Assembly: GCA_030539285.1 (NCBI GenBank) | Contig: JAUNSH010000030.1 | Coordinates: forward strand, 1-35,323 | Length of the DNA stretch: 35,323 bases | Direction of reading: 5' to 3' | DNA from: Eubacteriales bacterium | GTDB taxonomy: Bacteria > Bacillota > Clostridia > Oscillospirales > Oscillospiraceae | Part shown: piece after piece, positions 1 to 35,323 of the stretch | Layout: every line of letters begins with the position of its first letter | Numbering within the stretch: the first letter of the stretch is position 1 | Made by a program: the position numbers and the translations under genes | The notes under the pieces: model-generated | What the model was told of the DNA's origin: nothing | Databases searched by the model: none | The model's input: the letters and a program-made list of their open reading frames with translations, nothing else

Positions 1-28
1 GTATCTTGTATCTCGTATCTTAGTATCT
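1..28. repeat. Short tandem heptamer repeat
   Basis: Four imperfect head-to-tail copies of GTATCT plus one variable base (an extra A precedes the last copy) run from the window edge into the last codons of the methylglyoxal-synthase-like gene on the minus strand. Whether the array continues to the left cannot be seen. Confidence 0.6.
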
Positions 29-433
29 ATTTTTGCTGCGCAGCATTTCCCGCCAGTCGAGGTCGCCCCGCTGCAGGCCCATGATGAGCATTTCGGCGGA
101 AGCAAGGTTCGTGGCGATGGGCACGTTCTGCTTGTCGCAGTGCCGGATGGTTTCGATCATCTGGCTGTCGTCCCAGGGTTCGGTGGTGTTGGGGTCTGTG
201 AACAGCAGCACCAGATCGATCTCGTTGTAGGCGATCCGGGCGTTGATCTGCTGGTGACCGCCCTGCTTGTGGGACAGGAGCAATGTGATGGGCAGGCCGG
301 TGTTGTCGGCGATGAGCCTGCCGGTGGTGGCGGTGGCAAAGAGGTTGTGCTTCATCAGCACACTCTTGTAAGCGGTGCAGAACTGCACCATCAGTTCCTT
401 CTTCTTGTCGTGAGCCAGAAATGCGATGTTCAC
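20..433 (-). CDS. mgsA: Methylglyoxal synthase-like protein with altered active site
   Basis: A 137-residue protein with the compact MGS-like fold of the methylglyoxal synthase family, which turns dihydroxyacetone phosphate into methylglyoxal in the cytoplasm. The GTG at 433 is chosen as start because AAGGAG lies 8 bases upstream and the protein then begins at the family N-terminus (AHDKKK near residue 7). The family framework is clear: TATTG at 34-38, the loop around GGHQQ (58-62), FTDP (78-81) and PIATN (105-109). Aligned by eye to E. coli MgsA, the catalytic base Asp71 is His60 here, His98 is Trp87 and Asp101 is Ser90, while Asp20 and Asp91 are kept (Asp9, Asp80). Activity is therefore doubtful. 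It follows minD by 32 bp and is probably cotranscribed. Family membership is secure; function is not. Confidence 0.8.
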   Translation of the reverse strand: MNIAFLAHDKKKELMVQFCTAYKSVLMKHNLFATATTGRLIADNTGLPITLLLSHKQGGHQQINARIAYNEIDLVLLFTDPNTTEPWDDSQMIETIRHCDKQNVPIATNLASAEMLIMGLQRGDLDWREMLRSKNRY

Positions 434-465
434 AGCTGTCACTCCTTTTTTATATATCAAAGCGT

Positions 466-1206
466 TTATCGTAAAGTAATAGGCTCGTGGAAGCCCTGAA
501 TCCTCCGGGAGATCCGGCGGCAGGCCTTGGCGGCGGGGCAGCGGGGGGAATACTTTAATAAGGGCCGCCCGAAAGAGGCCGCCAGCGTTACGCAGGGGTC
601 CTCCGGGACAATACCCGCCAGGGGCAGCCCGGCGTTGTCCATTACGTCGTCGATGGTGGTGCGTACGGTGCTGAGCAGCTCCCGGTCCACCCGGTTGACG
701 ATGAGCCGCACATCCGCCTTACCCTGAAGCTCCAAAAGCTCGCCCACCCGGGCGGCGTCCCGCACGGAGGCGGGGCCGAAGCCGGTGACCAGCAAAAAGC
801 GGTCGGCGGCGGAGGAAACCAGTCGGAAGCCCGTGTCCACACCGGCAGGGGCATCCAGCAAAATCAGGTCAAATTCCCGCCGGGCCTGCCGGAGCATGGC
901 ACGGAAAGCCTCCCCGTCGATGTTCTCCACAGGGCAGTTCATGGGGGCAGTGAGAAAAGACAAGCCTGGATACTGGGGGTGCCGGGCGGCGCCGCTCAGG
1001 GGATAATTGCCGCTGGCTACATCCAGAAAGGACAGGGCCGCGCCCTCTGTCAGGCCCAGGGAAATGTCCAGATTCCGCAGACCCACGTCGCAGTCCACGC
1101 ACAGGACCTTCTTCCCGGCTTCTGCCAGCGCGGAGGCGATCCCTGCGCAGACGGAGGTTTTTCCGGTCCCGCCCTTGCCGGACAGCACAGCCAGCACTTC
1201 GCCCAA
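466..1206 (-). CDS. minD: MinD/ParA-type ATPase (septum-site MinD-like)
   Basis: A 246-residue P-loop ATPase of the MinD/ParA family; MinD binds the membrane as an ATP dimer and positions the division site. The deviant Walker A motif SGKGGTGKT lies at about residues 9-17, followed by the VDCDVGLRNLD switch region and the LLDAPAG Walker B. I chose the TTG at 1206 because GGAGGAG lies 7 bases upstream and the -10 box ends only 11 bases before the upstream ATG at 1227. The C-terminus is basic (CRRISRRIQGF) and could form the amphipathic membrane helix, though it is not a textbook MinD tail. Neither minC nor minE is adjacent; the only partner is the downstream mgsA-like gene. A general ParA-like role is possible. 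Confidence 0.82.
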   Translation of the reverse strand: MGEVLAVLSGKGGTGKTSVCAGIASALAEAGKKVLCVDCDVGLRNLDISLGLTEGAALSFLDVASGNYPLSGAARHPQYPGLSFLTAPMNCPVENIDGEAFRAMLRQARREFDLILLDAPAGVDTGFRLVSSAADRFLLVTGFGPASVRDAARVGELLELQGKADVRLIVNRVDRELLSTVRTTIDDVMDNAGLPLAGIVPEDPCVTLAASFGRPLLKYSPRCPAAKACRRISRRIQGFHEPITLR

Positions 1207-1238
1207 GCACGATCTCCTCCATTCCATAATTTGCTCCT

Positions 1239-1267
1239 ATTATACAGGAAATTCGCACAAATTGCAA
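1239..1267 (-). promoter_or_regulatory. Promoter of minD-mgsA
   Basis: On the minus strand TTGCAA (1262-1267) is followed after 17 bp by a perfect TATAAT (1239-1244). The predicted transcript starts near 1232, giving a leader of about 25 nt before the TTG start at 1206. Confidence 0.8.
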
Positions 1268-1411
1268 GGGGAAAATCACCGAATTTGAAAAGTTTTTCAT
1301 CAAAATAAACAAAAGTTATGACGTTCATAGGCAAAATCCAATAGGAGGAGACGGGTTTCCCTTTCCTTCGGGGCACCGGGACAAAAAAAGCGGAGCGGCC
1401 GCAAAAAAGGG

Positions 1412-1440
1412 TTGCGAAGGCAGAAAAACTGAGCTATAAT
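1412..1440 (+). promoter_or_regulatory. Promoter of pta
   Basis: TTGCGA (1412-1417), a 17-bp spacer and a perfect TATAAT (1435-1440) lie about 50 bases before the pta start codon. It is divergent from the minD promoter. Confidence 0.8.
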
Positions 1441-1455
1441 CAAACTGTAAAAATA

Positions 1456-1469
1456 CGGGCGTATGCCCG
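1456..1469 (+). promoter_or_regulatory. Small hairpin in pta leader
   Basis: CGGGC-GTAT-GCCCG forms a 5-bp hairpin just downstream of the expected transcription start and 6 bases before the GGAGG ribosome site. It may stabilise the 5' end of the mRNA. It has no recognised riboswitch structure. Confidence 0.4.
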
Positions 1470-1490
1470 ATAATTGGAGGAATGATTCCC

Positions 1491-2489
1491 ATGTTCAACG
1501 CTATGATCGAAACTCTGAAGGCGAATCCCCGCAAGATCGTGTTTACTGAGGGCCATGACGCCCGTATTCTGGAGGCCACTGCCCGTCTGGTGGAGGGCGG
1601 CTTCCTGACCCCCATCCTGATCGGCAACGTGGACGAGGTCAAGGCCAACGCGGCCAAGGGCGGCTTCAACATTGACGGCGTCGAGATCATCGACCCCCTG
1701 ACCTACGAAGGCATGGATGCCATGGTCGAGAAGATGGTGGAGCTGCGCAAGGGCAAGATGTCTGCTGAGGACTGCCGCAAGGCTCTGTCCAAGGGCAACT
1801 ACTTCGGCACCATGCTGGTGAAGATGGGCTACGCCGACTCTCTGCTGGGCGGCGCTACCTACTCCACCGCCGACACCGTCCGTCCCGCTCTGCAGCTGGT
1901 GAAGACCAAGAAGGGCGCCCATCTGGTGTCCTCCTGCTTCATTCTGGTCCGGGGCGAGGAGAAGCTGGCCATGGGTGACTGCGCCATCAACCTGAGCTAT
2001 GAGGATTCCGTGGACAAGGACGGCAACGTGACCCTGTCCGCCGCTCAGAAGCTGGCTGAGGTGGCTATCGAGACCGCCAAGACCGCCAAGGTCTTCGGCA
2101 TCGATCCCAAGGTCGCCATGCTGAGCTTCTCCACCAACGGCTCCGGCAAGGGCGGCACCGTGAAGCTGAGCCACGACGCCACCGCCGTTGCCAAGGAGAT
2201 GGATCCTGAGCTTCTTATCGATGGCGAGATGCAGTTCGACGCCGCTGTGGCTCCCGAGGTCGGTCAGCTGAAGTTCCCCGGCTCCCCCGTGGCCGGCTAT
2301 GCCAACACCTTCATCTTCCCCACCATCGAGGCCGGCAACATCGGCTACAAGATCGCGCAGCGTCTGGGCGGCTTCGAGGCCTACGGCCCCATCCTGCAGG
2401 GTCTGGCCGCTCCCATCAACGACCTGTCCCGCGGCTGCAACGCCGACGAGGTCTACAAGATGGCCATCATCACCGCCGCCCTCGTGTAA
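1491..2489 (+). CDS. pta: Phosphate acetyltransferase
   Basis: A 332-residue cytoplasmic enzyme that interconverts acetyl-CoA and acetyl phosphate, the first step of acetate formation with ATP yield. It matches the short clostridial Pta form in length and sequence: IVFTEGHDARILEA near the N-terminus, GGATYSTADTVRPALQ in the middle, and NGSGKGG and GFEAYGPILQGLAAPINDLSRG toward the C-terminus. Start at ATG 1491 is preferred to ATG 1482, because GGAGG at 1476-1480 is 10 bases from the former and only 1 base from the latter. Codon use is strongly C-ending, as in highly expressed genes. It has its own promoter and terminator. No acetate kinase gene is adjacent, so ackA must be elsewhere. Confidence 0.95.
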   Translation: MFNAMIETLKANPRKIVFTEGHDARILEATARLVEGGFLTPILIGNVDEVKANAAKGGFNIDGVEIIDPLTYEGMDAMVEKMVELRKGKMSAEDCRKALSKGNYFGTMLVKMGYADSLLGGATYSTADTVRPALQLVKTKKGAHLVSSCFILVRGEEKLAMGDCAINLSYEDSVDKDGNVTLSAAQKLAEVAIETAKTAKVFGIDPKVAMLSFSTNGSGKGGTVKLSHDATAVAKEMDPELLIDGEMQFDAAVAPEVGQLKFPGSPVAGYANTFIFPTIEAGNIGYKIAQRLGGFEAYGPILQGLAAPINDLSRGCNADEVYKMAIITAALV

Positions 2490-2582
2490 GTCGGCAGGGC
2501 CGACAGCCAATGCGTGCGTGAGCCTTCTGTAATCGTTACGCCATTGGGTACTGCTCGGTATCGGTACATTTTCCAAACAGCG

Positions 2583-2617
2583 CAACAGGCCGCCCCGAAA
2601 TGGGGCGGCCTGTTTTG
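2583..2617 (+). terminator. Rho-independent terminator after pta
   Basis: A perfect 13-bp stem (AACAGGCCGCCCC with its complement) closes a GAAAT loop and is followed by TTGT. A smaller hairpin, GTCGGC-AGG-GCCGAC, sits directly after the stop codon at 2490-2504. Confidence 0.85.
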
Positions 2618-2627
2618 TACATCGTAG

Positions 2628-2783
2628 GGCGGGGTCATACCCCCAACTCGGCACATAGGCTTCCTCGGGGTAATCGGTTTCATTGATTTCATTCCAACAG
2701 GACACGCAGAACTCCGCCACATCCATCACCTCACTGAGAGTATAGGTCAATTTCACCCTAATTTCAATAGGGAATTCTGACAT
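2628..2783 (-). pseudogene. Possible remnant of a small zinc-ribbon protein
   Basis: The minus-strand frame from ATG 2783 reads like real protein for about 52 residues, with one CxxC pair in EFCVSCWNEIN followed by an acidic stretch and EEAYVPSWGYDP. It then runs into the pta terminator with no second CxxC pair and no stop of its own. This could be the surviving front of a small two-knuckle zinc-ribbon protein, erased at its C-terminus. The ribosome site is weak. It may equally be a chance open frame. The rest of the 2490-2804 gap holds only the pta terminator. Confidence 0.25.
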
Positions 2784-2804
2784 AATATTCCCAGGTGATG
2801 AAAA

Positions 2805-3032
2805 ATGAGCCGAATCCGGGATTTGCGCAAAGAAAAAGGCTTTACCCAGGTCAAAATTCAAATGCTGACGGGGATTGACCAGAGCGATTATTCCAAAATC
2901 GAAAGTGGGAAACGATACTTTACCTTTGAACAGTGCCGTAGGCTTGCCATTGCGCTTGACACCAGCATGGATTATCAGGCTGGACTGACCGACGAGAAGA
3001 AGCCGTATCCCCGCAATATTTCCGAACAATAA
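2805..3032 (+). CDS. Small XRE-family HTH regulator
   Basis: A 75-residue protein that is almost entirely one XRE/Cro-type helix-turn-helix domain. IRDLRKEKGFTQ opens helix 1 at residues 4-15, and the recognition-helix region GIDQSDYSKIESGKR follows at about 23-37. FTFEQCRRLAIALDTSMDYQAGLTD completes the five-helix fold. It would bind DNA as a dimer; its operator is unknown. The ribosome site AGGTGA (2793-2798) is 6 bases from the start. It is a single-gene unit with its own terminator, placed between pta and the MATE exporter. Its target could be the exporter promoter downstream, but nothing in the sequence proves this. Confidence 0.85.
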   Translation: MSRIRDLRKEKGFTQVKIQMLTGIDQSDYSKIESGKRYFTFEQCRRLAIALDTSMDYQAGLTDEKKPYPRNISEQ

Positions 3033-3035
3033 ACG

Positions 3036-3060
3036 CGCCGCTGCCTGGGCAGCGGCGTTT
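3036..3060 (+). terminator. Terminator after the XRE gene
   Basis: CGCCGCTGC pairs with GCAGCGGCG around a CTGG loop and is followed by TTTTC. Confidence 0.8.
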
Positions 3061-3081
3061 TCGACAAGGTGCCCCTCCGCA

Positions 3082-3130
3082 TTGACAACGGCGTCTGGCG
3101 GCGGTATACTATGGTTAGTGAAAAGTAACC
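3082..3130 (+). promoter_or_regulatory. MATE exporter promoter with possible operator
   Basis: A consensus TTGACA (3082-3087) and TATACT (3105-3110) are separated by 17 bp. Directly after the -10 box, GGTTA (3113-3117) and TAACC (3126-3130) form an inverted repeat over the transcription start, a position suited to a repressor. No regulator is identified. Confidence 0.75.
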
Positions 3131-3146
3131 ACAAGGAGAGAAAGAG

Positions 3147-4496
3147 ATGCAAAATGATTATCTGATCCGGCAAAAGCCAATGCGGGCATTGATTCTGTTT
3201 GCTATGCCGATGATTCTTGGAAATCTGTTTCAGCAGACCTACACCATGGTGGATTCGGCCATGGTGGGACGGTTTGTCAGCGAGCAGGCGCTGGCGGCGG
3301 TGGGCGCGTCCTATTCGCTGACCAATATTTTTATCTGTGTCGCCATTGGCGGCGGCATCGGTGCGTCGGTGACGGTGAGCCGGTATTTTGGCGCGGGAAA
3401 CATTGCAAAGATGAAGACCGCCGTCTACACGGCGCTGCTGGTCTTTCTGGGCATCAGTGTGGGGCTTGGAATGCTGGGGCTGGCGCTGGGCAGGCAGATC
3501 ATGCAGCTGCTGAACACCCCGGCGGACGTGCTGGACATGGCGGCAGCATACCTGCGGATCTACTTCGCGGGTCTGCCGTTCCTGTTTATGTACAATATTC
3601 TGTCGTCCATGTTCAACGCCCTGGGAAAGTCCAGGATCCCGCTGGGATTTCTGATTTTTTCCTCGCTGTTCAACATCGCTCTGGACTGGTATTTCGTGAC
3701 CCGGCTCAACCTGGGCGTCACCGGCGTGGCCTGGGCGACCCTGATCGCCCAGGGGATCTCCGCGGTGCTGTCCTTTGGGGTGCTGCTGCGCCTGCTGGGG
3801 AGGATGGACTGTCCCGCTGCCTCCATCTTTGACCCAACGGAGCTGCTTCCCATGGCGAAAATCGCCCTGCCGTCCATTTTGCAGCAGTCCACCGTGTCCA
3901 TCGGAATGATGCTGGTGCAGTCCGTGGTCAACAGCTTTGGCTCGGAGGCTCTGGCCGGCTTCTCCGCCGCCATGCGGGTGGAGTCGCTGTGCATCGTGCC
4001 CATGACCGGCATTGGCAGCGCCATGTCCTCCTTCACCGCGCAGAATCTGGGTGCGGGCCGCCCCAAACGGGTGGTGGAGGGCTACCACGCGGCGGTGAAG
4101 CTGGTCATCGCCTTCGCCGTGCTGATCGCCGTGGTCCTGAATCTGTTTACCACCCGGATCATCACCGCTTTTCTGGGGGAAGAGGGCACTCGAACCGCTA
4201 TGGAAACAGGCATTGGGTATCTACAGTTTATGAGTGTCTTTTTCTGCCTGATCGGATTCAAGACCAGCACGGACGGCCTGCTGCGGGGAGCGGGGGATAT
4301 GACCATGTTCACCCTCGCCAATCTGGTGAATCTCACCATCCGGGTGGTGGTTGCCATGGTGTTCGCGCCGCGGATGGGCATTTTCATGGTCTGGACCGCC
4401 GTGCCCATCGGCTGGCTTGCCAACTGGGCCATCTCTTATCTGGAATACCGGACCGGAAAGTGGAAGAGCAGGCTGACGGAAAAGGCGGCAGTATAA
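3147..4496 (+). CDS. MATE family multidrug/toxic-compound exporter
   Basis: A 449-residue integral membrane protein of the MATE family (NorM/DinF group), which exports drugs or metabolites using a Na+ or H+ gradient. It shows about twelve hydrophobic segments in two halves. The N-terminal half carries the family signature MILGNLFQQTYTMVDSAMVG near residues 22-41, and the second half has the matching LPSILQQSTVSIGMMLVQS stretch. Length is normal. The start is supported by AAGGAGAG 6 bases upstream. It is transcribed alone from a near-consensus promoter and ends in a strong terminator. The substrate cannot be told from sequence. Confidence 0.93.
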   Translation: MQNDYLIRQKPMRALILFAMPMILGNLFQQTYTMVDSAMVGRFVSEQALAAVGASYSLTNIFICVAIGGGIGASVTVSRYFGAGNIAKMKTAVYTALLVFLGISVGLGMLGLALGRQIMQLLNTPADVLDMAAAYLRIYFAGLPFLFMYNILSSMFNALGKSRIPLGFLIFSSLFNIALDWYFVTRLNLGVTGVAWATLIAQGISAVLSFGVLLRLLGRMDCPAASIFDPTELLPMAKIALPSILQQSTVSIGMMLVQSVVNSFGSEALAGFSAAMRVESLCIVPMTGIGSAMSSFTAQNLGAGRPKRVVEGYHAAVKLVIAFAVLIAVVLNLFTTRIITAFLGEEGTRTAMETGIGYLQFMSVFFCLIGFKTSTDGLLRGAGDMTMFTLANLVNLTIRVVVAMVFAPRMGIFMVWTAVPIGWLANWAISYLEYRTGKWKSRLTEKAAV

Positions 4497-4517
4497 CCAA
4501 GCTGTCCAATAAAAAAT

Positions 4518-4545
4518 GCGCCGCGGCAGAAAGCCGCGGCGCTTT
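4518..4545 (+). terminator. Terminator between MATE and rubrerythrin genes
   Basis: A perfect 10-bp GC stem (GCGCCGCGGC with its complement) around an AGAAA loop is followed by TTT on the plus strand. A-rich DNA precedes it, so it may also stop transcription from the convergent rubrerythrin gene. Confidence 0.85.
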
Positions 4546-4562
4546 GCGTATCATGCGTATAA

Positions 4563-5105
4563 TTAGTAGTTCTCGGCGTGGACTTCGAAGTAGCTCTGGG
4601 GATGGTTGCAGGTGGGGCAGATTTCGGGGGCGGCGGTGCCTACCACGATATGACCACAGTTGCGGCACTCCCAGACCTTGACCTCGCTCTTCTCAAAGAC
4701 CTTGGCGGTCTCCACGTTCTTGAGCAGGGCGCGATAACGCTCCTCGTGGTGCTTTTCGATAGCGGCTACCAGACGGAACTTGGCAGCCAGCTCCGGGAAG
4801 CCCTCTTCCTCGGCGGTCTTGGCGAAGCCCGCGTACATATCCGTCCACTCGTAGTTCTCGCCCTCGGCGGCGGCCAGCAGGTTCTCTGCAGTGGAGCCGA
4901 TGCCGTCGTGCAGCTCCTTGTACCACATCTTGGCGTGCTCCTTCTCGTTGTCGGCGGTCTTCAGGAACAGAGCGGCGATCTGCTCAAAGCCATCCTTCTT
5001 GGCCTTGGAAGCGAAAAAAGTATACTTGTTTCTGGCCTCGGACTCGCCGGCAAAGGCGGTCTCCAGATTCTTTTCAGTTTGGGTTCCGGCGTATTTATTT
5101 GCCAT
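4563..5105 (-). CDS. rbr: Rubrerythrin
   Basis: A 180-residue cytoplasmic non-haem iron protein that reduces hydrogen peroxide in anaerobes. The N-terminal ferritin-like four-helix domain has the expected diiron glutamate motifs (GESEARNKY at 20-28, [11 protein letters not shown], and IEKHHEERY). The C-terminal rubredoxin-like domain has two CxxC pairs (Cys147/Cys150 and Cys163/Cys166) for one Fe(Cys)4 site. The ATG at 5105 has AGGAGG nearby on the minus strand and gives the standard length; upstream in-frame sequence to 5180 falls in the promoter. It is monocistronic. Confidence 0.96.
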
Positions 5106-5151
5106 GATAGTATCCTCCTGTAACACGGGGCAGACCCCGGATGATATGTCT

Positions 5152-5180
5152 ATTTTACCATTTTTAATGGAAAAATGCAA
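5152..5180 (-). promoter_or_regulatory. Promoter of rubrerythrin gene
   Basis: On the minus strand TTGCAT (5175-5180) and TAAAAT (5152-5157) are separated by 17 bp. The predicted leader is about 40 nt. Confidence 0.75.
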
Positions 5181-5218
5181 GGGGAATTTTACATATGTTA
5201 TATACGCCTGCGCTCTCC

Positions 5219-6403
5219 TTACACGTACACCTCCACCGTCACGGGAATATCGGCGGCAGGCTTTTCTTCAAGGCAGGTGAAGGTGATGCCGCCGTCTGTG
5301 CGTTTGGCGTAGCTGACGGCGGCGATGGCCTCTCTGACCGCCGTATCCTTTTCGGTGTCGCCGTAATACAGGGGATAGGCGCGGGTCAGCAGGTCACTCT
5401 CGAGATTGGAAATGGGGACGAACAGGGTGTAGGGCGCGCTGTTGCCGACCCATTTTTCGCTGCCCAGCAGGAAGGAAACAAACCTGGTTTGCACAGCCTG
5501 TTTGGCGGCAGCCACGGCAGCGGCAGCCTGGGCGTCCACATAGCCCTTGCCGGCGGCATCCGTATCATCCGTGGGATCGGGAAGGCCGGTGAGGGTCTGG
5601 CTGCCCATGTCGATCTGCCCCTGCACCGTGCCGCCCACGCAGGGCAGAGCGCCAACATCCTGGGCGGTGAGCGATATATTTCCGGAATCGTCCGGGGCGA
5701 TGCCGCATATGGTGGATATCGCACCGTCGCCGTTGGCACCGTTGCGGCTGACGCTGTAGGTCACCACGTCGCCGGAATCATAGTGGGCCGTGGTGCGGCT
5801 CCACACGTATTCCTTCGGCGCGCAGGAGGGAAGGACCTCGCTCCACTGTCCCGTGGGGATCTGTCGGTAGTCCTGGCTTACCTGAAAGGCAACCTCCTGC
5901 CCCAGCAGCACCGGGCCGGGACCGGAGGGACCGGTGAATTCCCCGCTTTCCTTCGCCAGGGCAAGATATTCGTCCAGCTTGTCCTCCAGCCATTGCAGGC
6001 GGCAGTAGTCCTGGGATTGGGGCGCGTCTGCCGCCGGGTTCACCTGCACCTGGATCTGGAAGGGGAAGGTGGAAAGCTGGTTCAAGCTGTCGTCCTGAAA
6101 CACCAGACAGGCCCGGACGGTGCCGGGCACGCTGAGCATCTGCGCTGCAAGGACGACGGTGGCGCTGCTGCCGCTGAGGGTGACCGCGGCGGTGCCGTCG
6201 GAGAGCTTGTCGTAAAGTCCCCGGGTGCGGTCGGGCTTTTCGTAGCCGATGGCGGCGGTGACACCCTCCGGGGGCTGCCAGGGCTGTCCATCGCATTGAA
6301 GAGAAACCTCCACCGCCCGGGTCTGCCCATCGTGCTGCATGGCAGGAACCGTTTGAATACCGGGACGGTTCAGGTCAACGCTGATTTGGGTTTGGATCTG
6401 CAT
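5219..6403 (-). CDS. Orphan phage-baseplate-like (BppU N-terminal type) protein
   Basis: A 394-residue protein built like a phage tail or baseplate receptor-binding component. Residues 1 to about 130 resemble the BppU N-terminal domain of lactococcal-type baseplates (beta-rich; starts [15 protein letters not shown]). A helical link ([21 protein letters not shown]) and a short collagen-like GPSGPGP follow. Then comes a fibre-type segment with [10 protein letters not shown] and [18 protein letters not shown], typical of trimeric tail fibres. The ribosome site AGGAGGT is 7 bases from the start. No capsid, tail, lysis or integrase genes flank it. It could be a prophage relic or a domesticated surface or tailocin component; which one is unknown. 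Confidence 0.75.
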
Positions 6404-6514
6404 GAAAATGACCTCCTGTGTCGTATTTTAAAAGCCGGCGGCTTTCGACCCATTGTATAAAAGGAAAAACGGCTTGTCGTAAAAATAATGGGGGAACGGA
6501 AAAAGACAGAACGG

Positions 6515-6543
6515 TTGACGTTCCGGCGGCACTCTGGTATAAT
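6515..6543 (+). promoter_or_regulatory. Promoter of aldo/keto reductase operon
   Basis: TTGACG (6515-6520), a 17-bp spacer and a perfect TATAAT (6538-6543) lie 32 bases before the start codon. Confidence 0.82.
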
Positions 6544-6575
6544 TCTACAAAAAAGACACGAAAGGGGTCGTCAAA

Positions 6576-7673
6576 ATGGAATCGGTATTCCCGGAAATTC
6601 AGAAGCGGTTTGGCTTTGGCTTTATGCGCCTGCCTATGGTGGACGGGCAGGTGGACATTCCACAGACTATGAAGATGGTGGATGCCTATCTGGCGGCGGG
6701 CTTTAACTATTTTGACACGGCCCACGGCTATCTTGACGGGCAGAGCGAAAAAGCCCTGAAGACCTGCCTGACCTCCCGTTATCCGCGGGAACGCTATCTT
6801 CTGACCAATAAGCTGTCCAACAATTTTTTTGAGAAGCAGGAGGATATCCGGCCGCTGTTTTGTCAGCAGCTGGCGGCCTGCGGGGTGGACTATTTCGATT
6901 TCTACCTGATGCACGCCCAGAATGGGGAGCGTTTCGAAAAATACAAGAGCTGCCTGGCTTATGAGACGGTGCTGGAGCTGAAAGCGGAGGGGAAGGTCCG
7001 CCATCTGGGTATCTCCTTCCACGACAGCCCTCAGGTGCTGGACAAAATTTTGTCGGAATATCCGCAGATCGAAGCGGTGCAGCTTCAGTTCAATTACCTG
7101 GACTATGACGATCCCAAGGTCCAGTCCTTCGGCTGCTACGAGGTCTGCCAAAAGCATGGCAAGCCGGTATTCGTTATGGAGCCGGTGAAGGGCGGCGCGC
7201 TGGTAAACCTGCCGCCCCAGGCCCAGAGGATCTTTGACGGGCTGGGCGGCGGCTCCAACGCAAGCTACGCCATCCGTTACGCTGCCGGGTTCCCCGGCAT
7301 CCGCACGGTGCTCTCCGGTATGAGCACGCTTTCGCAGGTGGAGGAAAACGTGGCGTTTATGCGGGATTTCCGGCCCCTGTCCGAGGCCGAGCAGGCGGCG
7401 GTGACCCGTGTGCGCGGCATCCTGCGGGGACAGGACCTGATTCCCTGTACCGGCTGCCGGTACTGCACCGAGGTTTGCCCTATGGAAATTCCCGTTCCCG
7501 ACCTGTTCGCCTGTCTCAACGACAAGCGGCGCACCGGGAGAGCCGATATCTCCCGGATCGGCGGCGGAAGGCCCGAAAGCTGTCTGGGCTGCGGAAAATG
7601 TGAGGAAGCCTGCCCCCAGGGGCTGAACATCCGGGAACTGGTGCAGTCTGCCCGGGAGGAGCTGGGACTGTAA
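6576..7673 (+). CDS. Aldo/keto reductase with C-terminal 2x[4Fe-4S] ferredoxin domain
   Basis: A 365-residue cytoplasmic oxidoreductase. Residues 1 to about 280 form an aldo/keto reductase TIM barrel with the catalytic tetrad visible: Asp47 and Tyr52 (YFDTAHGYLDG), Lys79 (LLTNKLS) and His113 (FYLMHAQN). The C-terminus is a bacterial ferredoxin-like domain with two full CxxCxxCxxxC clusters (Cys291/294/297/301 and Cys336/339/342/346). This AKR-plus-ferredoxin form is common in anaerobes and probably passes electrons from the clusters to a carbonyl substrate; the substrate is unknown. Ribosome site AAAGGGG is 8 bases upstream. It heads a likely three-gene operon, with no terminator before the gene at 7706. 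Confidence 0.92.
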   Translation: MESVFPEIQKRFGFGFMRLPMVDGQVDIPQTMKMVDAYLAAGFNYFDTAHGYLDGQSEKALKTCLTSRYPRERYLLTNKLSNNFFEKQEDIRPLFCQQLAACGVDYFDFYLMHAQNGERFEKYKSCLAYETVLELKAEGKVRHLGISFHDSPQVLDKILSEYPQIEAVQLQFNYLDYDDPKVQSFGCYEVCQKHGKPVFVMEPVKGGALVNLPPQAQRIFDGLGGGSNASYAIRYAAGFPGIRTVLSGMSTLSQVEENVAFMRDFRPLSEAEQAAVTRVRGILRGQDLIPCTGCRYCTEVCPMEIPVPDLFACLNDKRRTGRADISRIGGGRPESCLGCGKCEEACPQGLNIRELVQSAREELGL

Positions 7674-7705
7674 CGCCAATAACCCCTTCGGAAAAGGAGC
7701 CGCCA

Positions 7706-8875
7706 GTGAAAAGTGCGAAGAAAATTTTGATCCTGCTGGCTGCCATCGGCGTGATGTGCGGTATTGTGGCCGGCTTCCTGCCGGTGTTCCGGGATGCCTT
7801 TGCCGTGGAGAACCCGCGGGCAGTGAGCCTGCCCACGGAGACGGTGTACTACGCGCCTTTGGAGCCGGAGGAGACCACGGAAGTTCCCACGGAACCTTCG
7901 ACGGAGCCGCCGGAGACTGCGCCGCCGGAGACGGAGCCGGAGACAGTCCCTGAGGAAGCGGACCGGACCTACTATGATACGGTTCCCAATTACTACGAGA
8001 CGGACTACCCGGATATCCGCTTTGGCACCGGCTCCTTCGCGGACTACGGCAGCGGTGTCACCAGTGTGGCTATGGTCGCCACTTACCTGACCGGGTACGA
8101 ATACCGCCCTGACGAGTTGGCCCTGTGGTTTTCCAGCTACATCGGCAACCAGATACAAACGCTGGAATATATCTCCGATGAATTGCAGCTTCCCTGGGAG
8201 CGGGCGGAGAATTTCCACATCGCCCGGCAGGCCCTGTACGACGGCAAGGTGGTCATCGCTCTGATGGGCGCGAACTCCGTCTTCACAACGGGTCAGCACT
8301 TTATCGTCCTGACGGGCATCAACGAAGATGGAAAGATCATGGTCAACGACCCGAACCGGAACAATTACGACCTGTGGAATCTGCAAAAATCTTTCTCTGA
8401 GGGCTTCCGGGAGGGGGATATCCTCTGCGGCTACAGCGCAGCCTGGATCTACGACCCGGCCCAGATGCCGGAGGAGCCTTTCCGTTATGAGGACCCTGCC
8501 CCTGCCGAGGGACCGAGGTATCCCGACCTGACCTTGCGTGACGAGGACACGGACCTTCTGGCGAAGCTCATCTGGGCAGAGGCTCAGAGCGAACCTTTTG
8601 AGGGCCAGCAGGCCATTGCCGAGGTGGTGCTGAACCGGGTGGCGGCGGACAATTTCCCGGGAAATGTCCACGATGTGCTCTACGCGCAGGACCAGTTCAA
8701 GGCCATCTCCCAGATCTACGCCGCCAAGCCTACCCATGTCCAGTACGAGGCCATCCGCCGTGCCCAGTACGGCCCCCACGTGGTCCCGGAGGATGTGGTG
8801 TTTTTCGGCACCTACGCCACGAATAACAATGTCTGGGGAACCATCGGAAACCATACCTTCTGCCATCAATACTAA
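7706..8875 (+). CDS. Membrane-anchored C39-like/SleB-type cell-wall hydrolase
   Basis: A 389-residue exported protein. A membrane anchor or signal spans residues 5-27, followed by a Pro/Glu/Thr-rich wall-spanning linker (about 52-86). Residues about 95-250 resemble a C39-type papain-like fold: His198 (GQHFIVLTG) and Asp215 (NDP) are kept, but the usual Cys of the CGPTS motif is Ser116 (GSGVTSVAM), so this domain is probably a non-catalytic binding module. Residues about 280-389 match the SleB/cell-wall hydrolase 2 family (LIWAEAQSEPFEGQQAIAEV), with Glu292 as likely catalytic acid; SleB-type lytic enzymes cut peptidoglycan, often spore cortex. The GTG start at 7706 has AAGGAG 6 bases upstream. 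Its wall target is inferred. Confidence 0.85.
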   Translation: MKSAKKILILLAAIGVMCGIVAGFLPVFRDAFAVENPRAVSLPTETVYYAPLEPEETTEVPTEPSTEPPETAPPETEPETVPEEADRTYYDTVPNYYETDYPDIRFGTGSFADYGSGVTSVAMVATYLTGYEYRPDELALWFSSYIGNQIQTLEYISDELQLPWERAENFHIARQALYDGKVVIALMGANSVFTTGQHFIVLTGINEDGKIMVNDPNRNNYDLWNLQKSFSEGFREGDILCGYSAAWIYDPAQMPEEPFRYEDPAPAEGPRYPDLTLRDEDTDLLAKLIWAEAQSEPFEGQQAIAEVVLNRVAADNFPGNVHDVLYAQDQFKAISQIYAAKPTHVQYEAIRRAQYGPHVVPEDVVFFGTYATNNNVWGTIGNHTFCHQY

Positions 8876-8889
8876 AAAGGAGTGTAAGT

Positions 8890-9318
8890 ATGCTTCAGCA
8901 GTTACAGGAGCGTTACCGGCACTATGATGAGGAAGCCAATCTGGTGCGCAAAAAGGCTTCCCCCGCCGACGGCCTGTTCGGCTTCGGCAACGACCCGAAA
9001 AACCACCCCTGCCATGAGACCTTTTATGAAGACGTGGGCAAATGGACAAAGGCCTTTTTGGCTTCTGGCCCGGACCCGGAACAGAGCTTTGAAGCAGCCC
9101 GGTTCCTCATCGCCGCGCCAAAGGAGTGTTCCGGCAAAGAGAGCTACTGGATGATGTACGCGGCCCAGGGCTGGTGCCGGGAGCTGGTGTGCCGTCTGGA
9201 TGCCGACGGCTGCCGGAAGCTGCGGGAGGTTTTTGACGAACTGTATCCCAAGCGGGACAGAATGCCCGTGCAGCAGGAGCTGTATAAGGCTCTGAAAAAG
9301 GGCGAGTCCAAGCGCTGA
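8890..9318 (+). CDS. Conserved-looking protein of unknown function
   Basis: A 142-residue soluble, mostly helical, charged protein with no signal peptide or membrane segment; I do not recognise the family. The N-terminus is a short coiled-coil-like helix (MLQQLQERYRHYDEEANLVRK). A Cys/His-containing middle follows (HPCHETFYEDVGKW), then YWMMYAAQGWCRELV and a basic end. Ribosome site AAAAGGAG is 7 bases upstream and the gene begins 14 bp after the wall-hydrolase stop, so it is the last gene of that operon. Codon use matches its neighbours and a terminator follows directly, so it is very likely a real gene. Confidence 0.8.
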   Translation: MLQQLQERYRHYDEEANLVRKKASPADGLFGFGNDPKNHPCHETFYEDVGKWTKAFLASGPDPEQSFEAARFLIAAPKECSGKESYWMMYAAQGWCRELVCRLDADGCRKLREVFDELYPKRDRMPVQQELYKALKKGESKR

Positions 9319-9327
9319 ATCAGCCTT

Positions 9328-9358
9328 AAGGGAAGCGGAATGTGCCGCTTCCCTTTTT
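9328..9358 (+). terminator. Terminator of the AKR-hydrolase operon
   Basis: AAGGGAAGCGG and CCGCTTCCCTT form an 11-bp stem around AATGTG, with a TTTTT run at the 3' side. Confidence 0.88.
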
Positions 9359-9445
9359 CGCCGAAAGGCACTGGCAGAATCGGCAATTTTTCTTTGCTGA
9401 CATTTGGGAAGATGGACAAAAAAATACTGCCGGAGCAAAATAGAA

Positions 9446-9475
9446 TTGACAGATTTATACGAGGTATAGTATTAT
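9446..9475 (+). promoter_or_regulatory. Promoter of yczE-like gene with palindrome in the spacer
   Basis: A consensus TTGACA (9446-9451) and TATTAT (9470-9475) are 18 bp apart. Inside the spacer, TATAC-GAG-GTATA (9456-9468) is a perfect 5-bp inverted repeat, a good place for a repressor to block polymerase. Confidence 0.65.
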
Positions 9476-9515
9476 ATATAAGATTACAGAGAACGCGATA
9501 GGGCGGAGTGGAAGG

Positions 9516-10151
9516 ATGATGCACTTGCGGATGTGGATAAAGCGTGTCATTCTGCTGCTGACCGGACTGACCATCGCCCATTTGGGGGTCACGCTGTTCC
9601 TGCTGGCGGATCTGGGTTCTGATCCCTTTAACGTGCTCATTCAGGGATTGTTCCGCTTTTTCCCATGGCCCGGCTTCATGACCCACGGGTATGTCCATAT
9701 GGGCGTGTCCTTCGGCATCATTCTGGTGCTGCTGGCGGTGGACCGGAGCTATATCCGCATCGGCACCCTGTTGTGCATGATCCTGGGCGGGCCGATCATT
9801 GATGGGTTCACTGCTCTGCTGGGCGGCATCGTCAATGCCAATTTGCCCATGCTGACGCGGCTGGCGGTGCTGGTGGCGGGCTGCGTGATCCTGGCCTTCG
9901 GCATGACCATCGTCATCTGTTCCAAAGCGGGCACCGGCCCCAATGATCTGGTGGCCGTGGTCATCAGCGACAAGACCCGCTGGAAATTCGGCGCTGTCCG
10001 GATCGGGGTGGATGTGTGCTTTGCGCTGGCGGGCTTCCTGCTGGGCGGCACCCTGGGCCTGGGCACTATTATCTGCGCCTTTTTGGTGGGGCCTGCGGCG
10101 CAGATATTTATGCCGCTGTCCGAGAAGCTCTGCACCAGCATTGCGGGCTGA
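9516..10151 (+). CDS. YczE/YitT-like integral membrane protein
   Basis: A 211-residue membrane protein with about five to six hydrophobic segments. It resembles the YczE/YyaS family: the N-terminal LGVTLFLLADLGSDPFNVLIQG and the later ICSKAGTGPNDLVAVVIS are its two characteristic glycine/proline loops, which look like an internal duplication. Members are uncharacterised; transport or export accessory roles have been proposed. The start at 9516 has GGAG 7 bases upstream; a second ATG at 9519 is possible. It has its own promoter and is followed by the transketolase genes after about 73 bp with no evident terminator, so they may be cotranscribed. Confidence 0.75.
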   Translation: MMHLRMWIKRVILLLTGLTIAHLGVTLFLLADLGSDPFNVLIQGLFRFFPWPGFMTHGYVHMGVSFGIILVLLAVDRSYIRIGTLLCMILGGPIIDGFTALLGGIVNANLPMLTRLAVLVAGCVILAFGMTIVICSKAGTGPNDLVAVVISDKTRWKFGAVRIGVDVCFALAGFLLGGTLGLGTIICAFLVGPAAQIFMPLSEKLCTSIAG

Positions 10152-10224
10152 AATCCGTTTGTGAATCCCTCCCCGGAACCGGCGGAGTGATGAATAAGTA
10201 TGTATGAAAGAGGAAGTGATTGTT

Positions 10225-11070
10225 TTGACTCCGAATGAGAAAAAGCAGCTGCAGATCACTGCCTGCAAGGTGCGCATGGGCATCATCGACGCGACCCATG
10301 GCGCCAAGGCTGGCCATCCCGGCGGCAGTCTGTCCGCTGCGGATATGTTTACCTATCTGTACTTCAAGGAACTGAACATCGACCCCGCCAATCCCAAGTG
10401 GGAGAACCGGGACCGGTTCGTTCTGAGCAAGGGCCACACCGCTCCCGGCCTGTACGCCGCCCTGGCTAACCGGGGCTTCTTCCCGGTGGAAGACCTGCCC
10501 ACCCTGCGGCATATCGACTCCTACCTCCAGGGCCACCCCAACATGAACACCGTCCCCGGTGTGGATATGTCCACCGGCTCTCTGGGCCAGGGCATCTCCT
10601 GTGCCGCCGGTATGGCGCTGGGCCTGAAGCATCAGGGGAACCCTGCCCGGGTCTACACCCTGCTGGGCGACGGCGAAATTCAGGAGGGCCAGGTTTGGGA
10701 GGCCTGCATGTTTGCCGCCCACTATAAGCTGGACAACTTCTGTGTGATCGTTGACAACAACGGCCTGCAGATCGACGGCAATATTGCAGACGTTATGAGC
10801 CCCTACCCTATCGTGGACAAGCTGGAGGCCTTCGGCTTCAAGGTACTGCCCATCGATGGACACGACTTTGACCAGATCGAGGCCGCCTTCAACACCGCCC
10901 GGGAAACCAAGGGACAGCCCACCGCCATCGTCATGAAGACCACCAAGGGCAAGGACGTGTCCTACATGGAGAACAACGCTGGCTGGCACGGCAAGGCACC
11001 CAACGATGCCGAACACGAGCAGGCCATCAACGAGCTGAAGGCGATTCTGGCAGAACTGGAGGGCAAGTGA
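10225..11070 (+). CDS. Transketolase, N-terminal subunit
   Basis: A 281-residue thiamine-diphosphate-binding half of a split transketolase, which moves two-carbon units between sugar phosphates in the pentose phosphate pathway. It shows the N-terminal GHPGGSLSAAD motif (30-40), SKGHTAPGLYAAL, and the ThDP/Mg motif from GDG (148-150) to NN (178-179). I prefer TTG 10225 because a long anti-Shine-Dalgarno match (AGGAAGTGAT, 10211-10220) precedes it and the protein then starts at the family N-terminus (MTPNEKK). ATG 10204 would add seven residues but has no well-placed ribosome site. The next gene starts 2 bp after its stop. Confidence 0.93.
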   Translation: MTPNEKKQLQITACKVRMGIIDATHGAKAGHPGGSLSAADMFTYLYFKELNIDPANPKWENRDRFVLSKGHTAPGLYAALANRGFFPVEDLPTLRHIDSYLQGHPNMNTVPGVDMSTGSLGQGISCAAGMALGLKHQGNPARVYTLLGDGEIQEGQVWEACMFAAHYKLDNFCVIVDNNGLQIDGNIADVMSPYPIVDKLEAFGFKVLPIDGHDFDQIEAAFNTARETKGQPTAIVMKTTKGKDVSYMENNAGWHGKAPNDAEHEQAINELKAILAELEGK

Positions 11071-11071
11071 T

Positions 11072-12010
11072 ATGGCAGATGTTAAGAAGATCGCGACCCG
11101 TGACAGCTACGGCAATGCCCTGGCGGCGCTGGGCGCGGAGCATGAAAATCTGGTGGTGCTGGATGCCGACCTGGCGGGCGCTACCAAGACCGGCGTTTTC
11201 AAGAAGGCCTTCCCCGACCGTCACTTCGACTGCGGCATCGCGGAAGCGGACATGATCTGTGTGGCGGCGGGTATGTCCACCACCGGGCTGGTTCCCTTCG
11301 CTTCCTCCTTCGCCATGTTCGCCGCTGGCCGTGCCTTTGAGCAGGTGCGCAACTCCATCGGCTATCCCCACTTGAACGTGAAGATCGGCGCCACCCACGG
11401 CGGCATCTCCGTAGGCGAGGACGGCGCGAGCCATCAGTGCTGCGAGGACTTCGCTCTGATGCGTTCCATCCCCGGCATGGTGGTCATCTGCCCCGCCGAC
11501 GATGTGGAGGCAAGAGCCGCCGTGAAGGCCGCTTACGAGTACGAAGGCCCTGTGTATCTGCGCTTTGGCCGCCTGGCGATCCCCGTCTTCCATGAGGAGG
11601 GCTTCGACTTCCAGATCGGCAAGGGCGAAATTCTGCGGGATGGCACCGACGTTGCTATCATCGCCAACGGCCTGCTGGTGTACGAAGCCATCCAGGCGGG
11701 CGAGGCTCTGGCAGAAAAGGGCATCAACGCCATGATCATCAACATGGCCACCGTCAAGCCTCTGGACGAGGAACTGGTGCTGGCCGCCGCGAAGAAGTGC
11801 GGCAAGGTCATCACCTGCGAGGAGCACTCCGTCATCGGCGGCCTGGGCGAGGCGGTATGCAGCCTGCTCAGTGAGAAGCTGCCCACCAAGGTGGTCCGCA
11901 TCGGCGTCAACGACGAGTTCGGCCACTCCGGCCCCGCCGGCGCTCTGCTGAAACAGTTTGGCCTGAGCGCGGAGCACATCGTGGAGACCGCGGTGGAGCT
12001 GTGCAAGTAA
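11072..12010 (+). CDS. Transketolase, C-terminal subunit
   Basis: A 312-residue partner of the preceding subunit, carrying the pyrimidine-binding and C-terminal transketolase domains. It shows the conserved HFDCGIAEADMICVAAGM segment (catalytic Glu of the pyrimidine-binding domain), then PFASSFAMFAAGRAFEQ, HGGISVGEDGASHQ and the ITCEEHSVIGGLGEAV C-terminal signature. Together the two subunits equal one full-length transketolase, the usual arrangement in many Firmicutes and archaea. The ribosome site GGAGGG lies within the end of the upstream gene, so translation is probably coupled. A strong bidirectional terminator follows. Confidence 0.95.
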   Translation: MADVKKIATRDSYGNALAALGAEHENLVVLDADLAGATKTGVFKKAFPDRHFDCGIAEADMICVAAGMSTTGLVPFASSFAMFAAGRAFEQVRNSIGYPHLNVKIGATHGGISVGEDGASHQCCEDFALMRSIPGMVVICPADDVEARAAVKAAYEYEGPVYLRFGRLAIPVFHEEGFDFQIGKGEILRDGTDVAIIANGLLVYEAIQAGEALAEKGINAMIINMATVKPLDEELVLAAAKKCGKVITCEEHSVIGGLGEAVCSLLSEKLPTKVVRIGVNDEFGHSGPAGALLKQFGLSAEHIVETAVELCK

Positions 12011-12016
12011 ATCCGC

Positions 12017-12052
12017 AAAAAAATCCCACGGGCGAAAGCCTGTGGGATTTTT
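12017..12052 (+). terminator. Bidirectional terminator after transketolase
   Basis: A stem of about 15 bp with an A-run, GAAA loop and T-run is symmetric, with T-tracts on both strands. It can end both the transketolase operon and the convergent operon ending at 12146. Confidence 0.9.
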
Positions 12053-12071
12053 CTGTCGAAATAGAATGGCG

Positions 12072-12145
12072 ATGGCGAATACAGCGGCCTTGAAGGTGAC
12101 GCGTATGCCCGCAGCCGTATGGCAGATGCTCAGTACGCAATCGTA
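12072..12145 (+). repeat. Diverged copy of the sigK 5' end
   Basis: By hand count 64 of 74 bases match 21493-21566, which holds the ribosome site, start codon and first codons of sigK. The shared block includes GGTGACGCGTATG and CAGCCGTATGG. The similarity decays at the right edge, where the convergent gene begins. No further sigK sequence follows, so this is a relic or a small dispersed repeat rather than a gene. Confidence 0.75.
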
Positions 12146-12415
12146 TCAGAGTAGGTCAACCGCTGCCAGCACCGCCTCCTGGAGCATTTCATAAAAACCA
12201 TCCGGGTCTGCCATATTCTTGCCTTTCCCGGCCTCGATAATACCGCGCACGGCATTCAGGGCGGGATCCTCCGGATGCTCCTGCAAAAGCAGCGCGGCCA
12301 GCTGGCTGGCGGCTTCGGCCATCCGAAGAGGACCGTAGGATTTTGGCTCCTCCGGCAGCCCGGCGGCGCTGGTCAGCATATAGATCAGAAGCTCTCTGGC
12401 CTGGATATCATTCAT
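12146..12415 (-). CDS. Small DUF6092-like protein
   Basis: An 89-residue helical protein. The pattern ELLIYMLTSAAGLPEEPKSYGPLRMAEAASQL resembles the small DUF6092 family of unknown function, though this is recognition from memory. ATG 12415 is chosen because GGAGGAG sits about 5 bases upstream; the earlier in-frame ATG at 12430 lies in front of that ribosome site. The start overlaps the stop of the nitroreductase gene by ATGA, so translation is coupled. It is the last gene of the AEC carrier-nitroreductase operon. Confidence 0.75.
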   Translation of the reverse strand: MNDIQARELLIYMLTSAAGLPEEPKSYGPLRMAEAASQLAALLLQEHPEDPALNAVRGIIEAGKGKNMADPDGFYEMLQEAVLAAVDLL

Positions 12416-12939
12416 TTTGTCTCCTCCCATTCATTAAAGAAAAGGACCTGCTCCATGGGCTTGCGCTGAGGCGCTCTCGGCTCCCCCTCCGGCCAGCCTA
12501 CGGAAATCAGCAGCTCCAGCCGCAGAGTATCCGGCAGTTTCAGCAGCCGGCGCACTGACTGCTCGTGGTAGCTCTTGATGGCACAGGTGCCCAACCCCAG
12601 TTCCACGGCCTTCAGCATCAGATTTTCCGCTGCCATAGCAGCATCCATCATGCACCCGTACTCCAGACTGTGCTTGCTTCCCCGCCGGGAGACCTCCTCC
12701 AGATCGGAACAGACGGCGATGATCACCGGCGGATTACCGCTGAGCCCCGGGCTGAACAGGTCCAGCTTGTGGACGAGAGACGGTTCGACCGCCACCAAAA
12801 AACGCCATGCCTGCAGGTTGCTGGCGGTGGGTGCCTGCACGGCGGCGGCGATCAGCTGCTCCAGCAGTGCCGTGGGCACCTGCTCCTGCCGAAACCTGCG
12901 GATACTGTGCCTGCCGGCGATTACGTCAGTGAATTCCAT
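12412..12939 (-). CDS. Nitroreductase-family flavoprotein
   Basis: A 175-residue FMN-dependent oxidoreductase of the nitroreductase family, normally dimeric and NAD(P)H-using. Its N-terminus has the classic FMN-phosphate motif GRHSIRRFRQEQVP (residues 9-22), followed by AAAVQAPTASNLQAWRF, the middle segment MDAAMAAENLMLKAVELGLGTCAIKSY, and ELLISVGWPEGEP near the C-terminus. ATG 12939 has AAGGAG 8 bases upstream, and an in-frame TTG two codons earlier is less likely. The physiological substrate is unknown. It begins 27 bp after the AEC carrier gene and overlaps the DUF6092-like gene, forming a three-gene leftward operon. Confidence 0.9.
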   Translation of the reverse strand: MEFTDVIAGRHSIRRFRQEQVPTALLEQLIAAAVQAPTASNLQAWRFLVAVEPSLVHKLDLFSPGLSGNPPVIIAVCSDLEEVSRRGSKHSLEYGCMMDAAMAAENLMLKAVELGLGTCAIKSYHEQSVRRLLKLPDTLRLELLISVGWPEGEPRAPQRKPMEQVLFFNEWEETK

Positions 12940-12966
12940 GATCAACGCTCCTTATATCATACTAAT

Positions 12967-13920
12967 TTATAGGTGTAACAGTGCCACGACCGCAAACAGC
13001 AGCGGGACAGAAATCAGACATCCCAGTGTTGTGGCGAATACCGCTGTTGCGGCGTAGTCGACGTCCAGACCATGCTGGTCAGCGATCATCACGCTGGTCG
13101 TCATGGAGGGTGCGCCCGTGATCAGCATCAGGATCACCGATTCGGTCTCCGGCAGGAACCGGGAGGCTGCCAGATATACCAGCAGGGGAACCAGAAAGAG
13201 CTTCGTCACCAGGATCAGGCTCACAGGTTTCAGCAGGGACAGGCTGCCCTTGTTCAGATAGTACACGCTGCAGCCCACATAGATCAGTCCCAGGCTGTAG
13301 CTGATCCCGCCGATGTCCCCACAGAGGTCCAGGACCAGCTCCGGCAGGCTGACGCGCAGGGAATTCAGGACCAGCATCCCCAAAATCGCGACGATGATCG
13401 GATTCATCAGGCGCTTACACAGTGCTTTCAGCTTTGACTCCCCTTGGACAGCGGTCCCCCGGGTGAAAAGCGCCAGTCCCAATGTCCATACCACGATGGT
13501 ATCCACTGCGGAGCAAATGGGAATATACTGCTCTCCCTCCGTACCGGCGTACAGCGCCATGATCATGGGGATCACCACAAAGGCGTAATTTCCGCCTACC
13601 ATGCAGCCCTGATGCACATTGGACCGTGGAGGCTGGATCCTGAACAGTCGGGTGCACGCAATGCCCGCCGCCGCGAGGACCAGATAGCCCCCAACCTGCC
13701 ACAGAACCATCTGCCAGCAGTCCAGCAGGGAAGCGAAGGACGTGCCGCGCTGGTGCATCAGCGAGACCGTCAGGCAGGGCAGGACCACCCGGATCAGCAG
13801 CGCGGACAGTGAGGACAGCCCCTCCCGGCGGATGAGCCCCAAGGCGGAAATCAGGTAACCCAATCCGATCAGCAGCAAAAAGCTGAGGAGCTTGGGGAGA
13901 ATGACCACAAGATAGTTCAT
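12967..13920 (-). CDS. AEC-family (auxin efflux carrier-like) transporter
   Basis: A 317-residue membrane protein with about ten hydrophobic segments in two halves of the AEC/bile-acid-like fold. The first half has LLIGLGYLISALGLIRREGL and LSALLIRVVLPCLTV, and the centre MVGGNYAFVVIPM. The second half has MNPIIVAILGMLVLNSL and the conserved TGAPSMTTSVMIADQHG. Bacterial AEC members export or exchange small organic acids such as malate. It lies just downstream of the OPT transporter gene on the same strand but is separated from it by a strong terminator. Start at ATG 13920 with GGAAAGGA upstream. Confidence 0.9.
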   Translation of the reverse strand: MNYLVVILPKLLSFLLLIGLGYLISALGLIRREGLSSLSALLIRVVLPCLTVSLMHQRGTSFASLLDCWQMVLWQVGGYLVLAAAGIACTRLFRIQPPRSNVHQGCMVGGNYAFVVIPMIMALYAGTEGEQYIPICSAVDTIVVWTLGLALFTRGTAVQGESKLKALCKRLMNPIIVAILGMLVLNSLRVSLPELVLDLCGDIGGISYSLGLIYVGCSVYYLNKGSLSLLKPVSLILVTKLFLVPLLVYLAASRFLPETESVILMLITGAPSMTTSVMIADQHGLDVDYAATAVFATTLGCLISVPLLFAVVALLHL

Positions 13921-13944
13921 CTGCTTTTTCCTTTCCGTATAATA

Positions 13945-13976
13945 CCAAAAAGCCGCCGGATCTCCGGCGGCTTTGG
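13945..13976 (-). terminator. Terminator after the OPT transporter
   Basis: On the minus strand AAAGCCGCCGG, an AGAT loop and CCGGCGGC followed by TTTTT form a strong intrinsic terminator between the OPT and AEC genes. Confidence 0.88.
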
Positions 13977-14013
13977 TTTTGGGATATCTGCCTATTACGC
14001 GGCAGGCATCGTT

Positions 14014-15693
14014 TTACTTCTTCTTCACGAGGCCCAGAGTAGCGGTAAAGAAGCTGTAGATGGCAGCACCAGCCAGTGCGCCGGCACCCAGAATGTTGAG
14101 GGTCTGCTCGTTTTCCTTGTTGATGCGGACGGCGACCACACGAATCAGAAGACCCACGAGGATCGTCAGACCGTTGATGATGGAACCAACCAGCAGGCCG
14201 GTGGCGAAGAGGATACCGGTCTGATGATTGCCGCCGAACAGCTGGATCAGAGCGCCGGGAATGGCCCAGATGATCAGCCACTTGGCGACATCCGCGGAAG
14301 CGCCGGCCTGAATGGTGGTCACGAAGGTCTCGGAGACCTTAACGTACAGGCCCTGGTCGAAGTAACGGAACGCGAAGATGGCGACCATGATGAAAGCAAT
14401 GGCAAAGCCCATCAGCTCAGCATAGAACTGCTGCTTTCTGCCTTCCTTTTCCAGCTCGGGATTGGAACCGTTGCCGCGGAGGATATAGCCGCACTTCAGG
14501 TCATAGGCCATATCGGAGAAGCAGGGGCCGGTAGCGGCAGTGAAGCCCACCAGCAGACCCAGAGGCAGCATGGGGAAGCCCATCAGCATACCCAGGATCA
14601 GGAAGATCAGGGCAGTGGCGAAGCCGGGGAACCAGCCGGAGTACATGGCGGAAATGCCGACGATCAGCTCGGAAGCCTCGGCGGCCAGAGCGGCGAAGAT
14701 CAGCCAGATGATGAACTGGGGAACGCTCATCTCGCTGATGACGCCGCCGACGATGGCGATCAGCAGAGCGACTGCCAAATACGCGCCGTAGCCAATGGCC
14801 AGAGACTTCTTCATCTTGTCGCTGCTGGTGGTGATCCGGGAGACGGAAGCCTTCTCGTTCTTGGTTTTACGGAACAACTGAACGCCGCACTGGACCAGAG
14901 AAACGATGCCCGCGCCGATCATAACGCCGTGGGGCATATAGTTCAGAGCGGTATAGGCGCTGTAGGAGAAATCAGCGCCGAACAGGCCCGCGGTGCCGGA
15001 CAGGAACGTATGTCCAAAAATCGTGAAGGACAGGCTGTTGGTCTTGATAATGCCGATGATGATGGAGCCGATGCCCAGCGCAAGCATGGCGAACAGGTCA
15101 CCAAACCAGGAAACACCCAGCAGATCCATGGGGATACCAGCGATCTTGCCGACCCAGCCCAGGCCGATGCCGACCACCAGCATGACAGCCTTCTTGCCTT
15201 TTTCCACAACGGCCTTGATGGACTCCGCGGCGGCCAGGCCGGGAGGCCATGCGCCCTCAGCGGGGAACATCTCGGAATCGAAGCAGTTATAAAGAATGGT
15301 AGCATCCACAACGGTAGCCAACGTAACACCGACCAGCATGGGGAACACCAAGTCGGAGCGTCCCATCAGGTAGGGAATGCCGATCGGCAGGATCATGCAG
15401 TTCGCGGCGGAGAAGGTCGCGGCAGAGATAGAAGTCTGCAGCAGATTCTGGCGATGTACGTTGCGGTACTCCTTAAAGAAGCGGATCGGGATACGGGACA
15501 GCAGAATCGCGAACAAAGCGCCGATGATCGACGTGTTGGGGGTGACGCCGGTACGCACGATCAGCTCCAGGCCGATGATACAGCCTACCAGACACAGGGG
15601 AATGCCCAGGATCAGAACCCGGGGATCCCATGCCTTGGGATGTTCAGCGGCGGAAATCTGTTGCTGTTCCAGCAGTTCGGGGTTTTCGTTCAT
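14014..15693 (-). CDS. OPT/YSL-family oligopeptide transporter
   Basis: A 559-residue membrane protein of the oligopeptide transporter (OPT) superfamily, proton-driven importers of peptides or metal chelates. About fourteen hydrophobic segments are visible. Family marks include FSAANCMILPIGIPYLMGR in the first third, the central GVMIGAGIVSLVQCG, and the cytoplasmic motif CFSDMAYDLKCGYILRG, which fits the OPT consensus of a DMxxDLKxGY loop. Start ATG 15693 has GGAGGAAAC upstream. It is divergent from the DUF1177-AroM operon and driven by a perfect consensus promoter, so it is the likely importer for that pathway. The cargo is unknown. Confidence 0.88.
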   Translation of the reverse strand: MNENPELLEQQQISAAEHPKAWDPRVLILGIPLCLVGCIIGLELIVRTGVTPNTSIIGALFAILLSRIPIRFFKEYRNVHRQNLLQTSISAATFSAANCMILPIGIPYLMGRSDLVFPMLVGVTLATVVDATILYNCFDSEMFPAEGAWPPGLAAAESIKAVVEKGKKAVMLVVGIGLGWVGKIAGIPMDLLGVSWFGDLFAMLALGIGSIIIGIIKTNSLSFTIFGHTFLSGTAGLFGADFSYSAYTALNYMPHGVMIGAGIVSLVQCGVQLFRKTKNEKASVSRITTSSDKMKKSLAIGYGAYLAVALLIAIVGGVISEMSVPQFIIWLIFAALAAEASELIVGISAMYSGWFPGFATALIFLILGMLMGFPMLPLGLLVGFTAATGPCFSDMAYDLKCGYILRGNGSNPELEKEGRKQQFYAELMGFAIAFIMVAIFAFRYFDQGLYVKVSETFVTTIQAGASADVAKWLIIWAIPGALIQLFGGNHQTGILFATGLLVGSIINGLTILVGLLIRVVAVRINKENEQTLNILGAGALAGAAIYSFFTATLGLVKKK

Positions 15694-15781
15694 AACAGTT
15701 TCCTCCAGAATTCAGATTGCCATGCACAAAGCCTTCACAAAATTCTAACCTCTCGCGAACACTTATGATAGCTTGCAATTC

Positions 15782-15810
15782 ATTATAGTGCATCTTGCAA
15801 ATTGTGTCAA
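15782..15810 (-). promoter_or_regulatory. Promoter of the OPT transporter gene
   Basis: On the minus strand TTGACA (15805-15810) and TATAAT (15782-15787) are 17 bp apart, an exact housekeeping consensus. Two direct copies of CTTGCAA, at 15772-15778 and 15794-15800, flank the -10 box and could be regulator sites. The leader is about 80 nt. Confidence 0.85.
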
Positions 15811-15939
15811 TAGAAAAATGTCCGTTCATGAAAAACAAATGTGTTTCAAAAAACAAACGAACAAAAAATAAAATAAATTAGAGTTAAAATCAATAGATAA
15901 AATAAAATTACAAGATAAAAAGTGTATATTTTAAAGATT

Positions 15940-15956
15940 GATATGTTTATCATATC
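15940..15956. promoter_or_regulatory. Candidate operator (inverted repeat)
   Basis: GATATG-TTTAT-CATATC is a 6-bp inverted repeat in the very AT-rich gap between the divergent OPT and DUF1177 promoters. It shares its half-site with the palindrome on the DUF1177 -10 box at 16018-16028. The rest of the 15811-15997 stretch is A/T-rich DNA without a gene. Confidence 0.45.
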
Positions 15957-15997
15957 TTAAAAAATTTTAAAAATAATTATGAATCTCCTTTTAGCTA

Positions 15998-16028
15998 TTG
16001 ATTTTTGTTGAAAATCTGATATGATATC
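15998..16028 (+). promoter_or_regulatory. Promoter of the DUF1177-AroM operon with palindromic operator
   Basis: TTGATT (15998-16003) and TATGAT (16020-16025) are 16 bp apart. The -10 box lies inside the palindrome GATAT-G-ATATC (16018-16028), so a bound repressor would block initiation. The RpiR regulator at the operon's end is the natural candidate. Confidence 0.65.
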
Positions 16029-16086
16029 TGCATTAGACGTCCGGTGGAGATTCAAAATTCTGCCGGTAAAAACAGGAGGTCATCAT

Positions 16087-17025
16087 ATGCTCATTAAACA
16101 GGTAATTGAAGTATTTGACATTCTCGACAGCAGCACCGTAGACGGCAATGCGGTCAAGGTTTATCTGGAGTCCGTCAATCCCAACGCCAATGTGGAGGTA
16201 TATCCTCTGGTGGGACCGAAAGGCAGCACCGACATGGTCAAGGTGCGTATTCCCGGCACCAGGGGCAAGTCCTCCGGCGGCGACGCGCCGACCATCGGCA
16301 TTCTGGGCCGTCTCGGCGGCATCGGTGCCCGGCCGGAGATGATCGGCTTCGTGTCCGATGGCGACGGCGCACTGGCGGCGCTGGCGGTTGCCGCCAAGCT
16401 GCTGGATATGCAGCGCAAGGGCGACTATCTGGACGGCGACGTATTCGTTTCCACCCAGATCTGCCCCCATGCCCCCACCGCGCCCCATAAGCCCGTCCCC
16501 TTCATGGGCTCCCCGGTGGAAATGTCTCAGGTGAACCGGGAGGAGGTCAGCCCCGAGCTGGACGCCATTCTCACCGTGGATACCACCAAGGGCAATCGGG
16601 TCATCAACACCCGTGGCTTCGCCATCTCCAATACGGTCAAGAAGGGCTGGATCCTGCCCGTTTCCGAGACCTTGCTGGACATCATGCAGCGCACCACCGG
16701 TCAGCTTCCCTGGGTATTCCCCCTGAGTATGCAGGACATCACCCCCTACGGAAATGACGTTTACCATCTCAACAGCATCCTGCAGCCCTGCACCGCCACG
16801 GACGCCCCCTGTGTCGGCGTGGCGATCACTACGGAAACGCCGGTACCGGGCTGTGCCACCGGCGCCAGCCACTTCGCCGACGTGGAAGAAGCTTCCCGCT
16901 TCATGCTGGAAGTTGCCAAGAGCTTTGGCCGCGGCGAGGTCAGCTTCTATGACCCGGCGGAATATGACCGCCTGCAGAAGCTCTACGGCAGTATGGCTCA
17001 CCTGCAGACGCTGGGCAGGGAATAA
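16087..17025 (+). CDS. DUF1177 family protein
   Basis: A 312-residue protein of the DUF1177 family, uncharacterised, and in my knowledge usually found beside AroM, peptidase and racemase-like genes as here. Recognisable stretches are IKQVIEVFDILDSSTVDG at the N-terminus, TRGKSSGGDAPTIGILGRLG, the His/Cys-containing QICPHAPTAPHKPVPFMGSP, and a C-terminal VGVAITTETPVPGCATGASH. The His/Cys/Asp-rich loops could hold a metal or catalytic site, but this is inference. ATG 16087 has AGGAGGT 6 bases upstream; the in-frame ATG at 16021 lies inside the promoter. It is the first gene of a six-gene rightward operon. Confidence 0.88.
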   Translation: MLIKQVIEVFDILDSSTVDGNAVKVYLESVNPNANVEVYPLVGPKGSTDMVKVRIPGTRGKSSGGDAPTIGILGRLGGIGARPEMIGFVSDGDGALAALAVAAKLLDMQRKGDYLDGDVFVSTQICPHAPTAPHKPVPFMGSPVEMSQVNREEVSPELDAILTVDTTKGNRVINTRGFAISNTVKKGWILPVSETLLDIMQRTTGQLPWVFPLSMQDITPYGNDVYHLNSILQPCTATDAPCVGVAITTETPVPGCATGASHFADVEEASRFMLEVAKSFGRGEVSFYDPAEYDRLQKLYGSMAHLQTLGRE

Positions 17026-17037
17026 TCAGCTTTTGTC

Positions 17038-17096
17038 CCCGCCGGCGGGTTTGTCCGGCGGGATATGGGCGGAGGAGCATCCGCTCCTCCGCCTTT
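17038..17096 (+). promoter_or_regulatory. Two tandem hairpins between DUF1177 and aroM
   Basis: CCCGCCGG pairs with CCGGCGGG (17038-17062). A perfect 11-bp stem, GGCGGAGGAGC with its complement around ATCC (17068-17093), follows and ends in TTTGCG. These may act as a leaky terminator or an mRNA stabiliser that sets the first gene above the rest. Confidence 0.7.
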
Positions 17097-17119
17097 GCGC
17101 GACAGAAAGGAGATTCAAT

Positions 17120-17794
17120 ATGAAGATCGGTGCCATTACCATCGGGCAGGCGCCCCGGGTGGATGTAACGTGCGATATTATGGATATCTTTGACGGGAAG
17201 ATCGAACTGCTGCAGCGGGGCGGGCTGGACGGCCTGAGCCGGGCCCAGATCGAGACCTTTGCCCCGCAGGAGGGGGATTACGTCCTCGTATCCCGCCTCA
17301 CCGACGGCTCTTCCGTCACCTTTGCCGAGCGTTATATCCTCGGCAATCTGCAAAAGGGGATCGATGAACTGGAGGCGGCCGGCGTGGCGCTGATCATGGT
17401 GTTCTGCACCGGCAGCTTCCCCGCGTCCCTGACGGCTCACGTGCCCATGGTGTTTCCCTGCGATGTGCTGCACCGGGTCGTGCCGCTGCTGAGCAAAAAG
17501 TCCTCCATCGCGGCGGTGACGCCCTCCCCGCTGCAGCTTGAGCAGAACACGCAGAAGTGGGCGGGCTTTGTGGACCGCTGTGTCAGCGTTGCCGCCTCCC
17601 CCTATGGGGACTGGGCAGATCTGGAAGCCGCCGCGGAGCAAATCCGGGGGATGGACGACGTGGATGTGGTGGTGCTGGACTGCATCGGCTTTACCCAGGA
17701 GATGAAGAGAATGTTTGCCGAGAAGACCGGCAAGCTGGTGGTCCTGCCCCGGACACTGCTGGCAAGAGTGGTTTCGGAAGTTACTGACCTGTAA
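17120..17794 (+). CDS. AroM family protein
   Basis: A 224-residue protein of the AroM family, the same length as E. coli AroM, whose function is not established. The N-terminus has the family mark MKIGAITIGQAPRVDV. Two cysteines sit where Asp/Glu-racemase-fold enzymes keep their catalytic pair: Cys96 (VFCTGSFP) and Cys188 (VLDCIGFTQEM). I infer a racemase- or lyase-like reaction on a small carboxylate or cyclic amide. ATG 17120 has AAAGGAG 7 bases upstream; the open frame reaching back to 16754 is the shadow of DUF1177. The ribosome site of the next gene overlaps its stop codon. Confidence 0.9.
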   Translation: MKIGAITIGQAPRVDVTCDIMDIFDGKIELLQRGGLDGLSRAQIETFAPQEGDYVLVSRLTDGSSVTFAERYILGNLQKGIDELEAAGVALIMVFCTGSFPASLTAHVPMVFPCDVLHRVVPLLSKKSSIAAVTPSPLQLEQNTQKWAGFVDRCVSVAASPYGDWADLEAAAEQIRGMDDVDVVVLDCIGFTQEMKRMFAEKTGKLVVLPRTLLARVVSEVTDL

Positions 17795-17808
17795 GGAGAA
17801 TGGATAGC

Positions 17809-18750
17809 ATGGAACTGAAAGAGATTGCAAAAAATGTGATGACCGCCTGTCTGGCAGTGAAGCCGGAGGAGGATGTGCTGATCATCACCGATGATACCCG
17901 GCTTACCATCGGACAGGCCCTGTACGAGGGAGCCAAAGAGCTGGGCTGCGAGGCCATGCTGATGGTCATGCGGGAGCGGGAGGTATCCGGTCAGGAGCCG
18001 CCCAGGACCGTCGCTGAAGCGATGAAGGCAGCGGATGTGGTGATTTGTCCCACCGCGAAATCCCTGACCCATACCAACGCCAAGATCGCTGCCCAGAAAA
18101 CCGGCACGCGGATCGCCACCATGCCCGGCATTACCGAGGAGATGTTCCGTCAGGGTGCCATGACCGCGGACTACAAGGCGGTAGAGGTCCTGACCGCCAA
18201 GGTCTGCGAGCTGCTGACCAAAGCCAGCACGGCTACCATTATCAAGGATGGATGCATCCTGAAGCTGGGCCTTGCGGGGCGGGACGGTGTCCCCAGCCCC
18301 GGTGTGTACCGGGAAAGGGGCCAGTGCGGCAATCTGCCCTCCGGCGAAGGCTATATCGCCCCGCTGGAAAACGAGGTTGAGGGAGAAGTGATCGTGGATG
18401 GTTCCATGGTGGGCATCGGCAAGCTGGATTCTCCCCTGAAGTTTGTCATCCATGATGGAAAGATCCAGAGCATTACCGGTGAAAAGAGCGAAATGCTGGA
18501 TATTCTGCTGGCAAATGACCGGAATCGTACGGTGGCGGAGCTGGGTATCGGCACCAACGAAGCCGCGATCCTCAACGGGATCATCCTGGAGGACGAAAAG
18601 GTCTACGGAACAGTCCACGTTGCCTTCGGGACCAACACCTCCTTTGGCGGCGTCAACAAGGCAGACTGCCATATGGACGGCATTATTCTCAAACCCACGC
18701 TGTATCTGGACGATCTGCTGGTCATTCAGAACGGTGAATTCATGATTTGA
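17809..18750 (+). CDS. M29-like metallo-aminopeptidase family protein
   Basis: A 313-residue cytoplasmic protein of the aminopeptidase T/M29 superfamily, which also contains ring-cleaving NicX-type enzymes. Likely metal ligands are in the expected order: Glu180 (LPSGE), Glu251 (GIGTNE), His270 (GTVHVAFG), and His288 with Asp290 (DCHMD). The N-terminal half is a Rossmann-like domain (EEDVLIITDDTRL). It would release N-terminal residues from a small peptide, or open an amide or ring if NicX-like. ATG 17809 is preferred over 17800, since AAGGAG (17793-17798) is 10 bases from the former and 1 from the latter. The C-terminal position of the ligands fits the family, but specificity is unknown. Confidence 0.82.
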   Translation: MELKEIAKNVMTACLAVKPEEDVLIITDDTRLTIGQALYEGAKELGCEAMLMVMREREVSGQEPPRTVAEAMKAADVVICPTAKSLTHTNAKIAAQKTGTRIATMPGITEEMFRQGAMTADYKAVEVLTAKVCELLTKASTATIIKDGCILKLGLAGRDGVPSPGVYRERGQCGNLPSGEGYIAPLENEVEGEVIVDGSMVGIGKLDSPLKFVIHDGKIQSITGEKSEMLDILLANDRNRTVAELGIGTNEAAILNGIILEDEKVYGTVHVAFGTNTSFGGVNKADCHMDGIILKPTLYLDDLLVIQNGEFMI

Positions 18751-18760
18751 GGGAAAACGT

Positions 18761-19420
18761 ATGTCTGAAAAGAAGCCTTTCAAGGTCGGTTTGATCCGCG
18801 TCCTCACCTCAGAGGATCAGGATTTTGTGGATATGCATGGCCGGCTTATTATGGAGAATTTTCCGGGGATCGAAGTGGAGAGCCGCTGCATCCCCGATCA
18901 GTGGGAGGGGATCCACAGCCATGAGCTGGAGCGGATCGCCGTTCCCAAGATCGTCGCGCTGGCAGAGGAATTCCGGGACAAGGACATGATCCTTGTCAGC
19001 TGCGCGGACGACCCCGGCGTGGCGGAGATCCGCCAGGCCCTGCCCGGAATGCCGGTCACCGGCGGCGGGGAGACCACCGTTGCTGTTGCCAGCAAATACA
19101 GCGAAAAGATCGGTGTCCTGGGCATCGTGGATTACGCGCCCAAGGCCTATGTGCGGATGGCGAAGGAAAAACTGGTCTGCGTGGAGAAGCCCGAGGGTGT
19201 CAACAGTACGCTGGATCTGATGACTCCGGAAGGAAAAGCCAGCTGCCTGGAATGCGCCAAAAAGATCAAGGCCAAGGGTGCGGGGGTCATTGCGCTGGGC
19301 TGCACGGGTCTTGCGACCATCGGCGTCGCAAAATGGCTTGAGGCGGAGGTCGGCATCCCTGTGATCGATCCCGTTTTGGCAGAGGGCCTGTTCGCCTACT
19401 ATGAATCCATCCGTCGATAA
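18761..19420 (+). CDS. Asp/Glu/hydantoin racemase family protein
   Basis: A 219-residue enzyme of the aspartate/glutamate/hydantoin racemase family. The two catalytic cysteines are visible: Cys81 in VSCADDPGV and Cys181 in ALGCTGLA, each at the end of a beta-strand as in the family. The N-terminal KVGLIRVLTSED and the GGGETTVAVA segment also fit hydantoin-racemase-like members. It would invert a stereocentre at the alpha carbon of an amino acid or hydantoin, matching the pathway logic of the surrounding operon. Ribosome site GAGGG is 7 bases upstream; the gene starts 10 bp after the aminopeptidase-like gene. Confidence 0.87.
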   Translation: MSEKKPFKVGLIRVLTSEDQDFVDMHGRLIMENFPGIEVESRCIPDQWEGIHSHELERIAVPKIVALAEEFRDKDMILVSCADDPGVAEIRQALPGMPVTGGGETTVAVASKYSEKIGVLGIVDYAPKAYVRMAKEKLVCVEKPEGVNSTLDLMTPEGKASCLECAKKIKAKGAGVIALGCTGLATIGVAKWLEAEVGIPVIDPVLAEGLFAYYESIRR

Positions 19421-19432
19421 GGAGACAGCATT

Positions 19433-20518
19433 ATGATCAAACTGACAAAAGAATTGTGCGAACTGGCCCTGATGGGCGGCCTGCCCCTGGGCGGTGGCGG
19501 CGGCGGCCTGCTGAGTGCAGGACGGGAGGCGCTGGAGGAGACGTTCCGGCACACCGACGCGCTGACCATGCTGGACGTATCCGAGCTGGACCCGGACGCG
19601 GTGGTTGTGACGGTTTCCACCGTTGGCGCGCCCTCCGCCAAGGATGTTCACCTGACAAGCCAGCACTGGATGACCGCGCTTAAGAACTTTGAGGAAATGA
19701 CCGGGCAGAAGATCGCCGGTTTCATCTCCTGCGAAAACGGCGCCATCTCCACTGCCAACGGCTGGATCATTTCTGCCCTCACCGGCATCCCCATCGTGGA
19801 CGCGCCCTGCAATGGCCGCGCCCATCCCACGGGCACCATGGGCAGCATGGGACTTAACACCATCTGCGACTACATGAGTGTTCAGTCCTCCTGCGGCGGA
19901 AATCCTGACCGGTATATCGAAACCGTTGCCCGGGGACGCCTTGACACCACCGCGCGGATGACCCGTCAGTGCGCGGTGGCCAGCGGCGGTATGGTCGGCG
20001 TTATCCGAAACCCTGTGACGGCGGCGTACCTTGCCAAAAACGGCGCCGTGGGTGCCATTTCTCAGGCGATCGCTCTCGGAAAGCTGTATTCTTCCTGTGC
20101 CAGCGGCGGGGAATTTGTGTCCAGGCTCCAGGAAACCATGGACGCCAGGGTGCTGGCTCATGGAAAGATCGAAAACTACGAGCTGAAAATGGAGGGCGGT
20201 CTGGATGTGGGCCGTCTGGATGTGGCCGGTCCTGAGGGAAGAGTCAGCCTGACCTTCTTCAATGAGTATATGCTCGCGGAGCGGGACGGCACGCGGCTGG
20301 CAACATTCCCGGATCTGATCTGCACCCTGGACGCGCAGACCGGCGAAGCCATTTCTACCGCGGAAGCGGCCAACGGCCGGGAGGCTTATGCCCTCGTGAT
20401 CCCCAAGGAGAAGCTGATCCTGGGAGCCGGAATGCGCCAGCGTTCCCTGTTTAAGGAAGTCGAGGACCTGATCCACAAGGATATGACGGCCTGCAACGAA
20501 GGCCTCTTTGTGGACTGA
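19433..20518 (+). CDS. DUF917 / S-methyl-thiohydantoin desulfurase-like protein
   Basis: A 361-residue cytoplasmic protein of the DUF917 family, whose N-terminal domain is now named after S-methyl thiohydantoin desulfurase. The glycine-rich start MGGLPLGGGGGG (residues 14-25), the VVVTVSTVGAPSA strand and the NGWIISALTGIPIVDAPCNGRAHP motif are characteristic. The C-terminal half (RVSLTFFNEYMLAERDG) matches the second family domain. Hydantoinase-related members often adjoin hydantoinase or racemase genes. Here it is the last enzyme of the operon, following a racemase, which suggests a five-membered cyclic amide or thiohydantoin intermediate. AAGGAG lies 7 bases upstream. Confidence 0.85.
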   Translation: MIKLTKELCELALMGGLPLGGGGGGLLSAGREALEETFRHTDALTMLDVSELDPDAVVVTVSTVGAPSAKDVHLTSQHWMTALKNFEEMTGQKIAGFISCENGAISTANGWIISALTGIPIVDAPCNGRAHPTGTMGSMGLNTICDYMSVQSSCGGNPDRYIETVARGRLDTTARMTRQCAVASGGMVGVIRNPVTAAYLAKNGAVGAISQAIALGKLYSSCASGGEFVSRLQETMDARVLAHGKIENYELKMEGGLDVGRLDVAGPEGRVSLTFFNEYMLAERDGTRLATFPDLICTLDAQTGEAISTAEAANGREAYALVIPKEKLILGAGMRQRSLFKEVEDLIHKDMTACNEGLFVD

Positions 20519-20533
20519 CCCCGGGAGCAGGCA

Positions 20534-21370
20534 ATGGATCCAATTATTCGTAAAATAGAGGAATTGATCCTGACCCGGTCAGAAGCACAGGCAGCGGATT
20601 ATATTATTGATCATCTGGACACCATCGGCCTGTGCACCTCCCGGGAGGTGGCTTCCGCGGTGGGTGTCAGCGATACCTCGGTGATCCGCCTGATCCGCAA
20701 GCTGGGATTCGACAGTTATACCCAGTTCCGAAACGCCATGAATTCCCGTATTTCCAGTCAGTATCAGCGGGAGCCATCGGAAAAGCGGCAGGGAGAAGCG
20801 GACTCTGGCCGCGGCATGGTCGATGCCCTCAGCGGCATGATTTTTGAAAATCTGAGAAGGACCTTTCAGCGGCTGGATGATGCTACCATCCATCAGATCG
20901 TGGATGTTCTGCTGCAAAGCCGGCACAAGTATATCGCCGGCTTCCACACCACCTCCGGCTGCGCCCAGTATATGGCCACCCGTCTGGTGAAGCTGCTGCC
21001 CCATGTGATCCCTGTTGTGAATGCGGACAGCAGCTCGGTGGAGGCGATCCTCGATATCGGTCCGGAGGACTGCCTGGTGGTGTACAGCTTTCTGCGGTAT
21101 TCCAGGATCAACGCACCCCTGATGAAGCTGGCAAAGCAAAACGGCGCCCGCGTGATCCTTGTCACCGACAGGGTCTCCTCCCCGCTGGCCCGAAAGGCAG
21201 ACATTGTGCTGCTGACGCCCATTGCCAGCGCGGATCAGTCCTATTCCTACGCGGCGCCGCTGGCCGTTTCGGAGATCATACTGATGAAGCTGATCGCCCG
21301 CAGCGGCACCGACGGAGAGGCCCGGATGCACCGGGTGGAAAGCCTTTTGGAGCATCCCGATCTGTCCTGA
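20534..21370 (+). CDS. MurR/RpiR-family transcriptional regulator
   Basis: A 278-residue regulator. Residues 1 to about 77 form the RpiR N-terminal helix-turn-helix (SREVASAVGVSDTSVIRLIRKLG); a SIS sugar-phosphate-binding-type domain covers about 115-245 (HKYIAGFHTTSGCAQYMA, DCLVVYSFLRYSRI, VILVTDRVSSPLA). In this setting the SIS pocket probably senses a pathway intermediate rather than a sugar phosphate. It starts 15 bp after the DUF917 gene, so it is cotranscribed and likely controls its own operon and the divergent OPT gene through the palindromes at 15940 and 16018. A terminator follows. Confidence 0.92.
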   Translation: MDPIIRKIEELILTRSEAQAADYIIDHLDTIGLCTSREVASAVGVSDTSVIRLIRKLGFDSYTQFRNAMNSRISSQYQREPSEKRQGEADSGRGMVDALSGMIFENLRRTFQRLDDATIHQIVDVLLQSRHKYIAGFHTTSGCAQYMATRLVKLLPHVIPVVNADSSSVEAILDIGPEDCLVVYSFLRYSRINAPLMKLAKQNGARVILVTDRVSSPLARKADIVLLTPIASADQSYSYAAPLAVSEIILMKLIARSGTDGEARMHRVESLLEHPDLS

Positions 21371-21432
21371 CCGGTTGGGGATACAACCGCCTGAACAGCG
21401 TTGCGTAAGGGAAATTGATGCGGGGATAAACA

Positions 21433-21470
21433 AAGCCCGGCAGGCGGTTGACGCTTGCCGGGCTGCTTTT
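21433..21470 (+). terminator. Terminator of the DUF1177-RpiR operon (repeat copy 1)
   Basis: AGCCCGGCA and TGCCGGGCT form a 9-bp stem around a 13-base loop, followed by GCTTTTT. The 32-base block 21433-21464 recurs exactly at 21828-21859. Confidence 0.85.
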
Positions 21471-21525
21471 TCTTATGGAAAACGGACGGGCAATGGCGAA
21501 TACAGTAGCCTTGGAGGTGACGCGT

Positions 21526-21723
21526 ATGCTCGCAGCCGTATGGCTGATGCTCAGCACGCTGCTGTATTCCCTGCAAATAAGCACTGGTTCCTTCCCAAAG
21601 CCGCTGACAGAGGAAGAAGAACGCCACTATCTGGCACTGGTCCAGCAGGGCGACCTGGAAGCGAGAAATGTCCTCATAGAACGCAACCTGCGTCTGGTGG
21701 CCCACATTATGAATAAGAGATAA
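21526..21723 (+). CDS. sigK: Sporulation sigma factor SigK, N-terminal part (gene interrupted)
   Basis: This is the first part of the late mother-cell sigma factor. The 65-residue frame starts with a hydrophobic pro-sequence-like segment (MLAAVWLMLSTLLYSLQ), then the SigK N-terminal consensus FPKPLTEEEERHYLALVQQ and RNVLIERNLRLVAHI of region 2.1. It stops at TAA 21721 two codons after the shared TAAGA core. The true gene continues at 32415: joining codon AAG (21715-21717) to AAA at 32418 gives AHIMNKKYYAQTADQEDLIS in frame, which is the expected SigK sequence. GGAGGTGA lies 5 bases before the start. The chromosomal form makes no SigK; DNA rearrangement is needed. Confidence 0.93.
   Translation: MLAAVWLMLSTLLYSLQISTGSFPKPLTEEEERHYLALVQQGDLEARNVLIERNLRLVAHIMNKR
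21714..21718. other. Left attachment core (attL) of the sigK-intervening element
   Basis: TAAGA is the only sequence shared with the right break at 32414-32418 in the register that restores the sigK frame. The crossover of the serine recombinase should fall within these five bases. CACATTATGA occurs just to the left (21703-21712) and again 67 bases on, at 21770-21779, inside the element. Confidence 0.75.
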
Positions 21724-21827
21724 CGCCCGCGGAAACTTTCGGTGGCGGACAAACGGCGGATTTTGTCCGCACATTATGACAGAGTCGAGAAGAAACACTG
21801 GAACGCAGTAATGATGTAAATAAGGAC

Positions 21828-21859
21828 AAGCCCGGCAGGCGGTTGACGCTTGCCGGGCT
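21828..21859 (-). terminator. Terminator-like hairpin after the ABC permeases (repeat copy 2)
   Basis: An exact second copy of the 32-base hairpin at 21433-21464. Here it lies downstream of the leftward ABC operon. The minus-strand side lacks a good T-run (TTGTCCTTATTT), while the plus side reads TTATAGTTTTG. Another 9-bp hairpin (GCGGACAAA with its complement, 21745-21770) lies between it and attL. Confidence 0.65.
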
Positions 21860-21887
21860 TATAGTTTTGTTGTTGGTGAGAAACAGA

Positions 21888-22757
21888 TCAGCCCTTGACG
21901 GAGCCGGCGGTAACGCCCTTGATGATGGATTTGCTCAGGAGGATGTAGACGATCACGACGGGCAGGATGGCCAGCAGGATGAACATATACACCTTGCCCA
22001 TATCGAACTTGGAGTAGTCGGCGCTGCGCAGCTGGGCGATCATCAGAGGAACGGTCTTCATCTCGGCCTTGTCAAGCAGCAGGGCGGGCATGAAGTAGTT
22101 GTTCCAGGACTGGACGAAGTTGAAGATCAGCTGCACCGCGATGGCGGGCTTCAGCATGGGCAGGATGATGGTGTTGAAGGTGCGGAACTCGCCGGAGCCA
22201 TCCACACGGGCGGCGTCGATGATCTCCATGGGCAGGACGCTTTCCATGTACTGCTTCATATAGAAGAAGACAACGGGAGCGGCGATGCCAGGGACGATCA
22301 GGGGGATGTAGCTGTTGGTCCAGCCCAGCTTCACGCACATCTGGTAGAAGCCGGTAGCGGAGACCTGGGTGGGGATGACCATGACGGCCATGATGAAGGT
22401 GAAGGCCACCTTCTTGAGCTTAAAGTCATAGGCATGGATGCCGTAGGCCGTCAGAGCGGAGAAGTAAGTGGACAGCAGGGCGGTGGAGGCCGCGATGATG
22501 AAGCTGTTCAGCATACCTCTGGGGATGTTGATGGAAGCGTCTGTCCAGGCGTTGTACAGGTTCTTGAAGAAGTAGTTGCTGGGCAGGAGCTTGAAGCCGC
22601 CCTGCAGATCCGCGTTGGAGCGGGTGGCGTTGACGAACAGCATATAGAAGGAGAACAGGCACAGCACGGACAGGAAGATCAGGATGACATACACCGCAAA
22701 GCGGCTGGCTTTCAGCTTGCGTCTGGCGCTCAGGTTTTCTTTGGACAGTTCGTTCAT
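21888..22757 (-). CDS. Carbohydrate ABC transporter permease (MalG-type)
   Basis: A 289-residue inner-membrane subunit of a sugar ABC importer with six hydrophobic segments. The EAA loop that docks the ATPase is clear (EIIDAARVDGSGEFRTFNTI), as is the family C-terminal pattern with a long final helix and SIIKGVTAGSVKG. The start has AAGGAGGG 7 bases upstream. It follows the partner permease by 12 bp. With the solute-binding protein and the GH94/GH1 genes it most likely imports cellobiose or short cello-oligosaccharides. No ATPase gene is in the cluster, so a shared MsmK-like ATPase elsewhere is expected. Confidence 0.93.
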   Translation of the reverse strand: MNELSKENLSARRKLKASRFAVYVILIFLSVLCLFSFYMLFVNATRSNADLQGGFKLLPSNYFFKNLYNAWTDASINIPRGMLNSFIIAASTALLSTYFSALTAYGIHAYDFKLKKVAFTFIMAVMVIPTQVSATGFYQMCVKLGWTNSYIPLIVPGIAAPVVFFYMKQYMESVLPMEIIDAARVDGSGEFRTFNTIILPMLKPAIAVQLIFNFVQSWNNYFMPALLLDKAEMKTVPLMIAQLRSADYSKFDMGKVYMFILLAILPVVIVYILLSKSIIKGVTAGSVKG

Positions 22758-22769
22758 ATTCTTCCCTCC

Positions 22770-23711
22770 TTAGTCCTTCTTGGTCAGGGAGCGGTAAACC
22801 AGGATGCTCAGCAGACCCGTGATGATGAAGATGATCACGGAGATGGCGCCGGACATACCGTAGTTCTTGCTGGTCTTCAGATAGTTGTTCAGGTACATGA
22901 TCAGGGTCGTGGAGGTGCGGTTGGGCGTGCCCATACCGTTGGTCAGAACCTGAGGCACATCGAACATCTGCAGGCCGCCGATCAGGGCAGTGATGATGGT
23001 GTAGACCAGGATGGGGGTCAGCAGGGGCAGGGTGACCTTAAAGAAGGTCTGGGTGGCGCTGGCGCCGTCAATGTTGGCGGCTTCAAACATATTCTGGTCG
23101 ATGCCCATGATGCCAGCCATCAGCAGAATGGTGGTGTTGCCGAACCACAACAGGAAGTTCATCAGGCAGATGAGGCCCCGAACCGTAATTTTAATGGAGA
23201 AGAAATCGATTGGCTGATCCGCAATGCCCATCTGCATCAGCAGCTGGTTCACCGGGCCGACATTGGAGAACAGGGTGAAGAACAGCATGGAGAATGCGGA
23301 GGCCATGATCAGGTTGGGCATATAGATGACGGTCTTGAAGAACTGCTGTCCCTTGATATTCAGCCGGTAGCTGGTGAAGAAGATGGCCAGCAGCAGCGCA
23401 ATGACGATCTGCGGGATGGCGCCGCCCAGCCACAGCACGACCGTGTTACCGGCGTACTTCAGGATATCAATGGTTCCGTTGGCGTCCGGGGTGAAGAGCT
23501 TGATGTAGTTGGCCAGGCCCACGAAGTTGGGGCCAACCTGCTTCAATCCGGAGCGGTAGTTCTCGAAGAAGCTGTTGTAGATGGTCAGGATCAGGGGATA
23601 GAGGTTAAAAATGGCGTAGGTGATGAAAAAGGGTGCGATGAACAGGTAGCCCCACTTGGCATAGCTGATGCCTTTTCGTTTGGTGGGCGCTTTATCACGC
23701 AGTTGATTCAT
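22770..23711 (-). CDS. Carbohydrate ABC transporter permease (MalF-type)
   Basis: A 313-residue membrane subunit with six hydrophobic segments. The first helix region (YAKWGYLFIAPFFITYAIF) and the EAA loop (MFEAANIDGASATQTFFKVT) are typical of MalF/UgpA-type sugar permeases. ATG 23711 is used because AAGGAGG is 8 bases upstream; the longer frame from 23747 begins before this ribosome site. It pairs with the MalG-type permease downstream and is preceded by the binding-protein gene with an attenuator-like hairpin between them. Confidence 0.93.
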   Translation of the reverse strand: MNQLRDKAPTKRKGISYAKWGYLFIAPFFITYAIFNLYPLILTIYNSFFENYRSGLKQVGPNFVGLANYIKLFTPDANGTIDILKYAGNTVVLWLGGAIPQIVIALLLAIFFTSYRLNIKGQQFFKTVIYMPNLIMASAFSMLFFTLFSNVGPVNQLLMQMGIADQPIDFFSIKITVRGLICLMNFLLWFGNTTILLMAGIMGIDQNMFEAANIDGASATQTFFKVTLPLLTPILVYTIITALIGGLQMFDVPQVLTNGMGTPNRTSTTLIMYLNNYLKTSKNYGMSGAISVIIFIITGLLSILVYRSLTKKD

Positions 23712-23781
23712 AAGTACATCCTCCTTGCTTTCTTGTCTTCGATTCAAACCGTGGAAACACGTTCTGAAGCCAGGACAAGAT

Positions 23782-23817
23782 AATTTTAAAATGGGGCAAG
23801 GCTCTCGCCTTGCCCCA
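23782..23817 (-). terminator. Attenuator-like hairpin between binding-protein and permease genes
   Basis: A perfect 11-bp stem (TGGGGCAAGGC with its complement, TCTC loop, 23792-23817) is followed on the minus strand by TTTTAAAATT. Partial termination here would give more binding protein than permease, the usual stoichiometry. Confidence 0.8.
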
Positions 23818-23848
23818 CAGGTTGCGTTATGTCAGTTTTTACAAGTCA

Positions 23849-25201
23849 TCAGGGAGTGACGATCTCGGGGTACTTCTCGTTGATGTACTTGTAGTAGTTG
23901 GCCATTGCCTCTTCCTCGGTGACAGCACCGTCGCAGTACTCTCTCCAGAAGCCCTGCAAGCCTTCGGTCAGCAGCTGATCGTAGATGGTCTTGTTCTCGA
24001 ACTTGATGTTCTTAGCCAGCTCAACGAACACAGCCACGTCGTTCTGGCCGCCCAGGAAAGCGTTGCCGTACTCGGGATCCTCAGCGAACTTGGCGTTGAC
24101 AGCCTGGTTGTTGGTGAACTGAGCCTCGTTGGCGATCAGGTTGGAGCAGACTTCCTCATCGTTGATGAAGGTGTCCATGATGTCAGCCAGCATGGTGGGG
24201 TTGTCAGAACCGGTAGCAGCCAGCAGCCAAGTGCCGCCCCAGAAGTGAGCCTGAGGACCCTGGCAGATAGCCCAGTCGCCGGAGCAGCCCTTATCGGGAT
24301 CCTGAGCGTTGCCCATGCAGAAGTTGAAGTACCAGGCGGGTCCGAAGTAGCACATGGTCTTGCCGTCGGCGAACATCTGAGCGGTGCACTCGTCAGACCA
24401 AATATCGCAGGTCAGGGTGTAGCCGTTGTCGGAGAAGTCCTTGGCCTGAGCCTGCCATGCCTTGATGGCGTCGTCCAGAACCAGCTCGCCATTGTCGTTG
24501 ACCAGAGGAGCGGTGCCGTTGTTGGAGAACACGCGGAAGGTCTCAGCCTCGGAGGAGGTCATGTAGTAGCCCTTAGCCTTGGCGTCAGCAGCCACAGCGT
24601 TGAACTTGTCCCAGCTGTCCAGCTTAGCCTGAACTTCGGCGGGATCAGAGGTGCCCAGAACGGCCTCAGCGATGGAACGGCGGTAGATCAGAGCGGAGGG
24701 GCAGCACTGGAAGGAAACGCCCTTGACGGTTCCGTTGGGATCAGAAGCGGCCTGCACAGTGTACTCATAGGTGTTGGAGAAATCGGTGACGCCCAGAGCG
24801 GTGATATCCTGGGTGAACTCGGAGTCGGTGTACTTCAGGATGTAGTCTGCCTCAGCCAGGAACATGTCGATCTTCTCGTCATCGGCGACATTTTCCTGAT
24901 TCAGCAGAGCCTCGTCCAGCTTATCCTGGTAGACGCCGCCGTCAGAGGGGTTGATGATCCAGTTGACGGTGATGCCCTCAGGAACTGTGTAGTACTTCTC
25001 GAAGAAGCCCTTGAACTCCTCGTTCCAAGCGTAGATGTTGAAGACCTTGCCTTCCTCAGCGGGAGCGGCTTCGGTGGCGGCGGGGGCGGCAGCCTCAGTT
25101 GCGGCGGGAGCCTCGGTAGCGGGGGCAGCAGTGGAACCGCCGCAGGCAGCCAGACTCAGGACCATAACCAGAGCCAGCAGCAGAGAGAATGCTTTTTTCA
25201 T
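23849..25201 (-). CDS. Sugar-binding lipoprotein of ABC importer
   Basis: A 450-residue extracellular solute-binding protein. The lipoprotein signal peptide ends at a lipobox with Cys20 (LSLAACGG), followed by a low-complexity Ala/Thr/Glu/Pro linker of about 30 residues (TEAPAATEAAAPAATEAAPA) that spaces it from the membrane. The mature part begins KVFNIYAWNEEFKGFFEKYY, as in the carbohydrate-binding (family 1) group. ATG 25201 has AAGGAGG 8 bases upstream; the longer frame from 25255 reaches into the gap after lacI. Several Trp and Cys residues in the C-terminal lobe (WSDECTAQMF, HFWGGTWLL) may shape a sugar pocket. Ligand inferred from the cargo enzymes: cellobiose-like beta-glucosides. Confidence 0.93.
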   Translation of the reverse strand: MKKAFSLLLALVMVLSLAACGGSTAAPATEAPAATEAAAPAATEAAPAEEGKVFNIYAWNEEFKGFFEKYYTVPEGITVNWIINPSDGGVYQDKLDEALLNQENVADDEKIDMFLAEADYILKYTDSEFTQDITALGVTDFSNTYEYTVQAASDPNGTVKGVSFQCCPSALIYRRSIAEAVLGTSDPAEVQAKLDSWDKFNAVAADAKAKGYYMTSSEAETFRVFSNNGTAPLVNDNGELVLDDAIKAWQAQAKDFSDNGYTLTCDIWSDECTAQMFADGKTMCYFGPAWYFNFCMGNAQDPDKGCSGDWAICQGPQAHFWGGTWLLAATGSDNPTMLADIMDTFINDEEVCSNLIANEAQFTNNQAVNAKFAEDPEYGNAFLGGQNDVAVFVELAKNIKFENKTIYDQLLTEGLQGFWREYCDGAVTEEEAMANYYKYINEKYPEIVTP

Positions 25202-25266
25202 TTTAGTTTCCTCCTTAATGTTTGTTACGGGATGATTCCCGAAAACATACGACATTGTGGGTTTCT

Positions 25267-26268
25267 TTATATCTGCCTGACGGAAGCCCCCTCCAGCAGC
25301 GCGCCGGGAATGAGGATCCTGTCGGTCAGGGTGGTTTTGGGACGCTCGATCAGGCGGATCAGCTGGGACGCGGCGGTGGCACCCAGAGCCTTGGTATCCT
25401 GGGAATAGGTGGTCAGATGCAGCACCTTAGCCAGATGGATCCCGTCATAACCGACGACGGAAATATCTTCCGGGATCCGCAGTCCCGCTTCATTCAGGAC
25501 GTTCGCACCGCCGATATAAGAATAATCGTCCGGGAAGAGAATGCAGCTGGGACGCTCCGGTAAGGCCAGCAGCTCCCGGGTGACCTGGGCGCAGCGGTCA
25601 GGGTCGTGATAGACACATTCCCGTATATATTCCGGCGGGATCTCCAAGCCGAGGTCTTCGCAGGCCCGGTAGAAGCCGGTCAGACGGTTTTCGGTAACAG
25701 CGGTTCGCTCGCCGTGCAAAAACGCGATCTTGCGGTGACCTTTCTCATATACATAGTGCACCAGGGCCTCTACCCCGGTAACATTGTCGGACACCACTGC
25801 CAGACGATTGTTGAACACATGGTCAATGGTGACCAGGGGAATGCCGCTGTCCACCAGCTCCCGGACACGGGGATCGTTAAAGTCCACACAGGCGATCACC
25901 ACGCCGTCCACGCCCCGGTAGAGGCAGTGCTGCAAATACGTCGTGGGACGACCGCCCACATTGTGGTTGATAAAGGTAATGTCATAGCCGTGGCTTTCCG
26001 CTTCCACCTTGAAGCTTTCCAGCACCGCGGAAAAATACTCATGGGTCAGGCCGCTTCGCCGCTCGTCTACAAACAGAACACCCAAATGATAAGTGCGGTT
26101 GGTTTTCAGCGCCCGGGCCGCGGAATTGGTCAAGTAGCCCAACTCGTCCGCCACGGCACAGATCCTGCTCCGGGTCTCCTCCGCGATATCCGGCTGACCG
26201 TTCAGCGCCTTGCTGACTGTGGCGACGGAAACGCCGCAGCGTCTGGCGATATCCTTCATCGAAACCAT
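25267..26268 (-). CDS. LacI-family transcriptional regulator
   Basis: A 333-residue LacI/GalR regulator. The N-terminal HTH and hinge are clear (MKDIARRCGVSVATVSKALNG, then NSAARALKTNRT), followed by a periplasmic-binding-protein-like effector domain (LGVLFVDERRSGL, VDGVVIACVDFNDPRV, ISVVGYDGIHLAK). ATG 26268 is chosen because AAGGG lies 9 bases upstream; ATG 26277 abuts the ribosome site. It sits between the leftward ABC genes and the rightward GH94/GH1 operon and is the obvious local controller, binding CG-centred operators near both promoters. Effector likely cellobiose or glucose-1-phosphate, inferred only. Confidence 0.93.
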   Translation of the reverse strand: MVSMKDIARRCGVSVATVSKALNGQPDIAEETRSRICAVADELGYLTNSAARALKTNRTYHLGVLFVDERRSGLTHEYFSAVLESFKVEAESHGYDITFINHNVGGRPTTYLQHCLYRGVDGVVIACVDFNDPRVRELVDSGIPLVTIDHVFNNRLAVVSDNVTGVEALVHYVYEKGHRKIAFLHGERTAVTENRLTGFYRACEDLGLEIPPEYIRECVYHDPDRCAQVTRELLALPERPSCILFPDDYSYIGGANVLNEAGLRIPEDISVVGYDGIHLAKVLHLTTYSQDTKALGATAASQLIRLIERPKTTLTDRILIPGALLEGASVRQI

Positions 26269-26301
26269 GGGACGCATCCCTTCTTTTTGCCTGGCTCATT
26301 T

Positions 26302-26351
26302 CTTAATCGTTTTCGTAGCTTCACTATACTCCATGTTGCATGAAAAAGCAA
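26302..26351 (-). promoter_or_regulatory. Promoter of the lacI-ABC operon with LacI-type site
   Basis: On the minus strand TTGCTT (26346-26351) and TATAGT (26323-26328) are 17 bp apart. Just downstream, CGAAAACGATTAAG (26302-26315) resembles a LacI/CcpA-family operator half, suggesting autoregulation. Confidence 0.72.
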
Positions 26352-26506
26352 GTGATATTTTTCTCAAAGGAGGCAATCTGACCAATATTTGGTGAACCTG
26401 TACATTGTCTCTCCGAAAAACTGTGAATGTTGCACACGAAATTTTCCGAAAATAGGCCGGACACATCATTTGTATTACTATTTTTTTATGAAAAGCAAAA
26501 AAGGGC

Positions 26507-26568
26507 TTGCATTTCTTTGAAATATCCGCTATTCTAAGGATATTAGCAATCTTAAACGTTATCGATAT
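26507..26568 (+). promoter_or_regulatory. Promoter and operator of the cellobiose phosphorylase operon
   Basis: TTGCAT (26507-26512) and TATTCT (26530-26535) are 17 bp apart. Downstream of the start site, TTAAACGTTATCGATA (26552-26567) has the central CG and flanks of a LacI-family operator and contains the palindrome TATCGATA. The gap 26352-26506 is AT-rich and shows no gene. Confidence 0.72.
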
Positions 26569-26598
26569 TGTTACATTTTTAACATCAGGAGGAAGCAT

Positions 26599-29016
26599 AT
26601 GCAGTTTGGTTACTTCGATGACCCCCGGCGGGAATATGTGATCACCACCCCTGCCACCCCTCTGCCCTGGATCAACTACTTAGGCAGCGAAGATTTCCTC
26701 GGCATGATCTCCAACACCGGCGGAGGCTACTGCTTCTACCGGGACGCAAAATTGCAGCGGCTTCTGCGCTACCGCTACAATGCTGTCCCCGGCGACAACG
26801 GCGGCAGATTTTACTACATTAAGGAGGCGGGCAAGCCAGCCTGGAATCCCGGCTTCCTGCCCACCAGGACGGAGCTTGACCATTACGAGTGCCGTCATGG
26901 CATGGGCTACACCACCTTCGACAGCGCGAAAGACGGCCTGAACGCCAAGATGACCTTCTTTGTGCCCGTGGGCGAAAACTGCGAGCTGCACGATCTGGTA
27001 CTGACCAACGAAAGTAAGGAAACCAAGACCGTCCACGTCTGGGGTGTCATGGAATGGTGCCTGTGGAACGCGGTGGATGACAGCACCAACTATCAGCGCA
27101 ACCTGAACATCGCCGAGTCCGAAGTGGAGGACGGCGTGATCTACCACAAGACCGAGTACCGGGAGCGCCGGGATCACTACGCCTACTACGGCGTGAACCA
27201 GAAGGCCGCAGGCTGGGACACCGACCGAAACACCTTCCTGGGCCACATGGGCGACTGGTCTGATCCCCAGCTGGTGCGGGAGGAGCGCAGCGCTTTCTCC
27301 AAGATCGTGGGCTGGTATCCCATCGGCTGTCAGCGTATGGAAGTGACTCTGGCTCCAGGCGAGAGCTGGCGGGCCACCTTCGTGCTGGGCTACGGCAAGA
27401 ATCCCAGAGATCAGAAGTTCATCGCCCCCGGCGTCATCCGCAAGGACACCGCAAAGGCTGTCATGGCAAAATTCGCCACCCCCGAAGCTGTGGACACAGC
27501 CCTTGTTGAACTGGCCGCCTACTGGGATAAGCTGCTGGGCAACTACCAGCTCTCCTCCGGCAATGAAAAGCTGAACCGCATGGTGAACATCTGGCACCAG
27601 TACCAGTGCATGGTCACTTTCAACATGAGCCGCTCCGCTTCTTATTATGAGACCGGCACCGGCCGGGGCATGGGCTTCCGGGATTCCTGCCAGGATCTGT
27701 ACGGCTTCATGCACATCATCCCCGACCGGGCACGGGAGCGCATCATCGACATCGCTTCCATCCAGTTCGCCGACGGCTCCACCTACCACCAGTACCAGCC
27801 CCTGACCAAGCGTGGCAACAACGACATCGGCGGCGGCTTCAACGACGACCCCCTGTGGCTGGTGGGTGCGGTGTGCGCCTATATCAAGGAGACCGGCGAC
27901 TTCTCCATCCTCGATCATCCCACTCCCTTTGATAATGTCCCCGGCACCGAGGTGCCCCTGCTGGAGCATGTCCGCCGCAGCGTAAACTTCACCCTCAATA
28001 ACCTCGGCCCCCACAAGCTGCCCCTGATCGGACGGGCGGACTGGAACGACTGCCTGAACCTGAACTGCTTCTCCGAGGAGCCGGGGGAGAGCTTCCAGAC
28101 CTTCGGCCCCAGCGAAGGCCCCGTGGCGGAGTCCGTGTTCATCGCGGGTATGTTCGTCAAATACGGCGGCGAGTATGCGGCTCTGTGTGACCAGCTGGGC
28201 CTTAAAGAGGAAGCTGAAACCATCCGCAAGGCCGTTGTCGACATGGAAGCCGCCGTTCTCAAGGACGGCTGGGACGGCCAGTGGTTCCTCCGGGCCTATG
28301 ATGCAAACGGCAATAAGGTGGGCAGCCACGAGTGCAAAGAAGGTCAGATTTTCATTGAGCCTCAGGGCTTCTGCACATTGGCTGGTATCGGCAAGGATAG
28401 CGGCGAGGGCCTGAAAGCCATGGAATCCACCCGCGCTCGCTTACTGGGCGAATATGGCGTGGAGCTTCTGGATCCCTGCTACACGGAGTACCACGTGGAG
28501 CTGGGCGAAATCTCCTCCTATCCTCCCGGATTTAAGGAAAACGGCGCGGTGTTCTGCCACAACAACCCCTGGATCGTCTGCGCCGAGGCCACCCTGGGCC
28601 GGGGCAACGAGGCCTTCGACATCTACCGCCGCATCTGCCCCGCCTATCTGGAAGAAAAGAGCGAGATCCACGAGACCGAGCCTTATTGCTACTCCCAGAT
28701 GGTGACGGGCCGGGCTTCCGGCAACCCGGGCCACGCCAAGAACAGCTGGCTCACCGGCACCGCCAGCTGGACGTTCCTGTCCATCTCTCAGGCGATCCTG
28801 GGCATCTACCCGGACTACAACGGTCTGCGCATCCAGCCCTGCATTCCTGACGACTGGGACGAGTACACCGTCACCCGGAAGTTCCGGGGCTGTGAATACA
28901 CCATCCATGTCCATCGTGGTGAGAAAAAGGGCATTACCGTCAACGGCACGCCCATTTCCGGTGAAGTCGTCCCCCTGATGGCAGGACCCACCGCGCAGGT
29001 TGAGGTGGTACTGTGA
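26599..29016 (+). CDS. GH94 cellobiose phosphorylase
   Basis: An 805-residue cytoplasmic glycoside phosphorylase of family GH94. It splits cellobiose with phosphate into glucose-1-phosphate and glucose, saving one ATP. The N-terminal beta-sandwich begins MQFGYFDDPRREYVI. The (alpha/alpha)6 barrel contains the family motifs YQPLTKRGNNDIGGGFNDD and GRADWNDCLNLN, with Asp484 as the likely general acid. The C-terminal part has HNNPWIVCAEATLGRGNEAF and GTASWTFLS. Length is normal for cellobiose phosphorylases rather than the far longer cyclic-glucan enzymes. AGGAGG lies 6 bases upstream. Its stop codon overlaps the GTG start of the GH1 gene, so both are cotranslated. Confidence 0.93.
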   Translation: MQFGYFDDPRREYVITTPATPLPWINYLGSEDFLGMISNTGGGYCFYRDAKLQRLLRYRYNAVPGDNGGRFYYIKEAGKPAWNPGFLPTRTELDHYECRHGMGYTTFDSAKDGLNAKMTFFVPVGENCELHDLVLTNESKETKTVHVWGVMEWCLWNAVDDSTNYQRNLNIAESEVEDGVIYHKTEYRERRDHYAYYGVNQKAAGWDTDRNTFLGHMGDWSDPQLVREERSAFSKIVGWYPIGCQRMEVTLAPGESWRATFVLGYGKNPRDQKFIAPGVIRKDTAKAVMAKFATPEAVDTALVELAAYWDKLLGNYQLSSGNEKLNRMVNIWHQYQCMVTFNMSRSASYYETGTGRGMGFRDSCQDLYGFMHIIPDRARERIIDIASIQFADGSTYHQYQPLTKRGNNDIGGGFNDDPLWLVGAVCAYIKETGDFSILDHPTPFDNVPGTEVPLLEHVRRSVNFTLNNLGPHKLPLIGRADWNDCLNLNCFSEEPGESFQTFGPSEGPVAESVFIAGMFVKYGGEYAALCDQLGLKEEAETIRKAVVDMEAAVLKDGWDGQWFLRAYDANGNKVGSHECKEGQIFIEPQGFCTLAGIGKDSGEGLKAMESTRARLLGEYGVELLDPCYTEYHVELGEISSYPPGFKENGAVFCHNNPWIVCAEATLGRGNEAFDIYRRICPAYLEEKSEIHETEPYCYSQMVTGRASGNPGHAKNSWLTGTASWTFLSISQAILGIYPDYNGLRIQPCIPDDWDEYTVTRKFRGCEYTIHVHRGEKKGITVNGTPISGEVVPLMAGPTAQVEVVL

Positions 29017-30368
29017 TCTTTCCGGAGAGTTTTGTATGGGGCGCGGCATCCAGCGCCTACCAGATCGAGGGCTATTCCACCGCGGACGGCGGCGGCATCT
29101 CCATTTGGGACACCTTCAGCCACACCCCCGGCAAGATCGCCTGGGATGACACCGGGGACATTGCCTGCGACGCTTACCACCGGTATGCCGAGGATATCGC
29201 CCTCCTGCGTCAGTCCGGGGCAACAGCCTATCGGTTTTCCGCCAGCTGGGCCAGGATCGACCCCAATGCCGATGGGAATTGGAACGAAGCGGGTCTTGCC
29301 TACTATGACCGGGTCGTAGACACGTGTCTGGAAAACGGCATCACTCCCTACATGACCCTGTACCACTGGGAACTGCCCCAGGCAGCTCAGAACCGGGGCG
29401 GGTGGCAGACCCGGCAGACCGCCGAGGCCTTCGCCCGGTACGCGGGGATGATGTCTGACCACTTCCGGGGCCGGGTGAAGCACTATTTTACCCTGAATGA
29501 GCCCCAGTGCACCGTCTCGCTGGGACACCAAAGCGGTGTCCATGCCCCGGGAAAACAGCTGGATCTGGCCGGACAGTTCGGTGTCCTCGTGAATCAGCTG
29601 CTGGCCCACGGCCTGGCCCAGCGCGCCATTCGGGCGGCTGACCCGGAAGCTGTGGTGGGAATTGCCTCCACGGGACGGCTGTGTTATCCGGAGCGGTACA
29701 CGCCGGAGGATATCCGGGCCGCCCGGGAGGCTACCTTCGCAGTCTCCGACGATGATTGGGCCTTTACCCACCACTGGCTGCTGGACCCCATCTGTCTGGG
29801 CAGGTTCCCGGATTGCGGGGGTACTGCTTTGGAAGAGCTTGTGCGGCAGGTCACCCCGGAGGAAATGGACATCATCCACACCGTCCCCGATGTGCTGGGC
29901 TATAACATCTACAACGGAAACGCTGTCCGGGCCGACGGAACAGGCTATGCCTATGCGTCCCGATACCCCGGTTTCCCCCGCACCGCGATGAAATGGCCGG
30001 TGACCCCGGAAGTGATGAACTGGGGTGTGGGCTTTTTGCAGGAGCGCTACGGTCTGCCCTGCTACATCACAGAAAACGGCCTGAGCTGCAATGACCGGGT
30101 CTATCTGGACGGGCAGGTCCACGATGCCGACCGGATCGACTTCCTGGCGCGGTATCTTACCTGTCTTGGGCAGGCTGTGGAACGGGGCATGGACGTCCGG
30201 GGATATTTCCACTGGTCGCTGACCGACAATTTCGAGTGGAGCAACGGCTATGGCGAACGCTTTGGGCTCATCTACATTGATTATCCCACCGGCCGGCGTA
30301 TCCCCAAGGACTCCTTCCGTTGGTACGGCCAGGTCGCCCGCACCGGAAGCGTTCCCCAATCGCTGTAA
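29013..30368 (+). CDS. GH1 beta-glucosidase
   Basis: A 451-residue cytoplasmic family-1 glycoside hydrolase that cleaves beta-glucosides such as cellobiose. The N-terminal FVWGAASSAYQIEG signature is present. The acid/base is Glu163 in TLNEP and the nucleophile is Glu354 in YITENG; the C-terminal WSLTDNFEWSNGY matches the glucose-binding loop. It lacks any signal peptide. Phospho-beta-glucosidases of the same family are possible, but the neighbouring ABC importer and phosphorylase argue for unphosphorylated substrate. The GTG start overlaps the GH94 stop (GTGA) with GAGGTG 5 bases upstream. A very strong terminator follows. Confidence 0.94.
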   Translation: MIFPESFVWGAASSAYQIEGYSTADGGGISIWDTFSHTPGKIAWDDTGDIACDAYHRYAEDIALLRQSGATAYRFSASWARIDPNADGNWNEAGLAYYDRVVDTCLENGITPYMTLYHWELPQAAQNRGGWQTRQTAEAFARYAGMMSDHFRGRVKHYFTLNEPQCTVSLGHQSGVHAPGKQLDLAGQFGVLVNQLLAHGLAQRAIRAADPEAVVGIASTGRLCYPERYTPEDIRAAREATFAVSDDDWAFTHHWLLDPICLGRFPDCGGTALEELVRQVTPEEMDIIHTVPDVLGYNIYNGNAVRADGTGYAYASRYPGFPRTAMKWPVTPEVMNWGVGFLQERYGLPCYITENGLSCNDRVYLDGQVHDADRIDFLARYLTCLGQAVERGMDVRGYFHWSLTDNFEWSNGYGERFGLIYIDYPTGRRIPKDSFRWYGQVARTGSVPQSL

Positions 30369-30445
30369 ATAGGTACGGCGGAACTCAGCCAATTCGTACG
30401 GAACTTGGTTACTGCGCTTTCCACTTTTCAGCATACCATCATTTT

Positions 30446-30491
30446 GTCACTCAAATGCAGATCGTGCAGGTCTGTATTTGAGTGACTTTTT
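30446..30491 (+). terminator. Terminator of the GH94-GH1 operon
   Basis: A 16-bp stem with one G-T wobble (GTCACTCAAATGCAGA with its complement) and a 9-base loop is followed by TTTTT. It separates the cargo from the recombinase genes. Confidence 0.9.
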
Positions 30492-30578
30492 GTTTCTGCC
30501 AGTCCTGAAGGATATGCTGCTGACCGGATTTTTGCAATCACTCGGCGGCAGCGGGCGCAGGAAACGGTGCGCCTCGGC

Positions 30579-30604
30579 ATGATGAGAAAAGGAACGCATA
30601 CGGT
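30579..30604 (+). promoter_or_regulatory. Possible SigE-type (mother-cell) promoter of the recombinase unit
   Basis: CATACGGT (30597-30604) fits the SigE -10 pattern CATACAnT at seven of its positions, with ATG in place of the -35 ATA 16 bases ahead of ATACGGT. It lies just before the 54-residue gene. Weak evidence; the rest of the gap 30492-30622 shows no recognisable gene. Confidence 0.3.
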
Positions 30605-30622
30605 ATTACGAGGTGAGCGCGG

Positions 30623-30787
30623 ATGAACGAGGTGCAGCAGGAGATTTTGTGCGTCCTATTGCAGACGCTTTTGGATAAGGAACTGATCACGCAGGACATT
30701 CACGACAAATCCCGGAATAAGATCCTCGGCACATTGGACTTGCCGGACTTTTTCTGCGATACTGAGGGCAGAAGGGAGGATTTTTAA
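30623..30787 (+). CDS. Small protein coupled to recombinase (candidate excision factor)
   Basis: A 54-residue acidic protein starting MNEVQQEILCVLLQTLLDKE, a single predicted amphipathic helix followed by a short second helix and a charged tail (DTEGRREDF). AGGTGA lies 6 bases upstream. Its stop overlaps the recombinase start (TAATG), so the two are translated together. I do not recognise the family. A small protein tied to the recombinase of a skin element invites the idea of a recombination directionality factor, as a small protein is known to be needed for skin excision in C. difficile. That role is inference from context only. Confidence 0.7.
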   Translation: MNEVQQEILCVLLQTLLDKELITQDIHDKSRNKILGTLDLPDFFCDTEGRREDF

Positions 30788-32454
30788 TGGATGTACGAAA
30801 GATTCGGGAGGAACTGCGCATGGGAAGGTCGATTTATGACCTTCCCCTCCGGGTGACATTTTATGCCCGGGTGTCCACAGACCAGGACGAGCAGATCAAC
30901 AGTCTGGAAAATCAGGTGCAGTATTACACGGAGCTGATCCAGAGTAAGTCCAACTGGCGTTTTGTGCCGGGGTACATTGACGAGGGCATCTCCGGCGGCA
31001 CCACCAAAAAGCGAGACGATTTCAATCGCATGATCCGGGATGCCAAAGCCGGGATGTTTGACTTCATCATCACCAAAGAGATCTCCCGGTTTTCCCGCTC
31101 TACCCTGGACAGCATCCAATACACCCAGGAGCTGTTGGAAAACAATGTGGGGGTGCTGTTCCAGAACGACAACATTAACACCCTGGATACGGACAGCGAA
31201 TTCCGGCTGGTCATCATGGCGGGCGTTGCCCAGGATGAGATCCGCAAGCTCTCCGAGCGGCTGAAATTCGGCTTCCGGCAGGCCATCAAAAACGGTCATG
31301 TGCTGGGAAACGACAAGCTCTACGGCTACGACAAAAAGGACTGCATTCTGACCATCAATGAAGGGGAAGCGGAGATTATCCGCATTATCTTCGACCTCTA
31401 TGCCAACCGGAAGCTGGGCACCCGGAGTATCTCCAAAAAGCTCACGGAAATGGGCTACACCAGCCGGGAGGGGAATGCTTTCAATACCCTGACCATTCGA
31501 CATATTTTGGAGAATCCCAAGTATAAGGGCTGGTATTGCGGCAATAAGACCTCCAGTCTTGACTACCGCACCAAAAAGAAAGCCTTTCTGGATGAAAGCG
31601 AGTGGGTCATGTATCCCGACCCGTCCATTCCCGCCATCGTCCCGGAAGAATTATGGGATCGTGCAAATGCCCTGTATAAGAAAAGGAGAGAAGAAACCAT
31701 GAGTCACAGCAGCGGCGTCAGCTTCCAAAACCGGTATCCCTACAGCGCAAAAATCATCTGCGAGGAGCACAACACAACCTTCCACCGGCAGGTGCTGGAA
31801 AACAAAAAAGGGAAGCAGGAGGTCTGGCAGTGCAAGGTCTACCGCACCCACGGCCGGGCGGCCTGCTCCGCGCCCCAGATCCGCAGCAGCGAGCTGGACT
31901 TGATCCTCAGCCAGATTTTTACGGAGCTGATGAAGGATAAGAACGCAATCATCGATTCTCTGGTGACGGTGCTGCGGAGTGTTCCCAAAGAGGTGGACTA
32001 TGGGAAACTCCGCAGCCGGGTGCAGGAGCAGATCGACGAGGTGGCATGCAAGAAGGACCGCCTGCTGGATTTGAGTATTGCCGGTGCCTTGACGGTGGAG
32101 GAATTCAAGCAGCGAAATGATGCCTTCAATGTCCAAATCTGCCAGCTGGAAACCCAGCTGGCGGCCATCCGGCAGGAAGAAGAAAAGTGTGCGGACAGCA
32201 ATCTGAATATTGCGGAAATCCGCCGGGTTCTGGACAAGGAACTGCGCTTTGAAGGGGGCATCAACACCGCTCTGGTTGCCTCCATTCTGGATAAAATTGT
32301 TGTAAAAAAGGAGAGTACAAAGGAGAAAATCCATTTGGATGTTTATCTAAAATTGGGACAGCAGTATGAGGCGGTATATGCTATGAAAAAAGGCTCTGCA
32401 AGCATCATTCGTCTAAGAAATACTACGCCCAGACCGCCGATCAGGAGGATCTGA
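30787..32454 (+). CDS. Large serine recombinase of the sigK-intervening element
   Basis: A 555-residue large serine recombinase of the SpoIVCA/TnpX type. The resolvase catalytic domain has Ser30 (YARVSTDQ) and the helix region EISRFSRSTLDSIQYTQ. A recombinase domain follows (about 170-270; IRHILENPKYKGWY), then a zinc-ribbon-like region (ICEEHNTTFHRQVL, CKVYRTHGRAACSAPQ) and a coiled coil (about 390-470). Its last codons run through the TAAGA core into sigK sequence, so the final 13 residues are encoded by the target. After excision the frame would continue on the circle with a different C-terminus. It most likely catalyses excision to rebuild sigK during sporulation. Confidence 0.93.
   Translation: MDVRKIREELRMGRSIYDLPLRVTFYARVSTDQDEQINSLENQVQYYTELIQSKSNWRFVPGYIDEGISGGTTKKRDDFNRMIRDAKAGMFDFIITKEISRFSRSTLDSIQYTQELLENNVGVLFQNDNINTLDTDSEFRLVIMAGVAQDEIRKLSERLKFGFRQAIKNGHVLGNDKLYGYDKKDCILTINEGEAEIIRIIFDLYANRKLGTRSISKKLTEMGYTSREGNAFNTLTIRHILENPKYKGWYCGNKTSSLDYRTKKKAFLDESEWVMYPDPSIPAIVPEELWDRANALYKKRREETMSHSSGVSFQNRYPYSAKIICEEHNTTFHRQVLENKKGKQEVWQCKVYRTHGRAACSAPQIRSSELDLILSQIFTELMKDKNAIIDSLVTVLRSVPKEVDYGKLRSRVQEQIDEVACKKDRLLDLSIAGALTVEEFKQRNDAFNVQICQLETQLAAIRQEEEKCADSNLNIAEIRRVLDKELRFEGGINTALVASILDKIVVKKESTKEKIHLDVYLKLGQQYEAVYAMKKGSASIIRLRNTTPRPPIRRI
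32414..32418. other. Right attachment core (attR) of the sigK-intervening element
   Basis: Second copy of the TAAGA core, inside the last codons of the recombinase frame and directly before the sigK continuation. Confidence 0.75.
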
Positions 32455-32924
32455 TCTCCATCGGCACCATCGGCCTTATCAAAGGCATCACCACCTTCGA
32501 CCCATCCAAGGGGGCAAGACTGGCAACCTACGCCGCCCGGTGTGTGGAAAATGAGATTCTGATGTACTTCCGTTCCCAGAAGAAGAGCGCCCAGGATGTA
32601 TCGCTGTCGGACTACATCGACACCGGGGCGGATGGGGCGCCGCTGGCGCTGATGGATGTGGTGGCGGAGGACTGCGACCTGTTGGAGCAGGTTTGCAGCC
32701 GGGAAATGGCCCAGCAGCTCCGGCGGGCCATGGATAACTGCCTGACGGCCCAGGAAAAACAGGTGATCATCCTACGCTACGGCCTGAACGGCCAGCCGCC
32801 CAAACGCCAGCGGGAGGTGGCCCAGATCACAGGCATCAGCAGAAGCTATGTATCCCACCTCGGCTATTGTAAACGATTGACCGTTAGGAAATCGCTTCAA
32901 ACTGTGCTGAATTCAGCTGTTTGA
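32415..32924 (+). CDS. sigK: Sporulation sigma factor SigK, central/C-terminal part (broken again)
   Basis: This is the continuation of sigK without a start of its own. From AAG 32415 it encodes KKYYAQTADQEDLISIGTIG (region 2.2), ATYAARCVENEILMYFR (regions 2.3-2.4, promoter -10 contacts), a linker, and region 4 with LTAQEKQVIILRYGLNG and QREVAQITGISRSYVS. The expected next residues of the recognition helix (RIEK and about 20 more) are missing. After TCC at 32854-32856 the frame reads HLGYCKRL and on to TGA 32924, antisense to the second recombinase. So region 4.2 is cut by a second insertion. Full SigK needs both interruptions removed, or this strain cannot make it. Confidence 0.92.
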   Translation, partial: KKYYAQTADQEDLISIGTIGLIKGITTFDPSKGARLATYAARCVENEILMYFRSQKKSAQDVSLSDYIDTGADGAPLALMDVVAEDCDLLEQVCSREMAQQLRRAMDNCLTAQEKQVIILRYGLNGQPPKRQREVAQITGISRSYVSHLGYCKRLTVRKSLQTVLNSAV

Positions 32925-34476
32925 AGCGGAATTTGATATAAAGCTGTTTGTCCTCGCTGAGTTCGATTCTCTCAATCAGGCTGACCAGCAGTTCCCGGCT
33001 GGCACAGGCGCTTTCCAAGAAACGCTGAACCAGTGCTTTTGCTTCATCCTCCGCTTTGGCGGGGGATTCTTTTTTCCTCTCCAGTTCCCTGAGCTGATCT
33101 TCCAGCCTGGCTCTATCGGATTTCACTTTGAGATAGATCCGCTGGAAGTCATCCTCGTTCAGAATACCGGAGAGCTTATCCATGTACATCCGATCCAGGT
33201 TGGCAGTCATGGACTCGATCTTGCCCTGCAAGGTCTGAATCTCCCCTTCGGTGCTGTCCGCGGCTCTGGCTGCTTCCACGGCTTTCTGCGCCATTGGCAG
33301 CAGCGTATCCGCATTGAGATACGCCTGACAGACTTCCCGAACTTTGGCAAGCACAGCCTCTGTGACGGTCTGCTCCTTGATGGAGTGGCAGGTGCAGACT
33401 CCGGCTTTGGTAAACCTCTGATAGGTGCGACAGACGAAGAACAGCCGTTCCTCTCCGGCGGCATTCTTGCGGTTCAGTGTTGCCAGAGGATAGCCGCACT
33501 CGTGGCAGAAAATCAACCCCTTCAGTAAGAAGTCATAGGTTCTGCTCCGGGTGTGCTTGCGGCTTTCCACCAGCAGGCGTACCTTGCGAAAGGTTTCGGC
33601 ATCTACCAGAGGTTCATGGGTTCCCTCTACCACCACCCAGTTTTCTCTGGGCTGTTTCAGACACTTCTTCGATTTGTAACTGATCTTTACCATGCGTCCC
33701 TGAACCATATTACCGATATAGGTTTCGTTCTGCAACATCTCCGAAATCCGTTCACTGGACCACAGACCGGCGTAGGGGCCTTTTCTACCCATATTCCACC
33801 CACAATAAGTTGCTGGTGTTGGAACGCCCTCCTCATTTAGTGTGGCGGCGATTTTTCGACAGCTCACTCCATCCAGCGCCATGGCGAAAATTCGCCGCAC
33901 GATGGGCGCTACTTCCTCGTCGACGACGATTTTATTCTTCTCTGTGGGATGCATCTTGTAGCCATACATGGGCTTGCCGCCGATGAAATGTCCCTTGCGC
34001 TGCTTATCCCGTTTGACAGACTTGATCTTCTTGGAAATGTCCTTGGCATACATGTCGTTCATGATAGCCCGGAAGGGAGTAATATCATTGGCGGTGGATT
34101 CCACGCCGGTGTCGATGCCGTCCAGCAGGGAGATATACCGCACACGCTTTTCCGGGAAGTACCGCTCCATGTAGTGACCGGTCATGATGTAGTCACGGCC
34201 CAGTCGGGACAGGTCCTTGGTGATGACCATATTGACCTTTTTGGCTTCAATATCCGCGATCATCCGCTGGAACGCCGGACGGTCAAATGTCGTACCGCTG
34301 TAACCGTCATCAATATAGGTGTCGTAGACGGATAGCTTATGCTGTTTCACAAATTCATCCAGAAGGGAATTCTGGTTGGTAACGCTCTGGGAAGGGCCTT
34401 CGCTTTCATCCTCCTTTGATAACCGAATGTATTTTGCCACATGGTAAGCCATGGGGTCGCTGATTTCTAAGAACAT
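32884..34476 (-). CDS. Large serine recombinase of the second element (TnpX-type)
   Basis: A 530-residue large serine recombinase, unlike the first in sequence. The catalytic domain has Ser20 (YIRLSKEDE), VITKDLSRLGRDYIMTGHYME, and the TnpX-like FPEKRVRYISLLDGIDT. A recombinase domain follows (about 160-260). The zinc-ribbon is clear (LIFCHECGYPLATLNRKN, then CRTYQRFTKAGVCTCHSIKE), followed by a long coiled coil (about 390-480). AAGGAGGT lies 6 bases before ATG 34476. It points toward the left end of the element; its stop is about 30 bp from the sigK break, as expected of a recombinase beside its attachment site. Confidence 0.94.
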   Translation of the reverse strand: MFLEISDPMAYHVAKYIRLSKEDESEGPSQSVTNQNSLLDEFVKQHKLSVYDTYIDDGYSGTTFDRPAFQRMIADIEAKKVNMVITKDLSRLGRDYIMTGHYMERYFPEKRVRYISLLDGIDTGVESTANDITPFRAIMNDMYAKDISKKIKSVKRDKQRKGHFIGGKPMYGYKMHPTEKNKIVVDEEVAPIVRRIFAMALDGVSCRKIAATLNEEGVPTPATYCGWNMGRKGPYAGLWSSERISEMLQNETYIGNMVQGRMVKISYKSKKCLKQPRENWVVVEGTHEPLVDAETFRKVRLLVESRKHTRSRTYDFLLKGLIFCHECGYPLATLNRKNAAGEERLFFVCRTYQRFTKAGVCTCHSIKEQTVTEAVLAKVREVCQAYLNADTLLPMAQKAVEAARAADSTEGEIQTLQGKIESMTANLDRMYMDKLSGILNEDDFQRIYLKVKSDRARLEDQLRELERKKESPAKAEDEAKALVQRFLESACASRELLVSLIERIELSEDKQLYIKFRFKQLNSAQFEAIS

Positions 34477-34523
34477 AAATTACCTCCTTGGGAAGCTCTG
34501 AAATTAGCGACCATTCATCGCTA

Positions 34524-34667
34524 TTAGGATACACCATCCTGGGTGCCTATGGCAAATGTGCGGAGCTCCTTTTGCAGAAAAAGTCGGAAGGATTCCGAGA
34601 TGATTTCCGAGATCTCTTTTCCATCCTCGGAATATTCGCAGTGAACGACGACAGTTTTAGTATTCAT
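34524..34667 (-). CDS. TnpW-like small protein
   Basis: A 47-residue protein starting MNTKTVVVHCEYSEDGKE and continuing with an amphipathic helix (ISEIISESFRLFLQKEL). It resembles the small TnpW/transposon-encoded proteins that precede TnpX-type recombinases in clostridial elements. AAGGAGG is 6 bases upstream. It lies 47 bp before the recombinase on the same strand and is probably cotranscribed with it. Function unknown. Confidence 0.75.
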   Translation of the reverse strand: MNTKTVVVHCEYSEDGKEISEIISESFRLFLQKELRTFAIGTQDGVS

Positions 34668-34732
34668 AACACGCCTCCTTTGGTCAATGGTATGTAGGAA
34701 GCCAAGCCGATTTGCTACCTTCAGGGCATAAG

Positions 34733-34762
34733 AAAACCCGTGCCGGTTACGACACGGGTTTT
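34733..34762. terminator. Bidirectional terminator between mazF and tnpW
   Basis: AAAACCCGTG and CACGGGTTTT form a 10-bp stem with a 10-base loop and A/T runs on both sides, so it can work on either strand. Confidence 0.8.
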
Positions 34763-34781
34763 GAAGTGATATTTAGTTGGA

Positions 34782-34895
34782 TTATGGTGTGGGAATATCG
34801 GTCAGCACGACGTTCTGGACCTGTGTAATGATCGGTGTGTATAGGTCAATACCCGTACTGGGAGTTGAAAGGGATACAACCAATGAATAGTGCAT
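34782..34895 (-). CDS. Possible 37-residue small protein
   Basis: The minus-strand frame from ATG 34895 encodes MHYSLVVSLSTPSTGIDL and ends VVLTDIPTP. A GGAGG motif lies too far upstream (about 18 bases) to be a good ribosome site. Sits between mazF and the terminator at 34733-34762. Could be chance. Confidence 0.25.
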   Translation of the reverse strand: MHYSLVVSLSTPSTGIDLYTPIITQVQNVVLTDIPTP

Positions 34896-34940
34896 TTTAC
34901 TGTTGCACTTTCCAAACCTCCTCTAAAAATCTATGTATAA

Positions 34941-34967
34941 AGCTGGGCAGGTAGCTTCTGCCCAGCT
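34941..34967 (-). terminator. Terminator after mazF
   Basis: On the minus strand AGCTGGGCAG and CTGCCCAGCT form a 10-bp stem with a 7-base loop, followed by TTATAC. Confidence 0.75.
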
Positions 34968-34973
34968 GGTTTG

Positions 34974-35323
34974 TCATAATTCAAGACTGCATTTCAGTGC
35001 GGTGTTAACCTGCTTCATTTGGGAATCGGAGAGCGATCCGATATAGCCCAATAAGCGAGATTTGTCAAGTGTGTGAATCTGCTCCAGCAGAACGAGAGAG
35101 GGGATTCGAGCGTACATTCCGGGGATATGGTCTAAGAACACATGGGTGGGTAACTTCGCTTTGGTGGCCGTCCTGCTCGTCAGGGCCGAAACAATGATCG
35201 TTTTGGAGTGCTTATTGCCGACATCGTTCTGAACCACCAGAACAGGGCGAATACCGCCCTGTTCACATCCCAGATGCGGTTCGAGATTTGCGTAATAAAT
35301 ATCACCACGGTGATACTTCTGAG
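34974..35323 (-). CDS. MazF/PemK-type endoribonuclease toxin (5' end outside window)
   Basis: The C-terminal 115 residues or so of a MazF-family mRNA interferase, cut by the window edge. The family N-terminal strand (RGDIYYANLEPHLGCEQ) and the GGIRPVLVVQNDVGNKHS motif are present, followed by TIIVSALTSR and the C-terminal LEQIHTLDKSRL. MazF cleaves RNA at specific short sequences and is held by an antitoxin, whose gene should lie just upstream, outside the window. In this setting it probably stabilises the mobile element. Partial on the 5' side. Confidence 0.93.
   Translation of the reverse strand, partial: QKYHRGDIYYANLEPHLGCEQGGIRPVLVVQNDVGNKHSKTIIVSALTSRTATKAKLPTHVFLDHIPGMYARIPSLVLLEQIHTLDKSRLLGYIGSLSDSQMKQVNTALKCSLEL

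What the first reader, a model, noticed from the sequence alone, without database searches (positions are those of the whole stretch)
21526..32924. sigK split by a 10.7-kb skin-like element carrying a cellobiose-use locus
The N-terminal 64 codons of SigK (21526-21717) and its continuation (from 32415) are on the same strand, each broken at a TAAGA core. Joining them there yields AHIMNKKYYAQTADQEDLIS, an uninterrupted SigK frame. The DNA between holds a serine recombinase and, unusually, a full metabolic island (ABC importer, LacI, GH94, GH1) rather than prophage genes. Skin elements are known in B. subtilis and C. difficile; one whose cargo is a regulated sugar pathway is new to me. The cargo would be lost only from the dying mother cell.
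Basis: partly seen in the sequence, partly recalled or inferred. Interest (0 to 1): 0.95.

Follow-up and report, generated by a model that had tools for sequence, protein, structure and literature searches.

The report
Sporulation gene split by excisable cassettes
In this gut bacterium a key spore-formation gene is cut apart by what look like removable DNA cassettes, one carrying genes for eating a plant sugar, and relatives carry such cassettes at up to three fixed places in the same gene.

Summary
The split sigK is real. The window's 10,703-bp element (site A) sits between codons 62 and 63 and carries an ABC sugar importer, LacI, GH94 and GH1 plus its own serine recombinase. After codon 209 (32855) SigK runs into another element with an unrelated recombinase; the native tail lies off the contig. 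In 101 genus genomes (hand tally) sigK is interrupted at three fixed sites: A in 17, B (a B. subtilis-like AATG core) in 18, C in 13, with 11 double. The isolate Anaeromassilibacillus sp. An200 appears to have all three. Joined genes stay open under the same purifying selection as intact ones. Recombinase A relatives abut sigK in 73 of 80 loci. A conserved small ORF, a candidate directionality factor, precedes the recombinase in 72 of 74, with a CATA element upstream in 70 of 72. Relatives with uninterrupted sigK carry the sugar locus elsewhere, so it is swapped-in cargo. Excision was not observed. This is a new variant of skin elements.

The parts
21526..21711 (+). sigK 5' piece N (codons 1-62), with pro-sequence-like N terminus
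21703..21740 (+). attL of site A (..CACATTATG|AA|TAAGAGATAACGCCC..); shared dinucleotide AA at 21712-21713
   Evidence: same boundary in other site-A genomes read there (G029 is an exception with an odd N end)
21712..21883 (.). left end of element A, shared with relative G084's element
   Evidence: 21701-21860 = G084 C24, 82% identity
21888..22757 (-). cargo: ABC sugar permease
   Evidence: PF00528
22770..23747 (-). cargo: ABC sugar permease
   Evidence: PF00528
23849..25255 (-). cargo: extracellular solute-binding protein (by position and lipoprotein-like start; no Pfam hit at 1e-5)
25267..26277 (-). cargo: LacI-family regulator
   Evidence: PF00356+PF13377
26599..29016 (+). cargo: GH94 phosphorylase (cellobiose/cellodextrin-type, inferred)
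   Evidence: PF17167
29013..30368 (+). cargo: GH1 beta-glucosidase
   Evidence: TIGR03356 above cutoff
30597..30605 (+). CATACGGTA, -10-like element of sigmaE/sigmaK type upstream of the small ORF
30623..30787 (+). 54-aa conserved small ORF overlapping the recombinase start; candidate recombination directionality factor
30787..32454 (+). large serine recombinase A; its frame ends 40 nt inside the sigK piece
32403..32430 (+). attR of site A (..CGTCT|AA|GAAATACTACGCC..); AA at 32415-32416
32415..32855 (+). sigK middle piece M+C (codons 63-209)
32844..32880 (+). attL of site C (AGCTATGTATCC|CACCTCGGCTATTGTAAACGATTG)
   Evidence: same type of end
32884..34476 (-). large serine recombinase C of a second element; other end and sigK tail off the contig
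34974..35321 (-). PemK/MazF-like gene, cut by contig end, presumably inside element C
   Evidence: PF02452

Best explanation
sigK here is a docking gene for developmentally excised cassettes. Each cassette has its own large serine recombinase and entered sigK at one fixed site. In vegetative cells and spores the gene stays in pieces and the cassette's genes (here importer, regulator, GH94, GH1) are inherited and usable. In the sporulating mother cell a sigmaE/sigmaK-type promoter is inferred to switch on a small ORF (candidate directionality factor) and the recombinase; attL and attR recombine at AA, the cassette leaves as a circle, and sigK is joined. In this genome a second cassette at site C must leave too before full-length SigK can be made. 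Shown: fixed sites, pieces in order and strand, att sequences, open joined frames, purifying selection, a recombinase family that sits at sigK, swapped-in cargo. Inferred: excision itself, its timing, and the roles of the small ORF and the CATA element.
For: Repeated boundaries at sites A, B and C. 17, 18 and 13 of 101 genomes occupied at A, B and C, 11 doubly (hand tally). 73 of 80 site-A recombinase loci abut sigK. 17 of 18 joined split genes have no internal stop; the 18th has one at my own join codon. Median dN/dS is 0.135 for split-split and 0.135 for intact-intact pairs; split G036 against intact G064 has dN 0.002, dS 0.16. An attP-like junction exists. A small ORF precedes the recombinase in 72 of 74 loci; a profile from 24 of them finds the other 48 of 48 and 0 of 48 shuffled copies. 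CATA lies upstream of it in 70 of 72 against 6.3 +/- 2.3 in shuffles. SpoIIID-like gene present. No second sigK found.
Against: No reads, PCR or transcripts. The sigK tail beyond site C was not found in this 84%-complete genome (0 matches, up to 1 mismatch). The small ORF has no known-family match. A full sigmaE-consensus score upstream of it is barely above shuffles (8.06 against 7.52, sd 0.74), and the window's own promoter lacks a clear -35. Several split genomes miss a piece (M not found in G034, G032, G053; G029 has an odd N end and its M on another contig; G005 has only N and part of the recombinase), so some sigK copies may be dead or badly assembled. The uninterrupted gene of G040 has an in-frame stop. 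Seven of 80 recombinase-A loci do not abut sigK, five of them not at a contig end.
Confidence: 0.85

Rival explanations
1. Ordinary integrative islands that use sigK merely as a conserved attB. Excision is occasional and serves horizontal movement, not development; lineages carrying them sporulate only after rare loss or not at all.
For: Both recombinase orientations occur (44 abut M, 29 abut N); cargo is diverse and swapped; closely related species differ in presence (G036 versus G064).
Against: No relaxase, phage or transfer gene recognised among the genes of the window element; purifying selection on the joined gene equals that on intact genes; CATA element in 70 of 72 recombinase operons.
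Confidence: 0.1
2. The pieces are a dead pseudogene left after insertion in lineages that stopped sporulating.
For: In 17 of 101 genomes no sigK was assigned (hand tally); some split genomes lack a piece; G040 has a stop.
Against: Joined frames open over 486-672 nt in 17 of 18 genes, dN/dS about 0.135 like intact genes; G000 versus G084, both split at A and C, dN/dS 0.065.
Confidence: 0.03
3. Assembly or binning artefact.
For: The window and most relatives are MAG contigs.
Against: Both window pieces lie on one contig with the same boundaries as other assemblies, and records titled as isolates (An200, An100, An82, PC13) show the same kind of structure.
Confidence: 0.02

Closest known systems
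skin elements of B. subtilis and C. difficile (PMC5025042, passages read)
   Same: Insert inside sigK, own large serine recombinase, joining restores the SigK frame; site B here shares the AATG of the AATGA core named for B. subtilis (PMC10745906, passages).
   Different: No phage gene recognised in the window element, sugar-catabolic cargo, a different site (A) from B. subtilis, and two to three elements in one gene. Excision not shown here.
sigK insertion of Bacillus cereus biovar anthracis and relatives (PMC10745906, passages read)
   Same: Non-phage cargo (restriction-modification) and an insertion early in sigK (nt 195), possibly the same region as site A (not tested); two positions used among different strains.
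   Different: The passages read describe one element per gene; cargo differs.
gin element in gerE of Bacillus cereus ATCC10987 (PMC5595907, passages read)
   Same: Non-phage intervening element excised in sporulation by a serine recombinase plus a directionality factor.
   Different: Other gene, three recombinases, other cargo.
nif/hup elements of heterocyst-forming cyanobacteria (PMC4874684, passages read)
   Same: One gene interrupted by several elements at fixed positions with position-specific recombinases (10 genes with multiple elements; Rivularia nifD by four).
   Different: Cyanobacterial heterocyst genes, not sporulation.
Prophages in sigK of Clostridium tetani and Alicyclobacillus (PMC5553647, PMC13141910, passages read)
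   Same: sigK as integration site.
   Different: Phage genomes of tens of kb; one element in sigK in the passages read.

Membership tests
skin (sigK-intervening) element | inserted in the sigK coding sequence, halves on one strand in order | tested here: met
skin (sigK-intervening) element | att sites with a short shared core whose joining restores native SigK | tested here: met
   for this genome only to codon 209, the tail lies beyond the second element
skin (sigK-intervening) element | encodes its own large serine recombinase | tested here: met
   family abuts sigK in 73 of 80 loci
skin (sigK-intervening) element | excision confined to the mother cell during sporulation | not testable with these tools
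   no reads or cultures
skin (sigK-intervening) element | recombinase or directionality factor under sigmaE/SpoIIID control | tested here: inconclusive
   CATA element in 70 of 72; -35 plus CATA pattern in 21 of 72 against 0.1 in shuffles but overlapping terminator-like T-runs; consensus score weak; SpoIIID-like gene present
skin (sigK-intervening) element | recombination directionality factor in the element | tested here: inconclusive
   conserved small ORF in 72 of 74, no family match
prophage | capsid, tail or packaging genes | tested here: not met
   genes of the window element listed; best-ranked phage record 40% identical to the recombinase, none of 425 at 60% or more
integrative conjugative/mobilizable element | relaxase or conjugation genes | tested here: not met
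   none recognised in the window element; other elements only partly annotated
gin-type non-prophage intervening element | non-phage element reconstituting a sporulation gene, but in gerE with three recombinases | tested here: not met
   one recombinase and sigK as target

The most novel reading that the evidence does not exclude
In Oscillospiraceae and relatives one sporulation sigma-factor gene is a hub with three fixed docking sites, each served by its own recombinase family. Host-type operons (sugar use, Hcp/prismane genes, transporters, possibly CRISPR-Cas) are parked there as swappable cassettes, safe because they are cut out only in the doomed mother cell. Making SigK needs two, and in An200 three, coordinated excisions, which may act as a multi-lock timer on late sporulation.
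Probability: 0.6. Interest if true: 0.85.

Novelty: new variant of a known kind. Interest (0 to 1): 0.75.

Why it matters
If excision is confirmed, it extends programmed DNA excision to a large group of gut bacteria, shows one sporulation gene broken at up to three fixed sites, and gives a mechanism by which metabolic operons can ride in an essential developmental gene at little cost. Carriers whose records are titled as isolates (An200, An100, An82, PC13) make regulated excision, element order and the candidate directionality factor directly testable. The recombinases with paired att sites are also candidate new site-specific integrases.

Tried and rejected
TAAGA as core: rejected. A dead fragment pair: disfavoured. 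A phage or plasmid source for recombinase A: no phage or plasmid record reaches 60% identity; the best-ranked are 40% and 31%; of 16 viral-contig relatives I inspected four, and L245 (67%) abuts sigK itself. L112 as an excised circle: its contig start does not recur in that genome and its recombinase match lacks the first 46 residues, so I treat it as a tandem or relic; an attP pattern gave 0 viral contigs. The sigK tail of this genome: not found. A sigma-E -35 in the window: not convincing. My first ORF picker favoured antisense frames and was replaced. G011's 4.3-kb site-B element showed no recombinase by similarity. Literature: seven searches; in their listings and the passages read I saw no report of sigK with two elements or of sugar-catabolic cargo; the library holds open-licence papers only.

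Full report
What is there. The window is all of contig C61 of a 2.78-Mb, 98-contig, 84%-complete genome. One genome of the same genus, G093, has a contig of the same length as a record titled Candidatus Faecousia faecavium, so I place the genus as Faecousia (inferred). SigK codons 1-62 lie at 21526-21711 and codons 63-209 at 32415-32855. Between them are two ABC permeases, a probable binding protein and LacI (- strand), then GH94, GH1, a 54-aa ORF and a large serine recombinase (+ strand).

The join. All 48 genes empty at site A that I read (46 uninterrupted, plus G003 and G016) have LRLV..H..KKYY with no extra residue, 40 of them exactly AHIMKKYY. Across site-A genomes attL reads ATG-AA-.. 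and attR reads ..-AA-G/A-AA.., so only AA after the ATG is generally shared. In locus L112 a right end meets a left end as CCGTTT-AA-TAAGGG, as AA predicts. The element is 10,703 bp.

A second break. After codon 209 the native tail (RIEK..) is replaced by CACCTCGGCTATTGTAAACG.., and recombinase C follows on the other strand. In G084 and G019, with recombinase C 97-98% identical, the missing SigK tail reappears about 5.3 kb downstream behind CATCGTTTACA..ATGTATC. So the window's sigK is doubly interrupted. Its tail was not recovered in this genome.

Three sites in the genus. I tallied by hand 101 genomes (own genome included); the match lists are cut at the weak end, so pieces could be missed. 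A is occupied in 17 (an element end read in 15; G005 and G032 rest on frame lengths), B in 18 and C in 13 (at least one end read in each); A+B in 7, A+C in 2, B+C in 2. 37 genomes have at least one element. 46 are uninterrupted (one, G040, with an in-frame stop; seven others were passed by eye after a strict pattern missed them). One is undetermined (G047, contig end) and in 17 no sigK was assigned. Contigs often break inside elements; M was not found in G034, G032 and G053, and G029 has an odd N end. Site B is the AATG site, like the AATGA core named for B. subtilis (PMC10745906, passages). Recombinases A, B and C are only about 20-29% identical to one another.

Beyond the genus. Of the 80 best relatives of recombinase A (58-88% identity, of 393 found), 44 abut M and 29 abut N in inverted orientation; 7 do not, 2 of them at contig ends. 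Anaeromassilibacillus sp. An200 has N, M and C on one contig separated by A and B elements and an attL of site C; its tail with a matching attR lies on another contig. An100 and An82 show A and C, their N pieces lying outside the stretches I had; PC13 shows A alone, recombinase inverted.

Selection. Joined sequences of 18 split genes (three without tail, one without N) had no internal stop except G044, whose stop is at my join codon. Median dN/dS was 0.135 for 102 split-split pairs (34 saturated pairs dropped), 0.135 for 21 intact-intact pairs, 0.136 for 103 mixed pairs (16 dropped); An100 was left out of these. Split G036 and intact G064 differ by dN 0.002, dS 0.16. The genes behave as functional.

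Control. In 72 of 74 loci with an intact recombinase start (7 of 81 truncated loci left out), a 42-81-aa ORF ends within 45 nt of the recombinase start. A profile from 24 of them finds the other 48 of 48 at E < 1e-3 and 0 of 48 shuffled copies; there is no Pfam or NCBIfam match. CATA lies 14-38 nt upstream in 70 of 72, against 6.3 +/- 2.3 in shuffles; in 62 less redundant sequences 60 against 4.8. That CATA marks sigmaE/sigmaK promoters is recalled. A -35-like match at the right spacing occurs in 21 of 72 against 0.1 in shuffles, but it often coincides with a terminator-like T-run; a fuller sigmaE score was barely above shuffles (8.06 against 7.52, sd 0.74). A SpoIIID-like gene is present (103.4 bits, below the curated 111.5).

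Cargo. The six-gene locus is not element-specific: GH94 relatives occur in 26 of 101 genomes at E <= 1e-120. G094 and G075, whose sigK is uninterrupted (G094 in two copies), carry all six genes on other contigs. In G084 the six genes, 89-96% identical, lie on contig C74; the homologous stretch is 21884-30422 of the window (two blastn pieces), while G084's own sigK element, on C24 and C67, shares only about 160 bp at the left and 30545-32373 at the right. Whether C74 lies in the unassembled middle of that element is unknown. So the cargo sits between conserved ends and looks swapped in. Own genome: one GH94 at that threshold. Other site-A elements carry prismane/Hcp genes (L159, L165), an AAA_21 ATPase (L131), ABC transporters (L120, L166), an FMN oxidoreductase (L152), kinases (L149, L175); L112 has Csd1 and Cas1 (one or two genes per element scanned).

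Known or new. Skin elements, non-phage intervening elements, different sigK sites in different strains, and multiply interrupted cyanobacterial genes are all in print (passages only). I found no report of one sigK with several elements, nor of a sugar-catabolic cargo, in searches. I therefore call it a new variant of a known kind.

Noticed in passing
L261-L276 (16 genomes), e.g. G093:C70: Recombinases 41-44% identical to A run into one conserved stretch at their 3' ends (about RTGHTFKKMIEAYEQG.Q stop in the 16 I read), suggesting another element family targeting the 3' end of a different gene.
   Followed up: partly
L112 (JALFLH010000023.1) about 2950-12913: Junction of a right and a left element end, beside a recombinase lacking its N terminus and cas genes (Csd1, Cas1 by Pfam); contig not shown to be circular.
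   Followed up: partly
G042:C24 (L077) 18063 and 22534: Two sigK N pieces in tandem 4.5 kb apart, both with site-A left ends; a GH94 86% identical to the window's lies just upstream of the first.
   Followed up: no
window 21425-21467 and 21822-21863: The terminator-like hairpin upstream of sigK is repeated inside the left end of the element; the left end also matches upstream of N in G084.
   Followed up: no
G061:C72 9405 (L096) and G063:C63 (L089): Extra sigK pieces with site-A ends in genomes that also have an uninterrupted sigK.
   Followed up: no
upstream of sigK ATG, window 21480-21525 and relatives: Conserved GGAAAA.GGACGGGC..GAATA.AGT block, possibly a mother-cell promoter and SpoIIID box (recalled motifs); CATA itself is not enriched there (7 of 62 against 7.2).
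   Followed up: partly
G044, G059, L167 at site C: Left end of the site-C element makes an immediate stop (TATGTATAG), so the crossover must lie upstream of it if SigK is to be restored.
   Followed up: partly
Flavonifractor sp. An82, G103:C1, tail at 363535 (L189): The sigK tail lies about 103 kb from the C piece if the contigs correspond, implying a very large or composite site-C element.
   Followed up: no
window 16021-21370: Run of + strand genes upstream of sigK (racemase/peptidase-like by eye) ending in an RpiR-family regulator.
   Followed up: no
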